Shown here in pieces: positions 1 through 64,000 of a stretch of DNA of 64,000 nucleotides. The translations under genes were made by a program, and so were the position numbers. Position 1 is the first letter of the stretch; every line of letters starts with the position of its first letter. Source of the stretch: Terebella lapidaria (Eukaryota > Annelida > Polychaeta > Terebellida > Terebellidae); contig OX424556.1 of assembly GCA_949152475.1 (NCBI GenBank), forward strand, positions 11,404,664-11,468,663. The letters are read 5' to 3'. The notes beneath the pieces were generated by a model. It made no database searches. It was given only the letters and a program-made list of their open reading frames with translations, and had not been told where the DNA came from.

Positions 1-840
1 TTCATCCATAATACCCCTTAGACATGTTTGTCTAGGTCGACGAGTGCGAAAATGACGTCCGTTTCGCTCTACGACGCACCATTTCCGAGATATCGAAGAA
101 AACGAAAAATGCCGACTCGGCAAAAAAAATTCCGGTCAAGGTCAAAGTTCATCCATAATACCCTTTAGACATGTTTGTCTAGGGTGACGAATCCAAAAAT
201 AAAGTCCATTTCGCTCTATGACGCACCGTTCCCGAGATATCGACGAAAATGAAAAATGCCGACTCGGCAAAAAAATTTCCAGTCAAGGTCAAAGTTCATC
301 CATAATACAATTTAGACATGTTTGTCTAGGTCGACGAGTCCGAAAATAACGTCCGTTTTGCTCTACGACGCACCGTTTCCATGTTATCGAAGAAAACGAA
401 AAATGTCGACTCGGCAAAAAAATTTCGGGTCAAGGTCAAAGTTCATCCATAATAACCCTTAGACATGTTTGTCTAGGGTGACGAGTCCGAAAATAACGTC
501 CGATTCGCTCTACGACACACCGTTTCCGAGATATCGACGAAAACGAAAAATGCCGACTCGGCAGAAAAATTCAAGGTCAAGGTCAAAGGTCATGTGTAAT
601 ACCCTTAAGACATGTTTGTCTAGGTCGACGAGTCCGAAAATGACGTCCGTTTCGCTCTACGACACACCATTTCCGAGATATCGAAGAAAACGAAAAATGC
701 CGACTCGGCGAAAAAAATTCGGGTCAAGGTCAAAGTTCATCCATAATACCCCTAAGACATGTTTGTCTAGGTCGACGAGTCCGAAAATAACGTCCGTTTC
801 GCTCCACGATGCACCGTTTCCGAGATATGCAATGAGCCTC
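1..840. repeat. 147-bp tandem satellite array
   Basis: About 5.7 head-to-tail units. The motif TTCATCCATAATACC (or its variant) starts at 1, 148, 295, 442, 589 and 736, a spacing of exactly 147 bp each time. Units differ by scattered substitutions. Because 147 is divisible by three, one frame stays open through several units, which makes a spurious 49-residue protein repeat; I do not call this a gene. Degenerate copies of the unit occur near 17.1-17.9 kb and 49.1-49.3 kb. The array lies 3' of the last ATRX exon seen here, so it probably sits in an ATRX intron. Confidence 0.95.
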
Positions 841-1210
841 AAGGATGACTCATCAAAATTGCTTTTGGCCCCTGGGTCAAAGGTCGTTCAAGGTATTGAC
901 CCCGTAATCGATAGGGCTCCTCTGCGACACTATATCAACATATATGTCAAGTTTCAGAATGGTAACACAAGTACTTTTCGAGTTATCATCCGGAAACCAT
1001 TTGACTCAAAATTCATCCTCACGGACTAACCGGACCTCGAAGCCGGCTCCAAAACAATAGGGTTCATCTATGTTATATATGTGATAACTGGTGAAAATTT
1101 CTCGAAGATTCGTCAAGGCGTTCTTAAGTTATCGTCCGGAAACCGAAAAGTGAAAAAAAAAAAAAAAAAAAGAAAAGAAAAAAAAAAAAGAAAAAAAAAA
1201 AAAAAAAAAA
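841..1210. repeat. Non-satellite tail of the repeat, ending in an A-rich tract
   Basis: The sequence after the array contains two related stretches ending in a CCGGAAACC motif (around 990 and 1140). It runs into a nearly pure A tract at about 1149-1210. The A tract starts about 55 bp downstream (in ATRX sense) of the splice donor of the last visible ATRX exon. It could be the poly(A) end of a retroposed repeat or a simple-sequence expansion. No gene seen. Confidence 0.6.
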
Positions 1211-1265
1211 TTCTGACAAAACCATAAGGACATTTCGTGCCGAAATGCCCTAATAAAGCTGGTAC

Positions 1266-4200
1266 CCACCCATTGGTTTGTCGCAATGGCTTGGATTTTG
1301 ATTTGGCATCGTCGTCGTCCGAGTCAACCAGGTGGTCACTGCTGGAAGTGGACTTGGCCTCGCTCTCAGAGTCATCATCATCAAGGAATGACGACATACT
1401 GTCATCCTCCAACATGCGCTGGGAAACACCCAACAACAGAACATCTTCAAAATCTTTACTTCTTCGAAATATAGTGCAGCAACAGGCAAAAACAACCTAA
1501 CCATGTTGAACAAGACATTTAATGCAACAAAATGTTGAGTCTAATCTGGGATGGCCACAACTGTTTGTACCTTGTTCTCCTGTCGTATCTCATCCAATTT
1601 CAAACACCAGGGATGTGTCCATATCTTCATCAACTGTTGGTAGTCTTTGAACAGTCTCGCACCTTTGTTGTGTATGCGACCATCAATCATCATAGCATTT
1701 AAGTTTCGCTCCAAATACTTGTCGTACAGTTCCATCTGCTTGGGGGCCAGTCGCACATTGACAACATACTCAAGTTTGGGCATCAGGAACTTGGTCAGTG
1801 CAGAGTAGTCTCGACGCTGGAATAGATAGAAATTATTTGTTAACATCGAGATGAGCTACCATGAGCCGGCCCAGGTCCCTGACAAAGACACCAACCTGTA
1901 CGCAACCAGCCAGTGTCTCATGGAGCACGTGAGCTCTCTTCTTCATCAGCTTGACATCACGAGCTGTCGAGTCTGAACACTGTCCATTGGTAATTGGGTT
2001 GACGAAACGATTTGTGAACTCCTTCTTGGAACCAAGCAGGTTAGGTTTGACAAAGTCCACCATACAGTGATCTGAAATCATCAATAGTGGAAATATGCAA
2101 TACACATATAGTAAAACTATGGAATTGCTAACAAACAGCTAGTCAGACACACAGGCAGATGACAAACGGAACATCTCAGGAGCCCAATGCCTCAAAGAAG
2201 TGCAATAGTCTGGAACACTATGCAGAAAGGTACGTACATTCAACAAGATTGTTCTGGAGTGGGGTTCCAGTCAATACGATTCTTCGGCGCGTCCTTATCT
2301 GGTTGACGGCCTTTGACAATGAGGAGGCACTATTCTTGAGCACATGCCCCTCATCACAAACCACGATATCGGGGCCAGGATCCACCAATGCCTCGGTCAT
2401 TGTCTCCTTCTGTTTCTTCTTTTTAATATTTCGGTGGGTGCTTAGGTTCCGGTACATTTCGTAACCCATGATCATGATACCACCCGAGCGCTGCCAGTCT
2501 CGCAGTGCTTCACTGCGGCCATAGTTGTCTTTGATGCTCGACATTTCCCAGACCTGTCAAAGGAAAAATCAGTCATATATATAACATGGTTCCACCAATA
2601 ACATTGTCTCTAGCTCAAACAAAGACTCATCGTGTCCGGTTGAAAGAAAACTCACGTCGAATGCATCTTCCTCATCGAGCCACTTGTCAAACTCTGACTG
2701 CCAGTTCAGCACTGTATTTAGAGGACAAATGATCATCGCTGTGCGCATTTTCGTTATTTTGGGTTTTGCCATAATTGTTGACAAGAAGGAAATCACCTGT
2801 GAAGAAAAGTTCATTGAGCATCATCTAGCTGCACTATCAGTAAGCATCATCCGGTTGACATTACCTATACTGTACTGCGACATTCATTCAGCAATGAAAT
2901 TTCTGACATGACCAAATGTGCACCCAGTAAAGTTTTAATGCAGTAAATGTATCCACATGCATTTGTATTACCATATCAAAAAAATCCATGCACTTACAGA
3001 CAATGTTTTCCCAAGACCCATGCAATGGGCCAGGATGCACCCGCCCCCGTCTTCTTTCTGTAACTGTTTGACGGTTTCCGCACAACAGTCCCAAAGAAAC
3101 TTGACAGCTTCCACTTGGTGGGGCTTCAGCAACTTGATAATTTTAGGGTTTACTTCGATAAGAGCCTCTCCCGTTTTTTCATTGCTTTCCAAAACGAGCT
3201 TTGTGGTCACTGGACACTTTGTTGGTGAGTTTTCGTCATTAGTAACAACTTCATTGTACTGTAAAGGAAAAAACATGTTTGGTATATCTCAATTTCATAA
3301 CAGAAGAAGAAAGGTTAACTTTTATTCCCCAGGGATTGCTCTTACCTTTTTCTGTCTTTCTTTCACTCGTTCCCGTCGGGCTTCCTCTGCTTTAGCTGCA
3401 GTCAATGTTGTACTAGACAATTTCTGGTCATTCAGAATCCTGCGAATCTTTTTGCGTTTCTTGCCAGTTCCATCATCTTCTTCATTGCTCTGTGAATAAG
3501 AAGACCAAATTGGTATCATTATTGATGCACATCTATAAATGAAACAAGAATTACATAACGTTCTTAAGAATGAATATTGAAGTACCAGTAAAGTGAAAAT
3601 ATAATGTGAACTTATATGGAAGATCTCATTGGTCTGAGCAGAATGGTCTTTACGGCATGTCAATATCACTATCCGTTGAAAAGTTCCAGCCATTTGAAAC
3701 TGCCATTCCGGCACTAAATTACAGAAGTCCCTTGAAAAATTCCAGCAACTCATTAATATGCAAATTAGATGTTATTAATTTGAGAATATGTGACGTCAAG
3801 AGGGGAACTAATTTCAATAAGAATATTTTAAGCCATGAAATAATGATTCGTATTGAAGGTTCTGACGATCTGACTAGTGCATATTATCATGTACCATAAA
3901 TAGTCAATATCCACACATACTGTACTGTTGCTATGGTTACCAGTCCTTCCCTAGAGCTGTAGTTACCCATGGTTGCCATGGCCGTTAACTGCCGAGTCAA
4001 GCTATCTGTAGACTTTCTGTCAATTACTTATGAATTAAATTAATATAGTGCTTGAGTCGACATCGTTTTTATTTGTATATACCCTGTTCTAAGTGTGTTT
4101 CTGGCCCTATCATGTCACTGATTACCTTGACAAGAACAGGGAAAGTGTAGACACTGATTAATCATATTGAAAACTATATGGAATAAGTTTTGATGAATAA

Positions 4201-7200
4201 TCATAATATGACTGATCAACATATGACACATCAAAGTACCTAATTGAATCAGCTTCCCCAAATGAATATCTAATTTGCATACTAAATAGCTAAACGATTT
4301 TAAAGAACCAATTTGCCAATTTCAGTCTTTAAAGTGCTGTAACTTTTGAACGGATTGTGATATTTAAATGCCGTAAAGACCATTTTGCTCAGATCAATGA
4401 GATCATATTTGCACTTCACTAGTACTTTAAGAGATTTCATGTTACTAACCCCAGATCCCGATTCTCCATCTGCATTTGATGAATCAGTATCAAGCTTCAC
4501 ACGTTTACGTCGCTTTTTACCCTTGCCTTTCTTCTTCTTTCCTGTTTCTGAACTGCTGTTCAAAGACATGACTATTATGTCATGGATGTTACCAATACAT
4601 GTTATAGAACACCTGAATGTGAATAGGAAGAGTAAATACTTGATAGAATTAACAATTATGTTTGCTGTCCACATACTCAGACTCCTCTGATTCAGTAGTG
4701 TCTGCAGCTTTCTTCCGTTTTTTACGCGTCTTCTTCACTTTAACTGATTCGTCTGAATCTGAGACTTTGGCATCTAGCAAAGCACTGCGCATACGGCGTT
4801 TAGAGGGAAGAATATCGTCTGAGTCGTAATCTTCTTCCTCAGCCTCCTTAGCCTTCTTGGAAGTTTTCTTTTTTGTTCCCTTACCTGGAAACCAAATAAT
4901 GCAATCTTGATACAATATCTATTCAATTATTGCAGGATCTTAGAGTGACACCCAACCAGTGAAGAACGTACCAAGGCTGTCTAGGTCGGAGTCTTCACTG
5001 TCTTCAGAGCTGTCGATGGCTAGCAGTGCATTCCTGGCCTGTTCATCCTCATCCTCAGACTCGTGGTTGAGCACAACTACTTCATCATCAGTTTCCATCG
5101 CCTGAAGGACAGATTCCACATTTGCAAAGATCACACCTACATTCTACAAAGTGCATGTCCTGGACATATCTCATAATACTGCTACTGGTATTCCTGAAAT
5201 GTCACACATCAACCAATACTGAACAAACACCTTGTCAGAATCTCTTTCATCATCTTCTGCATCTTCCTCTTCTCCTGAACTCAGCTCTTCCAAAAGATTT
5301 GTGGTAGATTTCTTCTTTGATGAACCGGCTGCAACCAAATGTTTCTATGTGAACCTTCAGGCACCACCATGTAATTCTCTTATAATATACATGTTAAGCA
5401 GATGTATTTGTATGGATCAAAGACATACAGTATACATGTAGTGTAAAAAAGGGTATATTTCGTGGAGGGTAATGTTTTGCGGATTTTGCAGTGGGACAGT
5501 TTCGTGGAGATAGGTCAGATAACCTATTGCAGTCACGTTGCGTCCGTCGTCTGTTCGTCCGGCGTGAACAAATTTATCTTTAAAGTTTACGGGCAATTTT
5601 TTCTGAAATTTCGCACAACAATACCTACAAATATTCGAGAAGGAGGTATTTTTTAGTTTGTGCATTCTCACATTTTCTTCAAAATGGCAGCCGTTTTCGA
5701 TGAAAAACGACTGATTTCTGACTTTGACGGCCATTTTCTCAAAAACTGTTCAGACAGTTTTGAGATTTTTGTTTCAAAAGATTCCTCTTAATATGTACCT
5801 CTGTGAAGTTTGGTTTTTGACGGGTTGACGGAAAAAAATTTTTTCGGACCAAATCGCGTTACTCTCCATTTTGGGCCATTTTTGGACCTTGAAAGGTCAA
5901 AACAGCCATTTTCAGGGTCAGAAAATGCCCAGATTTGCCTCTATAGATGAAATGCTTGCAGATAGAGCTTATGTTTGCATTATGAACATATAGGAAGACA
6001 TATATGGCACAACTAATGATGATCCTGAACTTGACCTCAGATGACCTTGAGTGCCAAATGTCTGACTCGGAATGTGTGAATTGGCCTGAGCGGCCTAAAC
6101 GCTTGCACCGATATGTCTTTGTATTATGAACATATAGAAAATCAAATGCCGCACATGTACATGAAATGGTGACATTGCTCACATGGATGACCTTGATTGG
6201 TAAATCTCAAGGTCATTATAATGTTCACACGAATAACTTTGATTGGTAAATTTCAAGGTCTGTTACCTGCCATGGCCAAACCAAAATTGTCTGGTAACCT
6301 ATCTTTTATTTATTTGATTTCCATTTACAGATCAGAAATAGTTGACAGAATAGTACTCACCTGATCCAGGCTTTTCCTTGGTTTGTTTCTTTCCATCAAC
6401 TTCCGTTTCAGCACTGTCCACTTTTTTTGCTGACTTCTTGGAGCGAGTTTTAGGCATCTTGGCTAAATTGGTGATGTCCTTTTCCAGATCTGAATCATGG
6501 TTCTCTGAACTAGAAGCTTGATCTGACTTTTCCACATCAGGCTTATGCTTATGACTAGACTTTTTAGCAGATTTACTTATTGTAACAAATTCACAGTCAC
6601 TGTCTGCATTGTCCTCAGTGGGTTTGCCACATTTTTTGTTTGTATCCTTTTTGGAATGTTTACACTGGGTGCTATCCTTCGTGGACTCCTCCGATGAAGA
6701 ATGGCCATTAGCAATATCTGACTTAGAATCACTTTTCAAAATACATTCTGGAGACGATTCTTTCAATCTTGTGATCCTAACAATACAACGCAGTTCTCGT
6801 TTTCCTGCAAAGATATATCAAGAAACATTGTTTTGGAATTCCAGAAACATTTTAGTTTCACAACAGATGAAACCTTACAATTGAAACTACTCAATGCTTC
6901 CGTTATTCAGCGTGTTATACTATATTTTTCTAGTATCTACACTGACCTTTTCCTTTGCCACGCCCCTTTCCGATACTACTCTGGAGCTTGCGATCAGACT
7001 TGAGTTGGCGACTGTCAGATGTAGGGTTGTAGTCATCATCATCTGAGTAGGTTTTCCTCTTCAAACTCTTGCATTTGACTTCTTCCTCCTCACTTTGTTC
7101 TTCACTGGCTGTAGCAAGTTCTTCCTCTTCCTCTTCCTCTTCTGCGTTGTCATCACTGTCATCTAGAAGTAGTTCTCGATGTAGCTGACGCTGTGCTTCT

Positions 7201-10200
7201 ATGTCCTCCCGAGATCTTGGCACTTCAGTTCCAGTGTCATCTTTGTTCTCTGGATCAGAACGAGGAATATTGCTCTCATTCGGTTCGTTTGGTACATTAT
7301 CATCACTGTCATCCAGCAGTTCACTGCGAAGCTGACGCTGAGCTTCTATATCCTCACGAGACCTTGCTATATCAAGCTTACCCCCATCATCCTGTTGATC
7401 ATTGCCGTGGGTCGACTCGATCGATGGGGGGTCAGATTCGAACTGCTCCACCTCAGCTTCAGTTCCCGATTCCTGTGCAACATTTCCATCCACCAGAGCG
7501 TCCTGGCTGTCTGTAGGCAGTTCTTCACAAGGGTCATCTTCTGCCATGCCGTCTAGATCAGCATTAGTCACTTCCCCAAAGTCATACACCATGTCTGGCT
7601 GTTCTTCCCCACTACTATTCTTGTCTGAGCCACTGTCTGATAGTGTATCAAGGTTGAACAGTGGTTCGAAACTCATGGAGGAGAACATGTCCTTATATGT
7701 TCGGGATCCAGACTGGCCTGAAGTATTCATTGACTCTTCTTTTTTGGAGAGTGGGCTGCTTTCATTACTACTTGTGTCCCTGTTATCATTTGTTCCATCC
7801 ATTTGCATCATCTGGTCATCATCAGAGTCATACTGTCCATCAAGTTGTGGAATCAAAGATGTTTCCAGATCATCAACTTTTGAGAAAGGATCATCAGTGT
7901 AGCCACCATTCAGCTGCTTGAGCTGTTCTTCAATAGTTTTGAATTCATCCAGATCATCAGATTCCTGTGGTGGCTCATCTTCTGGATCTTCTTCATTCGG
8001 ATGTACGGCAGCTAGCTCAACATCAGCAGCTTTTTCCTCCACCGATTCGTCTGCAGTATGTTTCTCAGAATCAACTTCCATGACTTGATCTGCACTTCTG
8101 TCACTCGATTCTTCTTCATTTCTATCATCCTCAGCATCTTTTTTATCTTCTTCTGCATTCACTTCACCTTCTGCCTCTGCATCCATCCTGTTCTCTGCTT
8201 CAGCATCATCCTGTCCATCCTCTTTACTGCAAGGCTGTAGATCCTCTTCCACATCAGAGCCAGGGGTCTTCGTTGTTTCTGTAGGGTTGCCTGAGACTTG
8301 CAACTCCTCCACTTGACCATCTTTCTTGTCACTGACATGTTGGTAAGGCTTGCTTTTATCATCACCATCCTTTGTACTGTCCTCTTTTTTATCGTCTCTG
8401 CTTTGTTGGGAGATCTTAGCTTGTTCTTCTTCATATTTGCGTCTTTTGGACAGAGGCCCTTTTAGCTTGTGGCCTGGCCCACCTAAAGCAACCTTCAACT
8501 TGAATGATTTATTCTTGATTCTCTCATCCAAAGCCTTGTCATCCTCATCCGAATCAGCTTCTTTTTTGGATTTCTTGCTTTCTCGCGTTGGTTTCACTTT
8601 GCTCTCATCGTCACTGTCCAAAAGTTCTATATATTCCACTTTGTTGGATGCAGGTTTAGGTTTGGGTGCTGCTTGCTTTGCGGCAGCAGCAGCCTTCTGG
8701 GAGAGTTGAGCGAGTTGTTTTTGGTTGGGCATCATCATGACCTGTTTGCCGTGTTGTACAAGCTGCACTGGGTGTACACCTTTGTTCTGAGGCTGGGTCT
8801 GGACTAGACCACGGCCCTTTACAGGTACTGGTGTCCGACCCTGGACCACTGCTCCTGGCTTGTGCGTCGGCTGCTGCTGTCTCATCTTCTGCTGCTCTTC
8901 CATCAGTTTCCGTGTTGTGGTCGATCCTGATGTTTTCTGGCTGAATAGCGACAGATCAAAGTAAGATTTGTTGAAAGCACTCAAGGCTCGCTTCAGTTTA
9001 TTAGCAGAGTCTAGTTTAGTGACCATCCTTTGAGAAGTGTTGACATTGCCTGCTTTCTGGATGTCCTCACGCAGAGACGACAGTAGCATGTGCATGGACT
9101 CGGTGACCATCATGGCTCGATCAATGATGGGGACCACATTGCTTTCATTGACTTGAAAGTTCCACTCTGCAAACACATTCTGGCTGGCACCTTGGGTGCC
9201 TTGCGGCTTGGCTGGCTGTTGAGGTTTCTGAGCAACACCTTTGTTAGCATTAGCCTGCGGAATTGGCTGTTTAACACCTTTCTGGTTCAGAAGGTTGTAG
9301 ACGGTACCAGGCTTTTGTTGCTGTGTTTTGCCTCCAGACTGTCGACCGTGGAACACTGCTTGCTTGGCTTGCTGAGCCTGCTGCTGTCTTGGGGAAGGGG
9401 CCGGCGGACCCTGTTTCTTTTTTTTCTCTTCAATTTTCTTCTCCTTTTCTTTCCTACGATCTTCTCGTTTTTCAATGGCTTCGATGACTTGATCACAAAT
9501 GTGAATGAGTTCAGCAAGAGGCTTTGGGTCACAAACATAGCAGTGCCACTTCGAATCTTCATCTGCAGCAGAAAATTTACAAAAAACTAGACGCTTCCGG
9601 TCGCCTACGACCGCTTGGGTGTATCCCCCGTAGCCCTATCATCCCTGTTGCCCCAAATATATCGCTGATGTACATTGTGAGTATGAAACCTTTCAAGCTT
9701 ATTGAAGGTCGAATTCAAGATCACCACTAAAATCACTACATGCGAATTTCCCTTTCGACATGTTCGAAAAAAATAACGAAATTACAGCCAGATAAAAGTT
9801 TTCACCTAAAGCTATATTTCAACTCAGAATATTTGACAAACTTGGTTCACAACTAAGTTGCGAGATGACTAAATTGGAGCCAGATCGAACTTTTCACTGT
9901 AAGTTATATTTCAACTCATACTATGTGCCAAACAACTCATACTATGTTCCAAGTTGAAATTCAAAGTAAAAGTTGACCAAAACTACATTTCAAGATGACG
10001 AAATTGGAGCCAGATCAACTTTTCACCATAAGTTATATTTTAATTCATAATATGTGCCAAACTTGGTTTCAAGCTGAAATTCAAGTAAAAGTTTACCAAA
10101 ACTGCATTTCAAGATGACGAGATTGGAGCCAGATCGATCTTTTCACCATAAATTATATTTTAATTCATAATATGTGCCAAACTTGGTTCCAAGTTGAAAT

Positions 10201-13200
10201 TCGAAGTAAAAATTGACTTTACTGGTAAAAATAATGTTAACTTATTCGGTTACACCCATGAAATCTCTACTGGACAAAACTTTTAAATTGTTGAGTTCAA
10301 TAATAAATGTTTCTTGTCTTAACTATTTTTCTTGAGGTCAATAATAGACTTAACTAGTAAAAATGATGTTAACTTATTCGGCTACAGCCATGAAATCTCT
10401 ACTGCACAAAAGCTTTACCTTGTTGAGCCCAATAATAAATGTTTCTTGTCTTAACTATTTTTATTGTGGCCAATAATAGACTTAACTAGTAAAAATAATG
10501 TTAACTTATTCGGTTACACCTGTGAAGTCTCTACTGGACAAAACCTTTACCTTGGTGAGCTCAATAATAAATGTTTCTCGTCTTAACTATTTTTATTGTG
10601 GTCAATAATAGACTTAACTAGTAAAACCAATGTTAACTTATTCAGTAATATTGTTCTTTTTTCACCAAAAACATCAGTTCTGTATTCTGAACAAGAATCC
10701 AGTGCAATTTGCTTTCATAGTACAGGTTATTGGAGTGATCACACATGTCAAAGTAGGTATTTTAATTGTCGTAATAAGTTAACCTCTCAAACTTATTAAT
10801 ATTTATTTGATCATTCTGAAAAACAATAGGTTTCGTCTGATGGTCTTTCTCATTGAGCCTGTGCAATTTCATCATCATTCATTGAAAACTCCCACCCGTA
10901 GTGCGTTCACAACCCATGTGTGTTAAACAGGCTAATTTGAGCACAAAATGTTACGCCAATCGGCTATTTTGGTTGCTATGGCAACCAAAATCGATAGGTG
11001 TCCAGATCTCACCATAAGACATGTCCATATAAAATATTATCAAAATCGGTTCATATTTGCAACCTGCAGCGCGTTCACAAGAAAGTGTCTGCGGACGCGG
11101 CGCGACGATCGTAAATCCATAGTATCCGCCGAACTTTGTTCGGGGGATACAATAATTATTCCCTTCAACATCTCAAATCAAACCTAACGATCTTTTATCC
11201 TTGAATAAGAAGATGATGATGATGTGTAAGTGAAGTTCATCGTGAAACAACACAGACTTATAACCACCAAATACACCAACCTGCTTGCACTAGCTTAGAA
11301 AGTTCACCGCGCCCTAGGTTACGACGTATACAACTCTTGCAGAAAGCGTTGTGACAGTAGTCACAGCAGAGGAGGTCCCCGCCTTCACCACACCAGCGAC
11401 ACTGCTCGTCCATGCCGTCCTGGTCCTGCAGAATCTCATCGCTTGTGTACCAGTTGTAGCACCTCTGCAACAGAGCAAACTATTTGTAAAACACCTGCCT
11501 AAAATACTTGACCATAACAATGTGGGTGTGAAATCTGACTAAATCACAAAGCATCCAATTATTTTTAATATAATTTATTTGTTTCAACTATTGCATGCGC
11601 ACATCTGATTGATACTGACCTTACACAGAATGACTTTCAAAACTGGATGTCGTTTCACGGAGTTAGCGTGATTTGTGTTGATCTGGTGGTTGCAGCTTGT
11701 ACAATGAACAGTACTTAAGTCCACCTCACCTGCGTACAAGAAATTCAATTATATATATTTGATAAACATACAGTAAGCATCTTACACTGAATGGGAACTA
11801 ATTTCCATGTGTAGATAATAACATAACAATACATTAATAAACTTATCATTCACCTTGAACAGTTGATTTTCTGGTTGTAGACGTTGATCTGAATTCTGGT
11901 CCTTTGAAGACAGGTTTGTTGTCAGTCACAGGCTCAGGCTGTACCACAACAGTCCCTGCATAATTTTAGGCATAACTGACAGTCAATTCCCAGAGTACAG
12001 CAATTACATGATACAAAACACACCAAAAAATCCTTATATTTCACGAGATTAAGGATTTCATTTGGCTAAAACCGCAAAAACCAAGTGCTTCTCCTAACCC
12101 GAACTTTTGACAGATTTCAATGTACCGTATTTATTCAATTAGTTCGAACAGCTAAAAAATAATTAAATTTTGAAATGTTCGATTTATTAGATTCACGATA
12201 AAATCGTCCGTCAAAACGGAAAAAAATGCAAACCCAGATTTATCATACGCGAGTTGACAGATACCGTTCATCATGGTGGTTGGAACTAGGGCTTGTACTG
12301 TACGATTAATAGGTTAACCGCAGACAACTAGCATTTTTAGAAAACTCGAATAACTTCCTGCTAAATCGCCCGGTAACTGTTGTTTATAATCTCACATTGA
12401 TACTAAATTCTAGTCATATTGCATGTGCATTCGAATCACTCGAATCGGAAAAACTTAGCAAACCACCTGGCACTCTGAGGTCCGCGCTTTCAATATTTCT
12501 GCTCATATCATAGAGGTACATTATGAGCCCGTCATAAATTTTTTGATTACTCATTTCGTAGTGCTGCCGCTTGGTGAGTTGTCAGTTTTGGCATCTGACA
12601 AGTTGATTTCGTTCGTTGTTTCAATCGAAATTTAGATCGTAAATTCGCCTGTTCGAACTAAACGAGTCAATTTGAAAATTATTGTCTTCAATAATTTTTG
12701 GTGTTCGAATTATTAGAGTGTTCGAACTAATTGAATAAATACGGTAACTGCCGAGGACTGATGATTACGCTATAATAGTAACTAAACATACAGTACTGAA
12801 AGAAATCAACCTTCAGGAAGAATCAGGTTCCCCTCTTCATCAATATCCAAAGATTCTTTCTCAGTAGTATTTTTCTCTTTGCTTTTGGTCTCCTCTGCCT
12901 CTGGTTTGGCTTGATCTTTGTCATCATTCTCCAAGTTATCTGCTGGGTCTTTGTCTGCGGAGTTCAGGAACTCCTACAACCCAAAGATGATAGTTATGAA
13001 TGAGAAATCCATCACATAGAAACTACATATGACAGTTCAATATAAACACTTCAGAGAAACAGTACCTGAATTGCCAAATCCATTGCTGCATCCACCATGT
13101 CAGCATCAGCAGCCTCATGGGCTGAGCTGGCTGTGTCTGCATTTGTATCGTCTTCATCTTCTACAACTTTCCTCGTCACTTTGGGCTTTCTACAATCAAC

Positions 13201-15423
13201 AATAATCAGAACTAGAGAAATATACAGATGTTTTTGTAGCAGGCTACCTTTCAGAATCAGTAAATCAGAAACCACCTACAGTACTTGAATCAGGTAGGAA
13301 TTGTGAATCACTAACCTTCGAGATTGACGAGATGATCCAGCATCCTGCAACAGCATTTTAAAAGTTACATTTTCAACATACACTCCTGTTATATACAAGC
13401 AATATATACAAGCAATGGCGTACGGTTTTATACACCATCAACAAGGAGTAGATGGATTTTAGACAAAATTTTATCTCGACATACCGTATTGGTCCTAATA
13501 GTAGCACGGCGAGCCAAAGCCAGGGATCGACATTAACACTGGCCCGCTGGCCCCACATCATATTTTGAGCCTGTGGGGCCAGTAGGGGCCACCAGATTCC
13601 CTAAGTCACTGGCCCCACTGGGCCAGTATAAAATCTTGCATTCTTTGAATTTTACTTCACAATATTTCACTTCCTTTGACTTTCCATGTTGCTTCTTTAT
13701 GAAAAAGCATCAGTGTTTGATATTCAAGTGTGCACTGATTGTTAGTGAACTTTGAAAGTGGGGCCAGTAGATTATGGATGGGGCCAGTAACTTCCAGATG
13801 TTACTGGCCCCATAGGGCCACTGGTGTCATATACCTAATGTCGATCCCTGAAAGCAATACCTCATGCAGCAGCACGTGCAAAAATGAGGTCAAATTTAAG
13901 GATATCACTCAATAATATACCTATAGCCTTCAGTTCCCTTTACTATGATTCATATAACAAGAATATGTGAACTGGAACTTTATTAGAAAGATATGAAGTG
14001 AATTACAAGGTTTCAAAAATCGGACATGTTTGGGGAAAAGAGGGGGGCGCTCTACTATTAGGGCACGTGCCACTATTAGGACCAATACGGTAACTAATTT
14101 AATTGCATTGATCACCCTCTGGCCACCCTCTCCCAACCTTCCTAACTGTACACATGAAACTTGACTTAATGACCCAGTCCTGCGTCATTAACAATCCATG
14201 CCGGCCCACACATACCGTATTGGTCCTAATAGTGGCACGTGCCCTAATAGTAGCACGCCCCCCTCTTTTCTTAAAAAATGTTTGATTCTTTTAAACAAGT
14301 ATTCCACTTCATATCTTTCTAATATAAAACTCTTGGAGTGTTCCAATCCACATATTTATGTTATTCGAATCATGATCAAGGGGATTGAAGGCTATAGATA
14401 TATTATTCAGTGATTTTCCTCAATTTCACATCAAATTTCACCTCATTTTTGCGCGTGCTACTGCAGGAGTTATTCCTTTGGCACATCGTGCTACTATTAG
14501 GACCAATACGGTATTCATAACAAAATGTACTTTCATACCTCCGCATAGCACAATTTTGTATGATTTATTGGTCATACCTTACTGGCTGGATCAGGCGAAC
14601 TTTCTCTGGAGTGATCTTCACTACCAGTTCCCTGAAGACGCTGCAGTAGTTTATCCAGTTTGGAGCTGTCAAAAATAACACACAACAACAAAATAAGAAA
14701 TTTTTCATTCACCTTTATCAGGGATAAATTTTATGTTCTGAACTAAGGTTTGCAATGGGCTAGATGTAGCCATAACAATGACTGCTTTATTTGTTTAAAA
14801 AATTTAATGCTCACTCCGCATGCTAGTTCAACTTAGCCTCCAATAGTATCCAAATTGATCGCTCAATGACATGAACTAGTGATTGTGGCAATCTATTTAC
14901 ATTTATCTACAATCCTTACTCTTCAAAACATCAATTCATCAAAGATTTTGTCTTCCATGAGGTACTTTTCTGGAAGTCATCAAAAATCAACATTCGGTTA
15001 TGGCCATCTTGGCAACTTAACACACTTTCGTGTATATTTCATACATGCGTCTTCATTGCATAATTTTGCACAGCTGCACATGTGTTTTTACCCCCACAAA
15101 GTATTAAAATAAGATGGCCGCGTTCGAGTGTTGATTATTGGTGACTTCCATGAAAGTACCTAATGTAAGACAAAATCTTTCATAAGGTAAGGTTTTGAGG
15201 GGCAAGGATTGTAGAGATAGGACTAACCTAGTCTCAGAGATAGGACTAACGGTAGGAAATACGTCGTAAGGTGTATGCTATGCCTAATTTGATACCTTTT
15301 TGCGCTGTCACCGGCATCATCATGTTCATCTTTCGAATCGCCAGATGGCGCTGGATCCATGGCCATCGGTTCTTCGACGCCGGCGACGTCAAGCACCGAT
15401 TTTTCGTCAACATTATCTGTCAT
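1266..15423 (-). CDS. ATRX: ATRX chromatin remodeller, partial (21 exons; C-terminal helicase lobe off window)
   Basis: SNF2-family ATPase that reads histone H3 and maintains heterochromatin and repeats. Coding exons, 5' to 3': 15296-15423, 14578-14665, 13316-13344, 13066-13189, 12811-12973, 11854-11955, 11620-11729, 11281-11464, 6947-9562, 6361-6804, 5231-5328, 4972-5101, 4677-4884, 4450-4555, 3346-3489, 2998-3258, 2656-2796, 2238-2553, 1896-2071, 1571-1816, 1266-1418. All junctions are GT-AG and phases agree, giving 1,989 codons. The ADD module (GATA-like finger plus PHD, about residues 212-325) has DGMDEQCRWC and CHNAFCKSC. The central acidic/lysine-rich region is mainly one 2,616-nt exon, as in vertebrate ATRX. 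Helicase lobe 1 has HCMGLGKTL (Lys about 1642), DEGH (1759-1762) and LTGTPLQNN. Lobe 2 is absent, so the gene continues left of position 1. The last donor (1265) is the least certain boundary. The start Met at 15421-15423 precedes a conserved SKLDKLLQRL segment. Confidence 0.95.
3580..4431. mobile_element. MITE-like element with long inverted ends, in ATRX intron 14
   Basis: Two arms of about 85 bp face each other: 3580-3665 (…AAAGTGAAAATATAATG…, …GGTCTTTACGGCATG…) and about 4345-4431 (its reverse complement, …CCGTAAAGACCATTTTG…). A related copy lies at about 58.2-58.9 kb in the OFD1 region. The middle holds short palindromes built on GTTGCTATGG / CCATGGTTGC. There is no coding capacity. It looks like a non-autonomous DNA element inserted in the intron between exons 14 and 15. 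Confidence 0.7.
5440..6300. repeat. Dispersed repeat sequence filling ATRX intron 10
   Basis: This 0.86-kb stretch contains no exon. It carries CGTCCGTCGTCTGTTCGTCC-type text common in invertebrate dispersed repeats. It also has two diverged copies of a ~120-bp stretch centred on ATTATGAACATATAG (about 5978 and 6124) and repeated CAAGGTC words. No termini or target-site duplication could be fixed. Confidence 0.45.
9587..11152 (-). mobile_element. Helentron-like non-autonomous element, copy 1, with internal minisatellites
   Basis: Read on the minus strand it begins TTGTATCCCCCGAACAAAG at 11152. It ends with an inner inverted copy GGGGGATACACCC, a hairpin (CGGTCG-TAGG-CGACCG), then CTAG at 9587-9590 followed by host T. 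An asymmetric inverted repeat plus a 3' hairpin ahead of a CTAG end is the signature of Helentron/HINE elements. The middle has about three ~120-130-bp units (about 9.86-10.2 kb, GGAGCCAGATC) and about four ~132-bp units (about 10.23-10.66 kb, GTTAACTTATTC). No protein is encoded. It lies in ATRX intron 8, its 3' end 24 nt from the exon 9 acceptor. Related copies lie at 27,069-27,895 and 56,493-56,774. Confidence 0.7.
12125..12744. mobile_element. 620-bp MITE with TA target duplication in ATRX intron 5
   Basis: Perfect terminal inverted repeats of about 26 bp (CCGTATTTATTCAATTAG… and its reverse complement ending …AATAAATACGG) are flanked by TA at 12123-12124 and 12745-12746. TA duplication suggests mobilisation by a Tc1/mariner-type transposase. 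There is no coding capacity. The outermost bases CCGTATT match the CCGTATTGG family found elsewhere in the window. Confidence 0.85.
13484..14090 (-). mobile_element. CCGTATTGG-family MITE (copy C), interrupted by another element
   Basis: Ends CCGTATTGGTCCTAATAG / CTATTAGGACCAATACGG, flanked by TA at 13482-13483 and 14091-14092. The body matches copies at 14215-14511 and 25982-26280 in reverse orientation (GCAGCAGCACGTGCAAAAATG). Its integrity is broken by the 330-bp element at 13521-13850. It lies in ATRX intron 2. Confidence 0.88.
13521..13850. mobile_element. 330-bp element with CAGGG ends nested in the MITE
   Basis: Terminal inverted repeats CAGGGATCGACATTA and TAATGTCGATCCCTG, with the 5-bp duplication AAAGC at 13516-13520 and 13851-13855. 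The interior is rich in inverted CTGGCCCCA / TGGGGCCAG words. Removing it restores the host MITE, so it inserted later. CAGGG termini recall hAT elements, but hAT normally makes 8-bp duplications, so the superfamily is open. Confidence 0.88.
14215..14511 (+). mobile_element. CCGTATTGG-family MITE, full-length copy A
   Basis: 297 bp, ends CCGTATTGGTCCTAATAG and CTATTAGGACCAATACGG, TA duplication at 14213-14214 and 14512-14513. No coding capacity. It lies just upstream (in ATRX sense downstream) of exon 2, in ATRX intron 2, about 0.1 kb from the copy C terminus. Confidence 0.9.
14907..15214. mobile_element. Foldback element in ATRX intron 1
   Basis: An arm at 14907-14990 (CTACAATCCTT…AAAGATTTTGTCTTCCATGA…) is repeated in inverted orientation at about 15127-15214 with about 85% identity by eye. 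About 130 bp separates the arms. It could form a long hairpin in the ATRX pre-mRNA. It is probably a small non-autonomous DNA element. Confidence 0.7.
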
Positions 15424-16499
15424 AATGTTTTAGTCTACAATGGCAAAATCAATATTGTATCTTGATGTGTGGTCCACTGTTGTCAAACACGATGAAAATA
15501 TGTGGAAACAAACTTCAATTCCACGAGCCTGCATCAGCCGCTCTTTCTTGGATTTCCTTTGTCGGCCATTTTGAATAGTGATCAAATATAAACGTCACAA
15601 TCACGTGACTGCACTTGACCCTTTCGGAAGGTCAAGGTCGCGACCCGTGTTATTGACCTTTTTGTTTTGTAGAAACGTTATGACACATTCTACTGGTCAA
15701 TTCTGTTCAATTTATTCAAGAATCCGAATGATGTAATAATAAATATGCGCATATAATAATAATAAATATAGATTCTAAAAATAAATTTAAAATAAAATGA
15801 ACGTAGACCAACAACATCTATAACAAAGTTACATGGAAATAATGATAGACCTAGCTATATTAAGCCTACTGATATATTCATTAAGCAATTGGGATGTTTC
15901 ATCCGGATCTCTGAAGATCGCAACCCTCACACAGGTTGGGCAAATATTTGTGTGATTAGGCCTATGTAGACATATATTGAAAGATAAAAAAGACAAAAAA
16001 AAACTAATAGTATATTGAAAGATTAAAAGAAAAGAAAATAAAAACAGACAAAAACTGAAAGCAGAGGTTTTCCATTTGTTGTGCGCGACGTTTAAAATCA
16101 ATATGGTCCATTTGATCATGGCAAAATTATCATACACGCGAAGTCATCTTCGATTACAATGTTTACAACACCGAATAAACATGGGGAATGACATTATTCT
16201 TTGAAAGCAAAGTAAGCCTCAATATCCCACAATGCACTACCGTGGCTTAACCATATGGGTCGAAAACACAACCACCTCTATCCGTATCATAACCCGATGG
16301 GCACAAACTTAGGGATCATTTGTTTCGTATTTTCTTGAAATCGTTTTTTCATCAATACATACGCATATTGCATGGTATTAGCTATATATAGTATAGTATT
16401 TAGTATAGTGATAAAACTTAATGCTATATTAATGGAGGGACAAGCTAGAAGCATAGCTTACTTAATTGTTTTTCCTGAACATTACATTTTACACTAGAT
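15424..16499. promoter_or_regulatory. Upstream region of ATRX (probable promoter)
   Basis: No coding exon is visible. Just upstream of the ATRX start codon are a GGCCATTTTG word (about 15565, YY1-like core) and a palindromic CACGTG E-box at 15602-15607. These are candidate promoter elements, not proof. The rest, to about 16.5 kb, is AT-rich and unassigned. SLAIN lies divergently 3.2 kb away, so a tight bidirectional promoter is unlikely. Confidence 0.4.
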
Positions 16500-17027
16500 C
16501 TATAGGCCTTTGATTTTTCTAACTGGTTTACAACATGTTTCGCTAATATTGTATTAAAACTTGGCATACTTCGATAGTCGAACGGCAAATTTGTACCAAA
16601 TTTTACATTTCTATTGCAGAAACTGAGAAAGTTGGCAATCTACCCGATATTAATTTTAGCCCCATCGTTGAATTCTGGGTCAGTACACGATTTGTGCATG
16701 TGCTTGCTTTTGTAGAGATACAATCTGTTGAAATCCCAATGTTTGTGTAGAATACGCGCCAATGTGTCTTCTGGTCCAAAAATACAACAACACTTCCTTT
16801 CCTGATTTGAGAAGAATATGTACAGATTCCTGATATGACATTTTGGGCTGAAATTTAACATTAAGGTAGATTAATTTGCATACTTTTAAATTTTTTGTGA
16901 TAGAAGTTTGAAATTTGGAATTGCCTTTCGGCTCCCAGGTGAATTATGCCAAATTATAATACTATATTTATTTAGTTTAACAAAAATATCAGCGATGAAC
17001 GAGTTTCTGAAAAAAATCAGAGTATAG
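16500..17027. mobile_element. Palindromic foldback element P, copy 1
   Basis: Left end CTATAGGCCTTTGATTTTTC and right end …AAAAATCAGAGTATAG are inverted. Internal landmarks AACTTGGCATACTTC, AGTTGGCAATCTACC and TTTTGGGCTGAAATTTAAC mirror one another across the centre. Other copies lie at 18990-20210 and 49408-49987, with fragments near 36.05-36.24 and 48.93-49.04 kb. No coding capacity. Confidence 0.75.
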
Positions 17028-17137
17028 ACCTAGTTACCGTACATTATTATATGGAAACTAGACGTCAAGGCCTAATGATGCCTTGGAGGCATTTCGATAC
17101 TAATTTATAATATTTATAACATGTTTGCCACAGGCTC
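17028..17137. repeat. GACGTCAAGGCC linker repeat
   Basis: Begins CTAGACGTCAAGGCCTAATG and continues GATGCCTTGGAGGCATTTCG. The same text occurs at 42832-42863 (truncated by the 2-kb TIR element) and, inverted, at about 49370-49407. At both 17 kb and 49 kb it lies between foldback element P and the 147-bp satellite, so the three parts appear to form one composite repeat. Confidence 0.7.
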
Positions 17138-17830
17138 AATGACACACCGTTTCCAAGATATTGATGAAAATGAAAAATGTCGACTCGGCAAAAAAATTGA
17201 GGTCAAGGTAAAAGTTAATCCATAATATCCCTTAGATATGTTCGTCTAGGGCGATGAGTCCGAAAATGACATCAGTTTCACTTTACGACACACCGTTTTC
17301 GAGATACCGCAAACTGCAACAAAATTTAAGGTCAAGGTAAACAAAATTTAAGGTCAAGGTAAAAGTTCATCCATAATACCCGTTAGATATGTTTGTCTAG
17401 TGGAACGATTCCGAAAATAATGTACGTTTTGCAGAACTTTTGCTGTACGATGCACCAATTCCGAGATATCAACGAAAACGAAAAATGCCGACTCCACAAA
17501 AAAATTTCAGGTCAAGGTCAGTGTTCATCCATAATAACCCTTAGACATGACATTGTTTGTCTGCGGTGACGAGTCCGAAAATAACGTCCATTTCACTCTA
17601 TGACGCACCGTTTCCGAGATATCGACGAAAACGAAAAATGCCGACTCAGCAAGAAAATTTCAGCTCAAGGTCAAAGTTCATCCATAATACCCCTCAGACA
17701 TGTTTGTCTAGGGCGAAACGTCCGGTTCACTGTACGACACACAATTTCCAAGATATTGATGAAAGCGAAAAATGCCGACTCGGCAAGAAAATTTCAGGTC
17801 AAGGTCAAAGCAGAAACAGAAAGTATATGT
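17138..17830. repeat. Degenerate 147-bp satellite units, second locus
   Basis: Four to five diverged units of the same satellite as at 1-840. Landmarks are GACACACCGTTTCC, CGAAAATGACATC and GGTCAAGGTAAAAGTTCATC, with small insertions and deletions breaking the strict 147-bp phase. The array is older or less homogenised than the one at the left edge. Confidence 0.85.
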
Positions 17831-18072
17831 CAAAATATTGTCACTGTGAAGTCCTCGAGGTCATGACCCCAATGCAAAACACACAGGTACATTCAATGGT
17901 CTAATAGCGGTGGGAAATGTGTCGATAGTTATTTGTAACATTCCGAAGAATTCCCTATAACTTACCTTCTTATTATGTGAAACCGGAAAATCAAAATACA
18001 TGTATTCATAATTTTGCTCACAAAATTGCAGGAAATTTGTGTGTCCCCAGGATATTATCGGGTTATTGCACA

Positions 18073-18173
18073 ATATGAGGTTTTATGCCCGAGGGCCAAG
18101 TCTTTGAGAAACCCAACGCGAAGCGGAGGGCATCTTGAAGACTTGGCCCGAGGGCATGTTCAAAGCCTCATAT
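18073..18173. mobile_element. ~100-bp hairpin MITE
   Basis: Inverted arms ATATGAGG…TGCCCGAGGGCCAAGTCTT and AAGACTTGGCCCGAGGGCAT…CCTCATAT around a short centre. It lies about 0.45 kb upstream of the SLAIN start codon. No coding capacity; a target-site duplication was not clear. Confidence 0.7.
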
Positions 18174-18179
18174 AATTTA

Positions 18180-18430
18180 AATTCAAGTTTAAATCTTGAA
18201 AATTCAATTTTTTTTCTTGAAAATTAGATCTACCAATTTTTTTTCTTTCTAGAAAATTCAAGTTTAAATCTTGAAAATTCAACTTTTTTTCTTGAAAATT
18301 CAAGTTTTTTTCTTGAGAATTCAAGTTTTTTCTTGAAATTTCAAGTTTTTTCTTGAAAATTAAACTTTTAATCTTGAAATTTCAAGTTTTTTTCTTGAAA
18401 ATTGAACTTTTTTCTGGAAATTTCAAGATT
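18180..18430. repeat. ~20-bp minisatellite of self-complementary TTCAAG-T(n)-CTTGAA units
   Basis: About ten imperfect units of the form TTCAAGTTTTTTTCTTGAAA. Each unit is itself a small inverted repeat (TTCAAG / CTTGAA around a T run). The array ends about 195 bp before the SLAIN start codon, so it lies in the promoter or 5' untranslated region. Confidence 0.85.
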
Positions 18431-18623
18431 TCACCAGTATGGTGGAGACATCGCGAAGTGCGAAAATGAATGATCCCTTATTCAGCTGGATACTCTCAGA
18501 CCTTATGGTTATGTTTTCCTGCTGGGTGCAAAGGCTGCCGTCGTAGATTATTGTCCGCAAAATGGTGGCGAAAGGTTTTGACAGAAGTTTTCCCCGAAAT
18601 TCAAGATAATTCTGACGCACGCA

Positions 18624-21600
18624 ATGGATTCTGAGGTGGATGATACGGGTCGGATTTTAGACCCTGAAGCCGAGGTTCGAAAATTGCAAAAGCTGGTGGC
18701 GAAGTTAACCGAAGAGAGAAATATGTATTTGAAAAACAACGACAATGTAAGAGAAACACACTCGCTGGCGGATCTTCCTGGGCTAAGTAAAACAACTGAG
18801 ACAGAATTTGACAACAAAGCCCACACGGTGAATGCTAACATAAGCGTGGCATCCAAATCTAAATCACAGGAAGGACAGAATGATAACCTTGAGATATCAC
18901 TTGATGAAGTTGATTTGTTGGATATTGACAGTTTAGAAAGTTTAGAGGAGGAAGACAGTTGGTAAGTTCAAAGACAAAACATTTGTACACTATACTCAGA
19001 TTTTTCTAACTCGTTTACACTGTACACTGTTTTTCACTAGCATCAGAGTACCTAATCATCGACCCTCTCCCTAATCCTCGACCCCTGCAAACGGCTGGAC
19101 AAAACTTCAATAAACTAAAATGTGAAATGTGTATTAGAAGTACTTTCAATGTGGTTATTGTGAATATTGTCATGTCTGTTTTGCACAGCTATTTGGCAGT
19201 GTTTGCAGGGGTCGATGATTAAGGACATGGTCGATGATTGGGTACCCCGACGATAGATCTAATATTATTGTGATGCTATATTTCTATCGTTCTATAACTT
19301 GGTAGTGGTCCTACGAGTAGACGATTAACCGTGTGCGGTTAGGTTAATGCTATTAATCGGTTACAAAATCTGTAAACGATTACTTGAACGTAAATTTATT
19401 CAGCATAATAATTCATTATATCTCCATTTTTTATCATGTAAGGCCGCAAAATCAAGCTGAAAGTGTAGGCCTATACTATATGGTGTGTCTGGACTTGACT
19501 TGTGCAGAACACGATGCCTCAAACTTATCTTCGGTGTTAATCAATAGTAGCTGGTCAACCTGTCAGTTTTGACTTCCTCAATCAGTCAGTATCTGGCTTT
19601 AAAACAAAATTGGCACCAGTAACGATTAATCATTTACGGTTCGGTTAGAAGGCAACGATTAATCGATTACAGTTTTCTCTAATCATGGGACCACTATAAC
19701 TTGGCATACTTCACCTGGGAGTCAAACAGCGAATTTCTACCAAATTTCAGACAGCTATCGCACAAAATTTGCAGAAGTTGGCAATCTACCTTAGTGTTAA
19801 ATTTCAGCCCAAAACGGGATCTCGAGAATCTGAGCATATTCGAGGAATTGGTCCTGTTTACCATTGTTTACATCCATCAGGATTCGAAATATTCTTGAAA
19901 CTTTTGACCAGAAGATACACCGGGATGTATTCTACACAAACATGTTGATTTTGAAACATTGCTCCGCTACAAAACCGAGCAAATGCACAAAATTTTGTGT
20001 GGGCCCAGAAATTAAATAATAGGGCTAAATTCGGGGTAGATTGCCAACTTTTTCAATTTTCGCGATAGAAGTTTGAAATTCAGTAGAAACTTGCTGTTCG
20101 ACATAAGATACTGCCAGATGGTGCATGCCGAGTTGTAGAACGACAGCATTTAGCATGACAAAAATATTAGCGAAAAATAGTGTAAACGAGTTAGAAAATT
20201 CCGAGTATAGCGAACCGTCCTGACTCATATCGTCCTAAACCTAGAATTCTTCATGTATACTTTTCTGAGTTTTCATTCAAAATTTATGCCATTCACAAAT
20301 AGTTGCCTTGAGCCACGATTAACAGATATCAGTGACTCAGAGTGAACAATCCTTGTTCTATGTTCACAGGTTGTACACGTCCCCTGTCAAACTGTCACCT
20401 TCAGAAAAAAGTGTCAGTCCCTACAAATGGGTGAGGGAAGAATTTGAACGACCAGATTTACAGTCAGCTGGGAGATCCATACTGTTCAAACTTGATGAAC
20501 TGGCAAAAGGTGATCACAAGCAAGATAAAATATAGTATACTGTAAACACAGAAAGTATAAGCAACCATGTGTTTAGCATTTTTAGGATGCTAAGTCATAA
20601 AATACGGGTTTGCTTCTGTCGTCCACCTGCTTTTAAAAATGGCCGCTATTATTTTCGCTTTGGTGAAAATGCTGAACTTAATGGACGCTGTCACTAATAT
20701 TTCTGAGTTTACAGTATTATGTATTATATACAGTGGTCCCTGTAAGATAAGACACCTCCGAAATAAGACTTCCCTGTCTGTAAAGACATTTTTGTATTCC
20801 CCAAAGATCAATTTAACATGTAAATGAACCTGTGAAATAAGACTTCCTGTAAGATAAGACCTCATTTTCTCTGCAAAAGGTGAGATCTTATCTTACAGGG
20901 ACCACTGTACTGTATTGAACCTAATAGTTGCACGACAAGCCAAAGCAAGACCTCCTGCAGCAGCACACACAAAAATGAGGTCAAACGTGAAGTCAAATTT
21001 AAGAAAAACACTGAATAGTACTTTATTATGATTAAAATAACATAAATATGTGGATTGGAACAGTTCAAGACTATCAGGACCAATACAGTATGCAGTTTCC
21101 ACTTTATCAATTTGGGTTTTTATGTGTGTATGTCGGGCAAATACTTAACCATTGTTTCTTGTTTTGTATATATGTAGCACCCCAAGGTACCAATGTACCA
21201 TGCTCTTCATTGGATGACACGCAAAGTTCTCCACGTAATCAAGGACTACTGTCAACAAGCAGCATGCCCATCATTAGGAAGCCGCTAGTTGGCGTAGGTG
21301 AGATATTTTCTCGGACTACCCCACTGTATCTACATGCAGTTTTATTTGAGTCAGATCCATCATTATTATTAAGAATATACTGCATTGTTCTGGGACTTAT
21401 TTCGCTCAAGTCCTTCACGGCGCATGCGCCACGGTAGGACCAAGTGCGTAATAAATCTTCGTACACTATAGTATCTACAATAATGCTTTTGAACACCTAA
21501 AAAAAAAATAACATATAAATCACAATGAGTGATGTCATATCAACAAATTCTGGTCAACTTGCAATACATTGAACAACAATGCAATGTATATTTATTGCTC

Positions 21601-23739
21601 TGGTTTTACTTTACATTGAATAAGATAGGAACAACCTTATGAAACATACGCTAACATCTTTTTTTTGGGACCAAGCTGAAGATTCTGCATTTATGCCTCA
21701 TGTCCAACATTGGAGCTTCAGGTCTCCAAAAAATGTTAAACTACCCATTTTCATTCAATAAATCAAGCTACCCGGTAATTGAATAACAAAATACTGAAGA
21801 AAAAACATGTTGGTCAGTGCATCATTACTATTCACTGATTTTATATCATATTTAAAAATGTTCTTGATATACCGTATCAATATATCAATGTACAAAGAAA
21901 TTCTATTCTATGACAGCAGGATCAAGGGTTGACACCAGCACATTCACACGTCCCAAGAAACGTGGCCCTGCTGTCGACAACCTCACCACACAACAGACAG
22001 ATTCACGCAGTCCTCGGGCCAGTCCCAGGAATACCCCGGAAACCAACAATAATGCATTCACGTATCACATGGATGAGAATGCCAACAGTGGCGCCTCTAG
22101 TGGCAGCCAGGAGAGCCTGGGCACCCCGCTCAGACTGGCTGATGTTACTGATGTACAAGTACTTGCAAGGATGCAGGAGGATAGTGAGTATGAGCAATAG
22201 GCCTATCCAGTATAGTGGTCCCTGCAAGATAAGAAAATAGAGTTGTTTCTCACCATGCTAACTGGGAGTCACAGTTCACAGGTTCATTTACATGATGATT
22301 TAATCTTTGGGAATACAAAAAAACACGTCTTTATGGTGTGAAGTCTTCAGGGACCATTGTATTTGTCACAGTCCGACACACTCACATGTATTAGAAACAA
22401 TGTCTGTAACCAAAAATGCATATATTATGGCTGTCCATAAACATTCCCTGTAAGTGATTAATTCAACTGAAAGATTTTTGCTTGCAGGTTTGAGGCAAAG
22501 TTTCAATGCTCCCAAAAAGTGTAAGTACTTGCTTTCCCAACTTCACAAACCATGCAGCAATCAGGTGAACATTTAGTATGTCCCAAAATATTGAGAGTTA
22601 TCTAAGTGTAGCATACTTATTATTGCTATGCCAGCCTTATCCAAAAGTCTGAACCGGTCCATGGGTGGTCTCTTGGAGGGAGATAGTGCGAGCAGCTCGA
22701 ACCGGTCCAGTCCTGGTCGATTTGAAAGTAAGTATCTTGTCAAGTATTGTCATCATAAGTGATGGCTGAAAGTTCAATTCTGCACTCTGCTTGATAAATT
22801 CCGGTGAATTGTTCGAACTTGTGTTAATGTCTTGCAGGTGAAATATATCAAAGTGTGAAGCGATCAAATAACAGTTTGGGCTCCTTGAGTTCCAACTCGA
22901 CAAACAGTCCACCTACGAGTCCATACAGCAGTCAATATTTCGATCAGAAAACGCAAGGTATATTGATGCTGTTCGTATGATGAACTCAAAATGCATCCCT
23001 GAAAGTTATCTTCTCACTCTGCTCAACTTTCATTGATCAGTAAACTCCAACCATAACCGTCAATATTGTTGCATTGTCCTTCTAGCTGTGTTGAGTTCAG
23101 ATCGACATCGGAGCAGTTTGCCAAATTTGACGCGGGGTTCGAGTGGTGTGCGGATGCCGTCTCCTCGCAGTGATACTCGCCTGCAGGATCGTGGCTCGCA
23201 GTCACCAACTCTTTCTCGCTCACAGCTGCAGCCCCCGGCCAGGGATCACCGCAGTAGAGCCAGTCCTAACAGACAGTTGAAGGCACCGGACGCAAGGTTT
23301 GGCTCACCGGCGCGCAAGGTTTCACCGAGTCGACAGGATACACAAGGGTTCATGTCACAACGCACTGTACCACAGCCAGGCAATAATCAGCAAAGAATAC
23401 CATCACCCCAACGGCAAAGCTCTCCTGCATATCAACAGAACTCGCCAGAACACCGTACAGCTTCCCCAGCCAGAAATGCTTCACCCCAGAGTTCCGGGAT
23501 TCTTGGAGCGCGTACTGGGATTCCCCGCCCTGGTTCTGCTTCCAAGCTTCCAGGTCCAAGGAGGTAGGGACCACAATAGTGTCTTCCATAATTCGTCCAT
23601 CTCAAATGTTTCAATATCAGTATTGTTATGTATATATTTGTGTGATAAATCTGAGTATTTCTCGTTTAGGTCCAGTATTCCGTCACCACGGCGACCAGTC
23701 ACCACTCCTGATGACAGCTGGAAAGACGGGTGTTTCTGA
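18624..23739 (+). CDS. SLAIN: SLAIN motif-containing microtubule plus-end protein, complete
   Basis: Orthologue of vertebrate SLAIN1/2, adaptors that bind EB proteins and ch-TOG at growing microtubule ends. Nine exons: 18624-18961, 20370-20509, 21178-21297, 21920-22183, 22488-22520, 22635-22727, 22838-22957, 23086-23563, 23670-23739. They are all GT-AG with matching phases; 551 aa, close to the 568-581 aa of human SLAIN1/2. An N-terminal coiled coil (EVRKLQKLVAKLTEERN, about 17-33) is followed by the family signature EEDSWLYTSP then KSVSPYKWV. Mid-protein LADVTDVQVLARMQEDSLR matches the SLAIN core. The C-terminal half is Ser/Pro/Arg-rich with SxIP-type EB-binding sites TGIPRP and SSIPSPRRP and the conserved end SWKDGCF. 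The paralogue split (1 versus 2) is vertebrate, so a plain SLAIN name is safest. Intron 1 is crowded with nested MITEs. Confidence 0.92.
19039..19262. mobile_element. MITE nested in foldback P (GTACC..ATCATCGACC ends)
   Basis: The inverted ends read GTACCTAATCATCGACC…CGACCCCTGCAAAC and GTTTGCAGGGGTCGATGATT…GATTGGGTACC. They bracket a roughly 110-bp centre. It lies between two parts of the left arm of element P. Exact edges and duplication are uncertain, so coordinates are approximate. Confidence 0.65.
19303..19696. mobile_element. hAT-type MITE with 8-bp target duplication
   Basis: Ends TAGTGGTCC… and …GGACCACTA, with the exact 8-bp duplication TAACTTGG at 19295-19302 and 19697-19704. Eight-base duplications are characteristic of hAT transposition. 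The interior has repeated CGATTAATC words. It interrupts foldback element P at its AACTTGGCAT landmark. No coding capacity. Confidence 0.9.
20731..20907. mobile_element. CAGTGGTCCCTG-family MITE, copy 1
   Basis: 177 bp with inverted ends CAGTGGTCCCTGTAAGATAA and TTATCTTACAGGGACCACTG, and TA on both sides (20729-20730, 20908-20909). It is inserted exactly at the terminus of the neighbouring CCGTATTGG-family MITE, sharing its TA. It lies in SLAIN intron 2. Confidence 0.88.
20910..21088 (-). mobile_element. CCGTATTGG-family MITE, shortened copy D
   Basis: Ends CTGTATTGAACCTAATAG and …TATCAGGACCAATACAG, with TA at 20908-20909 and 21089-21090. The body shares GCAGCAGCAC and AAAATGAGGTCAAA with the full-length copies but about 120 bp is missing. 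More diverged than copies A-C. SLAIN intron 2. Confidence 0.8.
22213..22359. mobile_element. CAGTGGTCCCTG-family MITE, degraded copy 2
   Basis: Ends TAGTGGTCCCTGCAAGATAAG and CTTCAGGGACCATTG, flanked by TA. The middle shares TTCATTTACATG and CTTTGGGAATACAAAAA with copy 1 at 20.7-20.9 kb in inverted orientation. SLAIN intron 4. Confidence 0.75.
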
Positions 23740-24431
23740 TCAAAACCTCACTTCTGTTGCTCATTGTCTTTCAACGTTTTAACAACCAGAAATGATTGAA
23801 ATTGAACTCTGCATTGGAGATGGGTATGGGAATTTCAAACCATTGGATGTGTCTATAGTAACCGTGCTAGAATCTGAGGGGTGTTTGCTAGTCAGAAACA
23901 GCACTTCAGGTACTTATGGCTGATGCGTGTCAGCATTCAACATGTTCATGAACAATTGATTTCTATTTGTCATGAAGGAGAACATGCTTTTTAAGTGCCG
24001 TACTGCATTTCTACTTGTATTGGGTGCATATTTAGTTGTTCTGTATGGTATAGATGAAATGTATCTGTGGAATTCTGTGCGGCATGTCTTCCAGCGATGT
24101 CTGTAAAGTGTGTTCCAAGTTTTACTGCTGTCTAGAGTGACAGGATAATTTATTTACACCCCTGAATCATAGCATTGTATTGTAGTCTGGTGAAAGGTGT
24201 CATGGGTATGTAGGTACTTTTATATTTGATTTTTGTATATCAGTTTTCTCTGAGAGAGATAGTGTACCAACATTTACTTGATTTTTGTGTGTCAGCTTTC
24301 TCATAAGTATAATGTACCAGCTCTATCTGGAGGTACTACATGTAGTAGTGTTTATTGACCATGCTGAACAAGTAATACTGAATAGGGTTGAAACGTCATG
24401 TGATGTTACGCAGTGATTCTGGTGATGAACA

Positions 24432-24437
24432 AATAAA
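24432..24437 (+). promoter_or_regulatory. Candidate SLAIN polyadenylation signal
   Basis: AATAAA about 0.69 kb after the SLAIN stop codon. Nothing coding lies between 23740 and here, so 23740-24450 is the likely 3' untranslated region. A second AATAAA near 27.01 kb would give a much longer one. Confidence 0.4.
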
Positions 24438-24449
24438 CACTTTTTGCTC

Positions 24450-25359
24450 AAAATGAGTAATTTTACATTAAATGACTGATCATGAATGGAATTACTTAAA
24501 AAAACAATGGTTGTGTATGTGTTTGTCAGCAGAATTGTTACGTAATGACTTTCCTGCCCTGTACATGGCAACATAGCCGAGTACAGAAAATGGAACCAAC
24601 CGAGAGATCCGTGTGAATCTTCTGACTATTAACCTAACCAGTCATACACAGCTGATTTGGAATCTATAGAAACAATATTTCAGAATTTCAGAATGACCAT
24701 AACCTTACAATAGCCGACAAATCCTAGTAGCCTTTTCCATAGGCATTCCTCCAGCATGTGTTTTGTTAGCTTGTGTTTTGGTTATGTACTCGCCTGCATC
24801 AGTAAAAGTACAACTCCTCTGTGACACACTCTGTACACGCTTTGCCAAAAATGTAAAGTCTCTGTTGCATGCACATGTGAATGTGAATATATAAATGTCA
24901 TTTAATTTATTAAAGTCTGGCTTAGATTTGTACATGTGTATGTGATGTCAGTTTTACAGGATATCAAAGCCTGACTTGAGTGGTTATGTTTGGGTGTGTG
25001 TTCTGTGTAGATGAATGTGTGTTTTGTAATTGTAACTTGTGGTATCGGACAATACCCTATTGGCAGCATCGTTTGGAGGACTTGTGGTGTCGTTGCCTGC
25101 CCTGATCTGTATAGTATTACAGAGATCCAGTCTTCCATTAGTTAGGATATTTTTCAATTGTGCTTGTTCAAGTGGATTTGTTAAGGATTTGTTATTAATT
25201 TTTGGACTTGTTTCTGATAGACAGCTTTGTACATGTGGTATGGAATGCTTCGTTTCAATATATAGCAAGATTTGTCCAGGATGGACCGCTTATCAGTTCA
25301 GTAACTGCAGTGAGCTGCATTCCCATTCATTTTGTAATGTGAACAAACAGGTACCAATG
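24450..25359. other. No gene seen; possible long 3' UTR or intergenic
   Basis: AT-rich sequence without a credible exon, RNA gene or element ends. The short open frames have no recognisable domain. Confidence 0.4.
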
Positions 25360-25884
25360 CTATGGGTCGCGCGAAGCGACATTACGAGTTACGTTTTACG
25401 AGTTGAGTTTTAAGACTTACTAATTATATTGTTATGACATTGAGCGTTAACTGCATTGAGCGTAAAAACTCAAGGGAATAGAATCAAACTGCTCGGAAGA
25501 TAATTAAAGCTCAGGTTTGTACTGTGAGCAAACAGAAGGTGATATGGTGCATCTTTTGGTGATCTTGAACGTTGAATGATGACATTAAGTCCCAGGTTCA
25601 TTGTTTACATATAAATTGGCCTTTAGGTACAGAACTCATAATTGTATTTCGTAAGTCGTAACTTGAATCAAAATGCTTGGAAGATAAGAGCTCAGATTTG
25701 TAGTGTGAGCAAACCGAAAACAATACAGTGCATCCTTTGGCGACCATGAACTTGATATTTAATGATGACACAGAGGCTAACTTCCCCATGTTGGTTATGT
25801 GCAGGTTGGCCATTGGCTCACAAATTGTATGTCTTAAAACGCGAGTCGTAACTCATAAAACTTAATGTTGTTTTGCGCGTACCA
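25360..25884. mobile_element. Foldback element containing a ~184-bp tandem pair
   Basis: Outer arms TATGGGTCGCGCGAAGCGAC… and …TTGTTTTGCGCGTACCATA are diverged inverted repeats. Inside are two tandem units marked by CTCGGAAGATAA (about 25492) and CTTGGAAGATAA (about 25675), each followed by GTGAGCAAAC and a GTGCATC word. No coding capacity. Edges are approximate. Confidence 0.6.
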
Positions 25885-25981
25885 TACAATGCACTAAAAG
25901 TACACAATCACTACCCATGAACCAATGTTATATCAGTTTGAATACCCTACAGTGAAACGGGGAATGTGTGATGATGGCATA

Positions 25982-26280
25982 CCGTATTGGGACTAATAGT
26001 GGCATGCGCCCCAATAGTACAGCACCCCCTCTTTTCACCAAAAATGTTAGTTTTGTAACCTTGTAATTCACTTCTGATCATATCTTTCTAATAAAACTGT
26101 GGAGTGTTCCAATCCACATATTTATGTTATTTGAATCATAATAAAGGAAATTGAAACCTAATCGAAAGGTATATTATTCAGTGATTTTCTCAAATTTGAC
26201 CTCTAGTTTAACCGTTTTTGCGCGTGCTGCTGCAGGAGGTCATCCTTTGGCTCGCCGTGCTACTATTAGGACCAATACGG
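25982..26280 (+). mobile_element. CCGTATTGG-family MITE, full-length copy B
   Basis: 299 bp, ends CCGTATTGGGACTAATAG and CTATTAGGACCAATACGG, TA at 25980-25981 and 26281-26282. Near full-length match to copy A. It lies in the convergent interval between SLAIN and the GH27 gene. Confidence 0.9.
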
Positions 26281-27068
26281 TAATGTATAGTAGCCAATTA
26301 GTCATTGTCTTTCCAACTTTTGTCACTGCCAAGTTCGACATACAAAATACAATCGGCTTTTTGCCATTCCTTGGACGTAGTTTCTGTTCTAAACGAACTC
26401 CATGGTAGTTGACCCTGACAGACCTGGTGTTAGTGCCCATCTATATCAGAAGCTTTACGGTCTTACCCAAGTGGCTTTCTGCAATGGAAATTTCCAAATA
26501 AAACTCCCACAGACCATCTGTAACAGTAGTACATGATTTGCTATAGTATTCCATGTGATGATTTAAGGTTCATGTCAGTGGAATGTCGACAAAATAACGA
26601 CTTTGTTACCTGTATATTACCATTATAGAAGAATGGGTTGCTAGTGCTTTCCATTTTCAATTGTTGACCATCCGTAAGTGTGGATTGGTTTTTGGAAGAA
26701 TCACCTTTGGCTGTTCAGTGATGGTCCTGTATGTTGACCATGTTAGTATGTTTGCCAGGTCATTGGGATACATTGTACATGTATGATGCTTTGGGCACAT
26801 ATGCTTATTACAGCTTCTTCTATATTTGTCAGTCAGAACAATATTATTATAAGAGTATATTATTGATTGGTTATATGTGTATTGGTATATCAAACATGGA
26901 ACATTAGTTTTGAATTCAGGCATAAATTTGTATACAGAACCTGACTAAAACTGCAGAAGAACTATGTAGAAACTAAATACCAGTATCCATTTCGCATGTC
27001 ATTTCAGAGGAAATAAAGTCATTGCTACCAACTTGATTTTGCTTTTTGCAGTCGAAAAAATGTGCTAA

Positions 27069-27895
27069 TTGTATCCCCCAAATGAAGTTGGGCGGATACT
27101 ATGGATTTGTCTCCGTTGTGCTGCTGCGTCCGCCGTAGAGATTTTCTTGTGAACGCTCTACAGATTGCAAATCTTAACCGATACTAACAATTTTTTATAC
27201 ATACATATCTTATGGTAAGGTCCCAAACACCAATTGATTTTGGTTGCCATTGGCCGATTTGCGACACATTTTGTGCTCAAATTAGCCTGTTTAACACGCA
27301 TGGCTTGTGAACGAGTGGGAGTTTTTTGATGAATGATGATGAAATAGCACAGGCTCGATGAGAAAGACTGTCACACGAAACCTATTGTTTTTCAGAATGA
27401 TCGAATAAATATTAACTAGTTAACAGACTAACTTATTACGACCATTGAAATACCCATTTTGACATCCGTGATCAGTCCAATACTCTGTACTATGAACAGA
27501 TGTTATGGTGAAAACAGAATGTTATTACTGAATAAGTTAACATTAGTTTAACTAAAACTAATGTCTATTATTGACCACAATAAAAATAGTTGAGACAATA
27601 AACAGTTATTATTGGCCTCAACAAGGTAAAGGTTCTGTCCAGTAGAAACCAAATAAGTGAACATTAGTTTTGCTAGTTGAGTCTATAATTTACCACATTA
27701 GAAATAGTTAAACATTTATCAAAGGGCTCAACAAGCTAAAGGTTCCCGTCAGTGGAAAATTTGATGGTTGTTGTAATAATGGTAATATTATCATGCATAT
27801 GAAATGAGTTAATATCAATTTTCGCTGGTTGAGTTTGGGGGCGACAGGGATGATAGGGCTACGGGGATACACCCCAGCGACCGGAGAGTGTCTAG
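27069..27895 (+). mobile_element. Helentron-like element, copy 2
   Basis: Starts TTGTATCCCCCAAATGAAG and ends with the inner inverted copy GGGGATACACCCC, then …GAGAGTGTCTAG followed by T. It shares its 5' body (GTGAACGCTCTACAGATTGC, TGAGAAAGACTG) and the ~126-bp internal repeat (AATAAGTTAACATTAG) with copy 1 but has fewer internal units. Its 3' hairpin is mostly lost. Opposite orientation to copy 1. Confidence 0.68.
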
Positions 27896-28223
27896 TTTTA
27901 CAGAATGTGGACATTTTTATTGGTTTCAGGTACCGGTTTTTGAGCAAGTTGTGGTTACTAAACTATTTACAGAAACACACACACGCACACCTATCGAAGC
28001 ACTGTCCACAAGCTTTCTGTCTGCAGAGGCCAATTTACACATTTCAGGTTAGATGTGACCTCAAGACTTATATTGCCACATGAGATACCTGAATGTTGTA
28101 AAACCTTCAATTATATTCACAATATAGACCATCATATCTGTCAAAATAACTTGGGACATTTTCCGTTTGACATGGTCTTAACTGAAATTGGACCTGAGAG
28201 ATCTATATACTATTGAATTAATA

Positions 28224-28229
28224 TTTATT
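28224..28229 (-). promoter_or_regulatory. Candidate polyadenylation signal of the GH27 gene
   Basis: AATAAA on the minus strand, 350 nt beyond the stop codon of the alpha-galactosidase/NAGA-like gene. No exon lies between. Confidence 0.4.
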
Positions 28230-28578
28230 GAGCAACAACTGTAAATTTCAATGAAAAAATATCACCATCACATTTTATCACATGCATTGATATAGATATA
28301 CATGTATACATATTATTGTTCTATGCACATGAGCTACATGACAAAGCAGTACACAAAGCTGGATACAATAGTTTGATCATTTGCATTGAATATCTACCAC
28401 CCATGCCACCATCCAACATGAAAAATAACTACATTTGATTTAGTATACACCTGGTAGTATGCAAAAGATTATTTGATAAAATGCTTGTGACCATCTTTGG
28501 AATGTACATGTACTCAAAATATTTATACAATTGAAGCGCCCCCAAACTGAATATAATAATCAACCACAAAATTTGTCT

Positions 28579-31500
28579 TTATAATGGAGTAGCTTTGCCG
28601 AAGAAGACCCCTGTTGGATTGACCATTGCTGTAAACGTAGAATTCGTAGTGAATTTTCCAAGTGGTTTTCCTGTGAAAACTTCATTGATAGCGTATCCTG
28701 TCTGACTGTTCAGTCCCAAATCCTCAACATTGATCTTAACTTTTGATGGAGTCCCATCAGTGCCAACATTCAGGAAAGCAAATGCCACACTCCCTTCTGG
28801 CAAAACTGGTCTTGTCCAAATTTGAATATTCCCTGCCTGCAAAACAGTGAGAACAGTAAACGTAATACAAGTTTTTAATACTGTGCATCCACAACACATT
28901 GATGTTGCACTACATATTCAGCCGTTATTGACTGTATTGTTTACCTTTGTGATCCTTCTGCCTTGAACACCCATTGGATCCTGGTTGACAGCGATAGCAC
29001 CTTTGTTCTGCAATAGTGCCTTTGACTCTGCGCGCACGTTGCGTAAATCAACAGACATGATCAGTGGAGAAGCCATGATTGACCACAACGCCATCTGGAC
29101 ACGTTCTTGGTCAGGACTCAACCCAAAGTTACCAATAATCAACTGAAACAAAATTGTACAATTTGGTCATTGCCCAGCGCATAATATTTTGTCTGTGTTC
29201 ATGATAGATCAAATTGATTTCTAAGAGTACGTAATACGATATAATACTGTGTATCGCATAGCATCATTTTTTCAAAACAGCATGGTTGTCATTGTTCAAC
29301 ATCCAGAAAGTAAGTGTTTAGACATAAATGTGTTTTACCATGTCCGGGTCATTAAAGTTGCCAGGACCGGCAACTTCTCTGAAGTGAGTCGGATTTGCTC
29401 CATAGAACTCAATGATGCTGAGCAAACTGTCCCAGGAATCCTGGATATCGCCATAGTTACGCCAGATGTTACAGGTTTTGGCGATGCGAGGGTAATCTGG
29501 CTGTCAAGTCCAAAACCCCACAAAACTTACCCACAAGGAACAAACACATAGGGACGTCCTCCTCACCCAGACCTTACCTATGGGCTGCCAGCCGTCCCCA
29601 GTGGTCACCCCCCAGCAATCACCTCCCAGTTGTCCAAGTGTCACATTTTGTCATCGAATGGGTCATACCAGTCAATGTCAGTTTCAAAGAACCTAGGTTC
29701 TTGTAATCACTGATTTGTTACCATGTCTGGATCATTCCAGAATCCTGGCCCAGCCACTTCACGGAAGCCATACTTGTCCTCTGCATAGAACTCGATGATG
29801 CCAAGTACACTGTCCCAGCTGTCCTGCATATCCTTGTAGTTTCGTGCCATGTTACACTGCATCGCCAGCTTCTTGTAGTTGGGCTAAAACCACCCAAACA
29901 TCACCAAGATTACCAACTATCAGATAGGCTATGTCCTGTTGTGCAATGGACCTGGTCACTGAATGTTTACTCAAAGCTGGGGTAAGTGATGAGAAGGAAG
30001 TTGAATTTGAAATATGTAATACACAAACCCTTTCACTGTTCGTTTCCACACGATAAATGCCAATGAAACTTCGGAATGTACTTTGTAATATTCAACAATT
30101 GCTTTAAATGATCTCCTTGGAGCACTTTCTGTGATTTGAGATGTGGGTTAACAACATCATACATGTATGCGACAGCCTAGGATAGTAAATGCTTACTGGT
30201 AGCTGAATTCATAACGATAAATAATTGATACTAAAATTAAAATATCGAGTTTCTGTTCTTGGTTGATATGGGATGACATCGAGTCAGTATTTATATAGGA
30301 TCAATAGTATTGTGTCTGTCCGAATGTCCAATGTCAATCCATTGTTTGACAGCCCATACTGTAAGTGTTCTGGATCAGGAATTTGTCCCATCATGTAGGC
30401 TGACAAAAATGGTCAAAGTACATGTACCAAAATTATACCCTCGTTATCTCGTTACATTGTGTCCATATCATGTGGGCACCGACTTATATTATTTCATGTT
30501 AATTATCAGAATGAAGGACGAGCGACTACCTTAACTTTCCCTTCCTGATACGCCGGCCAACTGCATGAGTAGAGAATTGGCCGACCAGTCTTGTTCAACC
30601 AAAACTCCATAGCGGGGTAGGCTATCAATGGTACAAAAGTGTAGATCACATGAATTTTCATTTATCTAGTTTTGGAAACTTTCAAATTTCATGCGGCCGA
30701 TCTAGCTTACTTGGAAAGATGACAGAGAGAGGCATATCCAGCCATATTGTTAGTGTGAATACAAAGTTGATGATGCCAGCTAATTGCACATACATGTATA
30801 CATGATAAAACAAGTGCAATATTACTGCCAACATTACACCTAGGGGGATAAATCTGAAAATAACTTCAGTTTTGCTGAATACAGTCATCATTACTGCTAA
30901 ATACATGTATGGCCAAAATTGAAACAAAAGGATGCTGTAGCTCACTAGCAATTTTTTTCACAGTGTCGTTTCTTCAGTTAGAATTAATCCGAAGCACAAA
31001 TACATGTATGCCTGTGGCAGTATGTCTGAATTTGCTACATCAGGAATGCATCAAAAACATGAAAACCAAATAAACCAATCAATGACGCACAACATAGTAA
31101 CACATATCTGTAAATACTAAGGAACTAAGCAATGTGTTTGATTTCCGTTTTTACAACATACATGGATGTAAGAGTTGAATGTCTATAGCCATTCTCATGG
31201 TTTGATGTGTATAATACATAAATGGTGACTGATTTGGAGGGAAACATTTCGCCATGTTTCCCGACAAACTAGTCACCATTTATTTTATTATACCGAGTGT
31301 CACTGATTTTATTGTGACATTATGAGCAAATCCGCAAATTTATGTCATAAGTACTAGTAATTACGGAAGTCTTTGACCGTAGCGGTAAACATCATTATAT
31401 TTCATGGCTGAATAACCAATCATCATGATCAGCGACAAAGATTCTAGCATGAGGTATAATAATGTTTTATGTACACTACAATGAACTAAGATTGTTACAG

Positions 31501-33143
31501 TGTATTACATAGTGTTCTTGATAATATTATAGATGTCCTGGTCCATGCACAACAGGTCAGCGAAGAAATTAACATCTTGCTATTGACAAGTAAACATCAT
31601 TATTAAATGTATTCAACAGATAATATTGCAGTAGTTTGCAGAAGTCCATTAAAACACATTTTTGGGATATATAATTTTGATTGCATAAGAGAGTCGGCTA
31701 TCGGCTAGGTACAGAACATTGTAGTAATGGTCTCGACACGTGTCAGCACCAACCTGTTTCCCAGAACCCTGCTGATATACAGGATATTCTGTGGACAGGA
31801 ATATTGGACGCCCCGTCTTGTTCATAAAGAATTCCAAGGGTGGATAGCCTATAACAGACAGTCACACTCGAAAGTTTTGCACAAATTTGCGAAGATTATA
31901 ATTTTTTTCACCCTTTTCACAAATTTCTTCATATAATAACATAATAAGTTTGACATTATGGTAAACAATCTGATCACGGCCATGAACTGTTTGAAAATTG
32001 ATCAACATCAAAACCCTTCAAATACATCCAAATTATCACCCTTCAAGTAAACAAAAATCTGCAAGAATAACTGCTAGCACCAATATATGTACAAAGGTTT
32101 CTACCATCTACCGGTAGTACTCATCATTGATCAGTATTTTGTTCCTCAACATGATTAGATGCATGATACATGTTACATATACATGATACATGTGTACAAG
32201 CATGATACATGTTACATGCATGATACTTGTACATCATATGCTTTGATCACACCAACAACATGGCTGTAATGATTGATTAACGATTGTAATGGTATATGAT
32301 TGAAAGTTATATGTATGCAAAGGTGAAAGTGGGTCATATACCATCATCATAGGAAGCTGGATCCGAGTAACAGCCATCTAGTTTCAAGTAGTCCACCTGC
32401 CAGTCAGCAAAGGTCTCAGCGTCTATCTGAAGGTAGTACTCTGTCCCAGGATATCCGGCACATGTCTTGGTTCCAAAGTCTTCATAAATACCTAGCTTCA
32501 GGCCTTTGGAATGGATCTACAACATAATTTAAATATATTATCCACCATTAACTAGGCAAGACATATCATTCCATATTATAGCATAAAATTTAATTTATAA
32601 TTTAAAAATATTTAATATTGTGCTTTAACATTGTCATTAGTAGAGATGACCCCAAAGGCCAAACACTCCCAAACAACATGCATAGAATGATAGCAGGGCT
32701 ACACATATACACACATAGTCAGCAAGGCCCCTGATCCCATCTGGGAATCTCTGTGGATCAGCTTGTAATCTTCCGTTTGTATCTCGACTTGGAGCGAGCC
32801 AGCAGTCGTCCATGTTCACATATTCATACCCAGCAGACTTGTAGCCTTCAGAAACAAACAGGTCTGCCATGTTCTTGAATAATTGAGCACTGAAAGTTAT
32901 GAAATAATATCAGAATCTATGTAGAAAATATATTCATCATAAAATATCAATGCCACAGCAAAATGAACAGTAAACATATATGTAGGCTTACCTGATACAA
33001 TTGTCGGGATCATTTTTGCAATCAATATTGCATCTGAACCTTTCCCAGTCATTCCATCCCATAGGTGGAGTTCGACCCAAGCCATTGTCAAGTGCCAAAG
33101 CCACAGACACAAAGGCGAGTAACTTGAAACTGTGATGAAGCAT
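28579..33143 (-). CDS. Alpha-galactosidase A / alpha-N-acetylgalactosaminidase (GH27), two duplicated exons
   Basis: Lysosomal retaining glycosidase that removes terminal alpha-Gal or alpha-GalNAc. Exons: 32992-33143, 32715-32889, 32342-32516, then one of 31754-31848 (4a) or 30530-30621 (4b), one of 29722-29883 (5a) or 29339-29500 (5b), 28945-29142, 28579-28836. All are GT-AG; product 403-404 aa (human GLA 429, NAGA 411). [17 protein letters not shown] is a signal peptide, favouring this start over an in-frame Met 14 codons upstream. Conserved residues: MGW, NMDDCW, GIYEDFG, nucleophile Asp156 in YLKLDGC, acid/base Asp in the exon 5 copies (RNYxDxQDSW), and GPGxxNDPDM. The two copies of exon 4 differ at the substrate-selecting positions. 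It resembles GLA and NAGA about equally and may predate their split, so no single symbol is given. The next gene on either side is convergent SLAIN and divergent OFD1. Confidence 0.95.
29339..29500 (-). other. Alternative exon 5b of the GH27 gene
   Basis: 54 codons, phase 0 at both ends, acceptor TTGACAG and donor GTAAAA. It reads [16 protein letters not shown] and [10 protein letters not shown]. It retains the sugar-binding Arg, the acid/base Asp and the Cys that pairs with the exon 4 Cys. The usual Trp of GPGGWNDPDM is Phe here. Confidence 0.9.
29722..29883 (-). other. Alternative exon 5a of the GH27 gene
   Basis: 54 codons, phase 0 at both ends, acceptor GTTTTAG and donor GTAACA. It reads [16 protein letters not shown] and [10 protein letters not shown]. 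Compared with 5b it keeps the Trp of the NDPDM loop but has Ala in place of the Trp before the sugar-binding Arg. Both copies look functional. Confidence 0.9.
30530..30621 (-). other. Alternative exon 4b: NAGA-type specificity loop
   Basis: 92 nt, entering in phase 1 and leaving in phase 0. It encodes [24 protein letters not shown] across two readable parts. In human NAGA the loop is CSWPAY, with Ser188 and Ala191 making room for the N-acetyl group; here the same Ser and Ala fall at model residues 188 and 191. It keeps the disulfide Cys and an N-glycosylation site (NKT). Confidence 0.92.
31209..31293. repeat. Long hairpin in the intron between exons 4a and 4b
   Basis: Arms GTATAATA-ATAAATGGTGACT and AGTCACCATTTAT-TATTATAC enclose a second stem, GGGAAACAT/ATGTTTCCC, around a TTCGCC loop. 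Total about 85 nt. It could be a small foldback element or an RNA structure influencing the choice between the two exon 4 copies; the sequence alone does not decide. Confidence 0.7.
31754..31848 (-). other. Alternative exon 4a: alpha-galactosidase-type specificity loop
   Basis: 95 nt, same entry phase (1) and exit phase (0) as exon 4b, 1.13 kb upstream of it. It encodes [16 protein letters not shown]. Aligned to GLA (CEWPLY) it has Glu at the position of Glu203 and a bulky Val at Leu206, the pair that favours galactose over GalNAc. The usual disulfide Cys is Thr. It keeps the NKT glycosylation site. Confidence 0.9.
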
Positions 33144-33688
33144 GATCTGCAAAAGGATCACTCCGTAGAATAACTCTGGAAACATAGCTGAATTTTTTCT
33201 CCCACAACTTGACGATTACACTATATAGACCTGGAACAGTGTTACATGTAGCATAAAGTGCCACTCTGGATAAATGTGTGTGAGACACCGACGGGCATAA
33301 CCAATCAGCACCATGCTATCATCCAATCATAGCCTATGTCTCAGATTGCCCACGTAACATGGGGAGTGAATATAACGGCCTTTTGTGTATTATAGCATAA
33401 CACATGTTCAATCAGAAGGTGGCAGTGTACAACAAATCGAGCACACGAGGTGAGAACATTTGACATGCACCGCGGGAGAGTGACATTGCTCACGCAAGCA
33501 GCCCTAGCTTGGAAACAAACAGCCCTAGCTTGGGCTAACATAGGAGTTTGTGTAGAGTGACCACTCACGAAACAGTGGCAAGGAACGGGAAATGTTTCAT
33601 AATGACTTACAAGATTGTGACATAAAGAATGAAAACATGGCACTTACGGCAACTTGATGAAGTAATTCATGAAAAGATGATATCAATG
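33144..33688. promoter_or_regulatory. Upstream region of the GH27 gene (probable promoter)
   Basis: No coding exon seen. An open frame of 100 codons on the minus strand (33341-33643) has no recognisable domain. It contains a short direct repeat (CAGCCCTAGCTTGG twice near 33.5 kb). It presumably holds the promoter; no confident core element was identified. Confidence 0.3.
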
Positions 33689-34120
33689 CCCCAGAGCAAG
33701 AACCCTGTAAGTCATATTTGGTAAAGTTCTCATGAGAGACAAAAAACTAAATGGTTACTTTGGAATGATGATTTATTATATGGTAAAGCACAAGCTGATG
33801 GCTACTTTTCATAGGAAATGATTGCAATAAATTGTAAGCTTGCAACAAATTTAGATTTTAGTCAATTGCAATTAATTCATAGTTACAGGGTTTTGGTGCT
33901 GAAAATTCATGGAAAATCCCAGTGCAAGAACCCTGTTACTTAATTTACAGGCTTTTGACCCCGGAACTTCATCATATTGTCAAGTGCAAAAACACTGTAT
34001 GTTGACTTACAGGGTTCTAGCTCTGGCAGTTCCTTGAATAATTTGTTGTGAAAACTGTACAAATTGACATACAGGGTTTTGACTCTGAAATATTGTTTGA
34101 TGTCAGAGCCTTGTACAGAG
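33689..34120. repeat. Degenerate tandem repeat with ACAGGGTTTT / AAGAACCCTGT inverted words
   Basis: CAAGAACCCTGTAAGTC-like and TTACAGGGTTTTGRC-like blocks recur at about 33700, 33890, 33940, 34010 and 34070, spacing about 65 bp in the better part. Neighbouring blocks are complementary, so each unit can fold into a hairpin (AACCCTGTA…TACAGGGTT). No coding capacity. Confidence 0.65.
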
Positions 34121-35631
34121 AGTTAGCTTCGCAAATTTAAATTTGTGCAATGTATTCATAATTATTATATACTCATAGATGATATCATCAAGAAATGCCT
34201 CCAGATTGTACACATCATACACATTTACGGTGGGTAAATAAAACACCTAACATGGTTTTATTTAAGCACCCAACATTATACTGTACTAAGTGTTTAAACT
34301 TAAGGAAATATCAAGCAGAATTTGTTGTCCATGTACAACTTGCCTATGATATCTCCTGAAGCACATAATTATGAAAAGTAATGAAGAATTGCTTCATGGA
34401 AAATACAGGGCTAATTAGCGTAAATCCAAGATGGCTCCCAAAATAAAGTTCTTTCCATTTTGTGGACGGGTATCCATAAATCCATTATTGGGTCTGGAAT
34501 CAGGTTTGTAGTCATACTGATTCATGTGAAATCAATAGCAAAGGTATCAATAACATACCATAATTTCTGCCATATATATATATTTCTGATATAGCCTGCG
34601 ATATGGATGTTGATTTCTTTCAAATGAGCCAAATGTAGTAATATTGACCCTGTATATTCACACAACTACTTGTTCATGGTCATAAAATATCACACTCAAT
34701 CGTGAAAATATACTCAGTCGTGAAATCAATCATGGCATCGATGTAGTTGAAATCTTCAACCTCTCCATGTCGTAGAAAAATATTCCTGTGAAGGTTACTT
34801 CGTAATGCACTTGAAGTAAAAATCATTAGGGCCTATGTGGTTACTTTTACACACACATCTGAATAGTTTTACTTTGTCATTTTCATTTGTGATGGATGCC
34901 ACGGAGGGTCAAAGTTACGTTCATTCCGATCGTATTTTCAGCATCAAAGAGTGGTACAAATACAGGCCAATATCTCGGAAATTAAGTTGGTGACCCCCCT
35001 ATTTTATTTCTGTTTTGGACTCCATACATTATTCTTGACACTTTGTAAAATTTTAAAGAAATTCTATCAAGCGTTTTTTTCGTAGCGTTAAAAAACAGTG
35101 CGAAAGAGGCAGTGAAAATGAGCATTATTTGGCCTGTTCATTTACACTCAAGTTGTGGTACATCCCTGGGACATTATGTGCCATGGTTGCTTAACTTATC
35201 AGTAATTTTTACTCCAAATAAAACATAATCATTTAACATTGATTTGACTAGGCCTTTTTTTTGTTTGTTATGTTGTCCCCCTACCCCTCACTCCCCCCGA
35301 GTTCGTCACTGGCCCTCCCCACTTTTGCAAGGATGGCTCTAAGAGAGCCAGGCAGAACATAATAATAATGTTGGCACGACGGTTTATTATTTTTCATTGA
35401 ACGCCACGATTTTTGGGTATAATTAGTTTCAGTTACCTATAATCTCTTCACTAGCAGCAGTTTAGCAGTCGAGGAAGTGAGTTATATACAAGAAATTTCC
35501 ACGCGAGCACCCCCTACGGTCGACTACGTCATTTATTCTGTTGTTGTGGTAGGCCTCAGAATGCATTTGCACTTTATGACATCGTTTTATCATGTCTCGC
35601 ACATTGTTTGTATTATCAACGACGATTATGT

Positions 35632-35663
<32 letters not shown>

Positions 35664-38193
35664 GGGGGTGGATGCTCGGAAATAGGCACGTCACCTGTAT
35701 CAGTTGCTCATTACAAATACAATATCATTACTATCTTCATATATATTTCTTCATATATCATTATCATCGGCTGTTTAGTGTTTACCTGTAAATAAATCAT
35801 CAACAAATCAAGGACCAGTATGAAAATTCATCAATGATCACTGTCTACTTCATCTATATCATGTGACATTACAAACCATGTGACAAGTGCTGCGTTCGTG
35901 TGGTCCCAGTAAAAATCATGCAGTTCCAACATCACCACTGCATGATGATCATGTGTTCATACGGATTGTATGAATCCTATGTACACGCGGTAACAAGCTG
36001 TGTAATACTGCTAGTCGGACGATTTGATTCTAAACTATTTGTTAAAAATTAGTTAGCCCCAATGTTAAATATAGCCCCATCGTAGAATTTTTTGGTAAGC
36101 ACACGATTTTCTACATTTGCTTGGTGTTGTATAGCTGTGCAATCTTTTGAGAGCAGCATGTGTTGCATCCCTTGTGTCTCTGGTCTAATATTACAAATAT
36201 TGGATGTTGAGGAGTCCAATATACAGTTTATGCCGAGGTCAATATGACATTTCTGAATCCCGTAAAGTCAGAAATACTTGACGAGAGATCTCTCTTTATG
36301 TATTTCTGGTAAAGTGTATATTGGACGACTTTCAACATCCAACATTTGCTATATTATTTTCCAATGAATTTAGGAGAAACCCAGAGTGGGGAAAACCCAC
36401 ATGTACACGCGCTCTGATTGTGGTCCTGATAAGCACGTACCGGATCGTCATTATACATTTTTGCTGTCCAATATAGACACAAGTATAACGCCATGTTTTA
36501 GGAAACATGGCAGAAAAAACCCCGGCCCTTTTATGTGTACGTGTTTCCCATGGACTCACAAATTTGAATTCAACACATTCAATACACAATCAACACATAT
36601 ATATGAATAACTCACAACAATATTTGTACAGTTCATATAAAAAGTCACACAATCAGTCACATCAAAGTAAATGAAACAGGAAATTGTGTACACCCTCAGC
36701 CAACTTATCTCCCCCAAGTCCACTTAGATGTACGGTATCCTTGCCAGATCGCCAGTGCCAGTCTTTGGACCTAGCCGTCGGCAGCTCTGTTAAAAACATC
36801 CTACTAAATTCCTGCTCCATAAGTCGCCCAAGAATCTGGAAACTATCTTCTAGTTTAAAATCTCACATTCCCAACATGCCCCAAAACGTCACCATAGGTT
36901 TAAATATATTCACGTAGAGGCGGCAGGATTTGATGAATAGGCCTAAAGTGTATGTGTACAGCCGTATTACAATGGATAGATGTCTAACCGATCCTGCACA
37001 TTAGGCCCCTAGGCATATGTACAAAATTCCATAGCAGGGCTCATATAAAACTGGAATAAAGGTTATACCTATTGCCGGGTTTTTAAGTACCCGTGGTCAA
37101 AAGCACGGATTCGGCACGGTTTCTTATGGCGGTCTTGGCTATTAAAGGCGATCGCGCTTGTGAAGCAACAAAATTTCTCATGCTTCAGTTTTATTATGCT
37201 ACACGCTTGATTGCCCCACGAAAAATGACCTAACAGGCCTAAAGCAACTGTAATATTTCGAAAAGATAATTTTAAACTATTCTCTGAAATGCTTACACCT
37301 AGTTTAATCACTGTCTGTCGCTGCAATACAACATATTCTTAGTGATTACTTGTTGGCGTAGTTATATAACGCAGTGATTATGTCTGGGGCGGTTCAAATA
37401 TGAGAAGTTCCAAAATAACCGGCAAGAGAATCGGTAATTGCACTTGCGAATTCATACCAGCCGAAAACTCATTTGAAACAGCACTTCTCATTGTCATTCA
37501 AATTCTTATTTTTAGTATAGTGATACTAGTATTAGCAGTGTTTTTAAATCAGTTAAGCAGAATGTATCGGCTTTTATTGCAAATTCGCGAAACCAACACC
37601 AATGTATGCTGAATCTAAGAGAGTCGTCCGAGAGTCGGAAGACAGGAGATACATAGGGTGAGGTCAACGACAATCACATATACCCGGCCCTGAGGGGCCG
37701 GGAATAAAACGTGTACCAACACGTACCTGCTCTCTGAAATGGAGTGGAAACCCTCGGTTGTGGAGCTGGATCACAGCGACGCCACACTCAAGGTCATTGG
37801 ATGTGGATAGAGCCACCACATCACATGAACATCCCCAGGACCGCTCCGAGCTTGAGCATCTAACCCGTTAATTTCTGTTTTCCCTTAACTCACATGGGGT
37901 ATAGCTATAGTATTGGGGGGGGGGGGGGGTCACACTACGTGAACTATTCCGCACACTGATAGGCATATTAGGCCTGGTACGGCGAGACGAATATTGTTCA
38001 CTTCTGAGCTTTCAGTTTTTCCACAATAATTTATAATCAATTTGATAACTGCATATTCTGTACAACTTGTTAACACAAAAACGCGTGATCTGCACTCCAC
38101 GATCTGCACTGAGTCCGCATGAACGCAGCATTTCTTTCCGTGGTCGACTTCGATATTGAACTTTAGTTAACTCTGTTAAGAGGCGCATACTTG
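34121..38193. other. Gene-poor interval with simple repeats
   Basis: No convincing exon. It contains a (TG)n then G-rich tract at about 35629-35670 and a fragment of foldback element P at about 36050-36240 (TTAGCCCCAATGTTAAATATAG). A G run lies near 37916. A GC-rich hairpin (CCCGGCCCTGAGGGGCCGGG) lies at about 37683-37702. An open frame at 37400-37612 is listed separately. Confidence 0.5.
37400..37612 (+). CDS. Doubtful small ORF with one hydrophobic segment
   Basis: A 70-codon frame from ATG to stop. Residues about 28-50 form a strongly hydrophobic stretch (ALLIVIQILIFSIVILVLAV) followed by basic residues, so a translated product would be a small single-pass membrane protein. No family is recognised, no splice or promoter context supports it, and such frames arise by chance in AT-rich DNA. 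Confidence 0.12.
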   Translation: MRSSKITGKRIGNCTCEFIPAENSFETALLIVIQILIFSIVILVLAVFLNQLSRMYRLLLQIRETNTNVC

Positions 38194-38213
38194 TAAATCG
38201 AACAGGTAGTGTT

Positions 38214-40446
38214 CAATTCAATTCAATTCAATTCATTTTATTCAACACAACATCCAACACTACAAGTATGGTTAATACAATAAAATTGAAATAATTGTGT
38301 TGAAAGGAGAATGCAAGAAGCGAAAGCTTGTACAAGGCATTCCCCCATAACAATAATAATGATAATATAAGAATCACCCAAATTATGATACATTATACTT
38401 CAGAAAGTAGTAATGTACAACACAGTAACTTGAGGAAAAAATAAAAAATAAATAAATAAAAAATATATATCAATCTTGTGCTTGTACTGGATTATAATCT
38501 GAAATGTATTTTGCTTTTAGACAAGTTTTGAATCTGGTAATATGTCTAATGCTACGAATTTGACTCTATAAACAATATTTGAATGTTAGGGGGTAACAGG
38601 TGATTTTTAGCTTGATAAACAATTAGAAGCGTTTTCAAGTTTACTATATCTTTAAATTTCAATAACTTGTATTTGATAAAAATTGCATCTGTGTGTTCCC
38701 TATAGTGAGCTTTATCAACCAACCTAACTGCCTGTTTCTGTAACTTTATAATATTAAGTAAGCTAGTTTCATAAGTGTTTCCCCAAATCTCTGAAGCATA
38801 ATTCAAATAAGGCAAAACTAGGGTACATGTACAATAAAGCGTATGAAGACTTGAGCTATCTAGTATGTGTTTTACTCTGTACAAAATGGAAATATTTTTA
38901 GCTAAATTTTTACATACTGAGTTTATTTGTACATTCCACTTTAAATTTTTATCAATATGAACTCCCAAAAACTTTGTAACTTGGACTTGTTCTATATTTA
39001 CACCACCTATTTTTACAGCATTGTTATTAAATACCTTTGTATCATTTTTGAATACCATGAAGTTAGTTTTTTGTACATTAAGTGAAAGTTTGTTCAGTTT
39101 AAACCAAATATTAATATATTCCAATTCTTCATTTAATATTGCAAATGCACTGTTGATATTTTTATGAGTATAAAATATATTGGTATCATCAGCAAACAAT
39201 ATGAATTTAACTTTACTAGATACATTGGCCAAATCATTTATGTAAAGTAAAAAAAGCAACGGTCCTAGAATTGAGCCTTGTGGAATACCACATACAACTT
39301 GATTAAAATCTGAATCGGTGTTATTATAGCACACATACTGTTGACGGTTATTCAGGTATGATTTAATCCATTTATAACAAATTCCCCGTATTCCATAATG
39401 GTCAAGTTTAGCTAACAAAATGTTGTGATTTATTGTATCAAACGCCTTTTTTAAATCTATGAATACACCAACCGTAGAGAGTTTTCTATCATAACTACTA
39501 GAGATATCTTCTAATAAGTCAATTAGTGCTAGTGATGTTGAATGATTTTCACGGAACCCATATTGCCCATTATATAAGAGATCAAATTTATTAAGTTAAC
39601 GAAACAAATTAGTCTGTTGTAGAAAAGTTTTTCTAAGATTTTTAATAATTGTGATAGGATAGAAATTGGTCTATAATTTGAGAATAATTGTTTGTCCCCA
39701 CCTTTGAACAGCGGAATAACTTTAGCGATTTTCATTTGATCGGGAAATTTACCGCATTCCATAGATTTGTTGCAAATACTTGTTAAGGGTGTGATAATGT
39801 GAGAAATACTTTGCTTTATAATTTGCATATTTACTCCAATGTTATCACAGGAAGTTTTGCAGGCAAACTTAGAGACAATTTTCAATATTTCTTCTTCAGT
39901 TGCTGGTTGTAAATACAATGAGTGCGGGTTATCCTTTCCCAGGTATTCTTTGGAACATTTGTTTGGTATCAAATTTATTTTTTTTAGCCAGCGTTGGTCC
40001 AATGTTGACAAAATAATTATTAAAAGAATTGGAAATATCTTTAGTGTCATGAACCAGCTTGTTTCCAATCAAGAATGCTGTATTCATTTCAGCTGATTCG
40101 CTTTTTCTACGAGTTATATCATTTAGAATAGACCATGTTTTTTTCAAATTGTTTTTATGCAACATGAGTTCATTTTTATAAAACATCTTCTCAGCTGCTC
40201 TAAGTATAGTAGTGAGTTTGTTTTTGTACTTCTTGTACTTGTTTTCTGCATCAGTGGTTCTGTACTTCAAAAAACTCATGTAAAGATGTTTTTTCTTATT
40301 TATAGCATTCAACAAACCAGTTGTTAGCCAAGGCTTTTTTTTGTTGTTCTTGACTTTCACTCGTAGTGTTGGACTGATATGTCCCGAGTCTCGCTCACCA
40401 TATCGTGACTTTTATGGTTGGACTCAGTGTATCAGTAGCACTCTCT
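38214..40446 (-). mobile_element. 5'-truncated CR1/L2/Jockey-type LINE
   Basis: The minus strand carries a reverse transcriptase in pieces. A linker region (KKPWLTTGLLNAINKK, 39929-40360) comes first, then the N-terminal fingers (KVIPLFKGGDK, NYRPISILSQLLKILEK; 39529-40068). The palm is 38552-39418 (GIPQGSILGPLLFLLYINDL, FADDT) plus the thumb (VTKFLGVHIDKNLKW). The frame changes at least twice and the endonuclease domain is missing, so the copy is dead. The 3' end is a (TTGAA)n microsatellite at about 38214-38236 after ATTTTATTCAACACAACATCC (plus-strand view), typical of CR1/L2-like elements. Flanking 20-21-bp target duplications TAAATCGAACAG(A)GTAGTG lie at 38194-38213 and 40447-40467. Confidence 0.88.
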
Positions 40447-40467
40447 TAAATCGAACAGAGTAGTGTT

Positions 40468-42831
40468 GCACTCAGGTCTCATTATTTACAGTGTAAGACT
40501 ATTCAAGGGGAACACACAAAAAAGGGAAAATTTAAAAAAATGTTGCGAAAATGAGTCTTGTTTACAAAGAATGGCACATTCATTGCATTAATTATGGCTA
40601 ATATCCTAAAATCAGAGATATTTACCTAATTTCCCCTCCTCCAGTCGCCATTTTGTTTCCATAAACTCGGGTCGAACCTACGCCCGGGCAGGGTCGAGCC
40701 CGAGGGACATAAACGAATTCGACCCGTAACTTCGTAAATATAAAACGTAAACAGGAACATCGGATAAATGCGCCAGTATTTTGGTTTGATTGCTTGAGTT
40801 TATGTTTGGAATGGAAATCGTGCCCAAATGCAAGCTAATTTGGTTCAGGCTCAGATGAAGTTTGCGATTAATTTAATTTCATCAGAAATACACAAATATC
40901 AGAGTCCGATAAAGGATCGATCCCTAAAGGCACTATATAGCGGATACAGGTGGGGTGCGGGGGTTCCAGTAACAGCACCTTCATCGATGAAATGATAAAA
41001 CCCATTGAGACTCCGGCCTATAAAATGCTCCCAGGAAACGTACTGCGTAATGCTTTTTTCTCGGTTGGAGGTCGGGGATGAGGTTACGGCGGATCTCACA
41101 CTATTTGGGGGAATCAAGCAATCACATTATAGTCATTTTTTCACTATTGGAACCCTAGCTCGATCCACCCTCTTACAAATTCATGAATCCGCCTAATCAG
41201 TATAGATGTAGGCCCCTACATATGAATGAACTAAATCCGATATTTTGTTGAGATGTTTGAATGTTTGATTCACGCATTGAACTGGATGCACTTTGAAGCT
41301 GCAGACTCTGGGATAGATTTGGGATCACTATTTAAGATTCAAGTCAACTTCCATAGGCATAGGCCTATGTCTAGAACCAGATGGTCGGATTTGGAATTAG
41401 GGCTCCGACATAATCACGGAATCAATTTTGAGTTGTTTGGAATCAATCAAAACACATATCGTTTCAGCTAGACTTTGTCGCACAGTGAATCCGGATTCGG
41501 TATCTTACTTTGTTCCATTATGGATTAAAACGAACAAGATAAGTTTGGATTCATATATTCATCTCTAGTTTGGATTCGTATTCGAACTCAGGTTCTAGCT
41601 CAGCTTGGCTCCAGGCTTTTAAGGCAAACTTGAAAATCTTTTCCTAGCTAGAGAAACACCCTAGCTACTCCATCTTTGAAGAATGTCGCCGATTGTGGCG
41701 TCCATAATGTAGGTTAAAGGAGGCTCACGGCTTTATACATGCAAAATTTAAAATAATGAGAACTCCTTGATACTTTCATCTCAAACTTATCTAGGGATGA
41801 TCTACCAGAAATTGAAATAAGAAAGATATGTCACCATGTTAATAAAAACATTATGGCATGTTTTCTGAGGCGTGTTTTTTTTACTATTTCGTGGCCTATT
41901 ATAACGGATGTTCAATGCAATTGTGTTATATGCCTGTTCAATTGTCTTTTTCGCTGTGCGTAGAAATAATAACATCTTGACAAATGTAGCATAAATATTG
42001 TTGGAAAACGAAAAAAATAAATAAAATATGATGTTACCATAGATATAATTCGCCAAAAACTGAGAAAAAATTGAACAATTGCATGAAAAACAGTATTGAC
42101 TGAATTATGTTTTTCAGCGTTCTGTAGTGTGTAAAATTGACTAGAGTGTGAAAAATAATAATATATTGACAAATTTAGCATAGATTTGTTGGAAAATGGT
42201 TTCCCCCCCCCCCCCCCCACCCAACATCTCACCCATTCACTTGAATTGTCAAACATACACCAGGGGAATGAATATGCGACATGCAGTTTATCTTGCTGGC
42301 TACATGTACTTTCAGGTCTGCCTCAACTGACGTCACCAACCACGTGACCCACACTGGAATCAGGATCAAAATCTTCGGCAATTTACTTGCTCGATTCCCG
42401 CTTACACGGGAACCAAGCAAGCAATCTACGGAAGGAATGCCTATTTGATTCCATATCTCGAAATCCATTGATTGTATTCGTAAAATTATTTCGAGTTCAT
42501 TGAAAACTATTCATAATAGGCTAAATGAAAAGCACTTTCATCGACATGCTACTAGGTCTTTAATGAGATTTCAACTGGTTGTGTTTACTGCATTCACCAG
42601 GTGGCGCTTCTTTCCCCATGAGCCTCGTTAAGATAGGGTTTAGATATTGGCACTTTCAAGTGAGAAATCATATATCAAATAAACAAAATTATCTTATCTT
42701 TCAATAATTATAGATCTATGGCATACACTTCTGTGGCGAAAAAAGATTGCACGATCGCTTCAGGGTTTTATTTACCTTCATTCCCGAAAAATGCATATTT
42801 TTGTTCAAAATGCTATCAAATTTCTATCAAA
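40468..42831. other. No gene seen
   Basis: About 2.4 kb without a credible exon. It contains a C homopolymer at about 42206-42221 and short GC-rich palindromic text near 40680-40720. The open frames lack recognisable domains. Confidence 0.45.
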
Positions 42832-42863
42832 AACTAGACGTCAAGGCCTAAAGATGCCTTGGA

Positions 42864-44855
42864 CACAGTGCTTACACAGATTAAGGTACCGCGCGGTACC
42901 TTAATCAAAGATGGCGGAAGGTAGGTTATGCTTCGACCTTTCATCGGCGATTTCTAGCATATACATGAGAACTGCGTTTTTATTTTTGTGGTTTCTGAGA
43001 GAGAGTTACAACATATACACTGTGGATAAGTTGCAAGAGATGTTATAGTGGCAGTCGCGAGTAATCTGAGGGAGAAGAAATCAGCTTGATTACGGTACCA
43101 CGCAGAGCTGTGCGGACTGTGATTACCGTACCACGCGTAAAAGATTATGGTACCACATCTGAAAAATGTGCGTACTTTCGAACATAAATTCATCTTGGCG
43201 GCATGATAGAGTAAGAAGAGCATATATTTTCTGTTCCCATCACATTGGAAAATTACTACCTGGATTATAAACTGTTATCGTATTAAAGCCGGGATTCAAT
43301 CATTTTTTTTTGGAATCTGCTGATATTGGTTAGGGGATTCTTGTGAGGCGACGTTTCCTGCATGGACGCCTTTATTCATTATCCAGCCATGCCCCCCTCC
43401 CTTAAACACGATCAATATTTATCATATCATAGCTGCACCCTTGGGACTCATAGCAACAACTTATTGGATGCAAACAAGACAGCAATACATCGTTGTCATA
43501 TATACATGAGTATGTCATTCTGCCAGATTCATGCAAGTATTTGATTATCGAAACATGTTTTTTTCAGTCGATGTAACCCATATTCTGAACAATGACGTGT
43601 AAAGTGGATAAGATTGGGCCTATTTGAATTGTTTTTGACTATCTTTATTTATCAAAACTAGATAAAAATCGTTAGTTCAGGAAATTGCCACTACGATTAT
43701 CATAGACATATAATGTATTTGGTATAACTATTGGAAATATAGTCGATATACTTTACAATATCATCTTCTAGGAACAGCTGGAAGACCAGTTATGTGCCAA
43801 TCAATGTTTTAAACATTGCATCGAAAATGTGTAAACTTGTGATACATCGATTATAACTGACTCTGTGATTGTTTACGTTTGCGATTCACATAATCTTCAA
43901 AGTAATACTTGTTTCTAATTACTGTCATACCTGTCATGAATTACCCAATTTTATTCCAAATTCTGCTTGTACCAATCTATAGCCTAGAATGCCGACGGTG
44001 ATATATTAGTTAATGTGTTCATCATGCTTTGTTACATCCCAGATATGTTGTGAATAAATAAGATTTTGATATTTACAGCCCAGTTATGAATAGATAAGTA
44101 TTTGTTATCGTTTTTCCCCTAAACATCCGGGAGACCAAGGACCAGAAGTCAAATGTCACATCACTGTATTTGATGCTATTCAAAGTCTCAGCCGACAAGA
44201 AATTTCCTATCTCCAATTAGATATGTAGAGAAATGTGTTGGGATCTAGGGTTCCATCGGCGATGGCCTGCAGTAGTGAAAGGGAGTCATTCTCCCGTTTG
44301 TGGCCCTGTTTAAGTCGATCAATTATATACTTGATTGTATAAATATCAAAATGCACAGACTTGCATAGTAGTTCTCCTGTTTGGTCACACAGAATGCGCC
44401 GCCGAACGCTGAATTTCTGGTCTTGATGCTTCACAGCACAGTAGTCGAAAAATTTCGTTACTCTATATAACTGTGTGTCACAAAAGTAACACTGGCACAG
44501 CACCTCTGTGACGAACCCCCCCCCCCCCCCCCCCCCCCATTAAATGGATAAATTGTGTAGTTGTGGTACCGTAATCAGCGATACAGGGGCTGTTCGTGGT
44601 ACCGTAATCAACCTCACGCGGTACCGTAATCAAGCCGATTTCTTCTCCCTCAAATTACTCGCGACTGCCACTATAACATCTCTTGTAACTTATCCACAGT
44701 GTATATGTTGTAACTCCCTCTCAGAAACCACAAACATAAACACGCAGTTCTCTTGTATATGCTAGAAATCGCCGATGAAATGTCGAAGCATAACCTGCCT
44801 TCCGCCATTTTTGATTAAGGTACCGCGCAGTACCTTAATCTGTGTAAGCACTGTG
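42864..44855. mobile_element. 2-kb DNA element with ~290-bp terminal inverted repeats, CACAGTG ends
   Basis: Ends CACAGTGCTTACACAGATTA at 42864 and its exact complement at 44855. The arms stay about 95% identical for at least 230 bp (TTCATCGGCGATTTCTAGCA, GAGTAATCTGAGGGAGAAGA) and run on as GGTACCGTAATCA repeats to about 43160 and 44560. A perfect palindrome GGTACCGCGCGGTACC lies 24 bp inside the left end. The 1.4-kb core has a 98-codon minus-strand frame (44207-44503, CQCYFC) of no recognised family and a C homopolymer. The left end interrupts the GACGTCAAGGCC linker repeat. No convincing target duplication is visible. It is probably a non-autonomous or decayed TIR transposon. Confidence 0.85.
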
Positions 44856-44918
44856 AGGAGAGGGACCGTGCCGAACCAGGGCTCGTCCCTGTGATCACTG
44901 GTCTCTCGCACTGGAACT

Positions 44919-44961
44919 CAATTCAATTCAATTCAATTCATTTTATTCAACACAACATCCA
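44919..44961 (-). mobile_element. Dead-on-arrival LINE 3' tail
   Basis: About 43 bp identical to the 3' end of the LINE at 38.2 kb: a (TTGAA)n run followed by the complement of CATTTTATTCAACACAACAT. Extreme 5' truncation of a LINE insertion explains it. Confidence 0.8.
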
Positions 44962-45129
44962 AATGTTTTATGGAATGGTGAGACACAGGCTCTGGCAGAC
45001 CGTCGGGCTGTCCGGGGTTATATCCCCGTAGCGGACCTTCGGCGAGCCGGCCACAGCTAACACCACGTGATGATTCTGTATCTGAGTGGTGTCCTTACGT
45101 CCGGGGTTGCTCGGCAGACAATTTTTTTA

Positions 45130-46124
45130 ACGTTCTAAAGTAAATAATGTGCTCGCAGTGGCCCACGTACGGTGAGCGGACTATCTGTGAGGATCCGGGA
45201 GAGCAGGCGTGCGCCCGCAGTGACAAACGGTGAACGGATAATCCGCAAGGATCCGGGATAGCGGACGGCGTCAAACTTCACTTGTTTTCCTGGGGGTGGG
45301 GGGGGGGGGGTACTTGAAATCTAAGTATATAAAGTCAAAGAAGGCTTTCAATTTTCATATTTTATCCTGAAAAACACAGTGAAGAATTTCCTTAGTGGTG
45401 GTGGGGGGGGGGGGGGGGGGGTTATTGAAGCCAGAAAACAGATTTTCAATTTTATTGAAGAACACACTGAATGAACAACTTTTGGCTAGATCCCACGTAC
45501 ACATACGATTGCAATGGTAGATTCTATGGGCAATATAGAAGCCAAATCATTTGTTCACTGTTCAATTTTGGTGAAAGAACTTATCAAGCATCTAAGATTG
45601 ATGAACCTTCTGATATATCTTAATCTTGAATCTAGAAGACTAGCTAAGATATCGAGAGTTGAACGGCGTCGACTTTACACTATTCGCAGCCCATAGTTTA
45701 TAGATCGCATATTTTCAAATATGGCGCCTACCAACATGTCAACAACTGTCATTAAAAGATAGTTTGAACTGTTATTGTGAACAATTAGATTAATTATTCT
45801 CCAATATAACACCTGAAGATATAGTAAAGTTGACGGTATTATTCATTTTCAGTCAAATGTATAATCTATATTTAAGACTATCTATGCGGTAAATGGGTGA
45901 GGTGTCTAGATCTAGGTCTCCTCGTATAAGTTGCGTGTATAAACATGTTACCGGAGATCCCCGTAATTAGGCTCAGGACTTATCTGCTCATAGTTATACT
46001 GTAATTGGGCAAGAGGTGTTGCATGCTCATTAAATTTACTCCGTTTAAAGGCCCATCCACATGGGAATATATCGGGGAATAATTATTTTAAATTAATGAT
46101 TATTAACAATTCTTCTTCCACAAC
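45130..46124. other. Non-genic interval with a short tandem duplication and G runs
   Basis: A ~62-bp unit is repeated once at about 45150-45270 (GAGGATCCGGGAGAGC and AAGGATCCGGGATAGC). G homopolymers lie at about 45295-45310 and 45404-45421. No exon recognised. Confidence 0.45.
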
Positions 46125-46214
46125 CACAGTGGCTCGTGACCATATGTGTGTGGTAATCACTTGTATATTATATATTACATGATTACCACACACATATGGT
46201 CACGAGCCACTGTG
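46125..46214. repeat. Perfect 34-bp inverted repeat (hairpin)
   Basis: CACAGTGGCTCGTGACCATA… at 46125-46158 is exactly complementary to 46181-46214, around a 22-bp AT-only-like loop. A TCCACAACCA word lies on both sides, possibly an imprecise target duplication. Likely a ~90-bp MITE; a transcript would form a perfect stem. Confidence 0.88.
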
Positions 46215-46911
46215 TCCACAACCACTTTGCTGAGGGCTATTTTAGGGTGTGCTGCTGGGAAAAGTTATTAAAAGACAATCTAGTGGAGTGGAATAAAACA
46301 GAAGGAGGTAAAAGGATTAGAATTTTTATTTACAGGTTTAAAAAGACAATAGGGCTGGAAAGCGGATGATCGGTGATGAATTCCAATGAATTCGTGAATA
46401 AGGCGTCGCCGGGGATAAACCTAATTATCGCCCGTTTCTAACAACGTCAATAACTGCTGAAATAACATCTTGTGTCAAATAACTTTAGCGAAAGTACAAA
46501 GCAGGTATACAAAGCAGGTAGAGTACAAAGCAGGTCAAAATTCATTAGAATAACAGTCCGTCTGCCGGCAATTTTGCTAGAGCAAGCTTGAATATGTTGT
46601 GGAATTGGACAACTTCTATCTATCTTTTACAACAGTTTTTGTATATCTTCATCGTGTATGTATGGATACTATAATACACTAAAAACATCGTTTATGGCCT
46701 AATCGTGATGGTCCCGCTGGGTGGGGGGTCCAGGGGCCATTTTTATGCGCCGATTTTATGATGTTTTTGGCTTAAAGATATTCCAATGTGATTGCCTGAT
46801 TATGAACTTCCAGTAATATTGCAGTCATGTAAACACCGACGCCAATTGTATATTCGAGAAATAGGTCCCAATCTCCTCTACATGACCCTTTTTTCGTCAA
46901 TGCTCGAAGGC

Positions 46912-48232
46912 AGGACCTGTTTCACGAGTATATATAGTGGGGCCACTACAGTAAAAACACGAAATTTGCAATGAACCTACCCTACACACTAAAGAGGGCG
47001 ATGAAGTGAAGGGGTTAGAATGAAAAATAGGGTGTAGTTTTTTGGGGTGATGAACGTCTCATTCACGAAATAAGGGTGATTTCTACAAAAGCGGGACCTA
47101 TTTCACGAGTATATATAGTGGGGCCACTACAGAAAAAACAAGGAATTTGCAATGAACCTACCCTACACACTAAAGAGGGCGACGAAGTGATGGGGTTAGA
47201 GTGAAAAATGGGGTGTAGTTTTTTGGGGTGATGAACGTCTCATTCACGAAATAAGGGTGATTTCTACAAAAGCGGGACCTATTTCACGAGTATATATAGT
47301 GGGCCAACTACAGAAAAAACAAGGAATTTGCAATGAACCTACCCTACACACTAAAGAGGGCGATGAAGTGATGGGGTTAGTGTGAAAAATGGGGTGTAGT
47401 TTTTTGGGGTGATGAACGTCTCATTCACGAAATAAGGGTGATTTCTACAAAAGCGGGACCTATTTCACGAGTATATATAGTGGGCCAACTACAGTAAAAA
47501 CAAGAAATTTGCAATGAACCTACCCTACACACTAAAGAGGGCGACGAAGTGATGGGGTTAGAGTAAAAAAATGGGGTGTAGTTTTTTTTGGGGGATGAAC
47601 GTCTCATTCACGAAATGAGGGTGATTTCTACAAAAGCGGGACCTATTTCACGAGTATATATAGTGGGCCAAGTACAGTAAGAAGAGGAAATTTGCAATGA
47701 ACCTACCCTACACACTAAAGAGGGCGATGAAGTGATGGGGTTAGAGTAAAAAAATGGGGTGTAGTTTTTTTTGGGGGATGAACGTCTCATTCACGAAATG
47801 AGGGTGATTTCTACAAAAGCGGGACCTATTTCACGAGTATATATAGTGGGCCAAGTACAGTAAGAAGAGGAAATTTGCAATGAACCTACCCTACACACTC
47901 AAGAGGGCGACGAAGTGATGGGGTTAGAGTAAAAAATGGGGTGTAGTTTTTTTGGGGGATGAACGTCTCATTCACGGAACAAGGGTGATTTTTACAAAAG
48001 CGGGACCTATTTCACGAGTATATATAGGGGGACAACTAAATTAAAAACACGAAATTTGCAATGAACCTACTCTACACACTAAAGAGGGCGACGAAGTGAT
48101 GGGGTTAGAGTAAAAAATGGGGTGTAGATTTTTTGGGGATGAACGTCTCATTCACGAAATAAGGGTCATTTGTGCAAAAGCGGGACCTATTTAACGAGTA
48201 TATATAGTCGTCCAACTACAGTAAAACACGAA
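46912..48232. repeat. ~181-bp tandem satellite, about seven units
   Basis: The landmark TTTCACGAGTATATATAG starts at 46920, 47101, 47282, 47463, 47646, 47829 and 48010, with TTAACGAG at 48190. The spacing is 180-183 bp. Each unit also has ACACTAAAGAGGGCGA and GATGAACGTCTCATTCACG. Units are highly similar, so the array is young or homogenised. A decayed unit lies near 48350. Repeated 60-codon minus-strand frames are by-products. Every unit carries a TATATATAG box. Confidence 0.95.
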
Positions 48233-49100
48233 GGTCCATCGTTCCTCCCCCATCACCTACCTCCAGGATTCTACAAGATATAGAAATACACTTAACATAT
48301 TAAAATGGTGTTACTATTTCAGCTAAATAAGCCTGTTTAGTTTTACTAGAGCGGGGCCTATTTTCTGAGTATATATTGTGTCAAAAGTATAGCCAAAACA
48401 CCCCTACAAATCGATGGGATTGCCATTAAATCACTCGGCCTGTACGGCTATGAAACCGGATTACTCCTCACACCTTTCACAAACCACACAGGTGACCGCA
48501 TGTTTTATCGATTTTTTCAGCTGGTGTTCGCGGCCGCGTTCGCTTATTGTATTGATTGTGTGAGGCTTAATCGGTGCAGGGCATGTTATATCATGAATTT
48601 TGATCCCTTGAATAATACCATTTGTCAGTATCCCACCCGTACTGCAATATTTAAAGACACGAGTTGTTGAAATCATGACCAATTTAAACGGTGTGGGAAA
48701 TAGGTCCCAGCTGGACCAATATCACGAGAAGGATTTTAAATACTTAAAATCACCATATTAAATGCACCCCCATGTTAAAAGAAAGGGAGGCGTCAGGTGC
48801 TTATCCCCAGTCCAAATAAATTCATTGGAATTTGTCATCGATCAGTACTTCCGCTTTCCAGCTGTATGGAAGGTTTGAAGGGCAGGGTGTTTTAGTGCTG
48901 CCACCTCAACGAGTACTATTATATATAGGTTCTGAACTTCATGTAGATCTACCAGTCATACTTCACCTGGGAGTCAAACGGCAATTTTCTATCCGTTTTC
49001 AGATAGAATTTCAGAATTCTATCGGGTACAGGTGCATTATGATTTGGCTAAAAAGTAAGGAGGGGAAAAATTTTCTTTGCAAGGACAGAAATGCCTTTTT
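48233..49100. other. No gene seen; fragment of foldback P
   Basis: A minus-strand frame of 73 codons (48461-48682) has no recognised domain. A fragment of foldback element P (CTTCACCTGGGAGTCAAACG) lies near 48960. A 24-bp direct duplication (TTTGCAAGGACAGAAATGCC) is at about 49074-49120. Confidence 0.4.
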
Positions 49101-49407
49101 GCAAGGACAGAAATGCCTTTTTTAGCAGAATTTTTTTTTGGCAAGTCGGCTATTTCTGATTTTCATTGATATCTCGGATACGGTGCGTCGTAGATCGGAC
49201 TCGTCATCCTAGACAAACATTTTTCAGGGGTATTGAGGATGAACCTTGACCCTGACTGGGAGTTGGAATTCTGTTTGTTTGTTTGATATCTCAGTAACAG
49301 TGTGTCATAGAGCAAAACGGACTCATCACTCATGGTAAACATGCCATCAATGTTATAAGTCAGTTTCAACACTGAAATGCCTCCAAGGCATCTTTGGGCT
49401 TTGACGT
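49101..49407. repeat. 147-bp satellite fragment plus linker repeat, inverted
   Basis: The complement of the satellite (GGACTCGTCATCCTAGACAA, GATATCTCAGTAACAGTGTG) covers about 49155-49345. It is followed by the inverted linker GAAATGCCTCCAAGGCATC…TTTGACGTC to 49407. The order is the mirror of that at 16.5-17.8 kb. Confidence 0.8.
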
Positions 49408-49987
49408 CTATATTTTGATTTTTTAAACTCAATTACACTGTTTTTCGCTGATATTTTTGCGATGCTAAACGGTATCGTTCCATAACTTGGCATGCTCCAC
49501 CTGAGAGTCAAACGGCAATACCGGTATTCTATCGAATTACAGATTTCTATTGCGAAAATTGAAAAAGTTGGCAATCTACCCCAATGTTAAATTTAGCCCT
49601 GTCATTCAAATTCTGGGTCCGCACAAAATTTTGTGCATTTGCTCGGTTTAGTATCAGTGCAATCTTTCGAAATCAACATGTTTGTGTAGAATACACCCCA
49701 ATGTGATTTCTGGTCCAAAATACCAATAATATTTCGAATCCTGATGGATGTAAGCAGGACCAAATCCTCGAATATGTTCAGATTCTCGAGATCCCGTTTT
49801 GGGCTGAAATTTAACATTGGGTTAGATTGCCAACTTCTTCAAAACCTGCGATTGAAGTCTGAAATTTTGTAGAAAAATGCCGTATGGCTCCCAGGTGGAG
49901 CGTGCCGAGTTATGGAACGATAACATTTAGCATCGCAAAAATATCGTCAAAAACCAATGTAAACAAGTCAGATAAATCAGAGTATAG
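49408..49987. mobile_element. Palindromic foldback element P, copy 3 (best preserved)
   Basis: About 580 bp from CTATATTTTGATTTTTTAAA to …GATAAATCAGAGTATAG. The two halves mirror each other: GATGCTAAACGGTATCGTTC with GAACGATAACATTTAGCATC, and AAAGTTGGCAATCTACCCCA with TGGGTTAGATTGCCAACTTC. It ends about 75 bp before the OFD1 start codon, so it lies in the OFD1 5' region or first intron. Confidence 0.85.
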
Positions 49988-50063
49988 TTCATGTATTATT
50001 TATGCTTATTCACAAATCATTCAGTTCAGATTCATACGTATTTGATTGCAGTGATTCTACACG

Positions 50064-53000
50064 ATGTCAAACACAGAAGCACTAACAGCAGAAGATCTGC
50101 GCAACCGACTTTATCACAGCCTGCGAGAAAAAGGCCTTGTAGATGCCTTGAAGGTAAAATGTTGAACAAACAGATTCATTTTGATCTGCATCTACCATCC
50201 TATACATGTATGTATGCAAAAAAGAAACAAACTAAATAATTTGTGAGTGCAGAGGACAATTGACTTGCACAAGGAATTCATGCAGAAATCTGTATGTACA
50301 TGTACACTTCCTCCTTTGGCACAGTCACAGCTCCGAAACAAGCTCGTCTGTGAGTTACGCCATGTTGCAGTGCAACAAAACTTTGAAGCTGATCATGGGC
50401 AACGTTCCTTGCTGCACAAAGCGTCTAACAGCCTGGTGGTGGACCACTTGCGACACTGTCGTTATGACTACACTCTTAGCGTATTCCTCCCAGAGTGTGG
50501 CACCCCAGAAGGACAGGTTTGTAAATGCCTATAGTACTTGTGAACATACTCAGTACATGTTCTCAAACCTACCAGAGACTACTTCACATTCTACATGTAG
50601 GAATTTGTGTAGCAATATTTTTGTTATTTTCAGTTATTGACTACGCAAGATATGTTGCAACTGTTACATATCAGTCCCCATTCTCGTCTATACCGCACGC
50701 TGGTCAGTAGCGAAACTCTGATATTTTCTAGCTTTGTGTCATCTAGTTCCTCTCGTGTATACAAATTCTGACAGCTGTTCAGTGTTTGATCAGATAATAC
50801 AACTGTGTGATAGGTTACCTGCCATTTTATGTGTGCCATGGATTTTTTTTTCAAGGCTGAACAAAGTGCAGATGAAAACTACAAAGGTGATTTTATCAAC
50901 CATACTACATGTATTTACTGTAATAAATATCAAAACGTTTAATGGTCAATATGTAAAGCAGAAAAAGTTAAATTAGCATTATTTGTGTTGCTTTCTCACA
51001 TCACCAATTTCATTCCAATTTGTTGTACATATAAATAATCATGTATTGTAGGGTTCTTGTGGCAGCTATTGCATGAGGTTGCTGCAGTGTGTGGGAATGC
51101 GTGTAAAGACAGCAGTGTACAAACGGACAGCACACGATACCCGACCTCTATCTCACTCGGTGAATATGATGTTCAACAAATTATGTAAATTCTCTGAAGG
51201 CAGCCTTTAATTGCCAGCACTGCATGGTTCGACAGTCCCAAGTGGAGTAGGCTCTACTTAGTAGATGATGACACTGCTCAAATTTCCCTGCACCGTTACA
51301 GAAGAGCAGTTCAGCAAGGTAGATGACTACTACACATCACTGGAGGATGCAAGCAGTCACCGCTCTGTAGCTCTCGAGCAACGTCTGCTCTCCTTCCAAA
51401 GGCAGCTTGAGGAAAGAAGCAGAACCGACACAAAACTGGAGGTCATGAATCAATAACTGATCTTTTACAGAACTTTCAAACACCTTGACGATCATGCACT
51501 CGCATGGAATATATTGACATCAGAATAGCCTGTGGTGTCATGTATATGAATGTAATGCTGAAGCCCTACATAAGCACACTTGGTGTACATAATTATGTTC
51601 ATTCTTATATTTTGCAGATAGCCAGATTTAAGGAGAATGAATTGTCAAGAATGCGCTTGGAGGAGCAAGAGAAATGTCGACAAGAAGTGGATCGATTAAG
51701 GAAAGAGGTTAGGTTTTGTGAACTCGGTGTATAGAAGCATGAATGTTATTTTGAATCAGAGGTAATAGGCACTTAGTAATTTTGAAATTGGCACTGGGGA
51801 GATGTGTACATAATTCATACAGATGGAGGTGTCATACAGAACCAAGTGTGAGAGCCTGGCTGAGAGGGAACAGCACTCTATCGAGCGACTGCAGAAAGAG
51901 CGCGAGGTCAGCCCATACTTAACTGAAATAATAATAATAATTGTACGAGACTTGAATAGAGAGTTGAAGCCACTAATGATCAATTCGAGTATGGGTGCTT
52001 GTAGCCAGTGACATGTTACTCTAATATGAGTGGGTAATTACGTAATCTATAAATTACATTATGACGATATCAATGTTATTGCCACGTATGATGTTTGACA
52101 TTAAGATGTCAGAAAAAGAGACATATAACCAGCGGCAGTCTCTACTGGAGGAGATTGAAGCTGTGCGACAGCGGGAGGCCAACACCCGACGTGCAAAAGA
52201 GGTCGAAGAAAGGTACACTGCTTGTGTGTAGTGTAGTGTAAGGCATCTAGGTACTATACTGCATCTTGGTAAGAAAAACATCAATTAAAATTTGTAACTT
52301 CATTGTTTCAGAGAGAAGAATCTGTGGGAAGAGAAGATGAAGACAAAAGAACAGTTGGTGATAAGGAGGGAAGATGATGTGCGTAAAGCAGAAATAGAGT
52401 ACACACAAAAGTTGAGGGATGCAACAGAAAGGTCGGTACCCATAGCAACTGTGTGTTGTGCACCTGCAGCATGATTATAACTTTCCTGGTTTAGATTAAT
52501 TTGTCCTGTCAATCACTCAGGTTCAAGCTGGAAGAACAAGCAAGACTTTTAGAGAGAACTAAAAACTTGGAATATCGGGAGGTCAGAGTGAGAGGTGAGA
52601 TAATAGGATGTTAGATGTATTGTTCTCTGTACAGTTGGGAGATAACCAGTACATGTACCCGGTAAATGGAACATGAAAATGCCTATTGACTTGTGTGGTA
52701 TGTCATGATTCGCAGAAAATGAGAGACGACTGGATGATGAGCTGCAGGGTATTGACCATGTAAAATCAGAGTTACGTCAAAAGACCAGAATGTGCAGCGA
52801 GCTGGAGGTTGGTAAATCACAGCAAAACTTTTAGCTGTGATAACGTCAAGGACATGACAAACTTCTAAGTTTCCCCGAGTAATAACCTGAACCCTTGGGT
52901 TGATAATAAATACAAGTTTTGAACAAATCGAAATAAACGTATTCGAATACAAGATATTTATCATTGGATTGCTGAAAGTGTGCTATCTTGATTGGTCAAT

Positions 53001-56000
53001 TCTCGACAATAACACGCCATATTTGGAGAGCTGTCAATCAACCCCCCAATATTGTCTGTACTGTGGGCTTCAGGCGGGTACTGTTAATACAAAATGACGT
53101 TTTAGAGAGTTCCATATAATCCAATGATAAAATCATTATCTACCTTCATCCTTCAGTCAGCAATATCTCACTCGGCCTGGGGCTGCATAGGATATAATGA
53201 CTTCACACAGATACCATGCCGTATTGGGGTTTGAAGCCCATTATAACTTATAACCTGAAATATTAATGAAACAAATTACTTTTTGTTGCTCATGTGCCAG
53301 AATTATTTTGCAATATTGCAGGGAGAAGTAACGAAGCTCAAGCATGAGCTGATTGGCTTGAGGTCGGAGAGTGAGCTGTTGGGAGGAAGAGTCAGAGAGG
53401 TCAGTTGCCAGTCGCCTCATGTTATTCCTTGATTTCTATAACTAGCAATTCTACCGTATCGTATCTATAGACAGATAAGACACAACCTTACCTTCATTAC
53501 AGATGGTGGATTACCAGGTTGTGAAGGAGGATAACGCAATCATGCGCCGAGAGATAGATAACCTGAAAATGTATGTACATGTGTATTGGATACATCTTCA
53601 CTTACATGTATTTTTTATGATTATGCACTTAGTTATGTGTTATTAAAAATTATTGTAATATAGATGTCATTGCTAATCTATAGTTTGGTGAACATTGTTG
53701 ATTATTTATATGTTATAGGAGGACTGCTGACCTGTCTCGAGATGTCATGTTAGAGAGACAGAGTATGTACCGTGATACAAATCATAGTTTACTCAGTACT
53801 TAACATTTGTATATTTCTCAATGCGTTACCTTGCCTCACTTGCAAATGTACTGAATTCATTCCATGAAGGCCATAGTTGCATCTTCTAGGTACAGTGTTC
53901 ATGCTTAGTGGGGTCAGTGCTGCTGACATATATCAGATGCCTTACTGGTCAGAAGTCTTTAGCTAAAGAATACTTAGAATATCCATATTGGTAACTCAAG
54001 GTCTAACCATGGAAAGATTAAGATGAGGTACCGCATTGAGTACAGTAATGTTATTCACTATATATCCTCATTATGATTCACAGAGAATGAAGATTTGTTG
54101 CGTGAGATGACAGAGCGTGCATCCAAACCAACACCGGAGGTCTACATCATGCAGAAACAAGTCGACAAAATCCGCAATGAAATGAAGCAGGAGCGGGCAG
54201 TCTTTGATCACCAGAAACAGATGATGGACCAGCGATGTCATGATGAGGTGGGTACCGGAGTGAGAGTAAAAGATGTGGTATAGGGGTGAGACTGCCAGAC
54301 ATGCTACAAGTATCAGTTGGATATTACGCATGTGATTTGTTGTATCATGACAATCAAGTTATCATTAAAATATATCAAGGTTGAGAGAAGCCGGGAGTTG
54401 TTGCGGAAGTATGAGGAACAGACTTGTCAACTAGAAGAGATGAATCGTGAAATCCGAGACTTGCGGCATCAGCTAGGCCATACTAAAACGGGTACATCTC
54501 GAAGCATCACTGTTCAACTAAAAAAATTAGTGTCCTAGACTAAAGATTTAATATATTTCCAATTACTGTAACACGACTAATTTTGGCGACGATTTATTTG
54601 GCGGATTTGGCGGTAGGAGAAAATCCGCCAAATTAAATCGTCCACCAAATTATCTAGATATATGTTAAGATATATATGTGGTTCTGAAACCGCCAAATTA
54701 AATCTCCGCCAAATAACGTGGGGCTCACAAGCGCCAAATTTAATAGCCGCCAAAATTAGTCGTTTTACAGTAGTTACTGAGGTAATTATGAACATATATT
54801 TCAGCACTGACGAATGAAGTATACCGCAAACCCAAACTTGATAGGTAAGTGCTAAACTACGTGCTGTTGTTCTTCACTTTTACCGGGTTTGCCCTACAAA
54901 GCTTTTCTAGTATTCTGTTGTACTCTGATTTTCCATATTCCAGGTCGGACTCCATGTGTGATCTGCATGGGAGCCAAGTTGATCCAACACTAATCCGGGA
55001 ATCTGCTGATCCAGAACAGCTCTTCTCGTCGGCACATGGACTACTTGATAACATGTGAGTCTCCATTTATTCTACTGATGCAACAAGAAAACTTTGCCAC
55101 TGGTGTTGTCACTACACAGTCAGGATCATTCACATGTACATATTGTGATATGTGCTTGTGCTCATGGACCATATGTACACTTATTGTAGCTTGAACAGAC
55201 CTGAGGCTTTGAGAACGACCGCTCATCCAGCAGCCGTGTCTGATGACTTCAGCTACTCCATGGATTTGGTGGAAGATACGAAAAATAGACTACGGAGACT
55301 TGAAAAGGAAGCAGAGGTACCTCGCAAAGTGACCTATACCTGAAAGTAAATATTTCACGAGTTCTATCATCTTGCTCCACTAATAACAACCTGAAATGTG
55401 GATGTTACAGAACCTCGACCAGCATTACCAGAACTTCCAGTATCGTGTTACGACGGTACATGGTGTTCTAGAAGAAGCTCCCCATATAGTCCCAGCACCG
55501 ACAGTGTCTATAGCCAAGTCCCACGATCATGACAGCAGGGAGGTCCGAGCCTCAACCAGCACGATGACAAGGCCCCAGCCCAGGGTGGAATTCTCTGAGG
55601 GCATCAGTGATTTGCGAGACACTCAACCACCACCGCACAACAAAGTCCTGGATACCATTGTTACCCAGCCACAGTCTTCCACCCCAACTCGGTCCTCAGC
55701 ACATGGTCAGTGGCCTGCTTCAGGCTAGATTCCTTAACTCGAAAGTGCACATTGGATGATGGCATTCAATGTTAATTATTGCTTTGTATAAAATCAAGTG
55801 TGACACACATGGGCTGTTGCAGGTAAAGAGAGGTCCCAGCAGAACACTTCCAGTCCAGCATCACACAAGCTCTATGGGGACTCTTCACTGGTGGACAACA
55901 GCATGTCGACAGTGCAGAGTTCTCCCCATGGTCCTGTCGTCAGCACCAACAGGTCCGGGCTGCCCGCCCGACCGCTGTCAGTGGAGGACCTTGAGCGCAG

Positions 56001-58043
56001 ACCTGGCTCACCGGACGTCGTTGTGCTGCGTAGCTCAGGAGGAGAGAGTTCACTCACACATTCCACAGGTCTGAAGTACAGCTTGCATCTGAAGCTTATT
56101 TGCACTGCCTCACATGAACTCATATCTCATGCAATGACCATGTATGCAAGTAATTTTCTCATTCTATCTGCTAAGCTCATCCTTGTCTATACATTTTATT
56201 TCTGGCAATCAAATACATTAATTTTGTACATACTATTAATCAGTACACATAACTTCTGCTTGATTTTGCATGTCTCTGTCATATATTCACAACCTGTTAC
56301 GATTTAACTGGGGCAGAACTCGGACATGTTGAGACAGAGCCTCAGAGAGACCCCAGACCAGGCAGGCTACCTCCTGTCACCGTCTCACTCGACGACGCCT
56401 GGCGAAAAGGTTCTCTATAGTATAGACCTGTTAAAAACATGTGTATAGCAAACTTTTATTCCATGTTAAGAATCCCTATCATGTGCATACTTTTGTATCT
56501 CCCAAACAAAGTTGGGCAGAAACTATAGATTTGCAATCATCGCTCAGCCACTGAGTCTATACATATTGTGTTGTGAGTGCTGTACAGGTCACTTTTCCAG
56601 TTCTCAAAAACCCAGTTCTCAGAACCTGTAGTTCAGATCTGAAACATTCATTACTGACATGGTAATGAATACCGACGTCATGAAAGACACTGGCAAGGCA
56701 GTTTTTGGATACAAGAATGTTGGGGCATCAGGGGGATACATCCACATAGTCGCCAGTGACTGAAGAGTGTCCAGTATAGTAATCTTTTATGGCTCTTTTG
56801 GAAATATAGTGCAATTCACATATCAAGATATTTGGTTGCATTGCACTTGGATAAATGCATTTTCACACATAGTGATAACTATCTGCTATGTTTGGTACTG
56901 TGCAGTAAGCGATGAAGACACAAGCCGACAGGAGCGTGAGGAAGCAAAGCGTCGGCAGCAAGAAGCAGAGGCTGAGCGACAGCGTAGGGAGGCAGAGGAT
57001 CGTGATTATGAGCTGGAACAAGCACGACGAGCCGAAGAACGCAGAAAACAGGAGCAAGCCGCCTGGGAAGCTGAACAGCAGGAACTAGCCAGACTAGAGG
57101 GCAAACCCCAGCCCACACAGGTAACTAGGGCCTCCTGGGACAAACCCCAGCCCACACAGGTAACTAAGGCCTCCAGGGACCCAGCCCACACAGGTAACTA
57201 GGGCCTCCTGGGACAAAACCCAGCCCACACAGGTAACTAGGGCCTCCAGGGACCCAGCACACACAGGTAATTAGGGCCTCCAGGCACAAATCCCAGCCAC
57301 ACAGGTAACTAGGGCCTCCAGGGGCCCAGCCCACACAGGTAACTAGGGCCTCCAGGAACAAATCCTAGCCCACACAGATAACTAGGGCCTCCATGGACCT
57401 AGTCCACACAGGTAACTAGGGCCTCCAGGGACAAACCCCAGCCCAAACAGGTAACTAAGTCCTCCAGAGACCCAGCCCACACAGGTAACTAAGGCCTCCA
57501 GGGACCCAGCCCACACAGGTAACTAGGGCCTCCAGGGATAAATCCCAGCCCACACAGGTAACAAGGGCCTACAGAGACCCCAACTCACACAGGTAACTAT
57601 GGCCTCCAGGGACAGTCCCCAACTCACACAGGTAACTAAGGCCTCCAGGGACAGTCACCATGCAGCCCACGCATGTAACTAGACTATTTAAGGGCAGAAA
57701 CTAGAGTGCTCAACACCTAACTCGAGTGAAAAAGGGCAGATCCAAACTCGTAATGGGGAGAATAGGGGCTCTGGTGAGGAACGAAACCTGCACATGGGTA
57801 GTATACCGTCTCGGTTAAAAAACATAGCCGTAGAATATACTTGTGTTTCAATAACTGATAACAGTATTGTAATAGATCAGGGAAACCTGTCATTCAGCCA
57901 GTCTATCAGACAAATTTTGATATTCACAGTTGGAAGCTAAGCCACAAGAGGAGCCAGAGCCTGGAACAGCTGATCCCCAAGTTGATCCAGTAATGCTGAA
58001 ATACATGGAGATGGTTGAAAAAAACAAACAAAAGGAAAAAGAG
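50064..58043 (+). CDS. OFD1: OFD1 centriole and centriolar-satellite protein (25 coding exons; last exon not found)
   Basis: OFD1 caps centrioles and is needed for cilium formation. Exons: 50064-50153, 50325-50516, 50634-50702, 50856-50886, 51052-51159, 51302-51441, 51618-51707, 51823-51906, 52106-52212, 52312-52431, 52521-52594, 52716-52807, 53322-53399, 53503-53570, 53719-53762, 54084-54247, 54380-54491, 54805-54844, 54944-55054, 55190-55316, 55411-55705, 55823-56068, 56317-56409, 56906-57120, 57930-58043. GT-AG and phase agree throughout: 968 codons (human 1,012). The N-terminus LRNRLYHSLREKGLVDALK and the LisH motif (about 63-90, SLVVDHLRHCRYDYTLSVF) match vertebrate OFD1. Long coiled coils fill about residues 145-600. 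A low-complexity linker and a charged EREEAKRRQQEAEAERQRR helix follow. A splice acceptor sits just before the ATG, so a 5' non-coding exon exists upstream. The terminal acidic tail exon was not located. Confidence 0.94.
54566..54770. mobile_element. 205-bp MITE in OFD1 intron 17
   Basis: Ends CTGTAACACGACTAATTTTG and CAAAATTAGTCGTTTTACAG, flanked by TA at 54564-54565 and 54771-54772, so Tc1/mariner-like. The interior repeats TTTGGCGG / CCGCCAAAT words in both orientations, which resemble E2F sites by chance or design. Confidence 0.87.
56493..56774 (+). mobile_element. Helentron-like element, short copy 3, in OFD1 intron 23
   Basis: Starts TTGTATCTCCCAAACAAAG and ends …GGGGGATACATCC, hairpin AGTC-GCCAGT-GACT, …GAGTGTCCAG, followed by T. 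The internal tandem repeats are absent, leaving 282 bp. Terminal sequences match copies 1 and 2. Confidence 0.66.
57112..57680. repeat. Minisatellite duplicating an OFD1 5' splice site
   Basis: Starting at the exon 24 donor (CCCACACAG|GTAACT at 57120/57121), alternating 39-bp and 34-bp units repeat to about 57680, a ~73-bp higher-order unit. CACAGGTAACT or a close variant occurs about 16 times; two copies have lost the canonical CAGGT. The first 39-bp step keeps frame and would add 13 codons; the next 34-bp step shifts frame to an early stop. Confidence 0.92.
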
Positions 58044-58209
58044 GTCAGCAAGGATGTGTTGGGTAAACATGTCTCGATATTATCTGTTCCTGGTATCTCC
58101 ATATAGTTGAGTCAATATACATACATAATTTATAGTTTATGTTAATAATACATACATAATTTATAGTTATAGTTAGTTATATGATTCAAGTATTATGGAT
58201 CACCTTGAC

Positions 58210-58930
58210 CTTAAAGTACTAGGAACATGAAAATATGATGTGAACTCAAATGAGAGACCAGCCTTGCGTTCAGTGACAGCGAGCGCTCTGCTAACGTTCG
58301 CCGTTGCCCCCTAGTTGCTATGCAAGAACAATAGAACGTTTTGTTCACTGAACGCAAGGCTGGTTTTGCTGATTGAAATGCAGTTTACTGCATGCCAATA
58401 TCTCTATTGGGTAAAAAGTTCTGGCCATTTGAATGTCACATTCTGGCAGGTTATGACATATGCTAGATTGAACACTTCTGGATTTTACGAGAAGCTAATT
58501 AGTATGCAAATGAGGTATTCCTGATGTAGAAGGGGGAATATTTTTATTTAGGCATGTTTGAGTCTTAATATAATTGATCTGGTCAGAATTATTGCAAACC
58601 TAATTTTCAAACATTGATAGGCATGGTCAATAAACAGTGTTGTTCAAAGTGTTACTGTTGCCATTGTTACTATTCACCTGCTGGAGCCCCTAGCAATCAT
58701 TGGTTGCTATGGGTTTTTGTTTGCTTATCGATGTGACTGTGGATTTGGGTCATAGCAACCCTGGTTGCTAGGGGCCTTATATCAATACTGGTGACCTTGG
58801 CAACTATCCAGATATGAAATTCATTGACTATCAATTATGTAGAGCATGTGGAATAAGCTTTGTTGAATAATTGCAATTTCTTAATCTTGACTTTAATATG
58901 CCAATAAAACCATCTAATTAAAAAACGTTC
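58210..58930. mobile_element. Second copy of the ATRX intron 14 repeat, interrupted by a small MITE
   Basis: Shares AAAATATGATGTGAAC, TATTGGGTAAAAAGTTCTGG, CAAATGAGG and GGAATAAGCTTTGTTGAATA with 3580-4431. A 106-bp element splits its left arm. The right boundary is approximate. It lies past the last OFD1 exon found, so it may be in the final intron. Confidence 0.6.
58258..58363. mobile_element. 106-bp MITE with CCAGCCTTGCG ends
   Basis: Inverted ends CCAGCCTTGCGTTCAGTGA and TCACTGAACGCAAGGCTGG (19 bp, perfect) around a 68-bp GC-richer centre. It is nested inside the repeat at 58.2-58.9 kb. Confidence 0.85.
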
Positions 58931-59420
58931 CCCCTGTGACATCATGCATACAGATTTGCATATTAATTAGGCATCCCGATTGAAAATCGGGAGGCCTTAT
59001 GTTTTTGTCTGTTTTTTTTTTTTTTTCATAACGGATCATAACTCTTGAACGCCTTGATCTATCTTTCCGAAATTTCACGGCTCATCCGAAATACTTTGCT
59101 CCTAACCCCTATTGTTTTTCGTCGAGATCCGAAATCCAAGATGGCCGCCAGCGGCCATTTTGGAAAAAAAAATCGGGCGATTCCTGTCAATGTCATAATT
59201 TGATTCAGGCAATTTACAGGGGAAAAAAAATTTTTAGGTGTATTTTTTTTTTTTTTTTGGACTCGGAATTTTTCCCTCGCCTGCGCCCATGCACATGTAA
59301 TACTGTAACTGAGCCATGTGTAGCCGTGTTCGTGTGGGTGCGTAATTGTAATGTGTCAGCCCAAATATCACAACGCGGATAATAATAATTGTGCGTTTTA
59401 TTCACAGTGTGGTGATATTC
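58931..59420. other. Non-coding interval with dispersed-repeat text
   Basis: Contains a CCCGATTGAAAATCGGG palindrome (about 58976), a T run, and AAGATGGCCGCCAGCGGCCAT (palindromic GGCCGC…GCGGCC). All are typical of dispersed invertebrate repeats. No OFD1 terminal exon could be recognised here. Confidence 0.4.
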
Positions 59421-59769
59421 CTGCAAGTAATAATAATGACGGGTGAGTAACTGTGACATAAGCGTAACCGTCATCAGTCAAACAAATGGCAAATGGCCCA
59501 AATCATCACTAGTAATACATACGAAACACTTATAAACAATTTATAAGAGATATGATGATTTGGCGGGAAAATCTAAGAACAATAGAATTATATGAATATA
59601 GTAATATGTTTAGATTGGGATTCAAAATAAGGCTACACCAGAATCTATACCGTCCAATTGTATGATTATATTAATACACAAACCGTACATACCTGCAAGT
59701 AATAATAATGACGAGTGAGTAACTGTGACATAAGCGTAACCGTCATCAGTCAAACAAATGGCAAATGGC
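59421..59769. repeat. Pair of ~75-bp direct repeats
   Basis: CCTGCAAGTAATAATAATGA…CAAACAAATGGCAAATGGC is present at about 59421-59495 and 59693-59769 with one or two differences, about 197 bp apart. They precede the Ty3/gypsy remnant, but I see no reason to call them its long terminal repeats. Confidence 0.8.
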
Positions 59770-59833
59770 GGCTAGCAACGGGTAACAAACTGTTTTATAT
59801 GTGCGCGGCCGGAAATCACGTGGCGGGCAATAC

Positions 59834-62800
59834 TTACCTGTTATCACACCCATGGGATGAATGAAATGCAGATGCAACATGGCATGAATATGGATGAAAG
59901 AAAGAAATAAAACACGGACGCAACTTGGGATGATACGGGGTAGTTCGACACTTTTTAATACCTGCTAACCGACACAGCTCCCTTATCAAGCGGCTCTCGA
60001 AGTTTCTTCCTTGATCTGTCAAGATCCGACACGGAAAACCATAGTGGACCAAGAAATTGTCGAACAGAACCCTGGCCGTTGTTATAGCAGACTGATTCCT
60101 AGTCGGGAAGGCCTGAGAATACTTAGAGAAATGGTCGGTAATGACCAGGATATTTTCATATCCTCCCTTCGAAGCCTCCAAACCAAGAAAATCCAGGCAC
60201 AACAATTCCATGGGCTGAGACGTTTTGATGCTGTTGAGTGGAGCTCGGTGTGGAAGATTCGGTGCCTTCGCCCGCAAGCATCTACTGCACGACTTCACAC
60301 TTTCACCGACAAACTTTGACATGCCAGGCCAAAAGAAGCGTTTCCTGAACAAATTCAAAGTTCTGTCACGACCCAAGTGACCCATTTCGGAATGAACCTA
60401 GCGGAATGCTTCGTCACGTCATTGTGACGGTAGAACAAGCCTCAAATTATCGAAAGGTGCCTTACCTTGGTGAAACAAAACACCATCCACGACTTGGAAG
60501 TGACTCCACTCTAAACAATAAGGACGTACATCCTTAGCAACCGATTTTGACTCCAGCTTTTGACCACGACTGAAAATTCCTTTGAACTGAGCCAGCACTG
60601 GATCCTTCCCTTGCTCGAGCGACCAATTCAGATCAAGACCCGATAATCCTGAAATAGTGGGTGATGTGAAGGCATCACTAACGGATGAGTCAGTGCACAA
60701 GGAACAGGCATAGCCAGACCATGGTTCTTCCGAACTCTCAAGAGTCATTTGGCAAACAGACGCCACAACAGCCGACGAATAAACCTCCTGGTTCGGACGA
60801 CGAGACAACGCATCTGCATCAACATTGGTCTTACCCGACTTGTAGCTCAGAGTAAAATCATACGCCGCCAACTCCGCCAACCACCGATGACCTACAGCAT
60901 CCAACTTTGCAGTGGTGAGAATATAGGTGAGGGGATTGTTGTCTGTAACCACGACGAATCTGTGACCATACAAGTAGTCATGAAATTTCACCGTCACAGC
61001 CCATTTCAATGCCAAAAATTCCAGTTTGTTAGATGGATAATTCTTTTCTGACTTACGAAGACCCCTGGACGCATATGCGATTACTCGGAAAACACCATCA
61101 TGCTCCTGGCCAAGAACAGCCCCAAGACCTTGCAAACTGGCATCCACTCGAACAACAAAAGGAAGAGTATAGTCTGGATAAACCAGAATGGGAGGTGTAG
61201 TCAATAACTGAACTAGGCGATTAAAAGAAGCCTGCTCCTCCTCACCCCAACGCCACTCAACCCTCCTGGAATGACCAGCTTTGTCCTTCTTGCTTCCCGT
61301 GAGGGCATGCAAAGGTTTGGCGATCGAAGCAAAATCCTTGACATATTTCCGATAGAAGCCACACAAGCCAAGAAACCGTTGAAGCTCCTTGACATTGACA
61401 GGGGTTTTCCAATTACTGATGGCACTGACACGGTCCGGGTCACACTCTATCCCATCCTTAGACACCACATGGCCAAGATATTTCATCCTCTCCTGCAGAA
61501 ATGTGCATTTAGAAGGCTTGAGCTTCAGGCCTGCGTCCTGTAAACGCAGTAAAACTTCCTGAAGGCGAGAGAAGTGCTCCTCAACAGTCTCAGAGAACAC
61601 CACGATATCGTCGATGTAAACAAGACAAGTCTTCAGATGAAGACCTCTGAGAACTGTCTGCATCAGCCTTTGGAACGACGCTGGGCTATTGGTCAAGCCG
61701 AAGGGGAGACGATTACACTCGAAAAAGCCAAGGGGACCAACGGTAAACGCTGTTTTGGGCTTGTCGTCTTCCTCCACTTCAACTTGCCAATACCCACTTT
61801 TCAAGTCCAACGAAGAGAACCACCGAGCACCATGCAGGGAATCAAGAGTATCTTCTATGCGTGGAAGAGCATAGGCATCCTTCACAGTGCGCTCATTCAA
61901 ACGACGGAAGTCAATGCAGAATCGAAGACTCTGATCCTTTTTCCTAACAAGTACAACCGGGGATGCCCAAGGACTAGATGATTCCCTGATAACACCAGCC
62001 TCCAACATTTCCTTTAAGTGCTGAGCCACTTCATCGTAGAGTGCAGGTGGAATTCTGCGTGCTCTCTCCTTGAAAGGGTAATCATCGGTCAAATGAATGG
62101 AATGTTTCACCACAGACGTACAACCAAGGTCCAACCCAGAACGAGAAAAAACTGCCTTATTTTGAACCAGGAGTTGCCTCAGATTATCCAACTCGCTAGA
62201 AGACACATCACCATGCAACTGGTCAAGCTTGAACTGAGACAGAAAGTCCTCATCCTCCAACACACTGGGGTCCACCTGATCTGGCAAAATGACTTGACAT
62301 AACTCTGCAACAGGAGTATTCTCTGGAACAAAAACATCCCTCCCGGAGTCATTATAAACCTCAACAGCGACAACACCATCCTTACTGTCCAGACTAACCA
62401 ATCCAGGAGTAACAACAACCGAAGAGACCAGGCCCGGTGGAACTGACATGGCCTGGACCATAGCCACGGTCTTGGCCATTGGAATGATTACTTGGGACTG
62501 GGCTTGTACCACCATAGTTTCTCCCTTCTTCACTGTAAGCGGCTTTGGACACCGAACCAAACCATACACACCTCCAGATTTTTCCAGGTGTCGTTGACGA
62601 AGAGTCAGAGCCTGAAGGGCAACAAGTATGCTCCTGCAGGAGACGATGCTGGAAAAATCTCCATCACATTGATCAAACAACTGAGAGTAGAATTCCATCA
62701 GAACATTCGTACCCAACAACAATGGGACTCGGGCGTTATAAGGAGTGTCTGGTGAAACCAACACGGGGAAAGTACCAACAGTGTGAGTCTTGTTGTCGAT

Positions 62801-64000
62801 CGGGATAGAAATTTCCAACTCCACAAATCCAGAATATGGCAATCGGTCATCAAGGGGGCCTTTGATCACCAACAACTCTGACACAGGAAATACCGGCAAA
62901 GACCGCAAATGAAACTTCAAGAACTCCAGAGAGATTGTAGTCACCATGGATCCTGTATCCACAAGACATCTACAACATCTCCAACCAATTGTCCAGCCTT
63001 GGGATCAACCGAACTAGAGATACCCACCGATCCCACCAAAGGTATCTCTACTCGTTTAAATCCTTCCCCTGCCATCTGGCCTCCAGTTTCTCCTGAACCA
63101 AAGCAGGATTCTTTGGTGAAGTGCATTTGTCGAGCATATGACCATCAGCGCCACAACGATAACAAAACACCTGAGGCTTGGGCTTTGAACCAGACTTGGG
63201 TCCTTTCTTCTTGGATTTCCCTGGAACAGATGATCCAGAAGGAGCAGAAGTACTCTCTGGGGCAGCAGTAGAACGTTGCTGAAGCTGTGCTTCCAAGTTG
63301 GCAAGCCGATCCTGTATATCCTTGACTCGATCACATTCCCCAACCATGGAAGCCACTCGACCAGAAGTCCTCAATCTCAGTTTTTTCTCCACGGCCTTGC
63401 TCTCTTCTTTCCTGATGCTGAGAAGCAGATTTGCAAAAGTGGGCGGATCATCAACTTGACCTTCCAGATCCAGCTTCAACAACAGGCTTTCATCCCTACT
63501 ACCACGGACAAACTGCTTAAGAAGCAAAGACTGAACATGAGACAACTCTGTTCCACCCTTCTCTGCAGCATCCATCACCAAGAGATAAAGTCTTTGCAAG
63601 TACTCTGAAGCTCTCTCTTTCTCCTCCTGGTAAGTGCTGTAGAATCTGATAAGGAGTTCATGTCCATCAACAACATTACCATAGATGTTATCCAGAATTT
63701 CCAAGACCTCGGAACAACTTCCAGAAACTGACTTGACTGCATCGAGTGCAGGCCGAAGAAGGTTTTGCAAAATGACCCTTTTCTTTTCAGCTTCTGACAC
63801 AGATTGGTCATCGAGCAGCTGTTTGACCAACAAACGCCAAGTATCAAAATCCACCTCTCCAGCGGGCACAGGAGTCTTACCTGAAAATAATCGAAGTTTC
63901 CGCTGTCTTGTGGAAGGAGCAGCTTCGATGACAATTCGATCTGACAAATCCAAATCAGAAACAAGTCCACGGCGTTCCTCTGCACTGAGAGCCTGAATCT
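59834..64000 (-). mobile_element. Ty3/gypsy retrotransposon, broken, running off the right edge
   Basis: A fossil endogenous element on the minus strand. Parts in order from the right edge are gag with a CCHC knuckle (CYRCGADGHMLDKC), aspartic protease, reverse transcriptase with YIDD, RNase H and part of integrase (zinc-binding and core regions). The gag layout, ending in a single knuckle after a helical capsid-like region, resembles the gypsy group related to vertebrate PNMA genes. The copy is broken, about two breaks by eye, and its integrase end is missing. No long terminal repeat is visible in the window; one end lies outside. The good preservation of the reverse transcriptase region suggests a fairly recent insertion. 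Confidence 0.9.

Follow-up and report, generated by a model that had tools for sequence, protein, structure and literature searches.

The 64 kb window, by which we mean the whole stretch of DNA that was analysed (64,000 nucleotides), carries on its minus strand what is probably one intact animal GH27 gene, whose exons 4 and 5 have each been duplicated in tandem and would be used as alternatives. Up to four isoforms with different sugar preferences could possibly be made from this one gene. The coding part of exon 1, with the start codon, lies at 32992..33185 (donor GTAAGC) and encodes an N-terminus that is hydrophobic by eye. It is followed by exon 2 (32715..32889, 175 nt), which carries Asp92 and Asp93, and exon 3 (32342..32516, 175 nt), which carries Tyr134, Cys142, Lys168, the nucleophile Asp170 and Cys172. 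The duplicated exons run 4a-4b-5x-5y along the gene, and after them come exon 6 (28945..29142, 198 nt) and exon 7 (28579..28836, 258 nt of coding sequence with the stop codon), which encodes the C-terminal beta-sandwich domain. All four combinations of one exon 4 copy with one exon 5 copy are open, with 417 or 418 residues. Each gives a full-domain profile match to Pfam Melibiase_2 and the C-terminal domain, scoring between 457.6 bits (4a-5x, the lowest) and 473.9 bits (4b-5y, the highest) against a Melibiase_2 cut-off of 23 bits. Catalytic Asp170 and Asp231 are kept together with Arg227 in all four, and with the profile match this places the gene in GH27.

As the earlier note had proposed, exon 4 is present as tandem copies, 4a (31754..31848, 95 nt, donor CAG/GTTGGT) and 4b (30530..30621, 92 nt, donor AAG/GTAGTC). 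Exon 3 ends at 32342 in phase 1, and both copies are entered in phase 1, left in phase 0 and flanked by AG and GT, again in agreement with that description. The peptide of 4a has 32 residues, the first of which comes from a split codon, and that of 4b has 31; the pair is identical at 16 of 30 amino acids and has in common the NKT glycosylation site already pointed out. The claim that inclusion of both copies, or of neither, destroys the frame held across the 16 inclusion patterns examined. The four patterns with both copies reach a stop at codon 222, and the four without any exon 4 copy reach one at codon 186 or 192, with all of these stops falling upstream of the last junction. These patterns support the view that the two copies would act as a frame-enforced either/or choice. 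A third copy of exon 4 was not seen by tblastn in the 64 kb window (next best E = 0.071).

Exon 5 is duplicated as well, which the earlier note did not mention. Its copies 5x (29722..29883) and 5y (29339..29500) are each 162 nt long and share 34 of 54 residues; like the exon 4 pair, they are neighbouring homologous exons with matching phases and intact splice dinucleotides. With one exon 4 copy in place, the frame stays open with none, either or both of the exon 5 copies, so that the frame argument is valid for exon 4 only. Duplication of a single block of exons 4 and 5 was considered and set aside, because it predicts the order 4-5-4-5 whereas 4-4-5-5 is observed, and two separate duplication events are therefore likelier.

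The swapped block (exons 4 and 5) spans the equivalent of residues 183-267 of human GLA, among them seven pocket residues (203, 206, 207, 227, 231, 266 and 267), the last two being positions that we take to line the pocket of GLA. Both 5x and 5y retain Arg227, Asp231, Asp266 and Met267. Except for 203 and 206, the checked pocket and catalytic residues are identical in the four isoforms, human GLA and human NAGA. Copy 4b reads CSWPAY, with the equivalents of Ser188 and Ala191 along with Cys, Trp and Tyr, and is thus NAGA-like as previously described; 3lx9, a solved structure of an alpha-galactosidase A chain with the NAGA motif, also aligns as CSWPAY. The companion description of 4a (TEYPVY) as GLA-like stands only in part, since there is a Glu at the Glu203 position, but position 206 holds Val, neither Leu nor Ala, and Thr replaces Cys202. 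Of the ten positions in exon 4 at which human GLA differs from both NAGAs, one is GLA-type in 4a, three are NAGA-type and six are other; judged by these diagnostic residues, 4a is GLA-type at Glu203 only. The reported absence of the usual disulfide Cys from 4a was confirmed (Thr202), and Trp204 is replaced too (by Tyr), a change that had gone unmentioned.

We propose that an open frame would require exactly one exon 4 copy, and a complete barrel one exon 5 copy. Choice of 4b would provide a NAGA-type pocket able to admit GalNAc. Choice of 4a would bring Glu and Val to the pair of positions that adjoin the 2-substituent and would exclude GalNAc, leaving a pocket that is alpha-galactosidase-like or otherwise altered. 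The exon 5 choice would alter the residues flanking the pocket (226 and 262) as well as the remainder of this segment: 5x, which carries GFWNDPDM, has Ala for Trp226 and keeps Trp262, and 5y, which carries GNFNDPDM, keeps Trp226 and has Phe for Trp262. Human NAGA with S188E/A191L loses its activity on 4MU-alpha-GalNAc, while its kcat/Km for 4MU-alpha-Gal goes up about fourfold (PMC5478728). The C. elegans enzyme GANA-1, which has the Ser/Ala motif, is reported to have both activities (PMC548690), so that 4b might by itself give an enzyme for both substrates; by this analogy, 4a might add just a galactose-selective form beside a dual-substrate 4b enzyme. It is conceivable, if doubtful, that the two choices are coordinated, with 4b and 5y making a NAGA or broad enzyme and 4a and 5x a co-adapted galactose-selective one, dividing by splicing the activities that vertebrates divide by gene. 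The 4a loop (Thr202, Tyr204) and the neighbouring 5x segment (Ala226) would then have changed together.

Unlikely, in our judgement, is the alternative that both sets are spliced but that proteins containing 4a and/or 5x are poor or inactive and have some other role (binding, dimer partner, dominant-negative or off-switch), with no galactose/GalNAc switch. It gains from the residues these exons have lost. Copy 4a lacks both Cys202 and Trp204, and would leave Cys223, which we take to be the disulfide partner of Cys202, unpaired. Of 245 relatives found in a scan of bacterial and archaeal contigs, the best 80, whose titles mostly point to Actinomycetota, were retained for outgroup use only. Trp226, missing from 5x, and Trp262, missing from 5y, are each present in 80 of these best 80, and Trp226 is found also in human GLA, human NAGA and chicken NAGA. 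Because 5x and 5y are each short of a Trp that is universal in these relatives, some of the isoforms may have little or no activity. In a table of human GLA variants in PMC7037350, C202Y has values of 0 to 1.4, and W226R and W262C are both at 0; these near-zero values cast doubt on forms containing 4a and 5x, and less on those containing 5y, where W262F is conservative. If the proteins are active, the natural C202T, W226A and W262F, whose nearest human counterparts are these near-zero variants, would show how the enzyme tolerates such losses. Weighing against inactivity, every isoform retains the checked catalytic and pocket residues except 203 and 206, and Cys202 and Trp204 are not universal, with loops of the form x-S-A-P-A-Y lacking both in 13 of the best 80 bacterial relatives. 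This gives limited comfort, since in 66 of the remaining 67 the loop Cys is shifted by one position yet retained; Cys at 223 occurs in none of the 80.

Both exon pairs are old, with their amino acids partly kept. Among fourfold sites, differences are found at 7 of 8 in the exon 4 pair, which implies at least 0.93 substitutions in total (about 0.47 per branch if equally shared), and at 10 of 10 in the exon 5 pair, which indicates saturation; dN is 0.42-0.43 and 0.30-0.35, respectively. Synonymous saturation with partly kept amino acids makes long-decayed relics unlikely. When neutral relics were simulated at 0.5 substitutions per site, frame, identity and splice sites were kept with P = 0.00125 for exon 4, and the features were kept in 0 of 20000 runs for exon 5; at 0.3 substitutions per site, which is under the fourfold bound, the value for exon 4 was P = 0.045. 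It is likewise improbable that 4a and 5x, after long service as alternative exons, recently fell out of use, with 4b-5y as the sole current product. Consistent with such a loss, the Pfam score is best in 4b-5y and lowest in 4a-5x, and 4a is farther than 4b from the vertebrate enzymes (14/31 versus 20/31 identities to chicken NAGA). In addition, 4a keeps its identity to 4b at 9 of 13 otherwise invariant sites with no enrichment (P = 0.25), which suggests that constraint on 4a is weaker or altered. However, the simulations disfavour neutral decay since duplication, and 4a and 5x are free of stops, frameshifts and lost splice dinucleotides. Moreover, 5x is no farther than 5y from chicken NAGA, each being identical to it at 28/54 residues, and of 23 invariant sites 5x has retained 20 (P = 0.0016).

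Chance similarity, an assembly artefact or two overlapping genes, for which we found no supporting evidence, would be a very improbable origin of copies that end in AG and GT with matching phases, that match by tblastn in the 64 kb window at E = 6e-10 (4a and 4b) and 1.3e-21 (5x and 5y), and whose nucleotide identities of 56% and 64%, respectively, are too diverged for haplotypes, in a window where no second copy of exons 1, 2, 3, 6 or 7 was found by tblastn (next best E = 0.13).

In a tree built from the shared exons 1-3 and 6, this single gene with alternative exons 4 and 5 falls outside the pair formed by vertebrate GLA and NAGA, though without significance, and alternative placements survive the AU test (p = 0.095 and 0.114). 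Such a placement would be expected of a single ancestral gene, and the gene is likely a pro-ortholog of GLA and NAGA. A weak scan of viral genomes, with two N-terminal peptide patterns only, found no relative. Catalytic and pocket residues are the same as in vertebrate GLA and NAGA, and 4b matches the NAGA recognition loop; vertebrates have a separate gene for each activity, whereas here it is exons 4 and 5 within one gene that are duplicated. Judged by exon lengths, the seven exon positions are the same as in human GLA, which has 7 exons (PMC548690). C. elegans gana-1 and Schistosoma SmNAGAL are likewise invertebrate GH27 genes with the NAGA Ser/Ala motif, but the passages on them in PMC548690 and PMC8791529 do not mention a duplicated exon. 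According to the same passages, no other gene of this kind besides gana-1 was found in C. elegans, and that in PMC548690 reports that RT-PCR did not find alternative splicing of gana-1.

Our literature search found no earlier description of this arrangement, which would be a case of tandem duplicated exon substitution. Mutually exclusive exons alter the substrate preference of CYP4F3, although that enzyme is a cytochrome P450 with one exon pair and the present gene is a GH27 with two. KHK, CAMK2D and NALCN also have neighbouring homologous exons of which one is chosen, and NALCN has two tandem duplicated exon events with isoforms that differ in ion selectivity (PMC9741552, a paper from which the word galactosidase is absent). 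In contrast to these cases, the block swapped here carries the sugar-specificity pocket residues of a lysosomal glycosidase. If transcripts confirm the proposed choice, a large part of the pocket that binds the sugar in such an enzyme would be swapped by splicing, a natural experiment on what sets the Fabry and Schindler enzymes apart in specificity, with alternative splicing in place of the gene duplication behind GLA and NAGA.

Splice-site strength does not discriminate among sites; the scores of 4b, 5x and 5y are matched by 57 of the 343 GT sites in the region. The intron separating 4a from 4b holds a hairpin with 30-nt arms (31218..31283, not assigned to a strand, -35.7 kcal/mol), of which a second copy was not found within the window. 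Competing RNA structure was considered as a switch and rejected, because counts of exact inverted matches exceed the simulated mean yet fall within the simulated range: with the hairpin included, there are 20 matches of 12 nt (simulated mean 7.58, maximum 22 in 100 runs) and 46 of 11 nt (mean 20.82, maximum 47).

The window carries a single intact GH27 gene (33185-28579, minus strand), a homologue of vertebrate GLA and NAGA, whose seven exon positions contribute 194, 175, 175, 95 or 92, 162, 198 and 258 coding nucleotides. Its introns, a layout like that of the vertebrate genes and its neighbours suggest an animal host. Its anatomy is solid and richer than the earlier note had it: the tandem pair claimed there for exon 4 is borne out, and exon 5, a duplication absent from that note, is present twice as well. 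Exon 4a (31848-31754, loop TEYPVY) and exon 4b (30621-30530, loop CSWPAY), both on the minus strand, share entry phase 1, exit phase 0 and flanking AG and GT, and each encodes NKT at the position of human GLA Asn192. Exons 5x (29883-29722) and 5y (29500-29339), also on the minus strand, are 162 nt long with phase 0 at both ends and are identical at 34/54 residues. The order 4a-4b-5x-5y along the gene points to two separate tandem duplications, and tblastn found no further exon copy in the window (top match outside the known exons, E = 0.071).

Judged from sequence, alternative use of the exon copies is likely. The four isoforms that take a single copy at each of the two positions are all open, at 417 or 418 residues, and match Pfam Melibiase_2 with 457.6 (4a-5x), 461.6 (4a-5y), 468.9 (4b-5x) and 473.9 bits (4b-5y); for 4b-5y and 4a-5x, the two used as queries, chicken NAGA (1ktb) is the closest solved relative, with alpha-galactosidase A chains next. 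Sixteen inclusion patterns spanning the exon 4 and exon 5 positions were examined. The eight with exactly one exon 4 copy all stay open to the normal stop, the four with both copies stop at codon 222 and the four with neither stop at codon 186 or 192, so the proposed rule of exactly one exon 4 holds for the reading frame; RNAs with both or neither would be expected to decay. Exon 5 choice has no such frame guard, since 162 is a multiple of three and the frame is kept with both copies or neither; the protein would then gain or lose 54 barrel residues, and with neither copy the acid/base Asp231 would be gone.

The copies are old by codon comparison. Exons 4a and 4b agree at 16/30 residues with 7/8 fourfold sites changed, and all ten fourfold sites differ between 5x and 5y; dN is 0.42-0.43 and 0.30-0.35, respectively, and dS either greatly exceeds 1 or has no computable value. 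With assumed base frequencies, total fourfold change has a 95% bound of 0.93 per site in exon 4 and of saturation in exon 5. In neutral simulations, a relic keeping frame, identity and splice dinucleotides arose with P = 0.00125 (exon 4) and in 0/20000 runs (exon 5) at 0.5 changes per site, and with P = 0.045 and 0.008 at 0.3; the splice component is approximate, and starting from the present 4b and 5y biases the outcome towards a relic. Both copies of each exon have therefore probably been under long-lasting constraint, which does not prove current use. Of the sites unchanged across the sister exon, human GLA, human NAGA and chicken NAGA, 4b keeps 9/9 (enrichment P = 0.0024), 5x 20/23 (P = 0.0016), 5y 20/21 (P = 5.5e-05) and 4a 9/13 (P = 0.25, not significant), so by this measure 4a is the least constrained copy.

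Pocket residues 203, 206 and 207 (human GLA numbering) come from exon 4, and 227, 231, 266 and 267 from exon 5, the last two being positions that we take to line the pocket. Among these seven, the isoforms vary at 203/206 alone, with Ser/Ala in 4b and Glu/Val in 4a. Equivalents of the first five are named for GANA-1 of C. elegans (PMC548690). That 203/206 set specificity, as had been claimed, is backed by published swaps: human NAGA S188E + A191L (NAGA numbering) is described as losing alpha-GalNAc activity while alpha-Gal kcat/Km rises about fourfold (PMC5478728), and exclusion of GalNAc by GLA is ascribed to Glu203 and Leu206 (PMC8791529). The description of 4a as GLA-like fared less well: Glu stands at 203, but Val occupies 206, and the GLA label is weak because just 1 of 10 diagnostic exon 4 positions is GLA-type (3 NAGA-type, 6 other), the corresponding counts for 4b being 0, 5 and 5. 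Across 16 diagnostic exon 5 positions, 5x has 1 GLA-type, 5 NAGA-type and 10 other residues and 5y has 2, 3 and 11, so that 5x is no more GLA-like either. Since GANA-1, a Ser/Ala enzyme, is reported to cut both substrates (PMC548690), the likeliest gain from 4a would be a galactose-restricted form. A galactose/GalNAc switch is plausible, though it hangs mainly on one residue.

There are real doubts about the stability of the 4a and 5x forms. As had been noted, 4a lacks the disulfide Cys (Cys202), and it lacks Trp204 too; Cys223, which we take to be the partner of Cys202, is kept in 5x and 5y. Trp226 is missing from 5x and Trp262 from 5y, and each is present in 80/80 bacterial relatives (the best 80 of 245 loci found). 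In a variant table, human C202Y has values from 0 to 1.4 and both W226R and W262C have 0, the quantity being unlabelled (PMC7037350). Tolerance is favoured by the same best 80 of 245 relatives in that none has Cys at 223 and 13 have x-S-A-P-A-Y loops without either Cys202 or Trp204, whereas the loop Cys lies one position off in 66 of the remaining 67, and all 13 keep Trp226 and Trp262, which speaks against it. Tyr204 of 4a and Ala226 of 5x might, at a guess, be matched changes.

Tandem duplicated exon substitution is described as a general class, with two such events in NALCN, in an article in which the word "galactosidase" is absent (PMC9741552). Among the papers listed from an open-licence library, no title or abstract opening was found to report duplicated or mutually exclusive exons in GLA, NAGA or a GH27 gene. 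In a tree of 195 columns (exons 1-3 and 6; outgroup of 12 loci hand-picked from 80 bacterial ones), the gene branches outside human GLA and two NAGAs (support 87.6/92), in agreement with one ancestral gene; trees that join it to GLA (AU p = 0.095) or to NAGA (p = 0.114) were not rejected, and a second GH27 gene may lie elsewhere in the genome. Exons 5x and 5y, alike at 34/54 residues, have fewer matches to the vertebrate enzymes: both agree with chicken NAGA at 28/54, and they agree with human NAGA at 29/54 and 28/54 and with human GLA at 24/54 and 27/54, respectively. A duplication of exon 5 within this lineage fits these counts. For exon 4 the picture is less uniform: in this alignment 4a is nearer to 4b (17/31) than to the vertebrate enzymes (14/31, 13/31, 11/30), whereas 4b is nearer to chicken (20/31) and human NAGA (18/31) than to 4a, a pattern that either rapid evolution of 4a or a duplication of greater age would explain.

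Scored against a nine-position donor consensus that we assumed, the donors match at 8 (exon 1), 7 (4a, exon 6) or 6 positions (exons 2 and 3, 4b, 5x, 5y), and the score does not discriminate, since 57/343 GT sites in the region reach 6 or more. Inverted matches exceed the simulated mean yet stay within the simulated range. A hairpin at 31218-31283, in the intron between 4a and 4b, has 30-nt arms that are 87% complementary and a loop of 6 nt (-35.7 kcal/mol); no second copy was found in the window, and it may be left from a mobile element or act in splicing. Four imperfect 19-nt copies (32155-32230; common sequence CATGATAC), spaced 18-20 nt, lie in the intron upstream of 4a.

Elsewhere in the window, three SNF2-related domain pieces lie at 1541-9635 (minus strand; 60.7 bits for 2218-2556, the other two, at 19.6 and 23.8 bits, falling under the cut-off of 24.9), and a 901-residue ORF in that region has no Pfam match; they presumably represent an ATRX-type chromatin remodeller. 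A probable SLAIN-family gene (18582-23567, plus strand) has a Pfam SLAIN match of 29.2 bits (cut-off 27) at 21868-22200; ORFs 18582-18965 and 23037-23567, without Pfam match, were placed with it by eye. Retroelement remains (38552-39595 and 59834-63004, minus strand; domains from Pfam, element class by eye) comprise a LINE-like reverse transcriptase ORF and a Ty3/gypsy-like RT-RNaseH ORF, with integrase domains in an adjoining ORF.
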